Positions 1 to 64,000 of a stretch of DNA of 64,000 bases are shown piece by piece. The stretch spans positions 682,001 to 746,000 of the forward strand of contig NZ_CP059987.1 of NCBI RefSeq assembly GCF_014483895.1, written 5' to 3'. The stretch is from Protaetiibacter sp. SSC-01 (lineage in GTDB: Bacteria > Actinomycetota > Actinomycetes > Actinomycetales > Microbacteriaceae). The number at the start of each line of letters is the position of its first letter. Position 1 is the first letter of the stretch. A program made the position numbers and the translations under genes. The notes below the pieces were generated by a model. It had not been told where the DNA came from and searched no databases. It saw nothing but the letters and a program-made list of their open reading frames with translations.

Positions 1-1
1 C

Positions 2-40
2 GTGCTGTACCGCCGCGACGAGGGGCGCCGCTACCGCTGA
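2..40 (+). CDS. C-terminal end of an unidentified protein
   Basis: An open frame of 12 codons runs in from the window edge and stops with TGA at 38-40. It is arginine-rich ([12 protein letters not shown]). It would converge with pntB and overlap its end by ten bases, as other gene pairs here do. It is too short to identify and may be chance. Confidence 0.3.
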
Positions 41-1445
41 GCCGGGAGCGCGCGGAGGATGTCCTCCACGCGCTCCTTCGCGTCGCCGAACAGCATCTGC
101 GCGTTGTCGCGGAAGAACAGCGGGTTCTGCACGCCCGCGTAGCCCGACGCCATCGAGCGCTTGAACACGACGACGTTCGCCGCCTCCCACACGCGCAGCA
201 CGGGCATCCCTGCGATGGGCGAGCCCGGGTCCTCCGCCGCGGCGGGGTTGACCGTGTCGTTCGCGCCGATGACGAGCACGACATCCGTCTCGGCGAGGGA
301 GTCGTTGATCTCGTCCATCTCGAGCACGATGTCGTAGGGCACCTTCGCCTCGGCGAGCAGCACGTTCATGTGGCCCGGCAGGCGGCCCGCGACGGGGTGG
401 ATGCCGAAGCGCACCTCGACGCCGCGCGCCCGCAGGCGCTCGGTGAGCTCTGCGACGGGATACTGCGCCTGGGCGACGGCCATGCCGTAGCCGGGCGTGA
501 TGACGACCGAGCCGGCGGATGCGAGCAGCTCGGCCACCGAGGCCGCGTCGATCTCGCGGTGCTCGCCCTGCTGCTCGTCGCCGCCCGTCGGCGCCGCGAT
601 GCCGAAGCCGCCTGCGATGACGGAGAGGAACGAGCGGTTCATGGCCTTGCACATGATGTAGGAGAGGTAGGCACCCGACGACCCGACGAGCGCACCGGTC
701 ACGATGAGCAGGTCGTTGTTCAACAGGAAGCCCGCCGCGGCCGCCGCCCAGCCCGAGTAGCTGTTGAGCATCGACACGACGACGGGCATGTCGCCGCCGC
801 CGATCGACGCGACGAGGTGCCAGCCGAGCAGCAGCGCGAGCACCGTGACGGCGACGAGCGACCACAGGCTCGGCGTGATGACGTACCAGACGGTGAGCGC
901 GAGGAAGAGCACGAGCGCGCCGACGTTGAGCACGTTCTTGCCGGGCAGCATGAGCGGCTTCGAGCTGATGCGCGCCGAGAGCTTGAGGAACGCGACGATC
1001 GAGCCCGTGAACGTCACGCCGCCGATGAACACGCCGATGAAGACCTCGGCGTGGTGGATGTCGCGCAGCGCGCCGCTGAGGTGGTCACCCGCGAGGTGAC
1101 CGTTCCAGCCCACGAGCACGGCGGCGAGACCCACGAACGAGTGCAGCAGCGCGATGAGCTCCGGCATCCCCGTCATCTCGACGACGCGCGCCCGCCACAG
1201 GCCGATCGCCGCGCCCACGAGCACCGCGACGGCCATGAGGGTGAGCCCGAGGCCGCCCTGCGGTAGCTGCCAGCCGGATGCCGCGGTGAGCCCGACGGTC
1301 GCCACGAGCGCGATGACCATGCCCGCGATGCCGAACGCGACGCCGCGGCGCGACGTCTCGTGCTTGCTGAGCCCCGCGAGACTCAGGATGAACAGCAGCG
1401 CGGAGACGATGTAGGCGGCGTCGGCGGCCGCCTGCGCGAACGCGA

Positions 1446-1449
<4 letters not shown>
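31..1449 (-). CDS. pntB: NAD(P) transhydrogenase subunit beta
   Basis: Membrane subunit of the proton-translocating transhydrogenase, which uses the proton gradient to drive hydride transfer from NADH to NADP+. The 472-residue product begins with about nine hydrophobic segments and ends in an NADP(H)-binding domain of about 180 residues; [12 protein letters not shown] and [14 protein letters not shown] are typical of that domain. The GTG start at 1449 overlaps the pntA stop (GTGA), so the two subunits are translationally coupled. An upstream reading of the frame is out of phase with pntA and is not used. Length and motifs fit PntB of the two-subunit type. Confidence 0.96.
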
Positions 1450-4735
<3,286 letters not shown>

Positions 4736-4739
<4 letters not shown>

Positions 4740-5275
4740 GCGCCGAGTGTAGGGGCGCGGCGCTCGGCGGGCGAGGGCCCGGCGGCGCGCCAGGCACGTC
4801 GGTCGGCGGTGGGCAGGGCGAGTGAGACGGCGTGCGCGACGCCGAGCACCCAGCCCGCGATGACCTCCGCGGGTGCGACGGTCACGAGCGGTGTCGCGGC
4901 GACGGATGCGGCGAGCGGCGCGAGCGGCCCGGCCGCGGTCACGAGGCGGTCGCGTCGGCGAGGGAGCGGCTCGCGGCGGATGCGCGCCATGAGGGTGCCG
5001 CACTCGAGGGTGACGCGCCCGTGTGGGGCGAGCACGCGGTAGGCGGCGACGTGCCCGAGCTCGTGGACGGCGTTCGCGACGAGGGCGAGGCCCAGCACGG
5101 CGGCCCCGTGGGCGACGACCGTGTGCCCCGTCGCGATCGCGACGCCCGCCGCGAGGCCGAGGCCCGCGATGGCGGGGGCATCCGCTGCGAGGAAGGCGAC
5201 GACGCCCCGGGCGACCGCGCGCACGAGCCCTGGGGGGAGGGCCATCGCGCGGCCGCCGAGGGGCGCGTCGCTCAT
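4736..5275 (-). CDS. Membrane protein with HExxH motif (M50/site-2-protease-like)
   Basis: The 179-residue, very hydrophobic product has HELGH at residues 71-75, at the end of a membrane segment. Two or three more hydrophobic stretches follow, including a loop with AAGPLAPL where M50 proteases usually carry their second, Asp-containing motif. HExxH inside a membrane helix is the hallmark of intramembrane metalloproteases, but the second metal-ligand motif is not obvious. It is coupled on both sides by ATGA overlaps to the ABC permease (upstream) and the metallo-beta-lactamase-fold gene (downstream). Inference: a processing peptidase for a peptide exported by the neighbouring ABC transporter, as in YydH-type loci. 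It could also be a non-catalytic relative. Confidence 0.7.
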
Positions 5276-6771
5276 GCGATCGCGAGGTCGTCGACGCGGC
5301 GGCGCCGGGTGGCCGCGATCCAGCCCGCAGCGAGGAGGGCGACGGATGCCGCGAGGGCGATCCACGCCGTGGGCTCCGGTCGGCCGTCGGCGATGAGCTG
5401 CAGCGGCACGATGGCGAGGGCGAAGATCGCGAACGACGCGGCGCTCGTGATGGTCGTCGCGAGTGGACTCTGCTGCGACCACGGCACGAGCACGCCGCCG
5501 AGTGAGGCGGCGAGGCACAGCGCGACGCCGACGCCGAGGCGCTGGGCGGCGTTCGCGGCGTCGACCGTGCCGGTGCCGAGGAGCACGGCGGCGCTCGCGA
5601 CGGCCGGCACGGCTCCCACGACCGCGGCCGCCGCGAGCCGTTCGGCGGCGATCCGGGGCGCGTCGGCGCCCACGCCCCGCACCCACCATGAGGTGCCGTG
5701 CGTGAGTCCGAACGCGAACATGCCGATCGCGAAGGGCGCGACGAGCGGCACGCTCGTGAGCGGATGGGTGAGCAGCTCGAGCTCGCGCGCGGCGGGTGTC
5801 GCAAGGGCGACCGCGAGCACGAGGGATCCCGCGCCGAGGATGAGGAACTGCGGCAGGCGCACGAGCGCGAGGGCGTGCACGGCGACCCCCGCGGCGACGC
5901 GACCGCGCGGAAGGGGCGCGCCCACGAGCATCCGCGTGTGCTCGGCGGTCGCGAGCCGCGACGGGAATCGCAGGGCGAGGGCGACGAGCGCGGCGACGAC
6001 GAGCGCCCACGCGACGAGGATCGCGCTCGCGAGCAGGGCGCGGCTCGGCTCGCTCGTCGTCGCGAGCTGCGCGACCGCCTCGAGGGGCGAGAGCGGCACC
6101 TCGGCGTCGGGGCGGGGCGCCGGCACGAGGTAGGGCCCGGATGCCGCGAGCAGCCCAGCGAGCACGACGACGGCGGCCGCGCCCGCGGCGTACGCGTGGG
6201 GCAGGCGGGCGCGCGCGGCCGCCGAGTAGACGAGCTCGAACGCGGAGGGGATCGCGAGCGCCGCGAGGACGAGCAGTCCGAGGTGTGCGCTGAGGGCGCC
6301 CGCGGCTCGAGCCGGCTCGTGTGCGTAAAGCGTGACGAGGAGCACGCCGAGCGGCGACGCGAGCACGAGCGAGAACGCCGTGCCGAGCAGCACCGTCGGC
6401 AGCCGCTCGCCCACGACGCGCGCGGCGGCGCCGACCGGGAGCACGGCCGCGAGGTCGCCGAGGGCGCTCGACCGCGGGCGGGTCGCGGCGAGGAGCAGCT
6501 GGGGGAGGGCCCCGCCGACGACCGCGCCCGCGGCGGTGATGCGGAGGAAGGGCGTGCGCGGCACCTCGGCCGGCAGCTCTCCCGCCGCGGTCAGGGTTCC
6601 CGCGATGAACGTCGACACGAGCGCCGCGAGGGCGGCGCACAGCACGAGCGCGACGACGATCCCGGCATCGACGACGCGCGGTGCGCCGCCGAGCGCCGTC
6701 GCCGTGTGACGGCGCCACACCGTCCACGAGGCGCGTGCGAGCACGCCGGCGCCCGCGAGAACCTCAGCCAT
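5272..6771 (-). CDS. ABC transporter permease
   Basis: The 499-residue protein has about ten to twelve hydrophobic segments and no nucleotide-binding motif, so it is an ABC-2-like integral membrane subunit. It lies two genes downstream of the matching ATPase; its start overlaps the 97-residue membrane protein by eight bases and its stop overlaps the HExxH gene by four, so all are co-translated. Long permeases of this sort, with an ATPase and a small membrane protein, are common in bacteriocin or lipid export loci, but no residue identifies the cargo. The ATG at 6771 (MAEVLAGAGVLARAS) is the only good start. Confidence 0.8.
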   Translation of the reverse strand: MAEVLAGAGVLARASWTVWRRHTATALGGAPRVVDAGIVVALVLCAALAALVSTFIAGTLTAAGELPAEVPRTPFLRITAAGAVVGGALPQLLLAATRPRSSALGDLAAVLPVGAAARVVGERLPTVLLGTAFSLVLASPLGVLLVTLYAHEPARAAGALSAHLGLLVLAALAIPSAFELVYSAAARARLPHAYAAGAAAVVVLAGLLAASGPYLVPAPRPDAEVPLSPLEAVAQLATTSEPSRALLASAILVAWALVVAALVALALRFPSRLATAEHTRMLVGAPLPRGRVAAGVAVHALALVRLPQFLILGAGSLVLAVALATPAARELELLTHPLTSVPLVAPFAIGMFAFGLTHGTSWWVRGVGADAPRIAAERLAAAAVVGAVPAVASAAVLLGTGTVDAANAAQRLGVGVALCLAASLGGVLVPWSQQSPLATTITSAASFAIFALAIVPLQLIADGRPEPTAWIALAASVALLAAGWIAATRRRRVDDLAIA

Positions 6772-7057
6772 CCGCGGGCTCCCGGCGGATGCGGTTGCGC
6801 CGACCCGCGAGCGCCCCGAGGAGGGCGGCGAGCGCCGTCCACACGAGGAGCGCGACCGCCATGCCGCCCCAGTCCGGCAGGAACGCGAGCTGCGGCATGC
6901 CGTCGACCGTGACGAACTCGGCGCGGATGATGCCCGGCACGTGGACGCCGGAACGCGTGGAGAACGCGATCGCGATCGCCGCGAAGCACGCGATGACGAG
7001 ACCGAAGACCCCGGTCGCGAGGCCGGCGATGGCGGCGGTGACGGTCGTGCGGATCAT
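6764..7057 (-). CDS. Small two-helix membrane protein
   Basis: The 97-residue product has hydrophobic segments near residues 8-33 and 66-86, joined by a loop that contains FVTVDGMPQLAFLPDWGG, and a basic C-terminus (GRRNRIRREP). Its ATG overlaps the stop of the ABC ATPase gene (ATGA) and its stop overlaps the permease start by eight bases. It is not recognised. Small membrane proteins at this position in transporter operons can be accessory or self-protection (immunity) proteins; this is inference from position only. Confidence 0.7.
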   Translation of the reverse strand: MIRTTVTAAIAGLATGVFGLVIACFAAIAIAFSTRSGVHVPGIIRAEFVTVDGMPQLAFLPDWGGMAVALLVWTALAALLGALAGRRNRIRREPADG

Positions 7058-7872
7058 GGGGTCGTCCTCTCGGGGGTGGGGTGCAGGGGGAGGTTCTCGT
7101 CGGCGGCTTCGGTAATCGGCAGCACCTCGCGCAGCAGCTGCTCCTCGGCGGCGTCGTCGAGCCCGTCGCTCGTGAGGCGCGGGAAGGCTTGCTCGAGGTC
7201 GTCGGCGGCCGCGAGCTCGCGGAGGTGCGCCGGTGCGCCCTCGGCGACGACGCATCCGCTGTCGAGCAGCCACACGTGGTCGCTGTCGCGCTCCGCCCGC
7301 AGCAGGTCGTGCGTCGCGACGAGCACGGAGCGGCCGCCCGCCACGAACCCCGCGAGGTAGCGCCGCACGAGCGCCGCCGCGCGCGGGTCGAGCCCGCGGA
7401 ACGGCTCGTCGAGCACGAGCACGAGGGGGTCGTGCGCGACGGCGGCGACGAACTGCAGCTTGCGCCGCATGCCGTGGGAGTACTCGGAGATCTGCCGCCC
7501 GAGCGCCTCGCGGATGCCGAGCAGCGTGCACAGCGCATCCGCCCGCTCCCCGTCGTCGCGTCGCCGCAGACGGTCGTGCAGGGTGAGGTACTCGCGGCCG
7601 GTGAGGGCACCGGGCAGCGGCAGGTCGTCGGGGGCGTAGCCGAGCAGGGCGCGGGCGGCGGGTTCGCGGATGTCGATGCCATCCACCTCGACGCGGCCCG
7701 TGGTCGGCGGCAGCAGCCCCGTGAGGATGCCCAGGGTCGTGGTCTTGCCGGCACCGTTGGGTCCGAGCAGGGCGTGGGTGCGCCCCGCCCGGACCCGCAG
7801 GTCGAGCGGCTGCAGCACCCGTCGCGACCCGCGAGAGAGCGAGATGCCGCGGGCGTCGAGCAGCACGGTCAC
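7054..7872 (-). CDS. ABC transporter ATP-binding protein
   Basis: The 272-residue nucleotide-binding subunit has Walker A GPNGAGKT (residues 37-44), a signature motif of the form YSHGMRRK (131-138; SHGM replaces the usual SGGQ, as in many ABC-2 exporters), Walker B VLVLDEP (151-157) and the switch histidine in ATHDLL. A C-terminal extension of about 45 residues is acidic. It would power the permease at 5272-6771. The start at 7872 lies three bases after the stop of the 106-residue peptide-like gene and the stop overlaps the next gene (ATGA), so the five genes from 8196 to 4736 form one translational unit. Confidence 0.92.
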   Translation of the reverse strand: MTVLLDARGISLSRGSRRVLQPLDLRVRAGRTHALLGPNGAGKTTTLGILTGLLPPTTGRVEVDGIDIREPAARALLGYAPDDLPLPGALTGREYLTLHDRLRRRDDGERADALCTLLGIREALGRQISEYSHGMRRKLQFVAAVAHDPLVLVLDEPFRGLDPRAAALVRRYLAGFVAGGRSVLVATHDLLRAERDSDHVWLLDSGCVVAEGAPAHLRELAAADDLEQAFPRLTSDGLDDAAEEQLLREVLPITEAADENLPLHPTPERTTP

Positions 7873-7875
7873 GCG

Positions 7876-8196
7876 TCAGGCCCGGCGGCAGGCGAGCTGG
7901 AACCAGCCGTTGCTCTGCGTCGGCCAGTGCACCGCGGGCCACCAGTTGGGGCCGAAGTACGAGTGGCAGTAGATGATCCACGCCGCGGCCGCGCCGACGA
8001 CGGCGATGAGGGCGACGGCGGCGGCGACCGCGATGACGGCGATGAGGATGAGCGGCGCGACCTCGTTGGTGATGTCGGGCCCGGTGCGCTCGGCCCGGGC
8101 GGTGAGGACGGACGTGACCCGGTGCGCCGCGGACCGCGCGGCGAGGTCGAGTCGCACGCCCGCGCGCACGGCGGGGGTGAGGGTGAGGACGGTCAT
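7876..8196 (-). CDS. Small protein with hydrophobic core and Trp-rich tail (candidate exported peptide)
   Basis: The 106-residue product has three parts. Residues 1-47 are a polar, arginine-rich leader; residues 48-76 form one long Ala/Val/Ile helix; residues 77-106 form a tail with two cysteines (77 and 103) and four tryptophans (85, 86, 91, 98), as in FGPNWWPAVHW, ending LACRRA. The leader/helix/aromatic-tail design resembles precursors of hydrophobic antimicrobial peptides more than an enzyme. The ATG at 8196 has an excellent ribosome-binding site (GAAGGAG) and is the first gene of the transporter/peptidase operon. Not recognised as a known family. The alternative is a membrane subunit or regulator of the transporter. 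Confidence 0.6.
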   Translation of the reverse strand: MTVLTLTPAVRAGVRLDLAARSAAHRVTSVLTARAERTGPDITNEVAPLILIAVIAVAAAVALIAVVGAAAAWIIYCHSYFGPNWWPAVHWPTQSNGWFQLACRRA

Positions 8197-8244
8197 ACGG
8201 GGACTCCTTCGTTGTGGGATTGCGGAGGGGAACTGACCTAGCAA

Positions 8245-8260
8245 GCCTGATTCATCAGGC
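8245..8260. promoter_or_regulatory. 16-bp palindrome upstream of the peptide/ABC operon
   Basis: GCCTGAT-TC-ATCAGGC is a perfect inverted repeat with seven-base arms. It lies in an A+T-richer stretch about 50 bases upstream of the operon start at 8196 and 90 bases before the divergent gene at 8349. Position and symmetry suggest an operator for a dimeric regulator. No regulator gene lies beside it, and the -10/-35 elements on the minus strand are not clear. Confidence 0.45.
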
Positions 8261-8348
8261 GATGCGTCATTACTAGCAGGCCTGCGCTGCCGTCCACCAG
8301 CGATCTCCGGCATCTGTGGAGAAGTCGTCGAGGCGTACCCTCGGGAGG

Positions 8349-10190
8349 ATGGGAAGCCGCCTCGCCGACGCCGTCAGCCCCTACCTGCGTGCCCACGCCG
8401 ACAACCCCGTCGACTGGTGGCCGTGGGGTCAGGAGGCGTTCGCCGAGGCCGCGCGCCGCGATGTGCCCGTCATGGTGTCGATCGGCTACGCGACGTGCCA
8501 CTGGTGCCACGTCATGGCGCGCGAGTCGTTCTCCGACCCCGAAGTCGCCGCCTACCTCGACGAGCGCTTCGTCTCCGTCAAGGTCGACCGCGAGGAGCAC
8601 CCCGACGTCGACGCCGCCTTCCTCGCCGCCGCATCCGCCTTCACCCACCAGCTCGGCTGGCCGCTCACGGTTTTCGCGACGCCCGAGGGGCGCGTGTTCT
8701 TCGCCGGCACCTACTTCCCGCCGCGCCCCGTGCAGGGAGTGCCGTCGTTCCGTCAGGTGCTCGAGGCGGTCGACGAGGCGTGGACCGATCGCCGCGCCGA
8801 GGTCGAGGCGACGGGCACCGCCGTCGCCGAGGCGCTCGCCGCACGGCCCGACGACCCCGAGACGCCGCTGCCCGGCGACGCCGAGCTCGCGGCCGCCGTC
8901 GCCGAGCTCGCCGGCTTCGAAGACCCCGAGTTCGGCGGCTTCGGCGTCGACGCCAAGTTCCCCAACGCGCCCGTGCTGACCTTCCTCGCCGAGCGCGCGA
9001 TCCACGGTGACGCCGCCGCGCGCGCCTTCGGCGAGCGGCTCTACGCCGCCACCCTCGCGCTCCGCGACCCCGTCGAGGGCGGCTTCTTCCGCTACGCGGT
9101 GCGCCGCGACTGGACCGAGCCGCACTACGAGCGCATGCTCTCCGACAACGCGCAGCTGCTCGACCTCGCGACCGCCCACGGCGACGCGGAGGGGGCGGAT
9201 GCCGTGGCCGGCTTCCTGCTCGACGTGCTGCGCCTGCCGGGCGGCGCTTTCGCATCCGCTCAGGACTCGGAGAGCCTCGTCGACGGGCGCCGCAGCGAGG
9301 GCGGGTACTACGCGCTCGACGCCGAGGCGCGCGCCGCGCAGCCGGCGCCCGCGCTCGACGCGAAGGTGCTCGCGGGGCTCGACGGCCTCGCGATCGGGGC
9401 GCTGGCCGACGCGGGCGTGCGCTTCGGTCGGCCCGAGTGGGTGCGCGCCGCGTCGGAGGCGGCGGATGCCGTGCTCGCCGTCCATCTCGAGCGCACGCCC
9501 GAGGGCCCGCGGCTGCGGCGCGCGAGCCTCGACGGACGCGTCTCCGACGCCGTCGCGACCCTCGAGGACTACGGCGGGCTCTCGGGCGGGCTGCTGCGGC
9601 TCGCGCTCGCGGAGGGCGACGCGGCGCGGGGCGAGCTCGCGCGCGAGCTCGTCGACGCGTGCGTCACGGGTGACGCCGTCGCGGCGCCCGGGGGAGGGGA
9701 CCCCGTGCTCGCCGCGCGCGGCATCGCCGTCGACGCCGACCGCAACGAGGGCGCCATCCCATCGGGACTCGCCCTCATCGCCGACGCCGCCGCCCGCCTC
9801 GGCGGGCTGGTCGACCCCGGCTACCTCGACGTCGCCGCGCGCGCCCTCGCGCCGAGCCTCGGCGCCGCGCTCGAACGCCCCATCGCCTACGGCTCGACGC
9901 TCGCGGTCGCCGCGCGCCTCGCGGCCCCGCAGGCCGAGCTCGTCGTCGTGACCCCGGATGCGGTGGCCGCCGACGACCCGCTCGTCGCCATCGCGCGCGG
10001 CTGGGCCCGGCCGGGCCGCACCCTGGCGATCGTGACGGAGGCGCAGACGGCGGCGCTCGCGGCATCCGGGTTCGAGCTCTTCGCGGAGCGCACTACCCTG
10101 GGCGGGGCCACCACCGCGTACCTCTGCGAGGGCTTCACGTGCCGCCTGCCGGTGACGGATGCGGAGGAGCTGCGTGTTGCCGCTGGTTGA
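8349..10190 (+). CDS. Thioredoxin-domain protein, YyaL/DUF255 family
   Basis: The 613-residue protein has an N-terminal thioredoxin-like DUF255 domain (about residues 1-165), with [18 protein letters not shown] and the CxxC motif [10 protein letters not shown], followed by a six-hairpin glycosidase-like domain. The family (human SPATA20, Bacillus YyaL) is widespread but its reaction is unknown; the CxxC suggests redox activity. The -10 box TACCCT at 8336-8341 sits seven bases before the ATG, so the transcript is probably leaderless. The last codons (GCTGGTTGA) belong to the intergenic repeat that begins here, so the repeat supplies the stop codon. Confidence 0.9.
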
Positions 10191-10544
10191 GTAGCCGGCA
10201 GAGCCGGCGTATCGAAACCCGGCCGGCGTCATACGTTCGTCGGGTTTCGATACGCGTCGCTGCGCGCCGCACTCAACCGGCGGTGAACGGGGGCCGCGGC
10301 GTGCGCGCCTTACCGCTGGTTGAGTGCCGCGCGCCGCGCCGGAGGCGCGACGCACGGCGTATCGAAACCGGACCTGTGTCATACGTTCGCCCGGTTTCGA
10401 TACGCGTCGCTGCGCGCCGCACTCAACCCGCGGTAGAGCGCGGGGGCTGCGCGCCGCACTCAACCCGCGGTAGAGCGCCGGGGCTGCGCGCCGCACTCAA
10501 CCCGCGGTAGAGCGGGGCCGCTGCGCACCGCACTCAACCGGCGG
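10181..10544. repeat. Cluster of family A intergenic repeats between convergent genes
   Basis: The stretch is filled with copies of a palindromic unit whose ends read CTGGTTGAGT and ATCGAAACC, around short GC-rich hairpins. One unit starts at 10181, another at about 10316, and inverted halves lie at 10245-10280 and 10395-10430. From about 10407 a roughly 37-bp segment, GCTGCGCGCCGCACTCAACC and following bases, is repeated three to four times. Both flanking genes end inside the outermost repeats. The array probably acts as a bidirectional terminator; no gene is seen in it. Confidence 0.85.
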
Positions 10545-11430
10545 CGGACGCGACCTCCGCTGTCACGAGCGGCGCATCCGGATCCGCGACCCACTCGTTG
10601 AGGGAGCCGTCGTAGATGGCGACCGAGCGCTCGCCGAGGAGGGTGAGCGCGAGAGCACTCGAGGCGGCCGCGATGCCCCCACCGCAGTAGGTGATGATCT
10701 GCGGGGCGCCGAGTGCGGGGGCGAGGCGCTCGCGGAGCGCGTCGGCACCGAGGAGCGTGTTGACGTCGCGGTCGACGAGGAGCCCCGCGGGCGCCGAGGT
10801 CGAGCCGGGGATGTGGCCGGCACGCGCGCGCGAGACGACCTCGCCCGTGAACTCCTTCGGCGGCGTCGAGCACACGAGCGCTGCCTCGCGCTCCCCGCGC
10901 ACGACGGCCTCGACATCCGCCTTGTCGGCCCACAGCTCGGGCCGCGGCCGGGCGGTGAACGCTCCCGGCACGGGCTCGACGTGCCCGAGCACGAGCTCGC
11001 GCCCCTCGGTGCGCCACTTCTTCAGCCCGCCGTCGAGCACGGCGACGCGGTCGTAGCCGAACGCGCGGAACAGCCACCACAGCCGCGCCGCCCACTGGCC
11101 CACGGCCGTGTCGTAGACGACGAGCACGGCGCCGTCGCCCACACCGAGCGCACCCGCCGCGGTGGCGAAGCGCTCGGCGTCGGGACGCGTGAACGGGTAG
11201 GCGCCCTCGGGGTCGGAGAACTCCTCGATGAGGTCGGCGAACACCGCGCCCGGCACGTGCCCCTCGAGCAGGTACTGCTCGTGCCCGCTCATGTAGCCGG
11301 TGCGCCCGTCGGGCCGCGTGAAGCTCACGACGGATGCGTCGGCGACGACGAGGCCCTCGCTCCCGAGGTGGTCGGCGAGCCACTGGGTGGAGACGAGCGG
11401 TGCCGGGGGTGCGGGCAGTTCGGCGGTCAT
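10534..11430 (-). CDS. sseA: Thiosulfate/3-mercaptopyruvate sulfurtransferase (tandem rhodanese)
   Basis: The 298-residue product has two rhodanese domains (about 1-145 and 160-295). The active-site loop of the second reads TYCGGGIAAA with the catalytic Cys; the first lacks it, as usual. It transfers a sulfane sulfur from thiosulfate or mercaptopyruvate to a thiol or cyanide. CGGGI favours thiosulfate over the CGSGV type, but this is not decisive. A -10 box TAGCGT at 11442-11437 lies six bases before the ATG (leaderless). The final codons and TGA come from the family A repeat at 10534-10544. Confidence 0.92.
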   Translation of the reverse strand: MTAELPAPPAPLVSTQWLADHLGSEGLVVADASVVSFTRPDGRTGYMSGHEQYLLEGHVPGAVFADLIEEFSDPEGAYPFTRPDAERFATAAGALGVGDGAVLVVYDTAVGQWAARLWWLFRAFGYDRVAVLDGGLKKWRTEGRELVLGHVEPVPGAFTARPRPELWADKADVEAVVRGEREAALVCSTPPKEFTGEVVSRARAGHIPGSTSAPAGLLVDRDVNTLLGADALRERLAPALGAPQIITYCGGGIAAASSALALTLLGERSVAIYDGSLNEWVADPDAPLVTAEVASAAG

Positions 11431-11439
11431 GCCAGCACG

Positions 11440-12156
11440 CTAACCCCGCGCTGTGACATCCGTCCGGGTGCGCGCAACACGTCGTAACCGGACCTCGGGA
11501 CGGATGCCGACGAACAGCAGGTAGCCGATCATCCACAGCTCGCCGACGGTCGCGAGGTACGCGAGCGCCTCGCCCACGGGGGCCAGGGCCGCCCACGCGC
11601 CGAGGAGCGTGCCCAGCACGTAGCCCACCCCGCCGGCGATGAGCGCCCAGCCGAGCACGCGCGGCATCCGCCCGGTGGCGAGCGCGAACGCGCCCATCGG
11701 CAGCAGCCACAGCCCGAAGAAGACGGCGCCTCCCTCCCAGGCGGCGGCGCTCAGCCCGTGCAGGAGCGCGACGGTCGCGGCGGCGTCGCCGGCGGGTGCG
11801 AGGGTCGGGTCGGATGCGACGGCGAGCGAGGTCGAGAGGAAGCCGGCGCAGCCGAGGATGGCGACGGCGTTCGCGAGCCCGAAGGCCGCGACGCCGAACG
11901 CCGCGGTGGGGTGGTCGCGGCGGAAGAGGGCGTAGAACCCCCACGCGGCGAGCGCCTGCGTCACGACGATGAGCAGCTCGAACACGATCGCGAGCTGGGC
12001 GAGGCCGGGGTCGTCGCGCAGGCGCCCGAGCGCGGCATCCGGGTCGCCGGGGGCCGTGATCTGCGTCCTGAGCACGAGGTGCCCGATCATGCCCGTGACG
12101 GCGACGCCGAGGTAGGCGGCTCCCGTCCAGCGGGCGGTGGCGGTGAGCGAGGGCAT
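11440..12156 (-). CDS. DUF4386-type integral membrane protein
   Basis: The 238-residue product has six or seven hydrophobic segments and the DUF4386-like pattern (TARWTGAAYLGVAVTGMIG at the start, AFGLANAVAILG in the middle). The family has no established function. It is divergently transcribed from a small membrane protein/XRE regulator pair. Both promoters share an operator (12221-12242), and a second operator (12176-12193) overlaps its predicted transcription start, so it is very probably repressed by that regulator. The untranslated leader would be about 35 bases. Confidence 0.82.
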   Translation of the reverse strand: MPSLTATARWTGAAYLGVAVTGMIGHLVLRTQITAPGDPDAALGRLRDDPGLAQLAIVFELLIVVTQALAAWGFYALFRRDHPTAAFGVAAFGLANAVAILGCAGFLSTSLAVASDPTLAPAGDAAATVALLHGLSAAAWEGGAVFFGLWLLPMGAFALATGRMPRVLGWALIAGGVGYVLGTLLGAWAALAPVGEALAYLATVGELWMIGYLLFVGIRPEVRLRRVARTRTDVTARG

Positions 12157-12175
12157 GGTGTTCTCCGATCCGGTA

Positions 12176-12193
12176 TGTCAAGCTTTCTTGACA
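12176..12193. promoter_or_regulatory. Operator O1, inverted repeat TGTCAAG-N4-CTTGACA
   Basis: A perfect 18-bp dyad with seven-base arms. It overlaps the predicted transcription start of the leftward DUF4386 gene. It matches O2 in layout, and the centres are 47 bases apart. The likely ligand is the XRE-type protein encoded at 12740-12955. Confidence 0.7.
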
Positions 12194-12198
12194 TCCGG

Positions 12199-12228
12199 AC
12201 GCTAGCCGCGGCGCGCGGGCAATGTCAA
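12199..12228 (-). promoter_or_regulatory. Leftward promoter of the DUF4386 gene
   Basis: On the minus strand TTGACA (12228-12223) and TAGCGT (12204-12199) are 18 bases apart. The -35 lies within operator O2, and the predicted start falls at the edge of O1. Confidence 0.6.
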
Positions 12229-12242
12229 GAATGTTTGACATT
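12221..12242. promoter_or_regulatory. Operator O2, inverted repeat AATGTCAA-N6-TTGACATT
   Basis: A perfect dyad with eight-base arms. Its core TGTCAAG-N4-TTTGACA is the same design as O1. Each arm contains the TTGACA -35 hexamer of one of the two divergent promoters, so one bound protein would shut both. Confidence 0.75.
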
Positions 12243-12263
12243 GAGCCCGCGGAGGCCTACCGT
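12235..12263 (+). promoter_or_regulatory. Rightward promoter of the membrane protein/XRE operon
   Basis: TTGACA (12235-12240), a 17-base spacer and TACCGT (12258-12263). The ATG at 12271 is seven bases after the -10, so transcription should start at the start codon itself. Confidence 0.75.
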
Positions 12264-12270
12264 TCGAGTC

Positions 12271-12747
12271 ATGGACGCAGACCTCGACCGCATCCCCGCC
12301 ACCACGAGCGAACGGGCCGCCTGGATCGCGGCGGTGCTCACACCGCTCACCGCCATCGGCTACTTCGCCGTCGTACTGCCGCAGCTCGGCGGGCAGCCCG
12401 TCGCCGACATCGGGTGGCAGGCGCCGATGCTGTGGTCGATGGGGATCAACTTCCTCGGCACGATCGTCGTCACGATCATCGCGACGATCATCGCCGGCAT
12501 CGGGGCGGGGCTGCGCCGCGAGGAGCTCGACACCTCCTCCGACGAGCGCGACCGCGAGATCGACCGCCACGGCGGCCGCGTCGCCCTCGCCGTCGCCGCC
12601 GCGGGCCTCCTCGTCGCGCTCGTGCTCGCGATGCTCGAGGCAGACCCGTTCTGGATCGGCAACGCCGCCTTCCTCCTGGGCGCCGCCGGCGCGACGGCGG
12701 GCGCGATCGCGCAGGTGCGGGCCTACCGCGGAACGTTCCGTGGTTAA
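12271..12747 (+). CDS. Four-helix membrane protein co-encoded with an XRE regulator
   Basis: The 158-residue product has four hydrophobic segments (about 18-38, 50-74, 103-122, 128-150). Between the pairs is a charged loop [15 protein letters not shown], the DERDxxI pattern seen in DUF2178-like proteins that sit next to small XRE regulators. Function unknown; it may sense an envelope signal and control its partner. It is read from a strong, apparently leaderless promoter overlapping operator O2. Its end overlaps the regulator gene by eight bases. Confidence 0.82.
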
Positions 12748-12955
12748 GGCCACGCGCGTCACCAACGACATCCGCGAGCTCCGCGCCGCGCGCGGCGTCA
12801 CCCAGGTGGAGCTCGCGGCCGCCGTCGGCGTCACCCGTCAGACGATCATCGCGATCGAGCAGGGCCGCTACTCGCCGTCGCTCGAGATGGCGTTCCAGAT
12901 CTCCCGTGCCCTCGGGGTGCGGCTCGACGAGGTCTTCCACTACCCCGAAGACTGA
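12740..12955 (+). CDS. Small XRE-family transcriptional regulator
   Basis: The 71-residue protein is a single Cro/cI-type helix-turn-helix domain: [21 protein letters not shown], then [20 protein letters not shown]. The short form has no sensor domain and is typical of regulators co-encoded with a DUF2178-like membrane protein. The GTG start at 12740 lies inside the end of the upstream gene (eight-base overlap), giving coupled translation. It is the obvious candidate to bind O1 and O2 and so repress its own operon and the divergent DUF4386 gene. Confidence 0.92.
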
Positions 12956-13005
12956 GCGCGCGCAACCCGGTCGTCGCGCCGCATCCGCCGACCTAGCCTG
13001 GCCGC

Positions 13006-13503
13006 ATGTTCCGTCGACGCGCAGCCATCGTCCTCCTCGCGGGTTCCGCGATCGCCCTCAGCGGATGCGTCATGCTCCCCGAGGTCGACGGACCCGACCC
13101 CGACCCGGCCCCCGGTGCCTCGGATGCCGCACTCACGTGCGACGGCGAGCTGCGGCTCGACCAGCCCGGCGAGTACCGCGTCGGCGACTGCGACGAGCTC
13201 GAGATCGCGGGGCAGAACATCGAGGTCGTCGCGGGCGAGGTCGGCTCGCTCGTCATCCGCGGCGATGACAACGAGGTCGAGACGGGGTCGCTCGGGTCGG
13301 TCGACATCGAGGGCCAGGACAACGAGATCGACGCGACCGACGTCGGCGACGTCGAGATCGCGGGGAATCGCAACAGCATCGACAGCCGCGGCGACGTCGG
13401 CGCCGTCGCGATCCAGGGCAACGAGAACGAGATCGAGTACGGCGGGGACGTCGGATCCGTCGACGACGGCGGCGACCGCAACGAGGTGCGGCAGGAGCGC
13501 TGA
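13006..13503 (+). CDS. DUF3060 lipoprotein
   Basis: The 165-residue protein starts with a lipoprotein signal (basic MFRRRAA, hydrophobic stretch, lipobox ALSGC with Cys at about residue 21). After a Pro/Asp-rich spacer it has repeated short beta-like units with the pattern G-x-x-N-E-(I/V), e.g. IRGDDNEVETG and IQGNENEIEYG, typical of DUF3060. It should be anchored to the outer face of the membrane. Role unknown. A -10 box TAGCCT at 12994-12999 lies six bases before the ATG, so it is probably leaderless. Confidence 0.88.
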   Translation: MFRRRAAIVLLAGSAIALSGCVMLPEVDGPDPDPAPGASDAALTCDGELRLDQPGEYRVGDCDELEIAGQNIEVVAGEVGSLVIRGDDNEVETGSLGSVDIEGQDNEIDATDVGDVEIAGNRNSIDSRGDVGAVAIQGNENEIEYGGDVGSVDDGGDRNEVRQER

Positions 13504-13557
13504 GCGCGCGAGCCCGTCAGCGCGGCGGCGTCAGCGCGCCTCGAGCGCGCTACCCCG

Positions 13558-14166
13558 TCAGCGCAGCGTCTTGCGCGAGGTGATCTGCCCGGTGTCGAAT
13601 CCGAGCAGGTGCAGCCCGCCGTTGAAGCGCGCGTGCTCGACCTTGATGCAGCGGTCCATGACGACCGTGAGGCCCTTCGACTCGCCGTAGTACGCGGCCT
13701 CCTCGTTCCAGATGCCGAGCTGCACCCAGATCGTCTTCGCGCCGATCGCGAGAACGTCGTCGATCACCTGCGGGATGTCGCTCCCGCGGCGGAACACGTC
13801 GACGATGTCGGGCACGACGGGCAGGTCGGCGAGCGACTTGTACACCGGCTGCCCGAGGATCTCGGTCGCGTTCGGGTTCACGAAGTAGAGGTCGTAGTCG
13901 CTCGACTGCTGCAGGTAGGTCGCGACGAAGTACGACGAGCGCGCCGGGTTGGGCGAGGCGCCCACGATCGCGACCGACTTCGCGCGGCGCAGGATGCCGA
14001 GGCGCTCCTGGGCGCTCGGGCCGATCCACGTGCGCTTGCTGCGCAGCAGCTTCGCAAGGGGCGAGTCCGCGGGCAGCGAGCAGGAGAGGCCGTTTTGCAG
14101 GTTGACGGTGGTCTCGGCAGGCTCGACCCGGCGCTCGACGTCCGGAGTCTCGGTGACGGCGCTCAT
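13558..14166 (-). CDS. CoA-binding domain protein (YccU-like)
   Basis: The 202-residue product is a CoA_binding_2 domain with VAIVGASPNPARSSYFVA, the Rossmann-like phosphate loop, and VWVQLGIWNEEAA-type residues (here TIWVQLGIWNEEA). The family binds CoA or NAD-like nucleotides; the reaction is unknown. It starts four bases after the metY stop, and this metY/CoA-binding pairing recurs in actinobacteria, so a role near sulfur-amino-acid metabolism is likely but unproven. Confidence 0.88.
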   Translation of the reverse strand: MSAVTETPDVERRVEPAETTVNLQNGLSCSLPADSPLAKLLRSKRTWIGPSAQERLGILRRAKSVAIVGASPNPARSSYFVATYLQQSSDYDLYFVNPNATEILGQPVYKSLADLPVVPDIVDVFRRGSDIPQVIDDVLAIGAKTIWVQLGIWNEEAAYYGESKGLTVVMDRCIKVEHARFNGGLHLLGFDTGQITSRKTLR

Positions 14167-14170
14167 GCGG

Positions 14171-15520
14171 TCATTCTCCCCTCGTCGCGATGGTCAGCGC
14201 TCGATCGAGGTCGTAGAGGATGTCGTCGATGTCCTCGATGCCGACCGAGATGCGCACGAGGCCCGGCAGCACACCGCCGTCGAGCAGCTGCTGCTCGGTG
14301 AGCTGCGCGTGCGTCGTCGAGGCGGGGTGGATGACGAGGGTCTTCGCGTCGCCGATGTTCGCAAGGTGGCTCGCGAGCTCGACCGACTCGATGAACCGGC
14401 GGCCCACCGTGCGCGAGTCGCTCGTCGCCGAGCCCTTCACGCCGAAGCTGAACACGGCACCGGGTCCGAGCGGGAAGTAGCGCTCCGCGCGGGCGAAATG
14501 CGGATGCGACGGCAGGCCCGCCCAGTTCACGAACTCGATGCGGTCGTCGGCGGCGAGGAACTCGGCCACCTTGCGCGCGTTGTCGACGTGCGCCTGCATC
14601 CGGAAGGGCAGCGTCTCGACGCCCTGCGCGAGCAGGAACGCCGAGTGCGGTGCGAGGGCCGGGCCGATGTCGCGCAGCTGCTCGGCGCGCAGGCGCGTGA
14701 GGAACGCGTACTCGCCGAAGTTGCCGTGCCAGTTGAGGCCGCCGTAGTGGGGCACCTCCTGGTCGAAGAGCGGGAAGCGCTCGTTCGCCCAGTGGAAGCG
14801 GCCCGACTCGACGACGGCGCCGCCGAGGGTCGTGCCGTGGCCGCCGAGGAACTTCGTGGCGGAGTGGATCACGACATCCGCCCCCCACTCGATCGGGCGG
14901 TTGAGGTAGGGGGTCGCGACGGTCGAGTCGACGATGAGCGGGATGTGGTGCGCGTGCGCGACCTCTGCGAGGCCCTCGAGGTCGGCGATGTCGCCCGAGG
15001 GGTTCGTGATCGACTCGACGAAGATGAGCTTCGTCTTGTCGGTGATCGCGGCGGCGTAGTCGGCCGGGTCGGTGCCCGTCACGAACGTCGTTTCGACGCC
15101 GAAGCGGCGCAGCGTCACGTCGAGCTGCGTGACCGATCCGCCGTAGAGGCTCTGTGCCGCGACGATGTGGTCGCCCGCGCCCGCGAGCGACGCGAAGGTG
15201 ATGAACTCCGCCGAGAGCCCGGATGCCGTGGCCACGGCCCCGAGGCCGCCCTCGAGCGACGCGATGCGCTCCTCGAACGACGCGACCGTGGGGTTCGCGA
15301 GGCGGGAGTAGATGTTGCCGTACTTCTGCAGCGCGAAGCGGGCCGCCGCATCCGAGGTGTCGTCGAAGACGAACGCGCTCGACTGGTAGATCGGCAGGGC
15401 GCGTGCGCCGTGGACGGCGTCGGGGATGTTGCCGGCGTGGATGGCTCGGGTGCGGAAACCCCACGCGTGGTCGGAGCCGTGGGCGGGGGCGGCGGGCGCG
15501 GCGGCGTCGCTGTCTGGCAT
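14171..15520 (-). CDS. metY: O-acetylhomoserine sulfhydrylase (O-acetylhomoserine aminocarboxypropyltransferase)
   Basis: A PLP-dependent enzyme of the Cys/Met metabolism family; it makes homocysteine from O-acetylhomoserine and sulfide. The 449-residue product has GFRTRAIHAGNIPD at the start, the PLP lysine in HSATKFLGGHGTTLGG, and AVFSFGVKG near the end. The extra length over cystathionine gamma-synthase (about 380) is typical of MetY. A -10 box TAGCCT (15532-15527) lies six bases before the ATG, so no leader or riboswitch is possible between them. It is followed closely by the CoA-binding gene. Confidence 0.94.
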   Translation of the reverse strand: MPDSDAAAPAAPAHGSDHAWGFRTRAIHAGNIPDAVHGARALPIYQSSAFVFDDTSDAAARFALQKYGNIYSRLANPTVASFEERIASLEGGLGAVATASGLSAEFITFASLAGAGDHIVAAQSLYGGSVTQLDVTLRRFGVETTFVTGTDPADYAAAITDKTKLIFVESITNPSGDIADLEGLAEVAHAHHIPLIVDSTVATPYLNRPIEWGADVVIHSATKFLGGHGTTLGGAVVESGRFHWANERFPLFDQEVPHYGGLNWHGNFGEYAFLTRLRAEQLRDIGPALAPHSAFLLAQGVETLPFRMQAHVDNARKVAEFLAADDRIEFVNWAGLPSHPHFARAERYFPLGPGAVFSFGVKGSATSDSRTVGRRFIESVELASHLANIGDAKTLVIHPASTTHAQLTEQQLLDGGVLPGLVRISVGIEDIDDILYDLDRALTIATRGE

Positions 15521-15561
15521 CCGATCAGGCTACCGGCGGCTCCGGAGTGTTGCGGTGTGTT

Positions 15562-17286
15562 TCAGATCCAGGAGCGGAACCAGTAGTGCAGCTGCTGGAA
15601 CCACACGGGGGTGGGCTGCGCCGACCACAGCGGCCAGAAGAACACCGAGGTCAGCACGACGATCGCGAGGTAGACGCCGACGGTCGTGAGCCCGGCCAGG
15701 CGGCGCGGCCGCGGGTCGGTGCGCGAGCCCGCGACTGCGGCGATCGCGGCCGTCAGCGCGAGCACCATGAAGGGCTCGAAGGCGATCGTGTAGAACTGGA
15801 ACACCGTGCGGTGCAGGTAGAGCAGCCACGGCAGGTAGCCGGCCGCGATCCCCGTCAGGATGAACGCCTCCGCCGTGACCGTGTGGCCGCGCAGCAGCCG
15901 CAGCACCGTGCGCACGAGCACGTAGCCGAGCGCCGCCGTCGCACCCCACCACAGGAACGGGTTGGCGATGTCGAGGATCGCCTCGGCCCACCCGTCGCCG
16001 ACGTTCTCGTAGTGCATGCTCGTCGGACGCACGAGGAAGAGCCACGTGAGCGGGTTCGCCTGGTAGCTGTGCTCGCTCGTGAGACCGGCATGGAAGTTCA
16101 TGATCGCTGCCTGGTAGTGCCACCAGTTCTGCACGTCGAACGGCACCCACGCGAGGGCGCCCTCCCACGCCTTCCCGCCGCCCGACTCGATCCAGCGGCG
16201 GTAGTAGCCGCCGTCGGTCGCGAACCAGCCCCCCCAGCTCGCGACGTACACGACGAGCGCGAGCGGCACGAGCAGCACGAAGTTGGCGGGACCCTGGCGC
16301 AGCACCGCCGAGGCGCCCCACGTGGGGATGCCGACGCGCTTGCGCAGGAAGGCATCCGCCACCACCGTGTAGAGGCCGAACGCGGCGAGGAAGTAGAGGC
16401 CGTTCCACTTGACGCTCGCGGCGCAGCCGAAGGCGAGCGCCGCCGCGATGAGCCACGGGCGCGCCCACAGCACGGGGCCGAGCTCGATCGGCTGGCCGGT
16501 GGCGCGTCGGCCGGCCGCCCACTCCTCGATGCGCCGGGCCACGCGTTCTCGGTCGACGAGCACGAAGTACGCGCCGAGCAGGGCGAAGAACGCGACACCG
16601 GTATCGAGCAGCGAGACGCGGCTCAGCACGATCGCGTTGCCGTCGATCGCGAGCAGGCCGCCGGCGAGCACCGCGAGCGTCGTCGAGCCGAACAGCCGCT
16701 TCGCGACGAGCATCGTGAGGGCCACGAGCAGGATGCCGACGACCGCGATCCCGACGCGCCAGCCGAACGCGCTGTCGGTGCCGAACGCGGCCATCCCGGC
16801 GGCGATGATCCACTTGCCGAGCGGCGGGTGCACGACGAACGAGGCGTCGGTCGAGTAGACGTCGGGGTCGCCAGCGGCGAACGACGTGTTCGCGTCCTCG
16901 GGCCAGCGCGACTCGTAGCCGAGGTTCGAGAGAGTGTACGCGTCCTTCACGTAGTACGTCTCGTCGAAGACGATCTGGTGCGGGTGGTCGAGCCCGACGA
17001 GGCGCGTCGCGGTCGCGACGGCGAGCACCGCGGCGGGCGCGCCCCACTCCGCGATGCGGCGGATGCGGGGGTCGGCCGCCCAGCGCTGCCACGCGTCGTC
17101 GAGGCGCGAGCCCGTGGGTTCGGGGTGCGACGGCTGTGGGCCGTACCCTGGCCCACGCCCGGGGCGCGGTTCAGTCGCGGGTTCGGACTCGGCGCTCACG
17201 ATCCCGTCGAACTCGGCGGCCCGCCCGGTCCCCGCAGCGCGCTCGGTCCCCGCAGCGCGCCCGGTCCCCGCAGCGCGCTCATCCAT
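15562..17286 (-). CDS. pmt: Dolichyl-phosphate-mannose--protein mannosyltransferase (PMT)
   Basis: Membrane O-mannosyltransferase that moves mannose from polyprenyl-phosphate-mannose to exported proteins. The 574-residue product has about ten membrane segments. The first outer loop carries FDETYYVKDAYTLSNLG, with the Asp-Glu pair needed for catalysis, and VVHPPLGKWIIA follows. The N-terminal 20 residues repeat RAAGT(G/E), encoded by an 18-bp tandem repeat. The start at 17286 is supported by TACGAT at 17298-17293, six bases upstream (leaderless). It diverges from rsmI. Confidence 0.93.
   Translation of the reverse strand: MDERAAGTGRAAGTERAAGTGRAAEFDGIVSAESEPATEPRPGRGPGYGPQPSHPEPTGSRLDDAWQRWAADPRIRRIAEWGAPAAVLAVATATRLVGLDHPHQIVFDETYYVKDAYTLSNLGYESRWPEDANTSFAAGDPDVYSTDASFVVHPPLGKWIIAAGMAAFGTDSAFGWRVGIAVVGILLVALTMLVAKRLFGSTTLAVLAGGLLAIDGNAIVLSRVSLLDTGVAFFALLGAYFVLVDRERVARRIEEWAAGRRATGQPIELGPVLWARPWLIAAALAFGCAASVKWNGLYFLAAFGLYTVVADAFLRKRVGIPTWGASAVLRQGPANFVLLVPLALVVYVASWGGWFATDGGYYRRWIESGGGKAWEGALAWVPFDVQNWWHYQAAIMNFHAGLTSEHSYQANPLTWLFLVRPTSMHYENVGDGWAEAILDIANPFLWWGATAALGYVLVRTVLRLLRGHTVTAEAFILTGIAAGYLPWLLYLHRTVFQFYTIAFEPFMVLALTAAIAAVAGSRTDPRPRRLAGLTTVGVYLAIVVLTSVFFWPLWSAQPTPVWFQQLHYWFRSWI
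17224..17280. repeat. 18-bp tandem repeat in the pmt N-terminal coding region
   Basis: Three near-identical copies of an 18-bp unit (core CGGTCCCCGCAGCGCG, alternating CC/CT at its start) encode the RAAGTG/RAAGTE repeats. Length variation would stay in frame. Confidence 0.75.
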
Positions 17287-17333
17287 CCCGGCATCGTATC
17301 CGCGGCCGCCCGCGTCGTGCCCTCCCGTCCCCT

Positions 17334-17402
17334 GTCCGCGAGAGTACGTACTTTTCGCCCAGAACCGGCCCTGCAGCGCGAAAAGTACGTACTCTCGCGG
17401 AC
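17334..17402. repeat. Perfect inverted repeat with 25-bp arms between pmt and rsmI
   Basis: The left arm 17334-17358 and right arm 17378-17402 are exact reverse complements around a 19-base loop. Each arm contains the ten-base palindrome AGTACGTACT and is itself nearly palindromic. It lies between the pmt promoter and the rsmI ribosome-binding site. It could be a small mobile palindrome (MITE-like), a bidirectional regulator site or an attenuator; nothing decides between these. Confidence 0.85.
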
Positions 17403-17422
17403 GAGGGCGGGAGGATGGTGGC

Positions 17423-18229
17423 GTGATCATCCTCGCGGCGACGCCCATCGGCAACCTCGGCGACGCCTCGCGGCGGCTCGTGGAGGCGCTCGAGAACGCC
17501 GAGGTCATCGCGGCCGAAGACACCCGCACGACCGTGCAGCTGCTGCGCGCCCTCGGCGTCGACAACCGCCCGCGCCTCATCGCCCTGCACGAGCACAACG
17601 AGAGCGCGAGAGCAGCCGAGCTCGTCGAGCTCGCGCGCGAAGGAGACGTGCTCGTGCTCTCGGATGCCGGCATGCCCACCGTCTCCGACCCCGGCTTCCC
17701 GCTCGTCGCGGCGGCGGCGGATGCGGGGGTCACGGTCACGGCGATCCCCGGTCCCAGCGCGGTGCTCACGGCGCTCGCGGTGTCGGGCCTGCCGACCGAC
17801 AGGTTCTGCTTCGAGGGGTTCCTGCCGCGCAAGGGGCGCCTCGCCGCCATGCGGCCGCTTGCGAGCGAGCCGCGCACGCTCGTCTTCTTCGAGTCGCCGC
17901 ACCGCATCGCCGACGCCCTCGCCGACCTCGCGACCGCGTTCGGCGCGACCCGCCGCGCCGCCGTCTGCCGTGAGCTCACGAAGCTGCACGAGGAGGTCGC
18001 GCGCGGCACCCTCGCCGAACTCGCCAAGCGCTTCGCCGACGGCACGCGCGGCGAGATCGTCGTCGTCGTGGAGGGCGCCGCCCCCGCGACGGCGAGCTTC
18101 GACGACGCGCTCGCGCAGGTGCGGGCCCTCACGGCATCCGGAACCCGACTCAAGGAGGCGACCGCCGAGGTCGCCGAGGCGACCGGCCTCTCGCGCCGCG
18201 AGCTCTACGAGGCCGCGCTCAAGAGCTGA
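17423..18229 (+). CDS. rsmI: 16S rRNA (cytidine(1402)-2'-O)-methyltransferase
   Basis: SAM-dependent 2'-O-methylation of C1402 in the decoding centre. The 268-residue product shows the tetrapyrrole-methylase fold: IILAATPIGNLGDAS at the start, AEDTRTT, HEHNE, LVLSDAGMPTVSDPG, and FEGFLPRKG followed by FFESPHR. GTG 17423 has GGGAGG about nine bases upstream and gives the usual N-terminus. The inverted repeat at 17334-17402 is immediately upstream. Confidence 0.96.
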   Translation: MIILAATPIGNLGDASRRLVEALENAEVIAAEDTRTTVQLLRALGVDNRPRLIALHEHNESARAAELVELAREGDVLVLSDAGMPTVSDPGFPLVAAAADAGVTVTAIPGPSAVLTALAVSGLPTDRFCFEGFLPRKGRLAAMRPLASEPRTLVFFESPHRIADALADLATAFGATRRAAVCRELTKLHEEVARGTLAELAKRFADGTRGEIVVVVEGAAPATASFDDALAQVRALTASGTRLKEATAEVAEATGLSRRELYEAALKS

Positions 18230-18239
18230 TCGCGGCCGA

Positions 18240-18278
18240 GGTCTCGAGACGCGTCCGCCTCGCGGGCGCTCGACCACC
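18240..18278. repeat. Family B repeat (GGTCTCGAGAC...CTCGACCACC)
   Basis: A diverged copy of the second repeat family, whose ends are GGTCTCGAGACGCG and CTCGACCACC around a short hairpin. It lies just after rsmI and probably serves as its terminator. Confidence 0.65.
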
Positions 18279-18330
18279 GGACACGGGCGTCCGCCGTCAC
18301 AGACACGGGCGCGCAACTAGACTCGTCGCC

Positions 18331-19923
18331 ATGCCATCCGGCGAGAGCTTCTTCATCACGACCCCCATCTTCTACGTCAACGACGTGCCCCACATCGGTC
18401 ACGCCTACACGGAGGTGGCGGCCGACGTGCTCGCGCGCTGGCACCGCCAGGCGGGTGACGACACGTGGCTGCTCACGGGCACCGACGAGCACGGCCAGAA
18501 GATCCTGCGCACCGCCGTCGCGAACGGCGTCGAGCCGAAGCAGTGGGCCGACAAGCTCGTCGACTCGGCCTGGCTGCCGCTGCTCGAGACGATCGACATC
18601 GCCAACGACGACTTCATCCGCACGACCGAGCCCCGCCACGAGGACGCGGTGGCGCTCTTCCTGCAGAAGCTCTATGACGACGGCTTCATCTACGCCGGCG
18701 AGTACGAGGGCTACTACTGCGTCGGCTGCGAGGAGTACAAGCAGCTCGACGAGCTCGACACCCCGACCGAGGGCGAGTACGCGGGCCAGCTCGTGTGCCG
18801 CATCCACTCGCGTCCGGTCGAGATCCTCAAGGAGAAGAACTACTTCTTCCGCATGAGCCAGTTCACGGATGCGCTGCTCGACCTCTACGAGACGCAGCCC
18901 GACTTCGTGCAGCCCGAGAGCGTGCGCAACGAGATCGTGCAGTTCGTGCGCCAGGGGCTCTCCGACCTCTCCATCTCGCGGTCGAGCTTCGACTGGGGCA
19001 TCAAGGTGCCGTGGGACCCGTCGCACGTCGTCTACGTGTGGTTCGACGCGCTCCTCAACTACGTCACGGCGGTCGGCTACGGCACCGACGACGAGCAGTT
19101 CGCGCGCCGTTGGCCCGCCTACCACCTCGTCGGCAAGGACATCGCGCGCTTCCACGCCGTCATCTGGCCGGCCATGCTCATGGCCGCGGGCCTGCCCGTG
19201 CCGCGCAAGGTGTTCGGCCACGGCTGGCTGCTCGTCGGCGGCGAGAAGATGTCGAAGTCGAAGCTCACGGGCATCGCCCCGCAGCAGATCACCGACACCT
19301 TCGGCTCCGACGCGTTCCGCTACTACTTCCTGCGCGCGATCACCTTCGGGCAGGACGGCTCGTTCAGCTGGGAGGACCTCTCGGCCCGCTACCAGGCCGA
19401 GCTCGCGAACGGCTTCGGCAACCTCGCCTCGCGTGTCATCGCGATGGTGGGCCGCTACTACGACGGCGCGCTCCCCGCGCCCGCCGGGTACACGGATGCC
19501 GACCTCGCGATCCAGCGGGTCGTCGCGAAGGCGGCGGCGGACGCCGACGACGCGATCGAGCGCTTCGCCATCAACGAGGCGATCGCCGCGATCTGGACGA
19601 TCGTCGATGAGCTCAACGGCTACATCACCGAGCAGGAGCCGTGGGTGCTCGCGAAGGACGAGGCCACCCGCGCGCGCCTCGGCACCGTGCTGTACACGGC
19701 ATCCGAGGGGCTCCGCGCGCTCGCGACGCTGCTCGCCCCGATCATGCCGATCGCGACGGGCAAGCTGTGGGCGGCGCTCGCGGGCGAGGGCCACGGGCCG
19801 CTCGCCGAGCAGGGCGTGCGCGAGGCCGGCACGTGGGGCGTTCTGCAGCCGGGATCGGCGGTGAGCCCCCTCGAGCCGCTCTTCCCGCGCATCGAGGACG
19901 TCGCCGACACGGGAGCCGCGTGA
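18331..19923 (+). CDS. metG: Methionyl-tRNA synthetase
   Basis: Class I synthetase of 530 residues. The HIGH motif is in VPHIGHAYTEV and KMSKS is in GEKMSKSKLTG. YYCVGCEEYK marks the connective-peptide region. No C-terminal tRNA-binding (EMAP-like) domain is present, so this is the short actinobacterial form. The -10 box TAGACT at 18318-18323 lies seven bases before the ATG (leaderless). It is followed by tatD and rsmA with four-base overlaps, a conserved arrangement. Confidence 0.97.
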   Translation: MPSGESFFITTPIFYVNDVPHIGHAYTEVAADVLARWHRQAGDDTWLLTGTDEHGQKILRTAVANGVEPKQWADKLVDSAWLPLLETIDIANDDFIRTTEPRHEDAVALFLQKLYDDGFIYAGEYEGYYCVGCEEYKQLDELDTPTEGEYAGQLVCRIHSRPVEILKEKNYFFRMSQFTDALLDLYETQPDFVQPESVRNEIVQFVRQGLSDLSISRSSFDWGIKVPWDPSHVVYVWFDALLNYVTAVGYGTDDEQFARRWPAYHLVGKDIARFHAVIWPAMLMAAGLPVPRKVFGHGWLLVGGEKMSKSKLTGIAPQQITDTFGSDAFRYYFLRAITFGQDGSFSWEDLSARYQAELANGFGNLASRVIAMVGRYYDGALPAPAGYTDADLAIQRVVAKAAADADDAIERFAINEAIAAIWTIVDELNGYITEQEPWVLAKDEATRARLGTVLYTASEGLRALATLLAPIMPIATGKLWAALAGEGHGPLAEQGVREAGTWGVLQPGSAVSPLEPLFPRIEDVADTGAA

Positions 19924-20840
19924 CCGACGCGTTCCTGCGCGCGAGGGAGGCTCCGGACGGGCCTCCCCGGGACTACCCGCCCCTGCCCGAGGCGCTCGTC
20001 GTGCCCGTCTACGACAACCACACGCACCTCGAGATCGCCGACGGCGCCGAGCCTCTCGACTACCGCGAGCAGCTCGACCGCGCCTCCGCGGTCGGCGTGA
20101 AGGGCGTCGTGCAGGTGGGCACCGACCTCGCGACGTCGCGGTGGAGCGCGGATGTCGCATCCGTCGAGCCGCGCGTGCTCGCCGCCGTCGCGATCCACCC
20201 GAACGACGCGCCCGAGCTGCTCGAGCAGGGTCTGCTCGACGAGCACCTCGCGGGCATCGACGAGCTCGCGGCCCGGCCGCGCGTGCGGGCGATCGGCGAG
20301 ACCGGGCTCGACTTCTTCCGCACGGATGAGGCGGGGCGCGACGCGCAGTACCGCTCGTTCGAGGCGCACATCGAGATCGCGAAGCAGCACGGTCTCGCGC
20401 TGCAGATCCACGACCGCGACGCGCACCGCGAGGTCGTCGAGACGCTCGACCGCGTCGGCGCCCCCGAGCGCGTCGTGTTCCACTGCTTCTCGGGCGACGC
20501 GGGCTTCGCGCAGCTCGTCGCGGAGCGCGGATGGTTCCTCTCGTTCGCGGGCACGGTCACCTTCAAGAACGCCCCGGCACTGCGCGAGGCGCTCGAGGTG
20601 ATCCCGCGCTCGCGCATCCTCATCGAGACGGATGCGCCCTACCTGACCCCGATGCCGTTCCGCGGGCGGCCCAACGCGCCCTACCTCATCCCGCACACCC
20701 TGCGCGCGATGGCGGCGCACCTCGGAACCGACGCCTCGATGCTCGCGGCGCAGATCACCTCGACGACGGAGCTCGTCTACGGCCACTGGGACGACGAGCC
20801 CGTCGACGCCCCGCGCGGCCCCTACGAGGACCAGACGTGA
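19920..20840 (+). CDS. tatD: TatD-family metal-dependent hydrolase/deoxyribonuclease
   Basis: The 306-residue barrel enzyme has the full set of family motifs: DNHTHLEI (first metal site), IGETGLDFF (bridging Glu), IHDRDAH and FHCFSG (histidines), and ETDAPYL (catalytic Asp). TatD proteins are 3'-5' DNA exonucleases and D-aminoacyl-hydrolase relatives. A poorly conserved N-terminus of about 30 residues precedes the first motif. GTG 19920 overlaps the metG stop. Confidence 0.94.
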   Translation: MTDAFLRAREAPDGPPRDYPPLPEALVVPVYDNHTHLEIADGAEPLDYREQLDRASAVGVKGVVQVGTDLATSRWSADVASVEPRVLAAVAIHPNDAPELLEQGLLDEHLAGIDELAARPRVRAIGETGLDFFRTDEAGRDAQYRSFEAHIEIAKQHGLALQIHDRDAHREVVETLDRVGAPERVVFHCFSGDAGFAQLVAERGWFLSFAGTVTFKNAPALREALEVIPRSRILIETDAPYLTPMPFRGRPNAPYLIPHTLRAMAAHLGTDASMLAAQITSTTELVYGHWDDEPVDAPRGPYEDQT

Positions 20841-21661
20841 GCCTCCTGGGCCCCGCCGAGATCCGCGACCTCGCCGACGCCCTCGACCTGCAGCCCACGA
20901 AGAAGCTCGGCCAGAACTTCGTCGTCGACGGCAACACGGTGCGCAAGATCGTGCGCACGGCATCCGTCTCCGAGGGCGAGCACGTCGTCGAGGTGGGGCC
21001 GGGCCTCGGCTCGCTCACCCTCGGCCTGCTCGAGGCGGACGCCCGCGTGACGGCGATCGAGATCGACAAGCGGCTCGCCGAGCAGCTGCCGCACACCGTC
21101 GAGGCGATGCAGCCCGGCGCCCCGCTGCAAGTGATCTCCGCCGACGCGCTGCGCGTCGAGGGCGTGCCGGGGGAGCCGACGGCGCTCGTCGCCAACCTGC
21201 CCTACAACGTCTCGGTGCCCGTGCTGCTGCACCTGCTCGAGGTCGTGCCGAGCCTCGCGAGCGCGCTCGTCATGGTGCAGGCGGAGGTCGGCCACCGGCT
21301 CGCCGCCGCGCCCGGCTCGCGCGTCTACGGCTCGCCGAGCGTCAAAGCCGCCTGGTACGGCACGTGGTCGATCGCGGGCACGATCAGCCGCCAGGTGTTC
21401 TGGCCCGTGCCGAACGTCGACTCGGTGCTCGTCGGTTTCCGCCGCGGCGAGCTGCCCGGCACGGAGGAGGAGCGGCGGGCGACGTTCGCCCTCGTCGACG
21501 CCGCGTTCGGGCAGCGGCGGAAGATGCTGCGGCAGGCGCTCGCGGATGCGCTCGGCGGCTCGGCCGCGGCATCCGCTCGTCTCGAGGCGGCTGGCGTCGA
21601 CCCGACGGCCCGCGGCGAGCAGCTCACCGTGGGGGACTTCCTACGCGTCGCCCGCGCGTAG
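20837..21661 (+). CDS. rsmA: 16S rRNA (adenine(1518)-N6/adenine(1519)-N6)-dimethyltransferase
   Basis: The 274-residue SAM-dependent enzyme dimethylates two adenines near the 3' end of 16S rRNA. Motifs: KKLGQNFVVD, EVGPGLGSLTLGLL (SAM loop), AIEIDKRL, NLPYNVSVP (catalytic NLPY) and FWPVPNVDS. GTG 20837 overlaps the tatD stop (GTGA). Confidence 0.97.
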   Translation: MSLLGPAEIRDLADALDLQPTKKLGQNFVVDGNTVRKIVRTASVSEGEHVVEVGPGLGSLTLGLLEADARVTAIEIDKRLAEQLPHTVEAMQPGAPLQVISADALRVEGVPGEPTALVANLPYNVSVPVLLHLLEVVPSLASALVMVQAEVGHRLAAAPGSRVYGSPSVKAAWYGTWSIAGTISRQVFWPVPNVDSVLVGFRRGELPGTEEERRATFALVDAAFGQRRKMLRQALADALGGSAAASARLEAAGVDPTARGEQLTVGDFLRVARA

Positions 21662-21674
21662 CAGGATCGGTCAC

Positions 21675-22202
21675 GTGGCGATCAGGGGCAGCGACGAGAC
21701 CGTCTCCGACGAGGCGCTGACGGCCGCGACCGGTCGGGCGCCCGGCGAGTGGTTCGCGCTGCTCGACGCGGCGGGCGCGACGGGCTGGACGCATAGCGTG
21801 ATCGCCGATTGGCTGCGCGCCGAGCACGACGTCGACCCGTGGTGGTGCCAATCGATCACGGTGCGCTACGAGCAGGCGCGCGGCCTTCGGCTGCCCGGGC
21901 AGCAGGCCGACGGCACCTTCTCGACGAGCACCTCGCGCACGGTCGACGGCCCGCTCGAGGCTGCGTACGGGCGCGCCGTCGCGGCGTTCCGCGCCGAGCT
22001 CGGCGAGCCGGCATCCGCACGCGACACGGGCGCGCGGCCCTACGCGCGCTACCCCGGGCGCGACGCCGGGTCGGTGCTCGTGACCGCCGAGGCGACGTCG
22101 AGCGGGCGCGTGCGGGTCACCGCCACGCACGAGCGGCTCACGGGGCCCGAGGCGGTTGCGGATGCCAAGGGCGCGCTCGCGGGCATCCTCGCCCGGCTCT
22201 GA
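21675..22202 (+). CDS. DUF4287 domain protein
   Basis: The 175-residue product begins with the DUF4287 pattern: a GRAPGEWFALLDA segment, then TGWTHSVIADWLRAEHDVDPWW and ITVRYEQARG. The C-terminal half is less conserved and SRPBCC-like in length. Function unknown. GTG 21675 lies 13 bases after rsmA, so it probably belongs to the same operon. Confidence 0.82.
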   Translation: MAIRGSDETVSDEALTAATGRAPGEWFALLDAAGATGWTHSVIADWLRAEHDVDPWWCQSITVRYEQARGLRLPGQQADGTFSTSTSRTVDGPLEAAYGRAVAAFRAELGEPASARDTGARPYARYPGRDAGSVLVTAEATSSGRVRVTATHERLTGPEAVADAKGALAGILARL

Positions 22203-22270
22203 CAGGGGTCGCGCACGGGGGCCACCGCGCGGGGTCAGACGACGCGTTCCACCTCCCTTAGGGTGGAGCA

Positions 22271-23203
22271 ATGACCACCTCCGGGCGCGCTGCGGTGCAC
22301 GTCAAGGCGCCGGGGAAGATCAACGTCTTCCTCAAGGTGGGGGCCATCGACGACACCGGCTACCACGACGTGGCCATCGCCTACCAGGCCGTCTCGCTGT
22401 GCGAAGACGTGCGCGTCACCGAGGCGAGCGACTTCTCCATCGAGGTCACCGGCTCGGTCGAGCTCTCCCGGGTGCCGGTCGACGGCTCCAACATCGCCAT
22501 CAAGGCGGCCCGCATGCTCGCGGCGCGCACCGGCTACGACGGCGGCGCCCACATCCGCATCGACAAGCACGTGCCGGTCACGGGCGGCATGGGCGGCGGG
22601 TCCGCGGATGCCGCGGCCACCCTCGTCGCGTGCGACGCGCTGTGGGGCACCGAGCTGCCGCGCGAGGAGCTGCTCGACCTCGCCCGCAAGCTCGGCGCCG
22701 ACGTGCCCTTCGCGCTCACGGGCGGCACGGCGATCGGCACGGGACGCGGCGACGAGCTCTCGCCGGCCCTCGCATCCGGGAGCTTCCACTGGGTGCTCGC
22801 GCTCGCCGACTTCGGGCTCTCCACGCCCGCCGTCTACTCGGAGCTCGACGAGCACCGCCGCCGCCACGCGCAGGACATCTTCCCCGCCGACCCGCGGCCG
22901 CAGGTGGCCACGAACGTGCTGCAGGCGCTGCGCGCGGGCGACCCGCACATGCTCGCCGAGGCGATGCACAACGACCTGCAGGCCCCCGCGCTGCACCTCG
23001 AGCCGTCGCTCGCGGAGGTGCTCGAGCTCGGCGAGCAGAACGGCGCCCTCGCCGGCATCGTCTCGGGCTCCGGGCCGACGGTCGCGTTCCTCACCGCGGA
23101 TGTCGACTCCGCCCTCGAGCTGCAGGTCGCCCTCTCGGCGGCTCGCCTCAACGTCGTGCGGGCCACGGGGCCGGTGCACGGGGCGCGGATCGTCGCGGAC
23201 TGA
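22271..23203 (+). CDS. ispE: 4-(cytidine 5'-diphospho)-2-C-methyl-D-erythritol kinase
   Basis: GHMP kinase of the MEP isoprenoid pathway; it phosphorylates the 2-hydroxyl of CDP-methylerythritol. The 310-residue product has [13 protein letters not shown] at the start, the ATP loop [16 protein letters not shown], and [13 protein letters not shown] near the C-terminus. A -10 box TAGGGT at 22259-22264 lies six bases before the ATG (leaderless), so it has its own promoter despite following rsmA in the usual order. Confidence 0.96.
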
Positions 23204-23243
23204 CCGTGCCTTCGCGGCGGCGGCGGTGCTTCGCGCGCCCTCC

Positions 23244-23384
23244 CGCTGGTTGAGTAGCGCCGCTTCGCGCGCCCTCCCGCTGGTTGAGTAGCGCCGCGTC
23301 GCGGCGCGTATCGAAACCAGACGAACGTGTGACGTCGGTGGGGTCTCGATACACCGCCGCGTCGCGGCGGCACTCGACCAGCGG
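23244..23384. repeat. Family A intergenic repeats after ispE
   Basis: Two direct copies of CGCTGGTTGAGTAGCGCCGC (23244 and 23278), then GTATCGAAACCAG, then an inverted diverged half ending CTCGACCAGCGG. The following bases, 23385-23518, contain several degenerate copies of GGTGAACGCGG and no gene. Confidence 0.8.
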
Positions 23385-23527
23385 GGAGCGCGGGCGCCCT
23401 CGCGTCCAGCGGTGAACACGCCGAACGCGGTGAACGCGGGCTCCCCCGCGACCAGCGGGGAGCGCGGTGGACGCGGTGAACGCGGCGAACGCGGGCGCCC
23501 ACGCGACGGACGGTGAACACGCGCGAT

Positions 23528-23543
23528 ATGATGACTTCATCAT
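23528..23543. promoter_or_regulatory. Palindrome over the ArsR-type gene start (candidate autoregulatory operator)
   Basis: ATGATGA-CT-TCATCAT is a perfect 16-bp dyad. It overlaps the -10-like TATGAT (23527-23532) and reaches into the ATG at 23542, so a protein bound here would block transcription of the regulator/SulP operon. Confidence 0.65.
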
Positions 23544-23901
23544 GCCGTTCTCCCGCTCCGAGCGCCCCCTCTACGAGGTGAAGGCGGGGCTCTTCAAGGG
23601 GCTCTCGCATCCGTTCCGCATCCGGCTGCTCGAGCTGCTCGCCGACGGCGAGGAGCACACCGTGGCCGAGCTGCAGGAGGCCACCGGCCTCGAGGCCTCG
23701 CACCTGTCGCAGCACCTGGCCGTGCTGCGCCGCCACCGGCTCGTCGCCTCGGACCGCCGCGCGAGCCACGTCTACTACCGGCTCGCGCACGCCGACGTCG
23801 CCGAGCTGCTCGCCGTCGCCCGCCGCCTGCTCGCCGACATCGTCGCCGCCGACTCGGCGCGCGCCGCCGACGTGGCCGCCCTCCCCGAGCTGCCGCGATG
23901 A
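23542..23901 (+). CDS. ArsR-family transcriptional regulator
   Basis: The 119-residue winged-helix protein has the ArsR core: KAGLFKGLSHPFRIRLLELL, then HTVAELQEATGLEASHLSQH for the DNA-reading helix, and VYYRLAHADVAELL. No cysteine pair for metal binding is seen, so it is probably not a metal sensor. The longer upstream frame enters low-complexity repeat DNA and is rejected. It is co-translated with the SulP transporter (ATGA overlap) and probably controls it through the palindrome over its own start. Confidence 0.9.
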   Translation: MPFSRSERPLYEVKAGLFKGLSHPFRIRLLELLADGEEHTVAELQEATGLEASHLSQHLAVLRRHRLVASDRRASHVYYRLAHADVAELLAVARRLLADIVAADSARAADVAALPELPR

Positions 23902-25559
23902 GCGCCGCGGACGTCGCGCGCCGCACGGGCCGCCGCATCCGCGCCCTCCTGCCCTCGGCCGAGGACTACCGCCCGCTGCGCCGCAGCTGGCGCGGCGACC
24001 TCGTCGCGGGCCTCACGGTCGGCATCGTCGCGCTGCCGCTCGCGCTCGGCTTCGGCATCTCGTCGGGCGCGGGGGCGGAGGCCGGCCTCATCACCGCGAT
24101 CATCGCGGGCGTCGTCGCGGCCGTGTTCGGCGGCTCGAACGTGCAGGTCTCGGGGCCGACGGGCGCCATGGTCGTCGTGCTCGCGCCGATCGTCGCGCAG
24201 TACGGCGTGGGCGCCGTCGCGCTGCTGAGCGTCATGGCGGGCGTGATCGTGCTTGTCGCGGGGGCGCTGCGCCTTGGCCGGGCGGTGTCGTTCATCCCGT
24301 GGCCCGTCATCGAGGGCTTCACGCTCGGCATCGCCGTCATCATCTTCCTGCAGCAGGTGCCCGCGCTCACGCGCGCCGACACGGGCGGCACGAGCCACAC
24401 GAACGTCGTCGTCACCGCGGTCGACACTCTCGTGCACGCCGACCCCGCCTACCTGCTGTGGGCGCTCGGCGCCGTCGCGGTCGTCGCGCTGTGCATGGTG
24501 CTGCTGCCGAAGCTGCACCCCTCGATCCCGGGCTCGCTCATCGGCATCGCGCTCGTCGCCGTCCTCGCGCTCCTGCTGCCCACACCCCTCGCCGACATCG
24601 GCGAGCTGCCGAGCAGCCTGCCGCCGCCGAGCTTCCCCGCCCTCGACCTCGGCACGCTCGGCCACCTCGCGCTGCCGGCGCTCACGGTCGCGGCCCTCGC
24701 GGCGATCGAGTCGCTGCTCTCGGCGCGCGTCGCCGCATCCCTCGCCGACACGGGCCCCTACGACCCCGACCGCGAGCTCGTGGGGCAGGGACTCGCATCC
24801 GTCGCCGCGGGACTCTTCGGCGGCATGCCCGCGACGGGTGCGATCGCGCGCACCGCCGTCAACGTGCGCTCGGGCGCCCAGACGCGCGTCGCCGCGGTGT
24901 TCCATGCGGTCGTGCTGCTGCTCGTCGTGCTCGTCGCCGCCCAGCCCGTGGGCCTCATCCCGCTCGCGGCGCTCTCGGGCGTGCTCATGGTCACGGCGGT
25001 GCGGATGGTGCACCGCGCGACCGTGCGCAGCATCCTGCGCTCGACGCGCGCCGACGCGATCGCCTTCGTCGTCACGGCCATCGTCACGATCTCGGTCGAC
25101 CTCATCGTGGCCGTCGCGATCGGCATGGTCGTGGCGGGCATCTTCGCCATCCGCAGCCTCTCTCGGGCCACCGGCGTCACGCGTGAGGAGCTGGGCGAAC
25201 CGGTGCCGGGCGACGAGCGCATCGCCCTCATCCGCCTCGACGGTCCGCTGTTCTTCGCCGCCGCCGACCGCGTGTTCGACACCGTGACGGCGCTCGAGAA
25301 CGTGTCGGTCGTGATCCTGCGGATGTCGCAGATCGAGCTCGTCGACGCGACGGGCGCGCACGTGCTGAGCGAGATCGTGCAGCGACTGGAGGCGCGCGGC
25401 ATCACAGTGCTCATCAAGGGCGTGCGCGAGGGGCACGTCGAGCTGTTCCGCACCGTCGGGGTGCTCTCGGCGCTGCGGCACCACAAGCACCTCTTCGACG
25501 ACCTGCCCTCGGCGATCGAGCACGCCCGCAGCCACATCGCCCGGGAGGCGGCCGGCTGA
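23898..25559 (+). CDS. SulP-family anion transporter with STAS domain
   Basis: The 553-residue product has 10-12 membrane segments (SulP core: VAGLTVGIVALPLALGFGI, then SNVQVSGPTGAMVVVL) and a C-terminal STAS domain of about 100 residues with VILRMSQIELVDATGAHVL. SulP carriers move sulfate, bicarbonate or other anions. The ArsR gene before it points to a regulated substrate, but the substrate cannot be read from sequence. Confidence 0.92.
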   Translation: MSAADVARRTGRRIRALLPSAEDYRPLRRSWRGDLVAGLTVGIVALPLALGFGISSGAGAEAGLITAIIAGVVAAVFGGSNVQVSGPTGAMVVVLAPIVAQYGVGAVALLSVMAGVIVLVAGALRLGRAVSFIPWPVIEGFTLGIAVIIFLQQVPALTRADTGGTSHTNVVVTAVDTLVHADPAYLLWALGAVAVVALCMVLLPKLHPSIPGSLIGIALVAVLALLLPTPLADIGELPSSLPPPSFPALDLGTLGHLALPALTVAALAAIESLLSARVAASLADTGPYDPDRELVGQGLASVAAGLFGGMPATGAIARTAVNVRSGAQTRVAAVFHAVVLLLVVLVAAQPVGLIPLAALSGVLMVTAVRMVHRATVRSILRSTRADAIAFVVTAIVTISVDLIVAVAIGMVVAGIFAIRSLSRATGVTREELGEPVPGDERIALIRLDGPLFFAAADRVFDTVTALENVSVVILRMSQIELVDATGAHVLSEIVQRLEARGITVLIKGVREGHVELFRTVGVLSALRHHKHLFDDLPSAIEHARSHIAREAAG

Positions 25560-25605
25560 CGCGGCCGTGCAGGTCCGGCCCATCCGCGCCGCCTAGGCTC
25601 GACGG

Positions 25606-27594
<1,989 letters not shown>

Positions 27595-27715
27595 CCCCCG
27601 CATCCGCTCCGGCGAGGGGTCGGGGCGGGACCGAAGTCCCTGTGCGCCGCCCCGCGGCATCCCTAGGCTCCGAAGTGTGGCGACGACGCAGACGCCGCCG
27701 GAGAGGGAGAGCGAG

Positions 27716-28501
27716 ATGCGCACCTACGTTGTGACCGGAGCCGCTTCCGGCATCGGCAAGACCACCAGGGAACTGCTCGAGAGCCGCGGCGAGCGCGTGA
27801 TCGGCGTCGACCTCGCGGGGGCCGACGTCGATGCCGACCTGTCGACGCCCGCGGGCCGCGCAGGCCTCGCGGATGCCGTGACGGCTCTCGCCCCCGATGG
27901 CATCGACGCGATCGTCGCGAACGCGGGCGTCGCCCAGTTCACCCCGCTCACCGTGAGGGTCAACTTCTTCGGCGCCGTCGCGACGCTCGAGAACCTGCGT
28001 CCGCTGCTCGCCGCATCCGCCGCCCCGCGCGCGGTCGTCACGTCGTCGTTCTCGTCGCTGCAGGACAACGACCCCGAGCTCGTGAGCCTGCTGCACGCGG
28101 GAGACGAGGATGCCGCGGTCGCCCGGGCGGATGCGCTCGTCGAGCAGCAGCTCGGCCACCTCATCTACGCGTCGACGAAGCGCGCGATCTCGGAGTGGGT
28201 GCGCGCGCAGTCGATCACGCCCGAGTGGGCGGGCGCGGGCATCCCGCTCAACGCGGTGGGCCCCGGCGTCATCGTCACCCCGATGACCGCGGGCTTCCTG
28301 GAGACGCGGGAGGGTCGCGACCAGCTCGCCCAGGCCGTGCCGATGCCGCTCGCCGGGCCGGCCGAGCCGATCGTCGTCGCGCGGCTCATCGCGTGGCTGA
28401 CGAGCGAGGAGAACACCCACCTCGCGGGCCAGACCGTGTACGTCGACGGCGGCGCCGACGTCGCGATCCGCGGACCGCACGTCTTCGGCACCAGCGACTG
28501 A
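27716..28501 (+). CDS. Short-chain dehydrogenase/reductase
   Basis: The 261-residue SDR has the cofactor loop TGAASGIGKT, ANAGVAQF, the catalytic Ser in VVTSSFSS and YASTK (Tyr-x3-Lys). It ends with VYVDGGADVAIRGP. It resembles 3-alpha-hydroxysteroid dehydrogenase-type SDRs, but the substrate is unknown. The -10 box TAGGCT (27664-27669) lies seven bases before an in-frame GTG (27677), so translation could start there without a leader. The ATG at 27716 with GGAGAGGGAG before it gives the normal SDR N-terminus and is preferred. Confidence 0.9.
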   Translation: MRTYVVTGAASGIGKTTRELLESRGERVIGVDLAGADVDADLSTPAGRAGLADAVTALAPDGIDAIVANAGVAQFTPLTVRVNFFGAVATLENLRPLLAASAAPRAVVTSSFSSLQDNDPELVSLLHAGDEDAAVARADALVEQQLGHLIYASTKRAISEWVRAQSITPEWAGAGIPLNAVGPGVIVTPMTAGFLETREGRDQLAQAVPMPLAGPAEPIVVARLIAWLTSEENTHLAGQTVYVDGGADVAIRGPHVFGTSD

Positions 28502-28552
28502 CCCGGCCCGCCCTCGTCTCCCGGCCCGCCCTCGTCTCCCCGTGAGGGCGGG
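28502..28552 (+). terminator. Tandem repeat plus hairpin after the SDR gene
   Basis: An 18-bp unit CCCGGCCCGCCCTCGTCT is present twice in tandem (28502-28519, 28520-28537). The second copy pairs with 28544-28552 to form a hairpin (CCCGCCCTC/GAGGGCGGG, ten-base loop). No T-run follows. It is probably a terminator. Confidence 0.6.
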
Positions 28553-28603
28553 TTCCCCCGAGGCGTCACCCCCGGTTGCCGCGCCCGCACGGGAGGTGGC
28601 GCC

Positions 28604-28708
28604 TCATTCCTCGAACTGGCTGTAGTCGGTGACCATCGGCCGGATCTCGACCGCGACGCCGGGCAGCCCGAGCGAGGGGGTCGAGGTGTACGTGATGACG
28701 AACTTCAT
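28604..28708 (-). CDS. 34-residue small protein
   Basis: A short frame begins MKFVITYTSTPSLGLPGVAV and ends in an acidic YSQFEE. The ATG at 28708 has GAGAGGA about seven bases upstream, a good ribosome-binding site. The first third is strand-like, with no signal peptide. It lies downstream of the WYL regulator on the same strand. Not recognised. It may be a genuine microprotein or the remnant of a small-domain protein. Confidence 0.45.
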   Translation of the reverse strand: MKFVITYTSTPSLGLPGVAVEIRPMVTDYSQFEE

Positions 28709-28774
28709 GGCGGTGTCCTCTCGTCAGGGGAACCGTGTCACCCCCGCCCGTGCGGGGCAGGCGCCCGCGGCGTG

Positions 28775-29788
28775 TCAGGGGCCGACGGATGCGGATGCCT
28801 CGCTCGCGCGCCCGGCGAGCGTCGCGAACGCGGCGGCGAGCTCCGCGGGCTCCGCCGCCGTGACGTCGGCGTCGAAGCGGAGGAGCGAGGCGGCGAGGGC
28901 GACCCACGACCAGGAGCCGGCGTGCACGCGTGTGCACGACGCGTCGACCGCCTCGACGGCGGCGTCGGCCGCGAAGGGCGCCACGCGGTCGAGCGGGAGC
29001 GCGAGCACGACGGCGCCCCGGCAGGGCCACTCGGCGGAGCCTGACGTGCCGCCGCGGAACCGCGCGGCGGAGCCCGCCGCGCCGCCGCGGAACCGCGCGG
29101 CGAGGAACGCGTGCGGGTCGCCGCCCGGCAGCTCGCGCGGGGCGAAGCGGGCGCCGCGCGCGGAGCGGAGCCGCATCCGGTCGACGCGGAAGACACGCCA
29201 GTCGGCGCGGTCGACGTCCCACCCGATGACGTACCAGCGGCCGGCGCGCGCGACGAGGTGGTGGGGTTCCGCGCGACGCGGGGGCGCATCCGTCTCGTCG
29301 CGGTAGTCGAAGCGCAGCGTCTCGCGGGCGCGCATCGCGGCGCTCACGGCGAGCAGCAGCGCGGGGTCGACGGGGTCGGCGGGGTCGACGGCGTCGGCGG
29401 CGGCACGCGTCACGGCGGTCGCGAGCGCGTCGACGCGGTGCCGCAGGTGCGACGGCATCACGGTGCGCACGGTCGCGAGGGCGCGCTCGGCGGGCTCGCC
29501 GATGTCGGCGCCGGATGCCGTGGCCGTCTGCAGCGCGATCGCCACGGCGACGGCCTGCTCGTCGTCGAACAGCAGGGGTGGCAGCTCGGAGCCCGCGTCG
29601 AGGCGGTAGCCGCCGTCGGGCCCCTTGACCGCCCGCACGCGGTAGCCGAGCTCCCGCAGGCGGTCGACGTCGCGGCGCACGGTGCGCACGCTCACCTCGA
29701 GCCGCTCGGCCAGCACCTCGCCCGGCCAGTCGCGGCGCGCCTGCAGCAGTGAGAGCAGCTGCAGCATCCGCGAGGTCGTGTCGGCCAT
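28775..29788 (-). CDS. WYL-domain transcriptional regulator (YafY/DeoR-like)
   Basis: The 337-residue protein has an N-terminal winged helix (MLQLLSLLQARRDWPGEVLA, then VSVRTVRRDVDRLRELGYRV) and a WYL ligand domain with RWYVIGWDVDRADWRVFRVDR. The C-terminal part contains a short internal duplication, ARFRGG, that looks like a recent expansion. The -10 box TAGTCT (29800-29795) lies six bases before the ATG (leaderless). It is divergent from the VOC-family gene at 29888, a common pairing, so it probably controls that gene. Confidence 0.92.
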   Translation of the reverse strand: MADTTSRMLQLLSLLQARRDWPGEVLAERLEVSVRTVRRDVDRLRELGYRVRAVKGPDGGYRLDAGSELPPLLFDDEQAVAVAIALQTATASGADIGEPAERALATVRTVMPSHLRHRVDALATAVTRAAADAVDPADPVDPALLLAVSAAMRARETLRFDYRDETDAPPRRAEPHHLVARAGRWYVIGWDVDRADWRVFRVDRMRLRSARGARFAPRELPGGDPHAFLAARFRGGAAGSAARFRGGTSGSAEWPCRGAVVLALPLDRVAPFAADAAVEAVDASCTRVHAGSWSWVALAASLLRFDADVTAAEPAELAAAFATLAGRASEASASVGP

Positions 29789-29887
29789 GGCTCGAGACTA
29801 GATCGGGAAGAGGCCGAGAACTGTCCTGTACTGGGCGAAGACTGGCGAAGCCGCATCCGGCACCACACCCTCACGAAGGAGATCGCG

Positions 29888-30313
29888 ATGACCATCGCCA
29901 CCACGCCCCACCTCAACTTCCGCGGCGACGCCCGCGCGGCGCTCGAGTTCTACCAGTCGGTCTTCGGCGGGCAGCTCGCGCTCGTGCGCTACGTCGACGC
30001 GGGAGCCGTCACCGACCCCGCCGAGGCCGAGCAGATCATGTGGGGGCAGGTCGCCTCCGACGCGGGCTTCCGCGTCATGGCCTACGACGTGCCGGGCCAC
30101 ACCGAGTGGGCGCCGGGCGTCATCCCCGTGTTCGTCTCGGTGCGCGGCACCGACGCCGACGAGCTCACCGGCTACTGGCAGAAGCTCGCCGAGGGCGCGA
30201 CCGTCGTCGTGCCGCTCGCGCCCGCGGGCTGGTCGCCCCTCTATGGCATGCTGCGCGACCGCTTCGGTGTCACGTGGGTGCTCGACCTCGAGGTGCCCTG
30301 GTCGCCCGAGTGA
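29888..30313 (+). CDS. VOC-family (PhnB-like glyoxalase/bleomycin-resistance fold) protein
   Basis: The 141-residue product shows the PhnB-type pattern: PHLNFRGDARAALEFYQSVF at the start, GGQLALVRYVD, and a final YGMLRDRFGVTWVLDLE. Such proteins are single-domain dimers of uncertain catalytic activity. AAGGAG lies about seven bases before the ATG. It is divergent from the WYL regulator; the short gap of about 100 bases holds both promoters. Confidence 0.9.
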   Translation: MTIATTPHLNFRGDARAALEFYQSVFGGQLALVRYVDAGAVTDPAEAEQIMWGQVASDAGFRVMAYDVPGHTEWAPGVIPVFVSVRGTDADELTGYWQKLAEGATVVVPLAPAGWSPLYGMLRDRFGVTWVLDLEVPWSPE

Positions 30314-30367
30314 TCGGGTGACCCCGGCGGCACGGATACGGCATGCGCTCTCGCTAGGCTCGCATCC

Positions 30368-31378
30368 GTGCCGTCACCCGTCTCCACCCGCGTCGTCGGG
30401 CTCGGTGTGCACCTGCCCGAGCACGTGCGCACGACGGCCGAGACCGAGGCCGAACTGCGTCGCCGCAACAGGGGTGTGCGCCTGCCGACGGGCCTCATCC
30501 GCCGCATGACGGGGGTCGAGACCGTGCACCTGCGGCCCGACGGATGGGACGCCTCCGACCTCGCCGTCGCCGCCGCCCGCGAGGCGCTCGCCGAGTCGCC
30601 CGGCGACGTCGACCTCGTGCTGTTCGCTTCCGCGAGCCAGGACCTCGTCGAGCCCGCCACGAGCCACATCGTCGCCGCGAAGCTCGGCGTCGACGCGCCC
30701 GTCATGGACGTCAAGAACGCGTGCAACTCGGTCGTCAACGCGATGCAGGTGGCCGACGCGTTCATCCGCACGGGGCAGTACCGCCGCGTGCTCATCGCGT
30801 CGGGTGAGGCGCCGACGGTCGCCGTGCGCTGGGACGTCGACGGCCACGAGCGCTTCCTGCGCTCGTTCCCCGGCTACACGATGAGCGATGGCGGTGCCGC
30901 GCTCGTGCTCGAGGCGTCCGACGTGCCGGATGTCGGCATCCGCTCGACGCGCTTCCTCGCCGTCTCGCGCCACTGGGACGTCGGCACGCTGCCCGGCGGC
31001 GGCACGATGCGCCCACGCGACGTCGACGCCGAGTACTTCGACATGGACGGGCACGGGCTGCAGCAGGCGTTCCTCGAGCTCGGCCCCGAGCCCGTGCTCG
31101 GCCTGCTGCGCGACCGCGGCCTCACGTGGGACGACTTCGACCTCGTCGCCATCCACCAGGTCGCCCTGCCCTACCTGCCGCCGATCTTCGAGCGCCTCGG
31201 CGTGCCCGACGACCGCACCGTCATCACGGTGCGCGACCACGGCAACCTCGCCTCGGTGACCCTGCCGCTGCAGCTCAAGCTCGCGCGCGAGCGCCGGATG
31301 CTGCACGAGGGCTCGCGCGTGCTGCTCATCGGGCTCGCGGGGGGTATCTCGCTCGGGCTCGTCGAGGTCGTGTGGTGA
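30368..31378 (+). CDS. Thiolase-superfamily enzyme, OleA/ketoacyl-ACP synthase III-like
   Basis: The 336-residue product has the ketosynthase III triad: Cys in DVKNACNSVVNAM, His in VAIHQVALP and Asn in DHGNLASVTLP. In a locus with OleC- and OleD-like genes, the best reading is an OleA-type enzyme that condenses two acyl-CoAs head to head to a 2-alkyl-3-ketoacid. A FabH-like elongation enzyme is the alternative. GTG 30368 lies seven bases after TAGGCT (30355-30360), so the mRNA is probably leaderless. First gene of a five-gene operon in which each start overlaps the previous stop. Confidence 0.85.
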   Translation: MPSPVSTRVVGLGVHLPEHVRTTAETEAELRRRNRGVRLPTGLIRRMTGVETVHLRPDGWDASDLAVAAAREALAESPGDVDLVLFASASQDLVEPATSHIVAAKLGVDAPVMDVKNACNSVVNAMQVADAFIRTGQYRRVLIASGEAPTVAVRWDVDGHERFLRSFPGYTMSDGGAALVLEASDVPDVGIRSTRFLAVSRHWDVGTLPGGGTMRPRDVDAEYFDMDGHGLQQAFLELGPEPVLGLLRDRGLTWDDFDLVAIHQVALPYLPPIFERLGVPDDRTVITVRDHGNLASVTLPLQLKLARERRMLHEGSRVLLIGLAGGISLGLVEVVW

Positions 31379-32187
31379 GCGGTGCGGTGGGCTCGTCGGC
31401 GGGCTTGTCGTCGGGCGCGGGCCGGCTCGCGGTCGTCGTGCCGGTGTACCAGGAGGCCGCCGGCATCGCGCCGACGCTCGAGGCGCTCGCCGCGCAGCGC
31501 GACGCCGACTTCGATGTGATCTTCGTCGACAACGGCTCGACCGACGGATCGGCGGATGTCATCCGCGCCTTCGCCGCGTCGCACGGCCTGGCGAGGTGGC
31601 GCGTGATCGACGAGCCGCAGAAGGGCACGGGCGCTGCCGCCGACACGGGCATGCGCGCCGCGATCGACGCGGGCGCGACGCTGCTCGCGCGCACCGACGC
31701 CGACTGCCTGCCCCGAGAGGACTGGACGGCCTCCGTGCGCCGCGCCCTCACGCCGCGCGAGGAGGGCGGCCTCGGGCTGCGCCTCGTGGGCGGCGAGCTC
31801 GTCGCGCGCCGCGACGAGGATGTCGGCTGGGCGACGCGTGCCCTGCTGCGCGGCGCTGTGCACCTCGCCGAGGCGTTCGGCCGCATCCGTCCGGGCAACC
31901 GCGGCGACGGGTACCTCGGGCCCTACATGATGGCGGCCGGCTGCAACGTCGGCATCACGGCCGAGCTCTACCTCGCGGCGGGTGGCTTCCCGCGCACCGC
32001 GATCGAGGAGCTGCACGAGGACCGCGCCCTCGTCAACGCCGTGCGCCGCATCACGAGCGACTACGCGCGGAGAGCGGATGTCGTGGTGTTCGGGTCGAGC
32101 CGTCGCGTGCGCGCGTGGGGGCTCCGGCGCACGCTGCTCTGGTACAAGGACCACGCGTACAAGCCCGAAGTGGTCGACATCCGATGA
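31375..32187 (+). CDS. Family 2 glycosyltransferase
   Basis: The 270-residue GT-A enzyme has VVVPVYQEAAGIAPTLEAL, DNGSTDGSADVI, and ARTDADCLP as the DxD-type metal site. It ends with RRTLLWYKDHAYKPEVVD. There are no clear membrane helices, so it acts in the cytoplasm or on the inner membrane face. GTG 31375 overlaps the OleA-like stop. Standard ole clusters do not carry a glycosyltransferase; here it could decorate the hydroxylated product of the neighbouring P450. Acceptor and sugar unknown. Confidence 0.86.
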   Translation: MSGAVGSSAGLSSGAGRLAVVVPVYQEAAGIAPTLEALAAQRDADFDVIFVDNGSTDGSADVIRAFAASHGLARWRVIDEPQKGTGAAADTGMRAAIDAGATLLARTDADCLPREDWTASVRRALTPREEGGLGLRLVGGELVARRDEDVGWATRALLRGAVHLAEAFGRIRPGNRGDGYLGPYMMAAGCNVGITAELYLAAGGFPRTAIEELHEDRALVNAVRRITSDYARRADVVVFGSSRRVRAWGLRRTLLWYKDHAYKPEVVDIR

Positions 32188-33335
32188 CGGCCGAGGTCGC
32201 GACGCGGCGGGACGCGGCGGTAGTGCGCGCGGCGCATCCGTTCGCCTTTCCGCTCGTCTCGGCCGTGCCCGGGCCGGTGCGTCGTGTGCCGGGCCTCGGG
32301 GTGATCGTGAAGGACGCCGCCCTGCTGCGCGGCGTGCTCATGGACTCCGCCCACTTCTCGAAGAACGGACCCGGCGCCCCCAGCGATCTGTGGACGCCCG
32401 TGCTCGGACCGCGCGTGCTGCTCAACATGGAGGGCGCCGATCACCTCGCGCTCCGTCGGCAGCTCGCGCCGCTGTTCTCGCCGTCGTTCGTCGACGGGTT
32501 CGTCGCCGAGAGCCTGGGCGCGGCGACGCGTTCGCTGGCGGCGGCGCTCGCGGCGGGGGAGCCCGTCGATCTCGTCGCCCACGCCCGCCGCGGCGCGAGC
32601 CACGTCATCTCGCGGCTCGTCGGCCTCGAGGAGGGCCGTTTCGACGACGCGATGTTCGCGCGCGTCTCGGCCGTCACCGGCTACGTGACTCTTGCGCGTC
32701 CGCGGCTCGGCCCGCGTCAGCTCGCATCCGCTCGTGCGATCCTCGGCGAGCTCGGCGAGCACGCGGCGCGCGCCTACGCCGGCGACGAGTCGACCGTGCC
32801 CGGACGGATGCGCGCCCTCGGCCTCGACGAGCGCGAGGCTCTCGGGGCGGTCGGCGCGTTCGTGCTGACGGGTACCGAGACGATCGTGTCGTACCTGCCA
32901 CGACTCGTGGCGCTGCTCGTCGACTCGGGGTGGCATGCGCGCATCGCATCCGACCCGGCGCGGGGTGCCCTGGATGCGGCGATCGCGGAGGGGCTGCGGG
33001 TCACGACGCCGTCGCCCGTCATGCTGCGAGCGGTATCAGCGCCGACGCGCATCGGGCCGGTCGCCGTGCGCCCGGGCGACCGCGTCATCCTCGGCACCTA
33101 CTGGGCCGACACGGCGCTCGGCGCCTTCGACCCCGAGGGCAACCCGTCGGCGTCGCTCAAGCAGCTGTGGTTCGGTGCGGGTGCCCACTATTGCCTCGGG
33201 GCGCCGCTCGCGATGGCGCAGATCCGCCTCGCGCTCGACGCCCTGCTCGCGCATCCGGGTCTCCGCATCGAGCGCCGTCGCCCCGCGCGCGGCGTGCTCA
33301 TCCCCTCCTACGCCGAGCTGGTGGTGCGCGCGTGA
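32184..33335 (+). CDS. Cytochrome P450
   Basis: The 383-residue soluble P450 has the heme-binding motif FGAGAHYCLGAPLAMAQ with the thiolate Cys at about residue 335. In the I-helix, AFVLTGTETIVSY replaces the usual AGxDTT with TGTET. An ExxR-like GLRV segment and HLALRRQLAPLFSP are also present. No ferredoxin gene is nearby. ATG 32184 overlaps the GT2 stop. Related in layout to the P450 at 36698-37942. Confidence 0.92.
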   Translation: MTAEVATRRDAAVVRAAHPFAFPLVSAVPGPVRRVPGLGVIVKDAALLRGVLMDSAHFSKNGPGAPSDLWTPVLGPRVLLNMEGADHLALRRQLAPLFSPSFVDGFVAESLGAATRSLAAALAAGEPVDLVAHARRGASHVISRLVGLEEGRFDDAMFARVSAVTGYVTLARPRLGPRQLASARAILGELGEHAARAYAGDESTVPGRMRALGLDEREALGAVGAFVLTGTETIVSYLPRLVALLVDSGWHARIASDPARGALDAAIAEGLRVTTPSPVMLRAVSAPTRIGPVAVRPGDRVILGTYWADTALGAFDPEGNPSASLKQLWFGAGAHYCLGAPLAMAQIRLALDALLAHPGLRIERRRPARGVLIPSYAELVVRA

Positions 33336-34984
33336 GCGACCTCGTGCTGTCGGTGCTGCGCGCGTGCGACGCGACGCCCGACGCCCCTGCGCTCACGGCG
33401 CACGGGCGCACGTGGAGCTACCGCGAGCTCGGCCGCCGCATCCGGAGCATCGCCGCGGGGCTCGCGGATGCCGGCCTCGCCCCCGGCGACCGCGTGCTGT
33501 TCTCGGTGCGCCCCGGCCCCGACGCCGTTACCCTCGCGCTCGGCATCGTCGGCGCGGGCGGCACGGTCGTGTTCGCCGACCCGGGGGCGGGGGAGGCCCT
33601 GTTCCGGGCGCGCGCGAACCTCGCCGCGCCGCGCTGGGTCGCCGCCGAGTCGCTGCTCTACCTCGCAAGCTCCGGGCCGCTGCGTCCGCTCGCACGTCGG
33701 CGCGGGCTCGAGCTCGCGCCCTACGGGCGGCTCGTTCCGGATGCGCGCCACCTCCGCGCGGGACGCTGGCTGCCCGGCGTGCCCCGCGGCGCGCTCGCCC
33801 TCGACCGGCTCGCGGCGGGGCCCGGCCACCCGACTGCCGGCGCCGACACCCGTGATCCCCGCGCCGACCGCGCCGACCGCATCCGCCCCGGCGCCCCCGA
33901 CGACGAGGCGCTCGTCGTGTTCACCTCCGGCACGACCGACGTGCCGAAGGCCGTCGTGCACACGCGCGGCTCACTCGGCGCGGGGCTCGGCGACTTCGCC
34001 GACGGCGTCGGCATCCGCCCCGGCCTGCGCGTGCTCACCGACCAGCTCATGGTCGGCATCCCCGCCCTCATCGGCGGCGCCCACTGGACGATGCCCGCCC
34101 CCGGCCTCGACCCCGGCGCGCGGCCCGAGGCGTACCTCGAGCATCTCGGCGACGCCGAGCTGCTGTTCGCGAGCCCCGCGACGCTCGACGCCATCCTCGC
34201 CGCGCTCGACGCGCGCCCCGAGCTGACGCCCGCGCTCGAGACGATCGTGCTCGGCGGTGCCCCCGTGCTGCCGCCGCTCCTCAGGCGCGCGTTCGAGCGG
34301 ATGCCGGACGTGCGCATCCAAGCCGTCTACGGCATGACCGAGATCCTGCCCGTCGCGATCGCCGACGGCGCCGAGAAGCTCGCCGCGCCCGCGGGTGGGG
34401 GAGATGCGGTCGGCCGCCTCGTGCCGAGCGTGCGCGCACGCATCGACGACGGCGAGCTCGTGCTCTCGGGCGCCGGCCTCGCGCGCGGCTATCTCGCCGA
34501 GTTGCCCGAGCATCCGCTCGCCGAGCTGCACACGGGCGACCTCGCCGAGCTCGACGGCGACCGGCTCGTGCTGTGCGGGCGCGCGAAGGACATGTTCATC
34601 CGCGGCACGCAGAACGTCTACCCGGGCTTGTATGAGCCGCTCATCGCGGGGCTGCCGGGCGTCGCGGATGCGGCGATGGCCGGGGTTCCGGATGCCATCG
34701 GCGACGACCGCATCCTCGTCGCGGTGGTGCCCGCGCTGCATCCGCCCGCCGAGACGAGCACGTCGCATCCTCTCGCCGCCGAGGTGCGCCGCCGGCTGCC
34801 GGGGCTCATCGACGCGGGCGTGCTGCCGGATGCCGTGGTCGCCGTGCCCGCGCTCCCGCGCGCGGGCCGCTCGCGCAAGCTAGACCGCGCGGCCCTCGCG
34901 GGGATGCTCGCGCCGTTCGTTCCACCCGCCGTGGCTGAGTCTGTGTCGGCCGCACCCGTCGCCGACCCGGGGGAGCGCGCATGA
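33332..34984 (+). CDS. AMP-forming acyl ligase-like enzyme, OleC/beta-lactone synthetase type
   Basis: The 550-residue ANL-superfamily enzyme has the P-loop VVFTSGTTDVPKAVVHTRGS, YGMTEILP, and HTGDLAELDGDRLVLCGRAKDM before the mobile C-terminal domain; the last Lys lies in RAGRSRKLDRAAL. FTSGTTDVPKAVVHT fits OleC-type beta-lactone synthetases, which activate a 2-alkyl-3-hydroxy acid and cyclise it. A simple acyl-CoA synthetase is the alternative. GTG 33332 overlaps the P450 stop. Confidence 0.85.
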   Translation: MSDLVLSVLRACDATPDAPALTAHGRTWSYRELGRRIRSIAAGLADAGLAPGDRVLFSVRPGPDAVTLALGIVGAGGTVVFADPGAGEALFRARANLAAPRWVAAESLLYLASSGPLRPLARRRGLELAPYGRLVPDARHLRAGRWLPGVPRGALALDRLAAGPGHPTAGADTRDPRADRADRIRPGAPDDEALVVFTSGTTDVPKAVVHTRGSLGAGLGDFADGVGIRPGLRVLTDQLMVGIPALIGGAHWTMPAPGLDPGARPEAYLEHLGDAELLFASPATLDAILAALDARPELTPALETIVLGGAPVLPPLLRRAFERMPDVRIQAVYGMTEILPVAIADGAEKLAAPAGGGDAVGRLVPSVRARIDDGELVLSGAGLARGYLAELPEHPLAELHTGDLAELDGDRLVLCGRAKDMFIRGTQNVYPGLYEPLIAGLPGVADAAMAGVPDAIGDDRILVAVVPALHPPAETSTSHPLAAEVRRRLPGLIDAGVLPDAVVAVPALPRAGRSRKLDRAALAGMLAPFVPPAVAESVSAAPVADPGERA

Positions 34985-35889
34985 GGATCGCCGTCACAGG
35001 CGCGTCGGGGTTCATCGGCGGCGCCGTCGCCACCGCCCTCGCCGCCGAGGACCACGACGTCACGGGCTTCGGTCGTCGGGCGCGCGGCTGGTCGCATCCG
35101 CGCGCCCGCTACCGGGTGTGGGACATCACCGAGGGGCTGCTCAAGGGCGACCGCGACTTCGACGCCGTCGTGCACTGCGCGGCCCTCGCCGACGACTGGG
35201 CGCCGCTGTCCGAGGCGATGCGCGCCAACCGCACGGGCACGCGGCACGTCGTGGCCAGCTTCCCGGGCGCGCGCATCGTGCACCTGTCGACGTCGTCGGT
35301 GTACGACGCGTTCACGCCGACCGTCATGGCGCGCGAGGACGCGGCGCCCGTGAACCACTTCCTGTCGAGCTACTCGGAGTCGAAGACCTTCGCCGAATTC
35401 GAGGTCGCCGCCGCGGATGCCGTGGTGCTGCGCCCGCACGCCGTCTACGGCCCCGGCGACACGACACTGCTGCCGCGGGTGCTCGAGGCGGTGCGCGGCG
35501 GTCGGCTCGTGCTGCCCGAGGGGGCGCGCGTGCCGCACTCGCTCACGCACGTCGACACGCTCGTGGAGGCGGTGCGGCTGTCGCTCCGCGGCCCGGCGGG
35601 CGTCTACAACGTCGCGGATGCGGAGCCCGTGTCGCTCGCGGACGTGTTGGAGGAGTTCCTCGCCCGCCGCGGGGTGAAGGCGCGCATCGTGCGGCTGCCC
35701 TACGTGGCGGCGTTCCAGGCTGCGGGGCTCGCCGAGCGTGCGGCCCGCATCCGTCGCCGTCGCCCCCGCATCACCCGCTACGCCGTGAGTCAGCTGGGCC
35801 TCGAGCGCACGCTTGACCTGTCGGCGGCCCGCGAGTCGCTCGGCTTCCGCCCGGCCGCCACGACTCTCGCCGGCGCCGAGCTGTGGTAG
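34981..35889 (+). CDS. NAD(P)-dependent reductase/epimerase, OleD-like
   Basis: The 302-residue extended-SDR protein has the cofactor loop VTGASGFIGGAVA, HLSTSSVYD (Ser) and YSESK (Tyr-x3-Lys), then LRPHAVYGPGD. In the ole pathway OleD reduces the ketoacid from OleA to the 3-hydroxy acid used by OleC, which fits the neighbours. The ATG overlaps the OleC-like stop. It is the last gene of the tight operon; the iron box of the next gene begins nine bases later. Confidence 0.85.
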   Translation: MRIAVTGASGFIGGAVATALAAEDHDVTGFGRRARGWSHPRARYRVWDITEGLLKGDRDFDAVVHCAALADDWAPLSEAMRANRTGTRHVVASFPGARIVHLSTSSVYDAFTPTVMAREDAAPVNHFLSSYSESKTFAEFEVAAADAVVLRPHAVYGPGDTTLLPRVLEAVRGGRLVLPEGARVPHSLTHVDTLVEAVRLSLRGPAGVYNVADAEPVSLADVLEEFLARRGVKARIVRLPYVAAFQAAGLAERAARIRRRRPRITRYAVSQLGLERTLDLSAARESLGFRPAATTLAGAELW

Positions 35890-35897
35890 CGGTCGAC

Positions 35898-35917
35898 TAA
35901 GGTTAGGCGAGCCTTAC
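35898..35917 (+). promoter_or_regulatory. DtxR/IdeR-type iron box
   Basis: The sequence around AGGTTAGGCGAGCCT is a dyad close to the consensus for iron-dependent repressors (TTAGGTTAGGCTAACCTAA). It lies 23 bases before the siderophore-interacting-protein start, where such boxes normally lie. Its gene is truncated. Confidence 0.65.
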
Positions 35918-35939
35918 CGCGACCTCGACAGGACGCCCG

Positions 35940-36159
35940 ATGAGTTTCCGCGACGCCCGCAGCTACGACGCCCATGCCCTCCTCGAGGTGGTGCGACGCG
36001 AGCAGGTGACCCCGCACATGGTGCGCGTGACGGTCGCGGGCGACGACCTCGCCGACTTTCCCGACCACGGCTTCGACCACTGGTTCCGCCTGTTCCTGCC
36101 GCGACCCGAGGCGGATGAGGCGCTCGGCCGCCTGCCGAGGAAGGTCGACATCATCGGCA
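35940..36159 (+). pseudogene. Truncated siderophore-interacting protein (FAD-linked ferric reductase family)
   Basis: The frame starts well (LLEVVRREQVTPHMVRVTVA, then FDHWFRLFLPRPEADEALG) and matches the first about 70 residues of the family, up to LPRKVDIIG. There the similarity stops; intact members have about 250-280 residues with an RxYTxR FAD motif that is missing here. The frame then runs on into unrelated sequence until 36374. The break coincides with the end of a DUF222-type fragment on the other strand (36151-36276), so a rearrangement removed the rest. The iron box upstream is intact. Confidence 0.75.
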
Positions 36160-36276
36160 CTCCTCATCGCGCAGCGCGGCCGTCTCCGGGAGGGCAGGCG
36201 GCGCCGACACATCGCCCAGGGAGGCGAGGAAGTCGGCAAGCGGGGTCATGCATCCATGATCCCAGGATTCGAACAT
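36151..36276 (-). pseudogene. N-terminal fragment of a DUF222/HNH endonuclease-type gene
   Basis: Minus-strand frame beginning MFESWDHGCMTPLADFLASL, with a later PPALPETAALRDEE, followed at once by an artefactual stop. Start region and composition resemble the N-termini of the DUF222/HNH (13E12-type) genes that are numerous and mobile in this family. Only about 40 residues remain of the usual 400 or more. Identification rests on pattern memory and is moderate. It ends exactly where the siderophore-interacting gene is broken. The 195 bases upstream (36277-36472) hold nothing recognisable. Confidence 0.5.
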
Positions 36277-36473
36277 ACATACGAGAGTCCGAGCGACATT
36301 CGTGGAAAGGTCGTGGTGGCCCGGGCTGTGGGCGAGAGGCGAGCCCCGGGGCCGACCCGACACGCCGCCCCTAGCCGCACTGCACGACGCTGGCCCCCCG
36401 CCCGATACGAAGCCCGGCATTCGCCCGCGGGTGCTCGAGCCCGCGCCCGCCCGCCGCGCCACCGCCGCTATAC

Positions 36474-36515
36474 CGCTGGTTGAGTAGCCCGCAGAGCGGG
36501 CGTGTCGAAACCAGC
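36474..36515. repeat. Single family A repeat unit
   Basis: CGCTGGTTGAGTAGC, a GCCCGC-AGA-GCGGGC hairpin and GTGTCGAAACCAG: one complete unit with matching outer ends. Confidence 0.8.
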
Positions 36516-36697
36516 CCCGGCAAGCCCCAGCCCCGACCCCCCCCGACCCCGGCCCGACCCCGGCCCGACCCATCCCCAGCCATCCCCGGCAAGCCCCATC
36601 CCCAGCCAGCCCCCGCCAGCCCCCGCCAAGCCCGAGCCCCAGCCCCAGCCCCAGCCCAACCCCAGCCCAACTCAGCCAGCCCCAGCCGGCCCGCCCC
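36515..36697. repeat. C-rich low-complexity tract downstream of a P450 gene
   Basis: The plus strand is a run of short CCCC/AGCC/GACC words, for instance several AGCCCC hexamers in tandem. The other strand is therefore G-run-rich and could form G-quadruplexes in the 3' end of the P450 transcript. No gene is seen; frames here encode only Pro/Ala repeats. Confidence 0.7.
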
Positions 36698-37942
36698 CTA
36701 GACCTTCTCCACCACCAACGACGCATAAGCCGGAATCAGCACCCGACGCCCATACCGCCGAGACACCACGCGGTACCCCCGCCCGTCCCCGACGAGCAGC
36801 TCCAGCACCGCCGCGAGCTCCGCCCGCGCGAGCGGCCCGCCGAGGCACAGGTGCCGCCCGGCCCCGAACCACAACTGCCGGTTGTGCGGCAGGTACGGCC
36901 GGTCCATGCGGAACGCCCCCGCGACGTTGTTGGCCGTCCAGGTGAGCACCATGACGCGGTCGCCGGCGCGCAGCATCCGTCCGGCCACCTCGACGTCGGC
37001 GAGCACGGAGCGTCCGATGAGCGGCGCCGGGCTCGTCACCCGCAGCGCCTCGCGCACGGTGTCGTCGCGGTGCTCGGGGTGGGCGAGCAGCCGCGAAAGC
37101 TCGCCGGAGTCGACGAGGATCGCCGCCATCCGGGCCATCGCGGATGCCGCGGTCTCGGTTCCGGCGACCATGAGCAGCGTCGAGAGCCCCTTGGTCTCCT
37201 GCAGGGTCAGCCCGAGCTCGCGGCACCGCCCGATGACGGTGTCGGGTGCCGCCGAGGAGAAGACGTCGTCGATGTGCCCGGTGAGCTCGTCGACGATGCC
37301 GCGCGCGAGGGCGATCTTGTCGGGCGGCAGCTGCGTGTCGGCGGTCGTGCCGAGGGCGATGGATGCGAGCCGCTCGCCCGTCGCGAAGATGTCGCGGTAG
37401 GCGTCGTCGCCACGCGCGGGGTCGACGGGCAGGCCGAGAAGCTGCGTCACCATCCGTCCGACGAGGATGCGGGAGAGGTCGGCGAGGTCGAGCCGCTCAC
37501 CCGCCTCGAACGCGGCGCGCGCCTCGCGCAGGCGGTCGCCCCACGCGTGCTCGACGAACGCGGCCGACGTGCGCTCGGTGAAGAGCTCCTTGCTGCGGGT
37601 GCGGAGGTCGTGGTGGCCGGGCCCGTCGAAGAGGTCGTACACCCAGTCGCCGAGGATCTGCGCCCACAGGTGCCCCACGCCGCCCTCCGACAGCAGCGTG
37701 AGGTGGGCGGGGTCGTTGAGCAGGTTGCGCGCGACCACCGGGTCGGACGTGATCCACCCGAGCCCCGGCACCTTCATGATGGGCCGAGCGAACTGCCCGA
37801 GCCAGTTGAGCACCGGCAGCGCGGGCCGTGCCGCACGCAGCAGGCGGTGCTCGTGTGCGGCGGCCCCCGACCCGATCCCGTCGGCGATCAGACGGATGCG
37901 GCGCTCGCGCGGGGCGGCGTCCAGTTCGGCGGCGACGGGCAC
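36698..37942 (-). CDS. Cytochrome P450
   Basis: The 414-residue P450 has the heme motif FGAGRHLCLGGPLARAE (Cys at about residue 362), the I-helix VAGTETAASAMARM and an ExxR motif in VREALRV. The N-terminus has no membrane anchor. GTG 37942 lies six bases after TAGGCT (37954-37949), so it is probably leaderless. It is convergent with the OleACD-type operon across the rearranged siderophore region and shares the TETxxS-type I-helix with the P450 there. It may be a second tailoring enzyme of the same product, but this is inference from proximity. Confidence 0.92.
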   Translation of the reverse strand: MPVAAELDAAPRERRIRLIADGIGSGAAAHEHRLLRAARPALPVLNWLGQFARPIMKVPGLGWITSDPVVARNLLNDPAHLTLLSEGGVGHLWAQILGDWVYDLFDGPGHHDLRTRSKELFTERTSAAFVEHAWGDRLREARAAFEAGERLDLADLSRILVGRMVTQLLGLPVDPARGDDAYRDIFATGERLASIALGTTADTQLPPDKIALARGIVDELTGHIDDVFSSAAPDTVIGRCRELGLTLQETKGLSTLLMVAGTETAASAMARMAAILVDSGELSRLLAHPEHRDDTVREALRVTSPAPLIGRSVLADVEVAGRMLRAGDRVMVLTWTANNVAGAFRMDRPYLPHNRQLWFGAGRHLCLGGPLARAELAAVLELLVGDGRGYRVVSRRYGRRVLIPAYASLVVEKV

Positions 37943-37962
37943 GGGGTCAGCCTAGGGGCACC

Positions 37963-38035
37963 CAGGTGGTCGAGCAGCCCCGCGCCCACCCAGGTGGTCG
38001 AGGAGCGCCGCGAAGCGACGCGTCTCGAGACCACC
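37963..38035. repeat. Family B repeats; 37991-38035 identical to 55728-55772
   Basis: A partial copy (CAGGTGGTCGAGCA, 37963-37976) is followed by a full 45-bp unit beginning CAGGTGGTCGAGGAGC and ending CTCGAGACCACC. The full unit is the exact reverse complement of 55728-55772, so identical inverted copies flank the exopolysaccharide region. Confidence 0.85.
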
Positions 38036-38047
38036 CCACGCACAACC

Positions 38048-39499
38048 TCAGTAAGCCCCATTCCGCGCCAACACGGCCTTGAGCGTGCGCCACAGCAGCA
38101 CGACATCGCCGACGAGCGACCAGTTCTCGACGTAGTAGAGGTCGAGGCGGATGCTGTCCTCCCACGACAGCGAGCTGCGTCCGCTGACCTGCCACAGGCC
38201 CGTGAGTCCCGGCCGCACGAGCAGGCGGCGGTGCGCGGCTTCGTCGTACAGCTCGACCTCGCGCGCGAGCGGCGGGCGCGGGCCCACGAGCGACATCGAC
38301 CCGCCGAGCACGTTGAACAGCTGCGGCAGCTCGTCGATCGAGAACCGCCGCATGAAGCGACCGACGGGGGTGACGCGCGGATCGTCCTTGAGCTTGAACA
38401 GCACCTCGTTGCCGGCGTCGCGCTCGCGCTGCAGCAGCTCCCCGAGCCTCGCTTCGGCGTCGACGACCATGCTGCGGAACTTCAGCATCCGGAACTTCTC
38501 GCCGTGCAGGCCGATGCGTTCCTGTTTGAACAGCAGGGGGCCGCGCGAGGTGAGCTTGACGGCGAGCGCGGCGGCGATGAGCACGGGCGACAGCACGATG
38601 ACGAGGAGGAGCGCGCCCAGGTAGTCGAACGCCCGCTTCGTGAAGCGCCCGGCGCCCTCGTAGCGGGGCGTCTCCACGTGCACGAGCGGCAGGCCCGCGA
38701 CGGGGCGGGTGTGGATGCGGGGGCCGGCGACGTCGACGAGGTTCGGCACCATCACGAGGTGCTGCTCGCCCGGGACGAGCGTCCACGACAGTTCCCGCAC
38801 CTCGCGCGCCGACATCCCGTGCCCGGCCGCCATGATGACGGTGTCGGCGTGGTGCTGCTTCATGACGGCTTGCAGTTCGGCCACAGGTTCGACGGGGATG
38901 CCGGATGGCAGGTCGACGATGGCGCCCGGCCGCGTGGTGCACACGGCGACGGGGTAGTACCCGGCCGATGATTGGCGGCGCAGCGTCGCGATGATGTCCC
39001 GCACGTCGCGAGAGCCCCCGACGACGACGCAGCGTGCGCTGTAGCGACCGAGGCGGCGCACCGAGTTGAGCCACTGCCGCCACAGCCACCGCTCCAGCAG
39101 CAGCGCGACGATTCCCGCGGGCAGAGCCACGAGAAGGTACCCGCGGCTGAACTGGATCTGGAAGGCGAACCCGATGATCGCGACGACGCCGAAGAGTTGC
39201 AAGCTCGAGGCGGCGACGCGCTTGTACTCCTCCGGACCCGCGCCGACGATGCGGGATTCCCGGGTGGCTCCGATGGTCAGCACGAGTGCCCACGCGAGTA
39301 CGAGCAAGACCGAGAACATTGTGTAGTTCACCGTGAAGGTCGTCAGCTTCTCGGGAACGCCCACCCGCTCAGAGTCGTCGCCGAACCAGAGGAGCTGAGC
39401 GCCCCATACGGCCCATACGACGACGAAGAAGTCGCTCCAGGCGAGGCGGCGCGCGTATCTGAGGCGCCAGTTCGTCCTCGTAGTCTCCCCAGAACCCAC
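38048..39499 (-). CDS. Polyprenyl-phosphate sugar-1-phosphate transferase (exopolysaccharide priming enzyme)
   Basis: Starts polysaccharide repeat-unit synthesis by moving a sugar-1-phosphate onto undecaprenyl phosphate. The 483-residue product has four N-terminal helices, a nucleotide-binding-like middle region (RCVVVGGSRDVRDI), one more helix, and the catalytic C-terminus with KLTSRGPLLFKQERIG, RMLKFRSM, RRFSIDELPQLFNVL and MSLVGPRPPL. GTG 39499 lies eight bases after TAGGGT. It diverges from the kinase/Wzz gene across 135 bases and opens the exopolysaccharide locus on the opposite strand. Confidence 0.93.
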   Translation of the reverse strand: MGSGETTRTNWRLRYARRLAWSDFFVVVWAVWGAQLLWFGDDSERVGVPEKLTTFTVNYTMFSVLLVLAWALVLTIGATRESRIVGAGPEEYKRVAASSLQLFGVVAIIGFAFQIQFSRGYLLVALPAGIVALLLERWLWRQWLNSVRRLGRYSARCVVVGGSRDVRDIIATLRRQSSAGYYPVAVCTTRPGAIVDLPSGIPVEPVAELQAVMKQHHADTVIMAAGHGMSAREVRELSWTLVPGEQHLVMVPNLVDVAGPRIHTRPVAGLPLVHVETPRYEGAGRFTKRAFDYLGALLLVIVLSPVLIAAALAVKLTSRGPLLFKQERIGLHGEKFRMLKFRSMVVDAEARLGELLQRERDAGNEVLFKLKDDPRVTPVGRFMRRFSIDELPQLFNVLGGSMSLVGPRPPLAREVELYDEAAHRRLLVRPGLTGLWQVSGRSSLSWEDSIRLDLYYVENWSLVGDVVLLWRTLKAVLARNGAY

Positions 39500-39634
39500 G
39501 AAGGGTCACCCTACCCGGGCAGTGTGTCCGGGATGTGACGTGACCTTGAGCCGCCAAACACTGATTGTTCGTCGGCTAGGCTGTCCGAGCGCTGCAGCGG
39601 CGCTCAGGCGTTACCGAGCCCGGAGGTTTACTAC

Positions 39635-41014
39635 GTGGAGTTGCGCGACTACCTGCGTATCCTCCGGCGCAATTGGCCCGTAATTCTGGTCATGCTCGTG
39701 CTCGGTACTGCTGGGGGTGCCACCTTCTCGCTGCTTCAAACGCCCCAGTACGAGGCGACCACCAAAGTCTTCGTATCCGCATCGAGTGCCGACACGGTGT
39801 CCGACCTCAGCGCGGGCAACAGCTACACCCAACAAATCGTGCGCAGTTACGCCGAGGTAGTCACGACCGGCCTCGTGCTCGACCCGGTCATCTCGGAACT
39901 GGGACTCGACGAGTCGCCGCAGGAGCTCGCGGATCGGGTCAGCGCGTCGGTCAAGCTCAATACCGTCATCGTCGACATCACGGTGACGGGCCCCGACCCG
40001 GAGCTCGCTGCACAGATCGCTAACGCGATCGCGGACAACCTCATCGATGCGGTCCCCGAACTCACGCCGGCGAACGCAGAGGGCGTCGTGCCGGTCAAGG
40101 TAACGGTCACCCAAACCGCGCAGGTGCCCGCCGAGCCCGTGTCGCCCCGCGTGCTGCTCAACACCGCGCTCGGGGCGCTCATCGGCCTAGCGCTCGGGGT
40201 AGGAGTCGCTGTGCTGCGGAGCGTTCTCGACCAGCGCATTCGCGGCCAGCGCGACATCGAGCTTGTGACGGACCGCCCGATTCTCGGGGCCATCGCATAC
40301 GACGCGAAGGCGAAGGAACGTCCTCTGATCGTCCACGCCGACCCCCTCAGCCCTCGCGCAGAGTCCTTCCGCGCGCTGCGGACCAACCTGCAGTTCGTCG
40401 ACATGGGTTCAGAACGTCGCAGCTTTGTCGTCACCTCGTCGATCGAGAGTGAGGGAAAGAGCACCACGACGGCGAATCTGGCGATCGCTTTGCGCGACTC
40501 GGGGCTCAACGTCTGCGTCATCGAGGGGGATCTGCGTCGGCCCAAGCTCGTGGAGTACCTCGGCCTCGAGGGGGCGGTCGGGCTGACGGACGTGCTCATC
40601 GGCCGGGCCCCGCTCGCTGACGCGCTCCAGCGCTGGGGACGCAACAACATGTTCGTCCTTCCCGCCGGGCAGATTCCGCCGAATCCGAGCGAGTTGCTCG
40701 GTTCGGCCGCGATGGCGAAGCTGCTGCGCGATCTCGAAGCAGAGTTCCACATCGTGCTCGTCGACGCTCCGCCGCTGCTTCCCGTGACTGACGGTGCGAT
40801 CCTTGCGAAGCAGACCTCGGGGGCGATCGTGGTCGCTGCGGCCGGACGTACCCAGCGGACCCAGCTCGAGGGGGCCCTCAAGTCGCTCGACAACGTCGAT
40901 GCGAAGGTGCACGGTCTCGTGCTCACGATGATGCCTACAAAGGGCCCGGACGCGTACGGCTACGGTGCGTACGGCTACGGCTACGGGGACGCGCAGGATC
41001 CCGCAAAGCGCTGA
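39635..41014 (+). CDS. Wzz-type chain-length regulator fused to a bacterial tyrosine kinase
   Basis: The 459-residue protein has a Wzz domain with two membrane helices (about 17-35 and 168-190) and an outer loop. A cytoplasmic BY-kinase domain follows, with Walker A SSIESEGKSTTTANLA, Walker A' VIEGDLRRPKL and Walker B IVLVDAPPLL. The C-terminal tail YGYGAYGYGYG is the expected autophosphorylated Tyr cluster. It controls polysaccharide length together with the phosphatase encoded next. GTG 39635 has GGAGG upstream, and a -10 TAGGCT lies at 39577-39582. Confidence 0.94.
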   Translation: MELRDYLRILRRNWPVILVMLVLGTAGGATFSLLQTPQYEATTKVFVSASSADTVSDLSAGNSYTQQIVRSYAEVVTTGLVLDPVISELGLDESPQELADRVSASVKLNTVIVDITVTGPDPELAAQIANAIADNLIDAVPELTPANAEGVVPVKVTVTQTAQVPAEPVSPRVLLNTALGALIGLALGVGVAVLRSVLDQRIRGQRDIELVTDRPILGAIAYDAKAKERPLIVHADPLSPRAESFRALRTNLQFVDMGSERRSFVVTSSIESEGKSTTTANLAIALRDSGLNVCVIEGDLRRPKLVEYLGLEGAVGLTDVLIGRAPLADALQRWGRNNMFVLPAGQIPPNPSELLGSAAMAKLLRDLEAEFHIVLVDAPPLLPVTDGAILAKQTSGAIVVAAAGRTQRTQLEGALKSLDNVDAKVHGLVLTMMPTKGPDAYGYGAYGYGYGDAQDPAKR

Positions 41015-41030
41015 GAATCGGAGTCTGCAG

Positions 41031-41648
41031 GTGACCGTCGCCGAATCCCCGTTCCGGGTGCTCTTCGTCTGCACGGGGAACATCTGCCGATCGCCTCAGG
41101 CTGAGCGCCTGTTGGTCGCCGAGCTTGCTCGCCGCGGTCTCGGCGACGCGACCGAGGTCTCGAGCGCCGGTGTCGCTGCACTCGTCGGGAATCCGATGGA
41201 CCCGCAAGCCGCCGCTCACACGATTGGCCACGGGGGGAACCCGGGTGACCACTCGGCTCGACAGGTCGATGCGTCGATGATCGACGCAGCCGACCTGGTG
41301 CTCACCATGGAGCGGACTCATCGCGCGGCGGTGGTTCGCATGGTGCCCCGCGCGAGCCGGTATGCGTTCACGCTGCCCGAGTTCGTACGGCTCGCTGTCG
41401 ACCTTCGGGATTCGGGTGAGGCGGGCCAGGTAGGTAAGTCGTTCGGGGTGCCCGAACGCATGCGGTGGCTCGTGCCGGAGGTCGCCGCACAGCGGGGGGT
41501 GTCTCTGCCCACAGCCCCGGAACATGACGAGGTCGAGGACCCGTACCGCAGGTCGGAAGAGACGTATAGGCGCTCGGCGGCGCGGGTGGCCGCCGCCGTC
41601 TCCGCGCTTGTCGAGGTCATCGTCGACCTCGGAGAGATCTATCGCTAG
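41031..41648 (+). CDS. Low-molecular-weight protein-tyrosine phosphatase
   Basis: The 205-residue product has the active-site loop VCTGNICRS (Cys-x5-Arg) near the N-terminus and a general-acid Asp in VEDPYRRS near the C-terminus. It starts 16 bases after the kinase gene, so it is very probably the phosphatase that reverses the kinase's Tyr phosphorylation. A middle insertion (about residues 90-160) makes it longer than the usual 150-160. Confidence 0.92.
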   Translation: MTVAESPFRVLFVCTGNICRSPQAERLLVAELARRGLGDATEVSSAGVAALVGNPMDPQAAAHTIGHGGNPGDHSARQVDASMIDAADLVLTMERTHRAAVVRMVPRASRYAFTLPEFVRLAVDLRDSGEAGQVGKSFGVPERMRWLVPEVAAQRGVSLPTAPEHDEVEDPYRRSEETYRRSAARVAAAVSALVEVIVDLGEIYR

Positions 41649-41724
41649 TCAGCGCGATCTCGTCGTGGATGCGCTGCGATGGGGGAGAACCGGTGACCGT
41701 CGCACGCACGGCTAGGGTGTCACA

Positions 41725-43194
41725 GTGAGCGACGCGATGAGCCGAGGGGCGCGTGGCGCCAGCCACATGTTGCTCGCGCAGGTCGCTCGCGTGGGTATCC
41801 AATTCCTGTCCGTCGTGGTGTTGGCGAGACTGCTCGCACCGGAGGCGTTCGGTGTCGTCGCGATGGTCACGGTCTTCATCTCCTTCGGTGAGATGTTGCG
41901 GGATCTCGGGCTGACGACGATCGGCTTGCAGCGTCCCGATCTGACGCATCAGCAGGCGTCGAACTTGTTCTGGATCAACTCCGGGCTCGGTCTCGTCACC
42001 GCGATCGCGCTGGCCGCCTCCGGGGGGCTCCTGGCGATGATGTATCAGGACGCTCGGATGCTCCTCCTCGCGCCGGCTCTGGCGCCCGTGCTGTTGATCA
42101 ACGGCGTGACCGCTCAGCTCCGCGTTCAGCTCGCGCGTTCGCGCCGGTTCATCCCGATAGCTGCGTCCGATCTGGCGTCCCCTGCGATGAACCTCGCGGT
42201 GGCTGTGGCCCTCTCTCTCCTCGGCTTCGACTACTGGGCGATCGTTATGGGCGCTCTCGCCGGTCCGCTTTCCGCGTTCGTCGTGATCGCGGCGTCCGCA
42301 CGATGGGTGCCGACGCGGCCGCGTAGCGACGGATCGTCGCGGACTCTGGTCAAGGACGGCGCCGCCTTCGGCATGGCGCACTTCCTGACGTTCGTCTCTC
42401 AGAACCTCGACACTGTGATCGTCGGCGTGCGTTGGGACGCGGGGAGCGTGGGGATCTACAGCCGTGCGTATCAGTTACTCCAAGTCCCCGTGAGCAGCCT
42501 CGTGGGTCCGCTGAGTCAAGTCGTCGTCCCGACCGTCAATGCGGCTGCAGCCGAGGGGCGCCCCGTCGATGTGGTCCTGCAGCGAATCCAGTTCGCCCTC
42601 GGATTGGCGATCACCAGCCTGTTCGTTGTCACCGGAGCGACCGCCGATTGGCTCATTCCCGCGATGCTCGGCCCGGATTGGGTCGCTGTGGTGCCCCTCT
42701 TCCAGATCATCGCGATCGGCGGGGTGTTCTGGGGCTTCTCGAACGTCAACTACTGGCGCACGATCATCGGCAACAACGGCATGCAGCTCGCCTACTACAA
42801 CCTCGTCTCTAAGGGTCTCGGTATCGCCCTCATCGTCGTGGGCAGCTTTATCAGCATCGAGGCCGTCGCCTCTGCTGTCGCGCTGTCGCTGTTCATCAAC
42901 TGGGCTGGCGGCCTCGTGTGGTTCTGGAAGGCTGCGCACTGGCCGTCGGCGCAGTACTTCCGCGAGGCGCTTCGAATCTTGGTCCCCGGACTCGTCGTCT
43001 ACGCGGTGAGTTGGGGGCTCATGCAATATGTCGGGGGCGCAGAGCGCTGGTGGGCCGCGATCGCCGTCGGCCTGTTCGCCGGCGCTGCTCTCATCGGGTC
43101 GATACTGCTTCAGCGAGAAGGCCGGGAGCGCCTGCGGGGTGCCCTGGCGATCATCCGGCGAATGGCACGGCGTGCGCAGGGCCCCGCAACGTGA
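41725..43194 (+). CDS. Polysaccharide flippase (Wzx, MOP superfamily)
   Basis: The 489-residue product has about 12-14 membrane segments and the family's start pattern RGASHMLLAQVARVGIQFLSV, then VLARLLAPEAFGVVAMV. It would flip lipid-linked repeat units across the membrane. GTG 41725 lies six bases after TAGGGT (41713-41718), so the gene has its own leaderless promoter inside the locus. Confidence 0.91.
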   Translation: MSDAMSRGARGASHMLLAQVARVGIQFLSVVVLARLLAPEAFGVVAMVTVFISFGEMLRDLGLTTIGLQRPDLTHQQASNLFWINSGLGLVTAIALAASGGLLAMMYQDARMLLLAPALAPVLLINGVTAQLRVQLARSRRFIPIAASDLASPAMNLAVAVALSLLGFDYWAIVMGALAGPLSAFVVIAASARWVPTRPRSDGSSRTLVKDGAAFGMAHFLTFVSQNLDTVIVGVRWDAGSVGIYSRAYQLLQVPVSSLVGPLSQVVVPTVNAAAAEGRPVDVVLQRIQFALGLAITSLFVVTGATADWLIPAMLGPDWVAVVPLFQIIAIGGVFWGFSNVNYWRTIIGNNGMQLAYYNLVSKGLGIALIVVGSFISIEAVASAVALSLFINWAGGLVWFWKAAHWPSAQYFREALRILVPGLVVYAVSWGLMQYVGGAERWWAAIAVGLFAGAALIGSILLQREGRERLRGALAIIRRMARRAQGPAT

Positions 43195-43246
43195 CCGCAA
43201 TGTCGGCTGGTTAGACTGACGCGGACTCTAGGGGGAACCGAGCCGC

Positions 43247-44995
43247 ATGTATGCGTCCCAGAAGAACGTTCAGATCCTCGTCGCGCTGCTCAAGGAGCAC
43301 GGCGTTCGGCATGCGGTGATCTCGCCGGGATCGCGGAACATGGCGTTGGTGCGGAGCCTCGAGAATGATCCGTTCTTCACCTGCTATTCCGTCGTCGACG
43401 AACGGAGCGCTGCGTACTTCGCGATCGGCGTCTCCCTCGCCAATGACGAAGCGCCGGTCCTGCTCAGCTGCACCAGCGCGCAGGCCACGCGAAACTACCT
43501 CCCCGGGCTCACCGAGGCCTACTACCGGGGGACGCCGATCGTCGCGATCACCGCCGACTACCGGGAGAGCCATATCGGGCAGGGCCTGATGCAAACCGTC
43601 GACCAGATGTCGATGCCGAAGGACACCCACAAGGCGTCGGTGCGCCTGCCGGTGGTCTCCGACGAGGACGATGCTTGGTACTGCGAGCGACTCGTCAACG
43701 AAGCACTTCTCGAGCTGCACCACCACGGGACAGGACCGGTCCACATCGATCTGCCGATCGACGAGCATTGGGAGGGCTACGTCGAGTCGCTTCCGTCTGT
43801 GAAGCGCATCGATCGCTACACGATGCAGACGCCCGATCTTCCGCCGCTCGGAGCCAGCAAGATCCTCGTCGTCGTCGGCGAGCATGCTCCTTTCTCTGCC
43901 CAGCAGGCGCAGGCGTTGGAAGCGTTCGTCGAGGCGACCGGCGCCGTCGTGTACACGACCCACCTGTCCAATTACCACGGCGCGGGCTCGGTCAACGGAA
44001 GTCTCGTGGTGCTCAATCTGAAGGGGAAGGGTGCAGACGCCTACACCCCCGAACTACTCATCACGGTGGGCGGTCAGCACGGCGACTACGACATCGCGAG
44101 CGTGCTCAATGCGATGAAGCCGCGGCACTGGCGCGTGAGCCTGGACGGACGGATCCAGGACACGTACGGTTCGCTGGAAGCGGTCTTCGAGATGTCGGAG
44201 GCCGACTTCTTCAGCGCCTACGCGTCGAGGCAGGTGGCGGAGCCCAGTCGCGAGTTCCAGGCGACCTGGGAGAAGGCGAACGCCGAGCGCGCCATCCCGG
44301 ATGGCCTGCCGCTTTCGCACGCCTTCGTGGCCGGTGTCCTGGCGCCTCAGATCCCGCACGGATCCAGCATCCATTTCGCGATACTCAGCGCGTACCGCAA
44401 CTGGAGCTTCTTCCATCTCCACCCCTCCATCGCCGGCTATTCGAACGTCGCCGCGTATGGAATCGACGGATGCGTATCGACGTTCATCGGGCATTCCGTC
44501 GCGACCGAGGAGCTCACATTCCTCGTGGTGGGTGATCTCAGCTTCTTCTATGACATGAACTCGATCGGTATCCGTCATGTCAAGAACAACGCCCGCATCA
44601 TCCTCGTGAACAACAACGGGGGCGGTGAGTTCCGTCTGTACAGCCATGCAGCTGACCGGTATTTCGGGGAGGACGCCGATACGCACATCGCCGCAGCCGG
44701 CCACCACGGGATGGCTCAGGCGTGGGCGGAGTCCATGGGTTGGCTCTATCGTGCGGTTCGAACAAAGCAGGACCTGGTAGATGTCGCGGATGCGTTCGTG
44801 TCCCCGAGCGACAAGCCGTTCATCATCGAGGTGTTCACCACCATGCACGACGACTCGGAGGGCGTGCGGATCATCCGCGAGGCCAACACGCACGAGAGTC
44901 TCGCCCGGCGACTCGCTAAGCGTCTGCCTCCGTCCGTAGCGGATGCGGTTCCGCCGCGAGTCAAGGAGCTCGCAAAGCGGGTCATCAAGAGGTGA
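43247..44995 (+). CDS. Thiamine-diphosphate enzyme of the MenD type in a polysaccharide locus
   Basis: The 582-residue product has the MenD-like order of domains: a PYR domain starting HGVRHAVISPGSRNMALVRS with VVDERSAAYFAIGVSL, a central domain, and a PP domain with VVGDLSFFYDMNSIGIR and NNNGGGEFRLYS. It therefore resembles SEPHCHC synthase of menaquinone synthesis, but no other men gene is near; its neighbours are a flippase and an epimerase. Inference: it makes or modifies a carboxylated or branched sugar precursor by a ThDP-dependent C-C step. A promoter TAGACT at 43212-43217 and AGGGGGA before the ATG support the start. Confidence 0.82.
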   Translation: MYASQKNVQILVALLKEHGVRHAVISPGSRNMALVRSLENDPFFTCYSVVDERSAAYFAIGVSLANDEAPVLLSCTSAQATRNYLPGLTEAYYRGTPIVAITADYRESHIGQGLMQTVDQMSMPKDTHKASVRLPVVSDEDDAWYCERLVNEALLELHHHGTGPVHIDLPIDEHWEGYVESLPSVKRIDRYTMQTPDLPPLGASKILVVVGEHAPFSAQQAQALEAFVEATGAVVYTTHLSNYHGAGSVNGSLVVLNLKGKGADAYTPELLITVGGQHGDYDIASVLNAMKPRHWRVSLDGRIQDTYGSLEAVFEMSEADFFSAYASRQVAEPSREFQATWEKANAERAIPDGLPLSHAFVAGVLAPQIPHGSSIHFAILSAYRNWSFFHLHPSIAGYSNVAAYGIDGCVSTFIGHSVATEELTFLVVGDLSFFYDMNSIGIRHVKNNARIILVNNNGGGEFRLYSHAADRYFGEDADTHIAAAGHHGMAQAWAESMGWLYRAVRTKQDLVDVADAFVSPSDKPFIIEVFTTMHDDSEGVRIIREANTHESLARRLAKRLPPSVADAVPPRVKELAKRVIKR

Positions 44996-46089
44996 CCTCG
45001 CTCCTCGTCCTCGGGGCGACCGGGATTATCGGCACGCACATCGTCAGCGCGGCGGTGGAAGCCGGTGTGCGGGTGACGGCCGTGAGTCGCGGGAACCGCC
45101 CCGCGAGGTTCCCGGATGGTGTCAGGCGAGTCGCGGTCGACGGCAGAGATCCGACATCCATGGAAGGGGTGCTGGCCGGAAGCCAGTTTGACGCCGTGAT
45201 CGACCTCCTGTCGTTCGGCCCGGAGCACGTGAGCATGACCCTCAACTGGGTGAGGCGTTTTTCCGACCGCTACGTCTTCATCTCATCGGCGACCGTGTCG
45301 GAGTCGGCGCCGCCAGGAGCCGTGATCGACGAGAACTCGCCGCTTGTGAACTCCGGATGGTCATACCCGCTGAAGAAGGTTGCCGCCGAGCAGCTCCTGG
45401 GGGACGTGATCGCCGACGGCGACCTGGATGTCGTGATCGTTCGCCCCTACATCATCTACTCCGAGCAGCGACTTGCGTTCGGGCCCTGGGAATCAGACGA
45501 GGTCATGGCGCGCATCCGCTCCGGCCGTCCCATCGCGCTACCGCAGGAAGTCGCCGTAGCGAGGACTTCGGTGACGCACGCCGCCGATGCCGCGCGTGCG
45601 GTGGTCGCGCTGTCACTCGCCCCAGGAGCCTCTGGTGCCACGGTCCAAGTCGCGTCCCCCGAGACGGTGACCTGGCGTGAGATCTTCGATATCGCCGCTG
45701 ACGCGGTCGGCGCACCTGTCGACCTCCACACCATGCCTGAGAGTCAGTTCATCGCCGCGCTACCTCACCTCAGCGGGAAGGTGGGCGACCGCGTCAAGGA
45801 TCGTGCGTTCTCCACTGCAGGTCTGGAGCAAGTGCTGCCCGATTTCCGGTTCGACATCGGCGTTGGGGAGGGGTATCGGGAGATCATCGACCAGGCGACT
45901 CCGCGACGTCATCCCCTGACCCGCATCGACGGCGTGCATGATCGGTTGCTTTCGGAAACCGGTGTCAGAGCGCCCGCGCCGCGGGGACTTCAGCTTCGAG
46001 AGCACGCGCGTTACGCCATTGGACGGTCGCGAGCGCTCAGTGAACTGCACGCCACGCTGCGTCGCGCGCACTTGGGAAACTACAACTAG
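44992..46089 (+). CDS. NAD-dependent epimerase/dehydratase family protein
   Basis: The 365-residue extended SDR has LLVLGATGIIGTHIVSAAVE, FISSATVSES and YPLKK in place of YxxxK (Tyr-Pro-Leu-Lys-Lys keeps the Tyr-x3-Lys spacing). A C-terminal extension of about 50 residues is basic. The start GTG overlaps the MenD-like stop, so the two enzymes are co-translated and probably act in the same sugar pathway. Substrate unknown. Confidence 0.82.
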   Translation: MTSLLVLGATGIIGTHIVSAAVEAGVRVTAVSRGNRPARFPDGVRRVAVDGRDPTSMEGVLAGSQFDAVIDLLSFGPEHVSMTLNWVRRFSDRYVFISSATVSESAPPGAVIDENSPLVNSGWSYPLKKVAAEQLLGDVIADGDLDVVIVRPYIIYSEQRLAFGPWESDEVMARIRSGRPIALPQEVAVARTSVTHAADAARAVVALSLAPGASGATVQVASPETVTWREIFDIAADAVGAPVDLHTMPESQFIAALPHLSGKVGDRVKDRAFSTAGLEQVLPDFRFDIGVGEGYREIIDQATPRRHPLTRIDGVHDRLLSETGVRAPAPRGLQLREHARYAIGRSRALSELHATLRRAHLGNYN

Positions 46090-46154
46090 GAGCGTTCCCG
46101 CCCGTGTCGCTGACGCGGACGCCGCGGCGGTGCGCCGCGTTGTACCGTGGGCGG

Positions 46155-47375
46155 GTGCCGCGACCAATCGAGCAGACGAGATCCGCGGAGGTGCCCCGTT
46201 TCATCCGCTCGGCTCTCTACGTGGTGCTCTACGTGGCGGCAATTGTCAGCGTCCCATTCGTCGGCCAATATGGACCGCTGCCCTCGACCGTGATGTTGGA
46301 CGCTTGGTTCGGCCTGTTCCTTATCAGCGCGCTACTGACGAACCGATGGAACGCGCCCTTGCTGCTTGGGGTGGTCGTCGCCTTCGGATTCACTCGGGTT
46401 GTCGGGTTCTTCGCTACCAGCTCTCCCGCCGAGGACTTCTTCCAAGCGTATCGATGGGTGTTTTATCTCGCTGCTTTCGCTATAGGGGTGAGGCGGGTGT
46501 GGACGCCGGTGGGCGGCCTCGTCGCGCTCACCTGGACTCTGCTGTCACTCGCCACGGTCAAAGCAGCGCTCGGCGTGGTACTTGTGTCCGGCTCCCTTCG
46601 CCCGGGACTCTTTCTCGAGAACAACTTCGAACTGGCGTTGTTCTGCGGGTTGGTCGCGGTGATGTATCGATTTCTTGGCCGCGGCAGATTTCCGATGATC
46701 GCCTTGCTGGGGGTGCTCGTGCTGTTGTCGGGATCGCGAAGTGGCGCCGTGACGTATGTCGTGCTGCTGGTGTACGCCTTCACGCAGATTCCGCGGACGC
46801 ACTCGACGCTGTTCCTGAGATTCGTCACTCTTATCGCCGCGCCAATCGGCGTGTTGATACCGGTGTGGATCTTCAGCGAGCGAGCTGACGGAAGTCGCAT
46901 CGACCGGCTGAACTTCCTGGACGTCTTTCTGTATGAGACCAGCGATTGGAACCTGCTCAACTGGCTCCTCGGCACTCCGCCTATCACGCCTCTGAGCAAC
47001 GAAGGTTGCCTAGCGCTCGCCTGGTATCAGGACCTTTTCGCGAGCACGGGTGACGGGTCGTGCTATGTCGTGATCCTGCACGCGTTCGTTCTGCGTGTGA
47101 TCTTCGACGCGGGTTTGCTTGGACTCGGATTGGCGTTCGGCGTGGCTTGGGTAGCGCTGAGGAGGTCCGACGTCAGCAGGATGCTATCGCTCACGTTGAT
47201 CGGTATTGCGGCCGCCAACAGTCTGTCAGTGTCCGGCCTCAATAACCCGTACGTCGCTTTGCCGATCTTGCTCGCGATGCTTACCGCAAAGGTCGCGGTC
47301 CACGGCGCCGAGATGAGCCGAGGCTCCGGTGCCGTCGAAGGGGCTGAGTTCGGACCTGAGGTCAAACGTGCTTGA
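46155..47375 (+). CDS. O-antigen polymerase-like membrane protein (Wzy)
   Basis: The 406-residue product has about ten membrane segments and a large outer loop around LLNWLLGTPPITPLSNEG, as in Wzy polymerases. The phosphate-loop-like LVLLSGSRSGAVTYVVLL is typical of the O-antigen ligase/polymerase group. GTG 46155 lies six bases after TACCGT (46143-46148), which fits leaderless starts elsewhere here; the longer frame from GTG 46104 would put that promoter inside the gene. It would polymerise repeat units outside the membrane. Confidence 0.82.
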   Translation: MPRPIEQTRSAEVPRFIRSALYVVLYVAAIVSVPFVGQYGPLPSTVMLDAWFGLFLISALLTNRWNAPLLLGVVVAFGFTRVVGFFATSSPAEDFFQAYRWVFYLAAFAIGVRRVWTPVGGLVALTWTLLSLATVKAALGVVLVSGSLRPGLFLENNFELALFCGLVAVMYRFLGRGRFPMIALLGVLVLLSGSRSGAVTYVVLLVYAFTQIPRTHSTLFLRFVTLIAAPIGVLIPVWIFSERADGSRIDRLNFLDVFLYETSDWNLLNWLLGTPPITPLSNEGCLALAWYQDLFASTGDGSCYVVILHAFVLRVIFDAGLLGLGLAFGVAWVALRRSDVSRMLSLTLIGIAAANSLSVSGLNNPYVALPILLAMLTAKVAVHGAEMSRGSGAVEGAEFGPEVKRA

Positions 47376-47430
47376 ACCTGTCCGCTAAGTTCGTTCGAAG
47401 CCGTGGTTCCGCGGCGGGGAGGAGTTAGCT

Positions 47431-48588
47431 GTGCCCCGAGGGCAGGTCTTGATCCGAACCTTGCCGCTCGATGTAGGCAACTACGGCGGAGTCCTTCAGG
47501 CCTACGCCCTCCAGCAGGTGCTCGTAGAGTTGGGAGCCGATCCGGTGACCGACACCTCGCGAGTCGACGCGGAGTCGTCTGTCAAGGCGTTCGTTCGCAA
47601 GGCGGTGGTCGAACTCCCGCTCCTCGCGAGGTTTGCTCGGCCTTCGTGGGTCGACCGCGTGGCGCACGACCGTCGCGCGGAGGCGATCGGAGCTTTCGCC
47701 CGCGAGCGCATTGCGACAGTCCGGTTGTTCGAGATGTCGGGCGCACGCCGCCGCGACTTCCTCGAGGGATGCGAGCTTCTCCTCGCCGGCAGCGACCAGG
47801 TGTGGCGGCGGCAGTACGCTGACGTGCTCTCCTACATGTTCGACTTCGTTGAGACGGCCTCGATGAGGCGAGCCTCGTACGCCGCGTCCTTCGGCCTCGA
47901 CCACGTGGAGGACTACGACGACGGGACGCTTCGAGATGCGCGTCGCCTCTTGGCCCGGTTCCACGCCGTATCCGTGCGCGAGAACTCCGGGGTCGAGATC
48001 TGCCGCGATGTCCTCGGGGTTTCAGCCGTCCGTCACCTAGATCCGACCCTGCTGCTGCCGCGCGAGCGGTATGCCGCGCTCCGGTCGGAGGTCAAGGGCG
48101 ACGCGAAGCGGTCGTTGGGCGTGTACGTGCTGGACAGGCGTCCTGACTACGGCACCGCGATCGCAGCGGCCGCGGGCCGACTGGGTGCTGACCTCGTATC
48201 CATCAAGGGCGATGACGGCTCGCATTGGGGCGTGCGGGAACGCGCCCCGCTGACGGTCGAAGAATGGCTGGCGGGGATCCAGGACGCCGACTACCTCGTG
48301 ACGGACTCCTTCCACGGCACGGTTTTCGCGATCATCCATCATGTCCCGTTCATCTCGGTGGTGAACTCCGATCGCGGTGCCGCTCGCTTCGTCGATCTGC
48401 TTCAACCCCTCGGCTTGGCGGATCGGATGGTCTCGCCCGACGAACTCCGGGAGGACGAGCTCGTGACCAGGATGCGTGGCGCAATCGACTGGTCGGCCGT
48501 AGACGCTGCTCTCGACCAGGATCGGCGAGCGAGTCGCGAGTACCTCGCCTCGTTGCTCGACCCGCGCGCGACGGAGGTCCGGTCGTGA
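47431..48588 (+). CDS. Polysaccharide pyruvyltransferase family protein
   Basis: The 385-residue product has the family's N-terminal VGNYGGVLQAYALQQVL, the central LLLAGSDQVWRRQY, VRENSGVEICRDVLG, and the C-terminal DYLVTDSFHGTVFAIIH. It would add a pyruvate ketal from phosphoenolpyruvate to a sugar of the repeat unit, making the polymer acidic. GTG 47431 has GGGGAGGAG upstream. Confidence 0.9.
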   Translation: MPRGQVLIRTLPLDVGNYGGVLQAYALQQVLVELGADPVTDTSRVDAESSVKAFVRKAVVELPLLARFARPSWVDRVAHDRRAEAIGAFARERIATVRLFEMSGARRRDFLEGCELLLAGSDQVWRRQYADVLSYMFDFVETASMRRASYAASFGLDHVEDYDDGTLRDARRLLARFHAVSVRENSGVEICRDVLGVSAVRHLDPTLLLPRERYAALRSEVKGDAKRSLGVYVLDRRPDYGTAIAAAAGRLGADLVSIKGDDGSHWGVRERAPLTVEEWLAGIQDADYLVTDSFHGTVFAIIHHVPFISVVNSDRGAARFVDLLQPLGLADRMVSPDELREDELVTRMRGAIDWSAVDAALDQDRRASREYLASLLDPRATEVRS

Positions 48589-49673
48589 AGCCGACCAGCT
48601 TCGTGTTCGTGCAGCCGCACTTGAAGTTCGGCGGTGCCGAGAGCCAGACCGTCGCCATCGTGAACGGGTTGGTGGGTCGCGGACATTCCTGCACCGTCGT
48701 GTTGCACAGCAGGCAGGGAGAGCTACTCACGCGCCTCGACCCGCGCGTCAACGTCGTCAGTCTGGGATTCGAGTCGCACGTCGCCGTGCTGCTGGGTGCC
48801 GTCCGCATACGGAAAGTGCTTGAGAGACTTCCCGCGTCAGTCGTGGTGACCCGGCTCTGGTCGAGTGTGATGGTCGTAGGCCTTGCGGCCTCTCGCGTCC
48901 TCAAGCACGACTACTACTTCTATGAGGACCTCGACCCTCGCGACCACGCGCGATTCATCCGCCTCGGGCGCCTCAAGCAGTCCATCGTGCGGCGGATCTA
49001 CCGGAGGAGCGCGGATCAGCTGGTCGCGAACACGGTGCACGTCTCGGAGGCAATGCGCGACGCGTATGGACTCGCCGCGTCTCCCCGCGTTATCGAGTGT
49101 GGGGTCGAGAGCGCGTCGCTGCGAGCTCGTGCGGCGGAATCGCCCAAGGTGCGTGTCCCCTTCCGTGATGGCGCGCTGCGGGTGGTGACCGTGGGCAGCC
49201 TCATCGAGCGCAAGGGTCTTCGGGAGTTGCGTGCGTCGCTCGATGCGCTCGACCGCCTCGTTGATTGGGTGGTCGTAGGCGAGGGACCGCTTCAAGCCTG
49301 GCTCGCTGCGCGAGACGACGACGGGGGACGCGTGAAGACGACTGTGGTCGACGGGACTCTGAACCCCTTTCCGTACGTCTCGCAAGCCGACGTCATGGTG
49401 CACGGCGCGCTGAGCGAGTCGCTCGGCGTCGTGATTCTCGAGAGCGTCGCCCTCGGAACCCCGGTCGTTGCCAACGCCGCGAACGGACCACGCGAGATCT
49501 CGCGCTCGCTTCCCGACGCACCGATTCAGCTGTTCGATGTGAATGATCCTGAGTCCCTTCGCCGCGCGCTGAACGCGATCGCGGCATCCCCGGGGGCTCC
49601 GGTGGATCTCGGCGTGTACGAGCTGGATGCGACGCTCGGCAAGTGGGAGGCGCTCGGTCGGGCCCATGACTGA
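48585..49673 (+). CDS. Glycosyltransferase of the GT4 type
   Basis: The 362-residue GT-B protein has HLKFGGAESQTVAIVNGL at the start (GGAE is the usual GT4 acceptor-side loop), VVTVGSLIERKGLRELRAS, and the nucleotide-sugar motif SESLGVVILESVALGTPVV (E-x7-E). It is coupled to the pyruvyltransferase by a four-base overlap. Sugar unknown. Confidence 0.92.
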   Translation: MKPTSFVFVQPHLKFGGAESQTVAIVNGLVGRGHSCTVVLHSRQGELLTRLDPRVNVVSLGFESHVAVLLGAVRIRKVLERLPASVVVTRLWSSVMVVGLAASRVLKHDYYFYEDLDPRDHARFIRLGRLKQSIVRRIYRRSADQLVANTVHVSEAMRDAYGLAASPRVIECGVESASLRARAAESPKVRVPFRDGALRVVTVGSLIERKGLRELRASLDALDRLVDWVVVGEGPLQAWLAARDDDGGRVKTTVVDGTLNPFPYVSQADVMVHGALSESLGVVILESVALGTPVVANAANGPREISRSLPDAPIQLFDVNDPESLRRALNAIAASPGAPVDLGVYELDATLGKWEALGRAHD

Positions 49674-50412
49674 CGAAGCCGCGGCGACATCGAGGTGGAC
49701 CGAGGTTCCTTTCCTCGGAGTCCGCGTAACGCCCATGACTGCTGACGAGGTCGTCGAGTGGGTCGACGATCATCGCGGAGGCAAGCACTTCGTCGCCAAC
49801 CACAATCTGCACAGCGTCCACCTCCACAAGACGCTCGCCTCGTTCCGTCGCGCCTACGACCTGGCTGATCTCGTGGTGGTGGACGGGTCACCGGTCCTCT
49901 GGCTGACGAGGCGGCGTCGTCCCGAATTGGGCCACGAGTATCGCACCGGATCGACTGACTGGATCGCGCGCCTGGGTGATTCGATGAGCCCGGGCGAGCT
50001 GTGCCTGGTGGGCGCGTCGGCGGAGTCCAACCGCCGCGCAGTGGAACGGCTCACCGCGGACCTCGGACCGAAGGGTTGGAGAGTGCGCGGTATCGACGGC
50101 TTCCGCGACAACGCCGAGACGCTCGATTGGCTGAGAGGCGGCGTGCCGACACTCGTTCTCGTCGGTATGGGGATGCCGAGGCAAGAGGAGTTCCTGCTCG
50201 AGAACTGGGAGAAGCTCCCTCCCGCTGTTTACGCGACGGTCGGTGGAGCGATCGACTATGTCGCGGGCACGACCAACCTCGCGCCACGCTGGATGGGGCG
50301 GCTTGGCGTCGAGTGGCTGTGGCGCCTTGCGCACGAGCCGCGGCGCCTCGCGGCCCGTTACCTCGTCGAACCGCTGGCCCTCGCATGGCTCATCGTGGTG
50401 AGGCGGCGATGA
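49666..50412 (+). CDS. WecB/TagA/CpsF-family glycosyltransferase (GT26)
   Basis: The 248-residue product has the family pattern: VEWVDDHRGGKHFVANHNLH, then LADLVVVDGSPVLWL, and VGMGMPRQEEFLLEN with PRWMGRLGVEWLWRLAHEP near the C-terminus. It transfers a sugar (often ManNAcA or similar) to a lipid-linked acceptor. ATG 49666 overlaps the GT4 gene by eight bases. Confidence 0.94.
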   Translation: MTDEAAATSRWTEVPFLGVRVTPMTADEVVEWVDDHRGGKHFVANHNLHSVHLHKTLASFRRAYDLADLVVVDGSPVLWLTRRRRPELGHEYRTGSTDWIARLGDSMSPGELCLVGASAESNRRAVERLTADLGPKGWRVRGIDGFRDNAETLDWLRGGVPTLVLVGMGMPRQEEFLLENWEKLPPAVYATVGGAIDYVAGTTNLAPRWMGRLGVEWLWRLAHEPRRLAARYLVEPLALAWLIVVRRR

Positions 50413-51413
50413 CCGAATCGCCAACCGTCAGCGTCGTCGTCACCTTCTACAACAACGTGGACTACGTCGAGCGTGCGCTGCGACAACTCGCTTTGCTCGA
50501 CGAGGAGCCGTTCGAGGTGCTCGTGACCGACGATGGCTCGACCGACGGCACAGCTGACCTGCTCCGCGCCGGGCTCGACATCCTGCCGGGGGCGCGCTTG
50601 ATCGCAGTCCGCCAGAACTCCGGGATCGCCGCGATGAGGAACCTCGCGGTGCGAGAGGCCCGCGGGGACTATGTGTGGTTCCTGGATGCCGATGATGTCT
50701 GGCTGCCCGAGGCCGCTGGTGAGCTGCGACGACTGATTGGGGGCGGTGCGGCAGACATCGCGATGGTCCGTGCCAAACGGGGCACCACCGTGGGCGATCC
50801 CCGGGCGAAGGTGCTCGACTCCGCGGCCGCCGGAGCCTACGAGGGCGACGACGTCGTCCGGCTGTTGCTGACAGGGGGAGTGCGCGGGTACCTCTGGAAC
50901 AAGGCGATCCGGCGCACCCTTCTCGCGGCGCATCCGTTCCCGGAACGCCGCGCCCAGGAGGACTTCGCCGTCATCAGCGAGATCCTCCTCGCAGGCGCCC
51001 GATTGGTGGTCTCGGACCGCGTGCTCTACTGGCACATCGAGCGACCGGGGTCGCTGACGAATACACGGATCTCCGACTTCAGCGACCTTGAGGAGACGTG
51101 CAATCGAGTGTTGGAGTTGGTGGGCGCCGACCCCCGGGCAGCGACCCGCTTCGCGGATGAACTGGCGTTCTTCCGTCAATGGTTCTATGTCTCGAGCGTC
51201 GTCAATACGAGCATCCGACTCGGTGTCGCCGACGCTCGCACAGCGGGGCAGGTGCGTCAGGCGAGACGCTCGATCACCTTTCACTCCGTGCGGGCCACCG
51301 CGCGGGTCTCCCGACGTGAAGGGCTCATCGCGTTGCTGATCAAGACGCTCGGCCCGTTCTACCCGCCCGTCTATCGCGCGTACGTCCGGCGCGAGCGGAG
51401 CTCGTCGGCCTGA
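50409..51413 (+). CDS. Family 2 glycosyltransferase
   Basis: The 334-residue GT-A enzyme has VVVTFYNNVDYVERAL, VTDDGSTDGTADLL, YVWFLDADDVWLPEA (DxD) and a later QEDFAVISEIL. The ATG overlaps the WecB-type gene (ATGA). Last of three consecutive, coupled glycosyltransferases. Confidence 0.93.
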   Translation: MTESPTVSVVVTFYNNVDYVERALRQLALLDEEPFEVLVTDDGSTDGTADLLRAGLDILPGARLIAVRQNSGIAAMRNLAVREARGDYVWFLDADDVWLPEAAGELRRLIGGGAADIAMVRAKRGTTVGDPRAKVLDSAAAGAYEGDDVVRLLLTGGVRGYLWNKAIRRTLLAAHPFPERRAQEDFAVISEILLAGARLVVSDRVLYWHIERPGSLTNTRISDFSDLEETCNRVLELVGADPRAATRFADELAFFRQWFYVSSVVNTSIRLGVADARTAGQVRQARRSITFHSVRATARVSRREGLIALLIKTLGPFYPPVYRAYVRRERSSSA

Positions 51414-51513
51414 CCGCAGCGACGGAGCAAGGTCGTCATCCGGTAGCGTCGAGTCATAGCTGACCGGTATTCACCCCTCGATGTGACGCTGGCGAGACGC
51501 ACGGACGGAAGAC

Positions 51514-53298
51514 ATGACTCAATCCCATCACGCGCATCAGGCGCGCCCTTCGTGGGTTCGGTGGGTCGTTCTCGGCGGGATCGCACTGCTCCTCATCTGG
51601 AGCGGTTGGTTGGTGGTTCGGGGCCTGATTGCTCGGGATCAGTTGACGGCCGCCGCACCTGCTGCACGAGAGCTCGCCGCAGTGGTCGTCGAGGGCGAGG
51701 CCGAGGCGACGGCGCCGCTTGCGGCGGAGCTGAAGGACCGCGCGGACACCGCCTGGGAGATGACCCATGATCCCGTGTGGCGCGCGAGCGAGTATGTGCC
51801 CTGGGTGGGACCCAACCTCGCGGCCGTAAGGCAGATCACCGAGGTGGCCCGCACCATCACGGGCGAAGGTATCGACCCGCTTCTCGCAGCGGCGACGGAG
51901 TTTGATGCCGAAGCGTTCGCGGTCGTCGACGGCAGAGTCGACCTCGGTCCGATCATCGCGGTGCGAGGCGACATCGATCTCGCGAACGCGGCCATGACGT
52001 CGGCGCGTGAGCAGGCTGCCGCCATCGACATCGATGCGACCGTCGGGCCGGTGCGTGATGCGGTGGATCAGATGCTCGCCTTGGTCGGAGACGCGACGAG
52101 TTCCGTCGACGCTCTCGACCGCACTGCGCATCTCCTTCCCGCAATGCTCGGGCAGGGTGGCTCCCGGAACACGCTGGTGCTGATCCAGAACAACGCCGAG
52201 CTCCGAGCTTCGGGCGGGGTCAGCGGAGCCCTCGCGCTGCTGACGGCGAGCGACGGAAAAATCGACCTCGCCGGCCAGGCGTCGACTCGGGACTTCGACC
52301 CGCCGTTCGATGAGCCCGTGGTGCCGCTCGACCAGCCCACGGAGTCGCTCTACGGCGCTATCACGGGTGAGTACATCCAGAACGTGAACCTCACCCCCTG
52401 GTTCGACACCACTGGCGAGCTCTCCAAGATGATGTGGGAGCGGCGATTCGGGGGAACGATCGACGCCGTCGTCGCGGTCGATCCCGTGCTCCTTTCGTAC
52501 CTGCTGGAAGCCGCTGGTCCGGTGGAGGTCGGCGACGTGACGCTCAGTTCGGACAACGCGGTGGACGTGCTGCTGAGCGAGACCTACGCGCGTTTCGCTG
52601 AACCTGCCGATCAGGATGCGTTCTTCGCTTCGGCCGCTCAGACCGTGTTTGCTGCGGTGACCGGTGGCGACGTCGAACCGCGGGCCCTTGTGGAAGCGCT
52701 GGTGCGCGGCGGTGAAGAGCGTCGCATCCGCATCTGGAACGCTCGTGCGGAAGAGCAGCGGCTCGTGGAAGGCACCACATTGTCCGGCATCCTGCCCGCC
52801 GACAATAGTCAGGGTCCGGGCATTGGCGTCTACTTCAACGATGACACCGGGGCCAAGATGGACTACTACCTCGACGCCGACGTGAAGGTCGGATCGGGCG
52901 TATGTCGAGGTGATGGGCGGCCGACCTACCGCGTCAGCGTGACCCTCACGAGCACGGCACCCATGGATGGAGCCACATCGCTTCCCGATTACGTAACCGG
53001 CGGAGGGCGATACGGTGTCGAGCCCGGCAGAATCAAGACATTCGTCAATGTATATGGTCCCGTAGGGTCCGCAACTCAGGGTGTGACCTATCCCGGCTCT
53101 GCCGACCAACTCAATGGCCAAGTGGCGATCGACCGTGGTCGCCCGGCCGTGGTCGTCCCTACCGAATTGGCGCCAGGAGAGACCATCACGCTTGTCTACG
53201 ATTTCCTTGGACAGACCCGGGAGCGCGGCGCGCTCACCCTCGACGTCACACCGACTCTTAACGTCACGGAAACACAGCACCGTTCCCTCAATTGCTGA
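51514..53298 (+). CDS. DUF4012 membrane-anchored protein
   Basis: The 594-residue product has one N-terminal membrane helix (about 18-40) and a large outer part with the DUF4012 hallmark LVLIQNNAELRASGGVSGAL and GTIDAVVAVDPVLLSYLL. The family is common in actinobacterial polysaccharide loci; a link to polymer attachment or LytR-CpsA-Psr-like function has been suggested but not shown. The promoter TAGCGT at 51444-51449 leaves a leader of about 58 bases, and GGAAGA precedes the ATG. Confidence 0.86.
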   Translation: MTQSHHAHQARPSWVRWVVLGGIALLLIWSGWLVVRGLIARDQLTAAAPAARELAAVVVEGEAEATAPLAAELKDRADTAWEMTHDPVWRASEYVPWVGPNLAAVRQITEVARTITGEGIDPLLAAATEFDAEAFAVVDGRVDLGPIIAVRGDIDLANAAMTSAREQAAAIDIDATVGPVRDAVDQMLALVGDATSSVDALDRTAHLLPAMLGQGGSRNTLVLIQNNAELRASGGVSGALALLTASDGKIDLAGQASTRDFDPPFDEPVVPLDQPTESLYGAITGEYIQNVNLTPWFDTTGELSKMMWERRFGGTIDAVVAVDPVLLSYLLEAAGPVEVGDVTLSSDNAVDVLLSETYARFAEPADQDAFFASAAQTVFAAVTGGDVEPRALVEALVRGGEERRIRIWNARAEEQRLVEGTTLSGILPADNSQGPGIGVYFNDDTGAKMDYYLDADVKVGSGVCRGDGRPTYRVSVTLTSTAPMDGATSLPDYVTGGGRYGVEPGRIKTFVNVYGPVGSATQGVTYPGSADQLNGQVAIDRGRPAVVVPTELAPGETITLVYDFLGQTRERGALTLDVTPTLNVTETQHRSLNC

Positions 53299-53390
53299 GG
53301 CTGTGTAAACTTCACGTCACGTGCGTTGCCGTGGGGGCGGCGTAGCCGGATCGATACGAGGGAGACTGCGCTCCGGCGCAAAACGGGACT

Positions 53391-53909
53391 ATGAAGCTCA
53401 AAAAGACCATCACCGCACTAGCTGCCGCGTTCGCGCTCACCATCGGGGGCGCCGCGTCGGCCGCCATCGCCTACACGCCCGCGGAGTTCGCGTCGGGCCC
53501 TGCGACCGTCGCCCCGGGCCAGCCCGCGACGTTCGCGTTCGACAGCTTCCAGCCGAACGAGCCCGTGACCTTCACTCTCCGCGGTGAGAACGCCTCGGGC
53601 GCAACCCTGGCAGCGCTCGCGGTGGTCGACGAGAAGTCGCTCGCCAAGGCCGCCGACGGCTCCGGCGTCGCCACGGTGACGGTGACCCTTCCGAGCAACG
53701 CGGTCGGCAGCTACACCCTCACCGCGACTGGCGCCCAGAGCGGATCGGCTCAGACCACCATCACGGTGTCGATCGCCGCGACCGGTGCCGACGTCTCGCC
53801 GGTGCTCCTGTGGGGTGCGGTCGGCGCTGTCGGCCTCGGTGCGATCGCGCTGATCGCCGTCGCCGCGGTTCGCCGCAGCCGTCAGTCGGAGCTCGTCGAG
53901 CAGCGCTGA
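53391..53909 (+). CDS. Secreted protein with sortase-like anchor (IAATG, helix, basic tail)
   Basis: The 172-residue product has a signal peptide (KLKKTITALAAAFALTIGG, probable cut after ASAAIA or near it) and an Ig-like beta region (FTLRGENASGATLAAL). Its C-terminus is SIAATGADVSP followed by a helix (about 138-160) and RRSRQ. IAATG resembles the LAxTG signal of class E sortases common in actinobacteria. Cell-wall anchored role likely; ligand unknown. It follows the polysaccharide locus and is closed by a strong terminator. Confidence 0.78.
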   Translation: MKLKKTITALAAAFALTIGGAASAAIAYTPAEFASGPATVAPGQPATFAFDSFQPNEPVTFTLRGENASGATLAALAVVDEKSLAKAADGSGVATVTVTLPSNAVGSYTLTATGAQSGSAQTTITVSIAATGADVSPVLLWGAVGAVGLGAIALIAVAAVRRSRQSELVEQR

Positions 53910-53921
53910 CAACAGACCACG

Positions 53922-53950
53922 CGAAGGCCCCGCCGCAGGCGGGGCCTTCG
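53922..53950 (+). terminator. Strong hairpin terminator
   Basis: Perfect 13-bp arms (CGAAGGCCCCGCC and its complement) around GCA, 12 bases after the stop at 53909. No long T-run, as usual in G+C-rich actinobacteria. Confidence 0.85.
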
Positions 53951-54014
53951 TCATGTGGACCGCGGATGCCGCACCGCCTCGCGCGCGCCACCGACCGTCG
54001 GTAGCGTGGCACCC

Positions 54015-54743
54015 ATGAGCGACGCCCCCGCCCGACGGCGCCCCCGCACCAAGTCCCACTACCGCGAGCCCTACAACGCACTCACCACCGCGGCAGTCGC
54101 CTACTTCGTGGTGCTGCTGCTCCTGCTGCTCGTCACCCCGCGCATCCCCGCCATCGGCGAAGGCGGATGGATCAGCCAGCTGCTCAGCTTCCTCATCGTG
54201 TGGGTGCTGCTCGTCGGCGCCGTCGTGTTCGCCGCCCGCCGCTTCGGGCGCGGCTCGCTCGAGCGCGACGCAGGCCTCCGCATCCACTGGATCGACGTCG
54301 GCATCGGCCTGCTCACCGGACTCATCGTGCGCTTCGCCGCCGAAGGCGTCGCGCCCGCGGCGAGCACCCAGATCACCCTCGACGGCGTCGTGCCTGTGCC
54401 GCCGCTGCCCGCGCTGCTCGTGCTCATCGTCGGCGCGGGGCTCATCGCGCCCGTCGTCGAGGAGCTGTTCTTCCGGGGGCTGCTGCAGCGCAGCGTCTCG
54501 GGGCTCGTACCCGGCGGGCGAGCGGCGCGGATCATCGTGTCGGTGCTCGTCAGCACGCCGCTGTTCGTGCTGCTGCACCTCGTGACGGCCCAGCCTGGGG
54601 CCTGGATGTCGGTTGCGATCATCGTCGGGATGGGTGGGCTGCTGTTCGGGGTGCTGACGGCGGTGACGCGGCGGCTCGGGGCGAGCATCGCGGCGCACGT
54701 GGTGTTCAACGGGCTCGGGTTGCTGTTTCTTTACGCGAGGTGA
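54015..54743 (+). CDS. CPBP-family intramembrane metalloprotease
   Basis: The 242-residue membrane protein with seven or eight helices carries the CPBP (Abi) motifs: EELFFRG (EExxxR), FVLLHLV (FxxxH) and HVVFNGLG (HxxxN). Members cut proteins inside the membrane or act in bacteriocin self-protection. TAGCGT at 54002-54007 lies seven bases before the ATG (leaderless). Confidence 0.91.
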   Translation: MSDAPARRRPRTKSHYREPYNALTTAAVAYFVVLLLLLLVTPRIPAIGEGGWISQLLSFLIVWVLLVGAVVFAARRFGRGSLERDAGLRIHWIDVGIGLLTGLIVRFAAEGVAPAASTQITLDGVVPVPPLPALLVLIVGAGLIAPVVEELFFRGLLQRSVSGLVPGGRAARIIVSVLVSTPLFVLLHLVTAQPGAWMSVAIIVGMGGLLFGVLTAVTRRLGASIAAHVVFNGLGLLFLYAR

Positions 54744-54755
54744 GTGGTGCGGGGG

Positions 54756-54886
54756 CTGGTTTCGACACGCGCCTCCGGCGCTACTCAACCAGCGGGTGTG
54801 CGGGCCTTCGGCGCTACTCAGCCAGCGGGTAAGCTGCGGCCGCGGGGGTTTCGATACGCCCGCTTCGCGGGCTACTCAACCAGCGG
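54756..54886. repeat. Family A repeats between the CPBP protease and lipoprotein genes
   Basis: Three units in the same orientation: CTGGTTTCGACACGC...ACTCAACCAGCGGGT (54756-54797), a partial ACTCAGCCAGCGGGT, and TTTCGATACGCCC...ACTCAACCAGCGG (to 54886). They fill the intergenic space up to 25 bases before the next start. Confidence 0.85.
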
Positions 54887-54911
54887 AGTAGGCCGTCTCG
54901 CGGGCTACGCG

Positions 54912-55715
54912 ATGGCTGCGGCGGCGTTGGTGCTCCTCGCCGGGTGTGCGCCGGCCGCGGCGCCGGGGGTGCCGGAGGGGGTGACCGTCGCGATCGTGCA
55001 GCAGCGGTCGGACGTCGCCGAGCGGATGGCGCAGGTTCGTGTCTACAACGGCGGCGAGGCGGCGCTCGCGCTCGCGGGGGTGCGGGTCGACGACTCGCGG
55101 TTCGCGGCATCTGTCGAGATCGAAGCGGATGCCGAGCTCGCTCCGGGGAGGACCGTCGACCTTCGCTTCGCGCTGCCCGAGGTCGCGTGCGGCGGCGACG
55201 TGGAGGTGCGCCGCAGCGTCGCGCTCGAGCTCGCCGATGACGAGGAGGTCGTCGCCGACCTCACGGGCGCCGACGACTTCACGAACGCCCTGCACGAGCG
55301 CGAGTGCCTCATGCGCGACATCGCGCAGACCGCGACGCTCGAGTGGAGTGACTTCGTGCCGTCGGCGCCCGGCGCGCCCGCGCACGCGATGCTCACGGCG
55401 ACGCCGACGGGCGCGGGGGAGCCGATCGAGCTGCGCGGCATCCGCTCGACGAACCTGCTGCGGTTCAAGCCGAAGGACGGGGAGTTCTGGAAGCTCGGGC
55501 TCGAGCTCGACGCGGGGTCGCCGGTCACCGGCGTCGAGGTGCCGCTCGTGCCGCAGCGGTGCGACCCGCACGTCGTGCAGGAGGACAAGCGCGGCACGAT
55601 CTTCACGATCGACGTCGAGGAGCCTCGGGAGGGGAGCGTCGAGCTCAAGATGCCGCCGGAGATGAAGGCGCGGGTGCTGACGTGGGTGGCCGAGTGGTGT
55701 GAGTTCGGGAAGTAG
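54912..55715 (+). CDS. Lipoprotein of unknown function
   Basis: The 267-residue product starts MAAAALVLLAGCAPAAAPG: a short signal peptide with lipobox LAGC (Cys at residue 12). The rest is mostly beta-like, with Cys pairs in VACGGD/RECLM and RCDPH/WCEFGK that may form disulfides outside the cell. The n-region lacks the usual basic residues, so the true start might lie upstream; but the frame there is repeat DNA (54756-54886), and the ATG is the only plausible start. Family not recognised. Confidence 0.75.
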   Translation: MAAAALVLLAGCAPAAAPGVPEGVTVAIVQQRSDVAERMAQVRVYNGGEAALALAGVRVDDSRFAASVEIEADAELAPGRTVDLRFALPEVACGGDVEVRRSVALELADDEEVVADLTGADDFTNALHERECLMRDIAQTATLEWSDFVPSAPGAPAHAMLTATPTGAGEPIELRGIRSTNLLRFKPKDGEFWKLGLELDAGSPVTGVEVPLVPQRCDPHVVQEDKRGTIFTIDVEEPREGSVELKMPPEMKARVLTWVAEWCEFGK

Positions 55716-55727
55716 TTGCAGCCGGGT

Positions 55728-55772
55728 GGTGGTCTCGAGACGCGTCGCTTCGCGGCGCTCCTCGACCACCTG
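55728..55772. repeat. Family B repeat, exact inverted copy of 37991-38035
   Basis: The 45-bp unit beginning GGTGGTCTCGAGACGCG and ending CTCGACCACCTG is identical to the reverse complement of 37991-38035. It lies between the convergent lipoprotein and MarR genes and reaches to two bases before the MarR stop; probably a shared terminator. Confidence 0.88.
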
Positions 55773-55774
55773 GG

Positions 55775-56266
55775 TCAGTCGAAGTCGAGGATGAGCTTGC
55801 GGAGGAGCCCCGCGAGGCGCTCCTGATCGGCGGGGGAGAGGGCGCCGAGCAGCTCCCGCTCGCGCTTCACGAGGTCGGTCATGGCGCCGTCGACGGCGGT
55901 GCGCCCCGCATCCGTCATCTCGACGAGCACGCCGCGACCGTCGTGCGGGTCGGTGCGGCGCTCCACGAACCCGCGCTCGACGAGGCGGTCGATGCGGTTC
56001 GTCATGGTGCCGCTCGACACGAGCGTCTGCTGCAGGAGCGCCTTCGGGCTCGACTGGAAGGGGGCTCCCTCGCGACGCAGGGCGGCGAGCACGTCGAACT
56101 CCCACGGCTCGAGGCCGGAGCTGTTGAACGCGTCGCGGCGTGCGCGGTCGAGGTGCTTCGCGAGCCGGCCGACGCGCGACAGCACCTGCAGTGGGGAGAA
56201 GTCGAGCTCGGGGTGCGCCTGCTGCCACGCGGCGACGATCCGGTCGACCTCGTCGTTCTCGGGCAT
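55775..56266 (-). CDS. MarR-family transcriptional regulator
   Basis: The 163-residue product has the MarR winged helix: EPWEFDVLAALRREG, LVSSGTMTNRIDRLVERGFV, and RRTDPHDGRGVLVEMTDAG. The -10 box CATAAT (56278-56273) lies six bases before the ATG. It is divergent from the nucleoside hydrolase gene, so it may regulate that gene. Confidence 0.93.
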   Translation of the reverse strand: MPENDEVDRIVAAWQQAHPELDFSPLQVLSRVGRLAKHLDRARRDAFNSSGLEPWEFDVLAALRREGAPFQSSPKALLQQTLVSSGTMTNRIDRLVERGFVERRTDPHDGRGVLVEMTDAGRTAVDGAMTDLVKRERELLGALSPADQERLAGLLRKLILDFD

Positions 56267-56330
56267 CTGCCCATTATGGCGAGCCCGGCGGCGATCCGGA
56301 CGGATGCGCGCGCTCAGGCAGAATGATCCG

Positions 56331-57317
56331 GTGCCGATTCCCGTGATCCTCGACGTCGACACCGGCGTCGACGACGCCCTCGCCCTGCTGTTCGCCGCCG
56401 CACATCCCGAGCTCGACCTCATCGGGGTGAGCTGCGTCGCCGGCAACGCGAGCCTCGAGCGCGTGGTCGAGAACTCGCTGCGGGTGCTCGCGGTCGCCGG
56501 TGCCGGACACGTGCCGGTCGCGGCGGGCGCCCACCGCCCGCTCATCGAGCCGGCGCGCGACGCGGGCCACGTGCACGGCGCCAACGGCCTCGCCGGCATC
56601 GAGCTGCCTCCCGCCGCGCGCGAGGCGGAGGCGGATGGCGCGGTCGCCTTCCTGCGCCGCACGATCCTCGAGCACCCCGAGCCGGTGACGCTCGTGACCC
56701 TCGCCCCGCAGACGAACGTGGCCCTGCTGCTGCGCACGCATCCGGGGGTCGTCGACAACATCGCCCGCATCGTGTTCATGGGCGGCTCGGCGGGCCCCGG
56801 CAACGCGACCGCGGTGGCCGAGTTCAACGTGTGGCACGACCCCGAGGCGGCTGCGATCGTGCTCAGCTCGGGCGTGCCTCTCTACATGTACGGTCTCGAC
56901 GTGTTCGAGCGCGTGGCGGTGCCTCAGGATGTGGCGCTCGAGCTGGCGGCGTCGGCCGACCCGCGCGCGGCGCTCGTGGGGCAGCTGCTGAACCACCGCA
57001 TCCGCGACACCGAGGGCGGCGAGTCGGTATACCTCGGGCACATCGGCGACGCGGGCGCCGTGTGCAGCATCGTCGCTCCGGATGCGTTGCGCACCGAGCG
57101 CCTGCCGGTGCGGGTCGAGCTCGCGGGCTACGGGCGCGGGCAGACGGTCGTCGACCGGCGGCGGTTCCCGGGCGAGGACCTGTTCCACGGCCTCGCCGAC
57201 GGCTGGGCCGAGGTCGAGGTGGCGCTCGGGATCGACGACGAGCGCATCGCGAACCTGTTCCTCGACGCCGTCGTGCCCGGCCGGGCAGCGGATGCGGCCC
57301 CCGCGGACGCGGGCTGA
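56331..57317 (+). CDS. Inosine-uridine-preferring nucleoside hydrolase family protein
   Basis: The 328-residue enzyme has the calcium-binding N-terminus VILDVDTGVDDALALLFAAA (DxDxxxDD), NVALLLRTHPG, VFMGGSAGPGN and AEFNVWHDPEAA. It splits the N-glycosidic bond of nucleosides for base salvage. GTG 56331 is preceded at six bases by CAGAAT, a weak -10-like hexamer. Divergent from the MarR gene. Confidence 0.92.
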   Translation: MPIPVILDVDTGVDDALALLFAAAHPELDLIGVSCVAGNASLERVVENSLRVLAVAGAGHVPVAAGAHRPLIEPARDAGHVHGANGLAGIELPPAAREAEADGAVAFLRRTILEHPEPVTLVTLAPQTNVALLLRTHPGVVDNIARIVFMGGSAGPGNATAVAEFNVWHDPEAAAIVLSSGVPLYMYGLDVFERVAVPQDVALELAASADPRAALVGQLLNHRIRDTEGGESVYLGHIGDAGAVCSIVAPDALRTERLPVRVELAGYGRGQTVVDRRRFPGEDLFHGLADGWAEVEVALGIDDERIANLFLDAVVPGRAADAAPADAG

Positions 57318-57355
57318 CTCGCGCTGGCAGAATGAGACGGCGCCGCGAGGCGCGA

Positions 57356-57427
57356 TCCGCTTTGGTGTAACGGCAGCACGACGGCCTTTGGAGCCGTTAG
57401 GTCCAGGTTCGAATCCTGGAGGCGGAG
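57356..57427 (+). tRNA. tRNA-Gln(TTG)
   Basis: A 72-base cloverleaf: acceptor arm TCCGCTT/AGGCGGA, D arm GTGT/GCAC, anticodon arm ACGGC/GCCGT with loop CTTTGGA (anticodon TTG at 57388-57390, glutamine), variable loop TAGGT, T arm CCAGG/CCTGG with TTCGAAT. Discriminator G; CCA is not encoded. The following 250 bases (57428-57681) hold no gene I can support. Confidence 0.95.
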
Positions 57428-57681
57428 CATCGAGGGGTTCCCGTAGCTCGCGGGGGTCGTGTTCCCGAAACGATGCGGGGATGGGATCAACCGATCGGGC
57501 AGCTACGGGCGCGTCGGCCTTGGCTATGCGGGCAACCGCGTGATGAGGTTCGCGAATCCGGGGCGATGGAGACGATTCCGATGTACCGCGATCAGAATGG
57601 TCATCACCGCTTCGCACGTGGACGTCGGCCCGGCCGAGCATCCGGCATCGAGGGTGATGCTGGGCCCCACGAAGCGCCTCC

Positions 57682-57927
57682 CTAATGCAATGGCTTCGCC
57701 GAGCAGATGGAGAAGCCGCTGCTGTCGCTCAGCCAGCCGTTCCAAACGAACCACGCCAGCGGTCCCGCCAGGGGGCAGCAGACGATGAACACCGCCCATG
57801 CGAAGAAGGCGAGGGGAGCGTGTGCCGAGTAACTGCGATGCGCTCCGGCGATCGCCAGCCCGGCAAAGAGAACGATCGCGCCAGAGACCACGACTCCTGC
57901 GAGGAGGAGCGGCCACGTGTCGATCAT
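57682..57927 (-). CDS. Small membrane protein with PLD-nuclease N-terminal-like domain
   Basis: The 81-residue product has two helices (about 7-30 and 38-65), the second reading FFAWAVFIVCCPLAGPLAWF with a following VWNGW. The WxxxxxxxPxxGxxxW pattern is that of the PLDc_N domain, seen in small stand-alone proteins of actinobacteria. Function unknown. No strong ribosome-binding site is seen. Confidence 0.65.
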   Translation of the reverse strand: MIDTWPLLLAGVVVSGAIVLFAGLAIAGAHRSYSAHAPLAFFAWAVFIVCCPLAGPLAWFVWNGWLSDSSGFSICSAKPLH

Positions 57928-58001
57928 GACGACCCCCGAGGCGGTGGAGTTACGGCGGCTTGAAGCCGCCCGGGCGCCTCCAACGTACTGCGGGGACGTA
58001 G

Positions 58002-58382
58002 TCAAAGAAAAGGCGAGTCGGACGGAGCGGAACGAGGGGGAGGCCATCGCCGCAGCTTCTCGGGAGCGGTCCACATCCAGAGCTCGAGGATCGGGGCTCT
58101 CGCGCTTCCGACCGCCAGCAGGGCGACGACCGTTCCATCGGGTGCCACGACGCGGACGCCAGACGTGCCGTTGATGCGCGCGGGGGCCGGAACTCGACCT
58201 CCGCCGCTCACCTGGGCGATGAGCTGCTGCGCCACGCGGCGGCGTCCGCGGAAGCTTCCGCCCTCGACGCTGCCCGAGTCGACGACCAGGCGCACGCGGG
58301 CGTGCAGCGTCCGCCTCACCTGACGCGGATCCCGCCTCTCGAGTGCGGCGATCAGGAGGGCGGCCGGTTGCTCACGCACCAT
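58002..58382 (-). CDS. NTF2/SnoaL-like small protein downstream of an ECF sigma gene
   Basis: The 126-residue product has the pattern LHARVRLVVDSGSVEGGSF, QLIAQVSGG, then INGTSGVRVVAPDGTVVALL and a final TAPEKLRRW. This is like the SnoaL-type C-terminal domain of SigJ-family sigma factors (VNG..GxVV...NPxKL). Its start overlaps the sigma gene by 11 bases, so it is co-translated with it. Inference: it modulates the sigma factor or binds the same ligand as its C-terminal domain. Confidence 0.7.
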   Translation of the reverse strand: MVREQPAALLIAALERRDPRQVRRTLHARVRLVVDSGSVEGGSFRGRRRVAQQLIAQVSGGGRVPAPARINGTSGVRVVAPDGTVVALLAVGSARAPILELWMWTAPEKLRRWPPPRSAPSDSPFL

Positions 58383-59289
58383 GGGGCGTCACGGCGCCCA
58401 GCTTGTGCGGGTTCATCATCCAGAGGATGCGCTCGACGCCCTGCGGCGAGCACTCGAGCGCGAGCACCGCGAACACCGCGCCTTCGCGGCTCAGCACCAT
58501 CGAGGGTCGTCCGTTCGTCGTGGTCGGCGTCGCGTCGACGCCCTCCCAGAAGTGCTCGTGGAACGCGCGCACGAACTTGGCCACGCGGTCGCGCCCGACG
58601 ACGGGGATCCTCGACGCCCGCACGACCCCGCCGCCATCGGAGAGCGAGACGACATCCTCGGCGAGCAGCGCCTCGAGTCGGTCCAGGTCGCCCGTCCGCG
58701 CGGCGGCGACGAACGCCGCCAGCAAGCGGTGCTGCTCCGCGTCCGTCACCTCGCGTCGACGCTCGGATGCCAGATGCTTGCGGGCGCGGCTCACGAGCTG
58801 TCGTGCGGCCACGACCGAGGTCTGCACGACCACGGCGACCTCCTCGTACGGGTACGCGAAGGCCTCGCGCAGCACGTAGGCGGCCCGCTCGGTCGGGCTC
58901 AGACGCTCGAGCATGAGCAGCACGGCGACGCCGAGCGCCTCGGCGCGCTCGGCGCCGAGCGTCGGGTCGTCGCTCGTGTCGACGGGCTCGGGCAGCCACG
59001 GGCCCACGTACACCTCCCGGCGCACGCGAGCGGACTGCAGCTCGTTGATCGCCAGGCGCGTCGTCATCGTGACGAGGAACGCGATCGGCTCGACGACGTC
59101 GGCATAGTCGACCCGCTCCCACCGCAGCCACACCTCCTGCAGCACGTCCTCGGCCTCCGCGGCGCTGCCCAGCATCCGGTAGGCGACCCCGAAGAGCCGG
59201 GGGCGGGCGGATTCGTAGAGCGCCAGGGCGTACGACGGTGCGGTGCCGGTCACGACGGTCCTCTCCCCGGTCGGGCAGACCGGTCTCAT
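58372..59289 (-). CDS. ECF41/SigJ-type RNA polymerase sigma factor
   Basis: The 305-residue protein has sigma region 2 (RPRLFGVAYRMLGSAAEAED, then VLQEVWLRW), the ECF41 linker motif WLPEPVD, sigma region 4 (LSPTERAAYVLREAFAYPYE), and a C-terminal SnoaL-like domain with LSDGGGVVRAS and NPHKL. In ECF41 proteins this domain replaces an anti-sigma factor and controls activity. The ATG at 59289 lies six bases after the TGTC of a candidate ECF promoter on the same strand (59322-59296), so it may be autoregulated and leaderless. Confidence 0.91.
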   Translation of the reverse strand: MRPVCPTGERTVVTGTAPSYALALYESARPRLFGVAYRMLGSAAEAEDVLQEVWLRWERVDYADVVEPIAFLVTMTTRLAINELQSARVRREVYVGPWLPEPVDTSDDPTLGAERAEALGVAVLLMLERLSPTERAAYVLREAFAYPYEEVAVVVQTSVVAARQLVSRARKHLASERRREVTDAEQHRLLAAFVAAARTGDLDRLEALLAEDVVSLSDGGGVVRASRIPVVGRDRVAKFVRAFHEHFWEGVDATPTTTNGRPSMVLSREGAVFAVLALECSPQGVERILWMMNPHKLGAVTPHGA

Positions 59290-59295
59290 GAGAGA

Positions 59296-59322
59296 GACAA
59301 GACGGCAGACCGAGGTGTGACC
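59296..59322 (-). promoter_or_regulatory. Candidate ECF41-type promoter GGTCACA-N16-TGTC
   Basis: On the minus strand GGTCACA (59322-59316) and TGTC (59299-59296) are 16 bases apart, close to the TGTCACA/CGTC pair reported for ECF41 sigma factors. The same layout occurs at 60855-60881. It would drive the sigma gene at 58372-59289. Confidence 0.6.
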
Positions 59323-59338
59323 GATCCGACGAAGAAAG

Positions 59339-59800
59339 TCAGATCGAATCCGCGCCGTCGAGCGCGTCGCCGCGCGCCGTGATGTCGCGCAGCACCTCGA
59401 GGGCCTGCTTCGAGCTCGCGGGGGTGAATCCGAATGCGGAGCGGATGCCGGCGTAGATATCGGGCGCGTGCCGGCGCAGCTCGCTTCCCTCGTGTGTGAG
59501 GGTGACGATCACCGTGCGCTCGTCCTGGATGCTGCGGGTGCGCTTGACGAGGCCGCGCTGCTCGAGGCGCTTGAGCAAGGGCGTGATGGTGCCGTACTCG
59601 ACGCGCAGCCGCTCGGCGAGCTCGCCGACGGTGTGGTCGCCGTACTCCCAGAGGCACGCGAGGGCGATGTACTGCGGGTACGACAGACCGATCGGCTCGA
59701 GCAGCCGCCGGTATTCGGCCATCACCACGCGGGAGGCCTGGTACAGGTTCCAGCAGACCATCTCGCTGAGGGGGATCGCGCCGTCGTTCGCCTTCGCCAT
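59339..59800 (-). CDS. MarR-family transcriptional regulator
   Basis: The 153-residue product has LSYPQYIALACLWEYGDHTVG, RLRVEYGTITPLLKRLEQRG, RTRSIQDERTVIVTLT and QALEVLRDITARGDAL. The order and the EYGTITPLLKRL helix resemble OhrR/MgrA-type MarR proteins, but the Cys used for peroxide sensing is not at the usual N-terminal site (a Cys is present in VCWNLYQASR), so redox sensing is possible. The -10 box TAGGTT (59812-59807) lies six bases before the ATG. It is divergent from the second sigma gene across an A+T-rich gap. Confidence 0.91.
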   Translation of the reverse strand: MAKANDGAIPLSEMVCWNLYQASRVVMAEYRRLLEPIGLSYPQYIALACLWEYGDHTVGELAERLRVEYGTITPLLKRLEQRGLVKRTRSIQDERTVIVTLTHEGSELRRHAPDIYAGIRSAFGFTPASSKQALEVLRDITARGDALDGADSI

Positions 59801-59835
59801 GACAGAAACCTAGCACTCTAAATAAAAGAACCCTA

Positions 59836-59866
59836 TTGACACGCGCACGAGGTATAGGCGTAGGGT
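59836..59866 (+). promoter_or_regulatory. Housekeeping-type promoter of the second ECF sigma gene
   Basis: TTGACA (59836-59841) and TAGGGT (59861-59866) with a 19-base spacer. The neighbouring A+T-rich 59813-59835 is the likely operator region for the divergent MarR protein. Confidence 0.5.
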
Positions 59867-59894
59867 GGCCGCGAGCACTCGAGGGAGCACCCAG

Positions 59895-60845
59895 ATGCGG
59901 TCACACGACGAGAACCTCGCGCTTCGCCAGGAGCACCGTGCGGAGCGGCGACACGACATCCCCCAGCAGGCCGGCGCGGCAGACCTCGACGCCGCCGCGC
60001 GCGCGTTCCAGACGCTCAGACCCCGCCTGTTCGGCATCGCGTACCGCGTCGTCGGCACGGTCGCCGAAGCGGAGGACGTCGTGCAGGACGTCTGGATCAA
60101 ATGGCACGGCTACGACAGGTCGACGGTCGGCAACCCCGAGGCCTTCCTCGTGACCATGACCACGCGCACGGCGATCAACGTGCTGCACTCGGCGCGCGCC
60201 CGACGGGAGACCTACATCGGCCCGTGGCTGCCCGAGCCCATCGACACCGAGGCGAACCCCGAGCTCGAGGCCGAGCACAACGAGTCCCTGTCGTTCGCGG
60301 TGCTCGTGGTCATGGAGTCGCTCTCGCCGGCCGAGCGCGCGGCCTTCGTGCTGCGCGAGGCCTTCGGCTACGAGTACGCGGTCATCGCGGCCATCCTCGA
60401 GACGACGGAGGTGGCCACGCGCAAGCTCGTCAGCCGCGCGCGGGAGCACGTCACCTCCGGTCGGCGGCGCAGCGTCCCCATGCCGCAGCACCATCGGATG
60501 CTGCGGGCCTTCGTCGCGGCCGCCCGCTCGGGCGACGTCGCGCAGCTCGAGCGGCTGCTCGCCGAGGACGTCATCAGCTATTCCGACGGCGGCGACGTCG
60601 TGCACGCCGCGCGCATCGCGATCGTCGGGCGCGATCGCGTCGTCAAGTTCGTGGCCGCGTTCTCGCGATGGTTCTGGGCGGGGATCGAGGTGCGCGAGAT
60701 CGAGGTCAACGCCGAGCCCGCGATCGCGATCGTCGCGGGAGGCGAGCCGGTGACCGTCCTCACGATGGTCGCGTCGCACGACGGCATCGAGCGTCTTTAC
60801 TGGCTGCTCAACCCCGAGAAGCTGGAGCGTATCCAAGCCGCCTGA
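59895..60845 (+). CDS. ECF41/SigJ-type RNA polymerase sigma factor
   Basis: The 316-residue paralogue of the sigma factor at 58372-59289. It has a charged N-terminal extension of about 40 residues, region 2 (RPRLFGIAYRVVGTVAEAED, then VVQDVWIKW), WLPEPID, region 4 (LSPAERAAFVLREAFGYEYA), and the SnoaL-like C-terminus with YSDGGDVVHAA and NPEKLERI. DGGD replaces DGGG. ATG 59895 has GAGGGAG upstream; a longer frame from 59865 lacks one. It is read from a sigma-70-like promoter and sits just before the ECF-type promoter of the hydrolase operon. Confidence 0.9.
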   Translation: MRSHDENLALRQEHRAERRHDIPQQAGAADLDAAARAFQTLRPRLFGIAYRVVGTVAEAEDVVQDVWIKWHGYDRSTVGNPEAFLVTMTTRTAINVLHSARARRETYIGPWLPEPIDTEANPELEAEHNESLSFAVLVVMESLSPAERAAFVLREAFGYEYAVIAAILETTEVATRKLVSRAREHVTSGRRRSVPMPQHHRMLRAFVAAARSGDVAQLERLLAEDVISYSDGGDVVHAARIAIVGRDRVVKFVAAFSRWFWAGIEVREIEVNAEPAIAIVAGGEPVTVLTMVASHDGIERLYWLLNPEKLERIQAA

Positions 60846-60854
60846 GCGATCGGC

Positions 60855-60881
60855 GGTCACAGCCCGGCCGCGACGGCTGTC
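60855..60881 (+). promoter_or_regulatory. Candidate ECF41-type promoter GGTCACA-N16-TGTC
   Basis: GGTCACA (60855-60861), 16 bases, TGTC (60878-60881): the same elements and spacing as at 59296-59322. It lies ten bases after the sigma gene's stop and about 55 bases before the hydrolase start, so it would drive the operon 60936-63670. Confidence 0.6.
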
Positions 60882-60935
60882 TTCCTGAGTGACGCCCCAA
60901 CCGGGGCGCGAACCGATCAGCGAAGGCAGACCCCC

Positions 60936-61886
60936 ATGACCGAACACACCCTCGAGCCCGCGGCGGCCGACATCGTCGCCGCGACCTCGCGCCCGCCGCT
61001 CCTCCACGAGCTCGGCGTCGACGGCGCCCGCAAGGTGCTCGACGACCTCCAGGCGGCCCCCATCGACAAGCTGGACGTCGACGAGCGCTGGGTCACGGTG
61101 CCCGCATCCGTCGGAGACGTGCGCGCCCGCATCGTGACCGCCCCCGGAGCCGCCGGGCCCCTTCCCGTCGTGCTCTACATCCACGGCGGCGGATGGGTGC
61201 TCGGCAATGCGGGAACGCACGACCGCCTCGTGCGCGAGCTCGCCGTCGGGACGCGCGCCGCTGTCGTCTTCGTCGAGTACGACCGATCGCCGGAGGCGCG
61301 GTACCCCGTCGCGATCGAGCAGGCGTACGCCGTCGCCGAGTGGATCACGGCCTCCGGCGAGGCCGAGGGCTTCGACGCGAGCCGGCTCGCGATCGCCGGC
61401 GACTCGGTCGGCGGCAACATGACCGCCGCCGTCACCCTCATGGCGAAGCAGCGCGGCACCGTGCGCTTCGTGCACCAGTCGCTCTACTACCCCGTGACCG
61501 ACGCGGGCCAGGACACCGACAGCTACCGCGAGTTCGCGAGCGGCTGGTACCTGACCGCCGCAGGCATGGCGTGGTTCTGGGACTCGTACCTTCCCGAGCA
61601 CGGCAAGCGGAACGAGATCACGGCGTCGCCGCTCCGCGCGAGCATCGAGGAGCTCGCGGGGCTGCCGCCCGCGTTCGTGATCGTCGACGAGAACGACGTG
61701 CTGCGCGACGAGGGCGAGGCCTACGCGCGCAAGCTCACGGCTGCCGGCGTGCGCACGGTGTCCGTCCGCTACAACGGCACGGTCCACGACTTCATGATGC
61801 TCAACCCGCTGCGCGCGACGGCCGCGACCTCGGCCGCCGTCGCCCAGGCCATCACGGTGCTCCGATACTTCCTCGGAACCGACTGA
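60936..61886 (+). CDS. Alpha/beta hydrolase, hormone-sensitive-lipase type
   Basis: The 316-residue esterase has the oxyanion motif VLYIHGGGWVLGNAG, the nucleophile elbow AGDSVGGNM, an Asp in IVDENDVLRDEG and the catalytic His in NGTVHDFMM. It hydrolyses esters of unknown substrates. AAGG precedes the ATG at 60936. First of three hydrolase genes in one direction behind the candidate ECF promoter. Confidence 0.92.
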   Translation: MTEHTLEPAAADIVAATSRPPLLHELGVDGARKVLDDLQAAPIDKLDVDERWVTVPASVGDVRARIVTAPGAAGPLPVVLYIHGGGWVLGNAGTHDRLVRELAVGTRAAVVFVEYDRSPEARYPVAIEQAYAVAEWITASGEAEGFDASRLAIAGDSVGGNMTAAVTLMAKQRGTVRFVHQSLYYPVTDAGQDTDSYREFASGWYLTAAGMAWFWDSYLPEHGKRNEITASPLRASIEELAGLPPAFVIVDENDVLRDEGEAYARKLTAAGVRTVSVRYNGTVHDFMMLNPLRATAATSAAVAQAITVLRYFLGTD

Positions 61887-61941
61887 TCCCCGCTCACCCC
61901 CCCGCCTACCCCCGCTCACCCCCAACAGAGAGAAGAGAACA

Positions 61942-62658
61942 ATGAGCACCCCCACTCCCACGGTCGTCCTCGTGCACGGCGCCTTCGCCGAGTCCGCGAG
62001 CTGGAACGACGTCATCGGCGAGCTGTATCAGAAGGGCGTGACCTCGGTCGCGGTCGCCAACCCGCTGCGCAGCGTGAGCGTCGACGCCGCCTACCTGCGC
62101 GACGTGCTCGACAGCATCGAGGGTCCCGTCGTCCTGGCCGGCCACTCCTACGGCGGCTTCGTCATCACCGAGGCGGGAGCACACCCCGCCGTCAAGGCGA
62201 TCGTCTACGTCTCCGCGTTCGCGCCCGCCCAGGGTGAGACCGCGTTCGAGCTGTCGACGAAGTTCCCCGGCAGCACCCTCGGCGACGCCCTCACCGCCTA
62301 TCCGGTGTCGACCGGCGGGAACGAGTTCGCCATCCGTCGCGACGTCTTCCGGCAGCAGTTCGCCGCCGACGTCGACGTGCAGACGGCCGGACGGATGGGC
62401 GCGACCCAGCGGCCCGTCACCGAGAAGGCCCTCACCGAGCCGCTCCCGACGACGGCGCCCGCGTGGACGACGCGTCCCTCGTGGTTCGTCTACGGCGAGC
62501 TCGACCTCAACATCCCCGCCGAGCTGCAGCGGTTCCAGGTGGAGCGCGCCGGCGCCCGCGGCGCCCGCGAGATCCCCGGGGCGTCGCACGCCCTCAGCGT
62601 CTCGCAGCCCCAGGCGGTCGCGGACACCATCCTCGAGGCCGTCGCGGCGATCTCCTGA
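61942..62658 (+). CDS. Alpha/beta hydrolase (EstC/SABP2-like)
   Basis: The 238-residue protein has VVLVHGAFAESASWNDVI, the Ser elbow LAGHSYGGFVI, Asp in YGELDLNIP and His in PGASHALSVSQP. This short form, without a lid domain, is common beside ECF41-regulated genes and stress operons. GAGAGAAGAG lies just before the ATG. Confidence 0.92.
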   Translation: MSTPTPTVVLVHGAFAESASWNDVIGELYQKGVTSVAVANPLRSVSVDAAYLRDVLDSIEGPVVLAGHSYGGFVITEAGAHPAVKAIVYVSAFAPAQGETAFELSTKFPGSTLGDALTAYPVSTGGNEFAIRRDVFRQQFAADVDVQTAGRMGATQRPVTEKALTEPLPTTAPAWTTRPSWFVYGELDLNIPAELQRFQVERAGARGAREIPGASHALSVSQPQAVADTILEAVAAIS

Positions 62659-62713
62659 TCCGGGTGGGGCGGCGCGCTTCGGTGCGCCGCCCCTTCTCCG
62701 CACGGAGGACCTC

Positions 62714-63670
62714 ATGCGAGACGCAGACGCTCGGCTCGAACCGCTCCACACGGTCACCACCTCGGTGCTCGAGATCGCCTACGCGGATCTCGGCCCGGCG
62801 GACGGGCGACCCGTCGTGCTCCTGCACGGCTTCCCGTACGACATCCACAGCTACGTCGACGTCGCGCCGATCCTGGCCGGACGCGGGCACCGGGTGCTCG
62901 TGCCCTATCTGCGCGGCCACGGGCCGACGCGCTTCCTGTCGCGGACGACCCCGCGCTCGGGGCAGCAGGAGGCCCTCGGCCGCGACGTGGTCGACTTCCT
63001 CGACGCGCTCGACCTCCCGCGCGCGATCCTCGCCGGCTACGACTGGGGAGGCCGTGCGGCGTGCGTCGCGGCCGCCCTGCATCCCCGGCGGGTGGAGGGG
63101 ATCGTGTCGGTGAACGGCTACCTCATCCAGGACATCGCGGCCGCGTCGACGCCCCTACCGCCAGAGCTCGAGGCCGGCTTCTGGTACTTCTACTACTTCC
63201 TCACCGACCGCGGGTACGCGGGGCTCGCGCGGCACCGACGGGAGATCGCCGACGTGATCTGGCGGCGCAACTCGCCCGACTGGCTCTACGACGAGGCCAC
63301 GCTCGACCGGGCGGCGGACGCGTTCCGCAACCCCGACTACGTCGACGTCGTCATCCACTCCTACCGCCACCGTCTCGGGCAGGCGGCGGGCGCCGACGAG
63401 TACGAGCGGGACGAGACAGCGCTCGCGGCGCTGCCCCCGATCCGCGTGCCGGCCGTGACGCTCGACGGCATGGCCGACGGCAACTTCCCGGCGACCGACG
63501 GCACGGCATCCGCTGCCCATTTCGCGGGGCCGAGGGTGCATCACCAGATCCCGCACGCCGGGCACAACCTGCCCCAGGAGGCGCCATTCGCGTTCGCGCA
63601 GGCCGTGCTCGAGGTCGCACGGCTCGCCGAGCTCGTCGGCACCCCGGCCGCACGCGCGGCCATCCGATAG
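62714..63670 (+). CDS. Alpha/beta hydrolase with Asp nucleophile (epoxide hydrolase/haloalkane dehalogenase type)
   Basis: The 318-residue protein has VVLLHGFPYDIHSYVDVA, the elbow LAGYDWGGRAA with Asp in place of Ser, a helical lid (about 145-225) and a His in PHAGHNLPQEAP. Asp nucleophiles are typical of epoxide hydrolases, dehalogenases and also of OleB; nothing here separates these. GGAGG lies before the ATG at 62714. Closed by a strong terminator. Confidence 0.9.
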   Translation: MRDADARLEPLHTVTTSVLEIAYADLGPADGRPVVLLHGFPYDIHSYVDVAPILAGRGHRVLVPYLRGHGPTRFLSRTTPRSGQQEALGRDVVDFLDALDLPRAILAGYDWGGRAACVAAALHPRRVEGIVSVNGYLIQDIAAASTPLPPELEAGFWYFYYFLTDRGYAGLARHRREIADVIWRRNSPDWLYDEATLDRAADAFRNPDYVDVVIHSYRHRLGQAAGADEYERDETALAALPPIRVPAVTLDGMADGNFPATDGTASAAHFAGPRVHHQIPHAGHNLPQEAPFAFAQAVLEVARLAELVGTPAARAAIR

Positions 63671-63673
63671 CAG

Positions 63674-63712
63674 CAGCGAAGGCCCCGCGTTCGACGCGCG
63701 GGGCCTTCGCTG
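63674..63712. terminator. Strong bidirectional hairpin terminator
   Basis: Perfect 16-bp arms (63674-63689 and 63697-63712) starting CAGCGAAGGCCCCGCG around a seven-base loop, between the convergent hydrolase and SDR genes. Confidence 0.88.
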
Positions 63713-63721
63713 TGCGACCGG

Positions 63722-64000
63722 TCAGCGTTGGGCTTCGAGCCACTCCGCGAACCGGATGGTGCCGAGGTCGGCGCCCGGGCCGGGAACGAGGGTGTCGGGG
63801 CCGGGGTGTCCGCCGAAGTAGCCTGCCTCCTCGTCGGCGACGACCTCGCGGGGGTCGCCGAAGAAGCGGAGCGCGCGCCGCACGAACTCGTCGAGGCCGA
63901 ACCGCTCCGGGCCGCCGATCTCGCGGTCGCCGTCGAGAGGCGCCGCAGCCGCCGTCTTCGCGACCGCGGCGGCGACCTCGCTCGACGCCATCGGCTGCAC
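63722..64000 (-). CDS. NAD(P)-binding/NmrA-like protein, C-terminal part
   Basis: The gene enters from the right edge; 92 C-terminal residues are visible. QPMASSEVAAAVAKTA, EIGGPERFGLDEFVRRALR and FFGDPREVVADEEAGYFG, with a final TIRFAEWLEAQR, fit the C-terminal half of NmrA-like or atypical SDR proteins. Such oxidoreductases or epimerases are the usual partner genes of ECF41 sigma factors, which suits the two sigma genes nearby. The cofactor-binding N-terminus and promoter lie outside the window. Confidence 0.78.
   Translation of the reverse strand: MQPMASSEVAAAVAKTAAAAPLDGDREIGGPERFGLDEFVRRALRFFGDPREVVADEEAGYFGGHPGPDTLVPGPGADLGTIRFAEWLEAQR

Follow-up and report, generated by a model that had tools for sequence, protein, structure and literature searches.

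What might be the product of a gene block that places a glycosyltransferase and a cytochrome P450 among OleA-, OleC- and OleD-like enzymes and carries no gene for OleB? Such a block lies in a stretch of 64,000 nucleotides of Protaetiibacter sp. SSC-01 (NZ_CP059987.1, positions 682,001 to 746,000; hereafter the window), and encodes an OleA-type ketosynthase (KS), a GT2-family glycosyltransferase, a cytochrome P450 (P450a), an adenylate-forming ligase (LIG), and a short-chain dehydrogenase/reductase-type enzyme (SDR), in that order (Table 1). It is conserved, and very likely makes one defined lipid; the identity of this lipid was not found in the literature.

All four junctions of the block are 4-base overlaps of the form GTGA or ATGA, and a second P450 gene (P450b) is situated nearby. 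The preliminary description of five overlapping genes (30368-35889) with a neighboring second P450 is borne out by the coordinates, the start and stop codons, and the protein families, all of which were checked.

Table 1. Genes of the operon and the nearby P450b gene, in window coordinates.
Feature	Position	Strand	Start codon	Length (aa)	Sequence features
OleA-type ketosynthase (KS)	30368..31378	+	GTG	336	clade distinct from canonical OleA
GT2-family glycosyltransferase	31375..32187	+	GTG	270	DxD (RTDADC) and ED motifs
Cytochrome P450 (P450a)	32184..33335	+	ATG	383	conserved heme Cys, GTET I-helix
Adenylate-forming ligase (LIG)	33332..34984	+	GTG	550	OleC sister clade, CoA-ligase-like A8, GRxxK A10
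Extended SDR, OleD-like (putative 2-alkyl-3-oxoacid reductase)	34981..35889	+	ATG	302	YSESK
Second cytochrome P450 (P450b)	36698..37942	-		414	intact frame

Conservation of the operon and absence of OleB

A phylum sample contained a KS (at E <= 1e-60) in three of 396 genomes, that of Protaetiibacter included, and the wide set of relatives was therefore taken as the best 80 of 111 loci (L034-L113). All five genes are present in 65 of the 80 relative loci fetched, which represent several actinobacterial families, and the order KS-GT-P450a-LIG-SDR is the same in all 65, from Microbacteriaceae to Pseudonocardiaceae; the arrangement thus exceeds chance. In five loci (L079, L080, L110, L214 and L218) the SDR gene was not seen next to the other four. 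P450b lies near 36 of the 65 five-gene loci, on the opposite strand. When the flanks of 30 loci chosen from the 80 were clustered by all-against-all BLAST, the families present in at least four of the 30 gave only lineage-specific neighbors and P450b as candidates for additional genes of the system.

The operon had been described as lacking OleB and, within the reach of the search, this holds for the genome in its entirety: no match was obtained in the Protaetiibacter genome at E <= 0.001, while the same query recovered OleB in both positive controls (G119 and G033) among the 12 genomes searched. On the strength of zero matches in this search a hidden or fused OleB was rejected, as was one elsewhere in a conserved cluster with these genes. 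An OleB match is similarly absent from 10 of the 11 KS-carrying genomes searched, Protaetiibacter included, although G113, counted among these, has a completeness of 77%. Among the 80 relative loci a hydrolase match was seen at L103 only, and is weak (22% identity).

Relationships of the ketosynthase, ligase, reductase and P450s

The KS is most probably OleA-like, as judged from its motifs and phylogeny. Its catalytic residues (Glu95, Cys119, His263 and Asn293) are invariant in 14 aligned rows, and the motifs EPAT (containing the OleA Glu), NACN and HQ[VI] are present in the KS of all 80 loci. The OleA catalytic Glu, which is E117 in Xanthomonas and goes with an EP motif, is missing from the four FabH-like rows compared. 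Trees separate the KS from housekeeping FabH and also from the clade of canonical OleA (13 rows, support 100/99), whose active site reads NACLG rather than NACN; locus L131, with a KS on a long branch in an earlier tree, was left out of the later one. The score against the curated OleA model NF006720 is 152.4 bits and does not reach the cut-off of 285. In Streptomyces sp. BHT-5-2, a relative of the KS (44% identical) opens an operon that continues with an OleB-like gene, OleC and OleD, each of the three junctions being a 4-base overlap; in Nonomuraea gerenzanensis, a relative with 43% identity has genes resembling OleB, OleC and OleD in its vicinity. An ordinary pairing of FabH with an acyl-CoA ligase was considered and rejected, with both trees and motifs setting KS and LIG apart.

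In phylogenetic reconstructions LIG is sister to OleC and does not fall inside the OleC clade. A careful tree was built from 12 of 17 family members, 12 OleC sequences (10 of 15, with two new sequences added), and 21 of the 34 other adenylating enzymes, the 13 others left out having been chosen as long-branched or redundant. In it, the 12 LIG rows, three Streptomyces-type LIG rows and 12 OleC rows form one clade relative to the 21 other enzymes (100/99), within which OleC (100/100) and LIG plus the Streptomyces type (100/99) separate. LIG and OleC are also joined in a wider 66-row tree (SH-aLRT 97), and LIG thus groups with OleC and not with ordinary acyl-CoA synthetases.

The C-terminal motifs of LIG differ from those of OleC, in that LIG has neither the RHxxK A10 motif nor the degenerate A8 of OleC. 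In counts where some genomes are represented twice, the A10 motif is GRxxK in 68 of 70 LIG rows and RHxxK in all 15 OleC rows (two of which are identical), the A8 hinge is kept in 68/70 LIG rows versus 1/15 for OleC, and N[VI]YP occurs in 69/70 versus 0/15. LIG scores 90.2 bits against the OleC model and does not reach its cut-off of 900. Fold searches with the modelled LIG match many two-domain adenylating enzymes about equally well, and would not separate lactone-, CoA- and amide-forming types.

The SDR probably acts as an OleD, to judge from its sequence matches. A quick tree restricted to matches covering more than 180 residues places it with OleD (SH-aLRT 90) and separates it from the 13 other SDR rows (two pairs of them identical). 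Among NCBIfam models OleD scores best, at 122.6 bits relative to a cut-off of 580 that is not reached. The window SDR contains GASGFIG, an NAD(P) motif, as well as YSESK, and YxxxK is recovered in 58 of 66 rows by a looser regular expression. The P450 motifs were scored by alignment columns, by which the heme Cys and GTET of P450a are conserved. P450b reads as a real P450, because its heme Cys is intact in 44 of 44 rows (some genomes counted twice); a role as a P450-derived glycosyltransferase activator, for which TIGR04515 gives 76.6 of 343 bits, was rejected on this basis.

A candidate pathway and its alternatives

From gene content, conservation, intact catalytic motifs, and the kinship of KS, LIG and SDR with OleA, OleC and OleD, we infer every chemical step of a pathway that we tentatively favor. 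The KS would join two acyl-CoAs head to head to form a 2-alkyl-3-oxo acid (OleA chemistry), which the SDR would reduce to a 2-alkyl-3-hydroxy acid (OleD chemistry). LIG, which seems rather likely to act on the KS/SDR product, would adenylate the carboxyl and most likely close it to a beta-lactone, and the lactone would be retained because there is no OleB. P450a – together with P450b where present – would hydroxylate the chains, and the GT2 enzyme would place a sugar on such a hydroxyl, giving a hydroxylated, glycosylated lipid derived from two fatty acyl chains. Of the product proposed in the preliminary description, the relationship to OleA, OleC and OleD stands, and hydroxylation and glycosylation are probable; we regard the beta-lactone as end product as plausible but somewhat short of probable, LIG being a sister of OleC with two differing C-terminal motifs. 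If it is a beta-lactone, the product may belong to a new family of serine-hydrolase inhibitors, and the LIG clade – sister to OleC yet with a different C-terminal module – could serve as a test case for the change from an acyl-AMP-forming enzyme to a beta-lactone synthetase.

It is somewhat unlikely that the product is instead open-chained, with KS and SDR making a 2-alkyl-3-hydroxy acid (the core of corynomycolic acid) that LIG passes to a thiol, a sugar or another acceptor, to give a mycolate-like glycolipid with the GT2 sugar and P450 hydroxyls but no lactone ring. The A8 loop and GRxxK of LIG resemble those of thioester-forming adenylating enzymes, although a retained A8 may simply be ancestral and LIG is nonetheless the sister of OleC. 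The adenylating enzyme also appears exchangeable, in that seven sister loci with the same KS and P450a have a TIGR02304-type enzyme (two of the seven were scanned against the model) in place of LIG; one of these adds an ATP-grasp/GNAT fusion, and in five a gene of the SfLAP (sulfolipid-1-addressing) type adjoins the TIGR02304-type enzyme. The operon has no acyl carrier or acyltransferase gene, however, and PMC11427300 describes CysF (cystargolide/belactosin type), an adenylate-forming relative of acyl-CoA and amide synthetases, as closing a beta-lactone. An open-chain product would mean that a mycolate-like glycolipid is made by bacteria not known as producers of such lipids. More broadly, although we consider this unlikely, Actinobacteria that are not mycolate producers could make mycolate-like 2-alkyl-3-hydroxy acids by a compact Ole-derived route with activation by an adenylating enzyme, leading to an exported glycolipid and not a beta-lactone; KS, SDR and P450 would be the core, and the adenylating and sugar steps would be exchanged between lineages (the OleC-sister ligase with GT2, or the TIGR02304-type enzyme with other transferases).

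Alternatively, LIG could act upstream, loading an unusual free acid (e.g. one hydroxylated by a P450) as a CoA thioester for the KS, with a glycosylated 3-hydroxy acid as end product. Its A8 and A10 motifs are nearer to those of acyl-CoA ligases and among NCBIfam models a fatty acyl-CoA ligase subfamily gives its top score (121.6 bits), but its position as the sister of OleC and its conservation together with partners resembling OleA and OleD make this improbable. Also improbable is a FabH/PqsD-like decarboxylating or acyl-transferring KS in an operon for an unrelated small acylated glycoside: FabH is the best PDB match by sequence and ties with OleA in a fold search using the modelled KS, the active site is the non-canonical NACN, and the OleA of Actinoplanes atraurantiacus, of which little enzyme was recovered, did not react with C8-C16 acyl-CoAs (PMC7064751), whereas the OleA Glu, the trees, and the relative in an oleABCD-like operon argue against it.

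Comparison with known gene clusters

The canonical oleABCD and oleA-oleBC-oleD olefin clusters share adjoining OleA-, OleC- and OleD-like enzymes with the window operon, which differs in having no OleB, in its additional GT2 and P450, in the placement of KS and LIG in clades of their own, and in the A8 and A10 motifs of LIG. Clusters of the nocardiolactone and lipstatin types similarly combine OleA, OleC and OleD without OleB. They have two KS subunits and are not known to include a GT/P450 pair. Locus L131, an OleB-less OleACD locus, has two adjacent KS matches and a ligase with OleC-type motifs, whereas the window operon has a single KS and a different type of ligase. The cystargolide/belactosin systems have ATP-grasp partners, as does sister locus L049, but the chemistry there is that of a peptide warhead, and neither OleA nor OleD is mentioned in the available portion of PMC11427300.

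The closest precedent in content is the cluster of Actinoplanes atraurantiacus reported by Smith et al. (mBio 2020; PMC7064751), given as OleA-GT-OleC-P450-OleD without oleB, for which a hydroxylated, glycosylated beta-lactone was proposed as the product. By description, the two have the same five kinds of protein, although the paper lists OleC before the P450 and the window has the P450 before the ligase; the former order occurs in loci L204, L211 and L212. The gene set has therefore already been described with the same suggestion as to its product, and the window operon is a further case of it.

Organisation and distribution of the operon

The locus agrees in coordinates and protein families with its preliminary description as five overlapping genes and a nearby second cytochrome P450. 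In order, the five genes code for a ketosynthase of the thiolase fold (KS), a glycosyltransferase of family GT2 (GT2), a first cytochrome P450 (P450a), an adenylate-forming ligase (LIG) and, last, an extended SDR. The genome is a single contig of 2.96 Mb. A KS scan of named genomes gave 111 relatives, the closest from two MAGs (96% and 93%) and then Homoserinibacter gongjuensis (90%), and the loci of the best 80 of the 111 were compared. All five genes are present in 65 of these 80 within the stretch examined per locus, and the order sought in these relatives is kept, on the same strand, in 65 of 65, which bear 25 genus labels (an empty label counted, if any). The commonest families among the 80 are Promicromonosporaceae (25), Microbacteriaceae (20), Pseudonocardiaceae (13) and Micrococcaceae (9), with the label missing in five.

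The 15 loci without the full set comprise six variant loci, one (L076) that resembles a variant locus and ends at a contig edge, and eight with at least one gene not found. Five of these eight (L054, L056, L075, L094 and L095) were examined as shortened stretches, and in the other three (L079, L080 and L110) the SDR had no match in the locus stretch. Two further loci, L214 (genome G119) and L218 (genome G049), have KS, GT2, P450a and LIG, with no SDR match near the four genes. The distribution of KS is patchy: a match well above the rest occurs in 15 of 199 genomes of a family sample, the window's own included (55-100% identity, two split into two pieces), and these 15 include two of the four listed genomes of the window's genus.

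The second P450 (P450b) occurs in the flank, as examined, of 36 of the 65 five-gene loci, on the downstream side in Microbacteriaceae and in most cases on the upstream side in Promicromonosporaceae; because it recurs, and always on the opposite strand, it probably belongs to the system. The gene pair upstream of the operon probably does not belong to the system, since among the best 80 of 111 loci both genes occur only in L036. The siderophore-interacting protein gene looks cut short; its start is preceded by a palindrome, aaggttaggcgagccttacc, which we take to be iron-box-like, and it is followed by CCCAGCCC-rich low-complexity DNA reaching P450b. The exopolysaccharide locus encodes a polyprenyl glycosylphosphotransferase, Wzc-like kinase, Wzb-like phosphatase, flippase, TPP enzyme, epimerase, pyruvyl transferase and DUF4012 protein.

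Features of the window and of related loci (L numbers; coordinates within each locus)
Feature	Location	Strand	Remarks
KS, GT2, P450a, LIG, SDR operon, five genes	30368-35889	+	4-base overlap at 4/4 junctions
P450b, second cytochrome P450	36698-37942	-	near operon
Siderophore-interacting protein gene	35895-36374	+	matches only first part of PF08021
Exopolysaccharide locus	38000-54000		GC 0.63-0.67 vs 0.70-0.76 in most of window
Gene with weak helix-turn-helix match (-) and gene with weak VOC-family match	28775-30313		just upstream of operon
ATP-grasp + GNAT (Acetyltransf_6) fusion, 761 aa	L049:7690-9975 (Psychromicrobium silvestre)		directly upstream of KS
SfLAP-type (sulfolipid-1-addressing family) gene	L059:6833-8997; also L053, L051, L057, L215		beside TIGR02304-type gene
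BHT-5-2 oleABCD-like operon	L206:8977-13569 (plasmid p1)		OleA of divergent group; 4-base overlaps at 3/3 junctions

The adenylating enzyme and the product

When 34 other actinobacterial adenylating enzymes were included in a tree, the 17 LIG rows joined the 15 of OleC (two of them identical) in a single clade (SH-aLRT 97; 100 for each group by itself). A more careful tree, for which the rows were thinned and five sequences added, supports their union at 100/99, LIG with Streptomyces-type ligases at 100/99 and OleC at 100/100. The ligase therefore does not group with ordinary acyl-CoA synthetases, and the expected kinship with OleC stands, but LIG lies outside OleC itself and its motifs differ. 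Across 70 loci (69 named and the window's own) the catalytic lysine of LIG sits in GRxxK in 68, and LIG has the A8 hinge in 68 and an N[VI]YP loop in 69, against one, one and none of the 15 OleC rows, all of which have RHxxK. Three Streptomyces-type ligases carry the LIG pattern, and the OleCs of BHT-5-2 and Nonomuraea that of OleC. Judged by sequence, LIG is not an OleC. The OleACD locus L131, in a genome of the same class, has a ligase with the OleC pattern, two adjacent KS matches and no OleB match in the 15 kb examined, and resembles nocardiolactone/lipstatin-type clusters; absence of OleB alone is thus not tied to the LIG pattern. The A8 loop has a role in thioester formation in CoA ligases. 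CysF, which is kin to the acyl-CoA and amide synthetases, can form the ring of a beta-lactone (PMC11427300), so the A8 motif of LIG is not decisive.

Seven sister loci (L049, L051, L053, L055, L057, L059 and L215) retain KS, P450a and an SDR and have in place of LIG an adenylate-forming protein of TIGR02304 ('F390 synthetase-related'), by model score in the two scanned (373.7 and 334.2 bits, cut-off 251.9) and by similarity in the other five. Adenylation thus seems to be needed and the enzyme exchangeable. The window-type GT2 was not found in the seven; L055 has HpnI-like and EryCIII-like glycosyltransferases in addition. In five of the seven an SfLAP-type gene adjoins the adenylating gene (one by Pfam scan, four by similarity), which hints at lipid export.

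The operon most likely turns two acyl chains into a lipid that is hydroxylated and glycosylated; it would be built by OleA chemistry on both chains, OleD chemistry and then adenylation. Among the end states a beta-lactone ranks first, at a chance we place below even because LIG is consistently unlike OleC and the adenylating enzyme of the sister loci belongs to another family. The lipid may instead be a mycolate-like glycolipid: the 2-alkyl-3-hydroxy acid that OleA and OleD chemistry gives is the core of corynomycolic acid, and no family known to make mycolates is among the family labels of the 80 loci (75 labelled).

The ketosynthase and its partner enzymes

Aligned with canonical OleA from true ole clusters and four FabH-like rows, KS and its relatives retain the active Cys, His and Asn and the OleA glutamate (EPAT; named E117 in PDB titles of Xanthomonas OleA), which is absent from the four FabH-like rows. 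All 80 loci show EPAT, NACN and HQ[VI]. Because canonical OleA has NACL where this active site has NACN, the pattern EPxx[AS]x(14,18)DxxNACL, with which a Gram-positive olefin survey searched (PMC7158056), would miss this family. In a careful tree the family, with four plasmid-collection relatives, stands apart from canonical OleA (100/99) and from housekeeping FabH (100/100). Against an OleA-like role of KS, FabH ranks above OleA in a PDB sequence search and the two tie on the predicted fold.

One of the four plasmid-collection relatives, 44% identical to KS, opens a KS - OleB-like - OleC - OleD set in Streptomyces sp. BHT-5-2, whose OleB-like protein shares 33% identity with an OleB half and best matches a haloalkane dehalogenase model (138.9 bits, below the 241 cut-off). 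The plasmid table used gives no genes for this region. Another of the four, in Nonomuraea gerenzanensis (43%, active site DACN), has OleB-, OleC- and OleD-like genes nearby on the other strand. From this genomic context, the KS group can act as an OleA.

SDR, its relatives and OleD cluster together, and the 13 other SDR rows fall outside this group (SH-aLRT 90, quick tree). The I-helix columns read GTET in at least 80 of 81 P450a rows and 44/44 P450b rows, and the heme Cys is present in all (81/81 and 44/44). GT2 has the ED motif in 87/87 loci and DxDC in 83/87 by regex; no close solved relative of it was found.

The absence of OleB noted in the preliminary description is upheld: the query had no match in the window's own genome, and among 12 genomes it picked out OleB in two, the positive controls G033 and G119. 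G119 has both systems, with KS, GT2, P450a and LIG near 0.72 Mb and OleA, OleBC and OleD near 2.46 Mb. The two can thus coexist, and there the canonical OleD might serve both.

Relation to described systems

The nocardiolactone cluster, with a beta-lactone synthetase, is mentioned in PMC7413640. No identified product of the present gene set was found in the open-access literature; subscription papers lay mostly outside this scope, and the absence is unproven. The set itself, and the proposal of a hydroxylated, glycosylated beta-lactone, are not new, having been printed in 2020: PMC7064751 describes OleA, glycosyltransferase, OleC, P450 and OleD in A. atraurantiacus, with no oleB in the genome. 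The route proposed there comprises condensation, reduction, hydroxylation and glycosylation steps and the closing of a beta-lactone ring. The OleA of that set acted on a p-nitrophenyl ester and gave no reaction with any acyl-CoA tested, little enzyme having been recovered. To that account the present analysis adds the breadth and conserved order of the set, a second P450, the distinct motifs and separate clade of the ligase, the exchanged adenylating enzyme and the link of the KS group to an oleABCD-like operon. An alternative order, KS-GT-LIG-P450-SDR, occurs in S. viridifaciens plasmid pKVP2 and two genomes of the same class, and is that of the Actinoplanes domains as given in PMC7064751.
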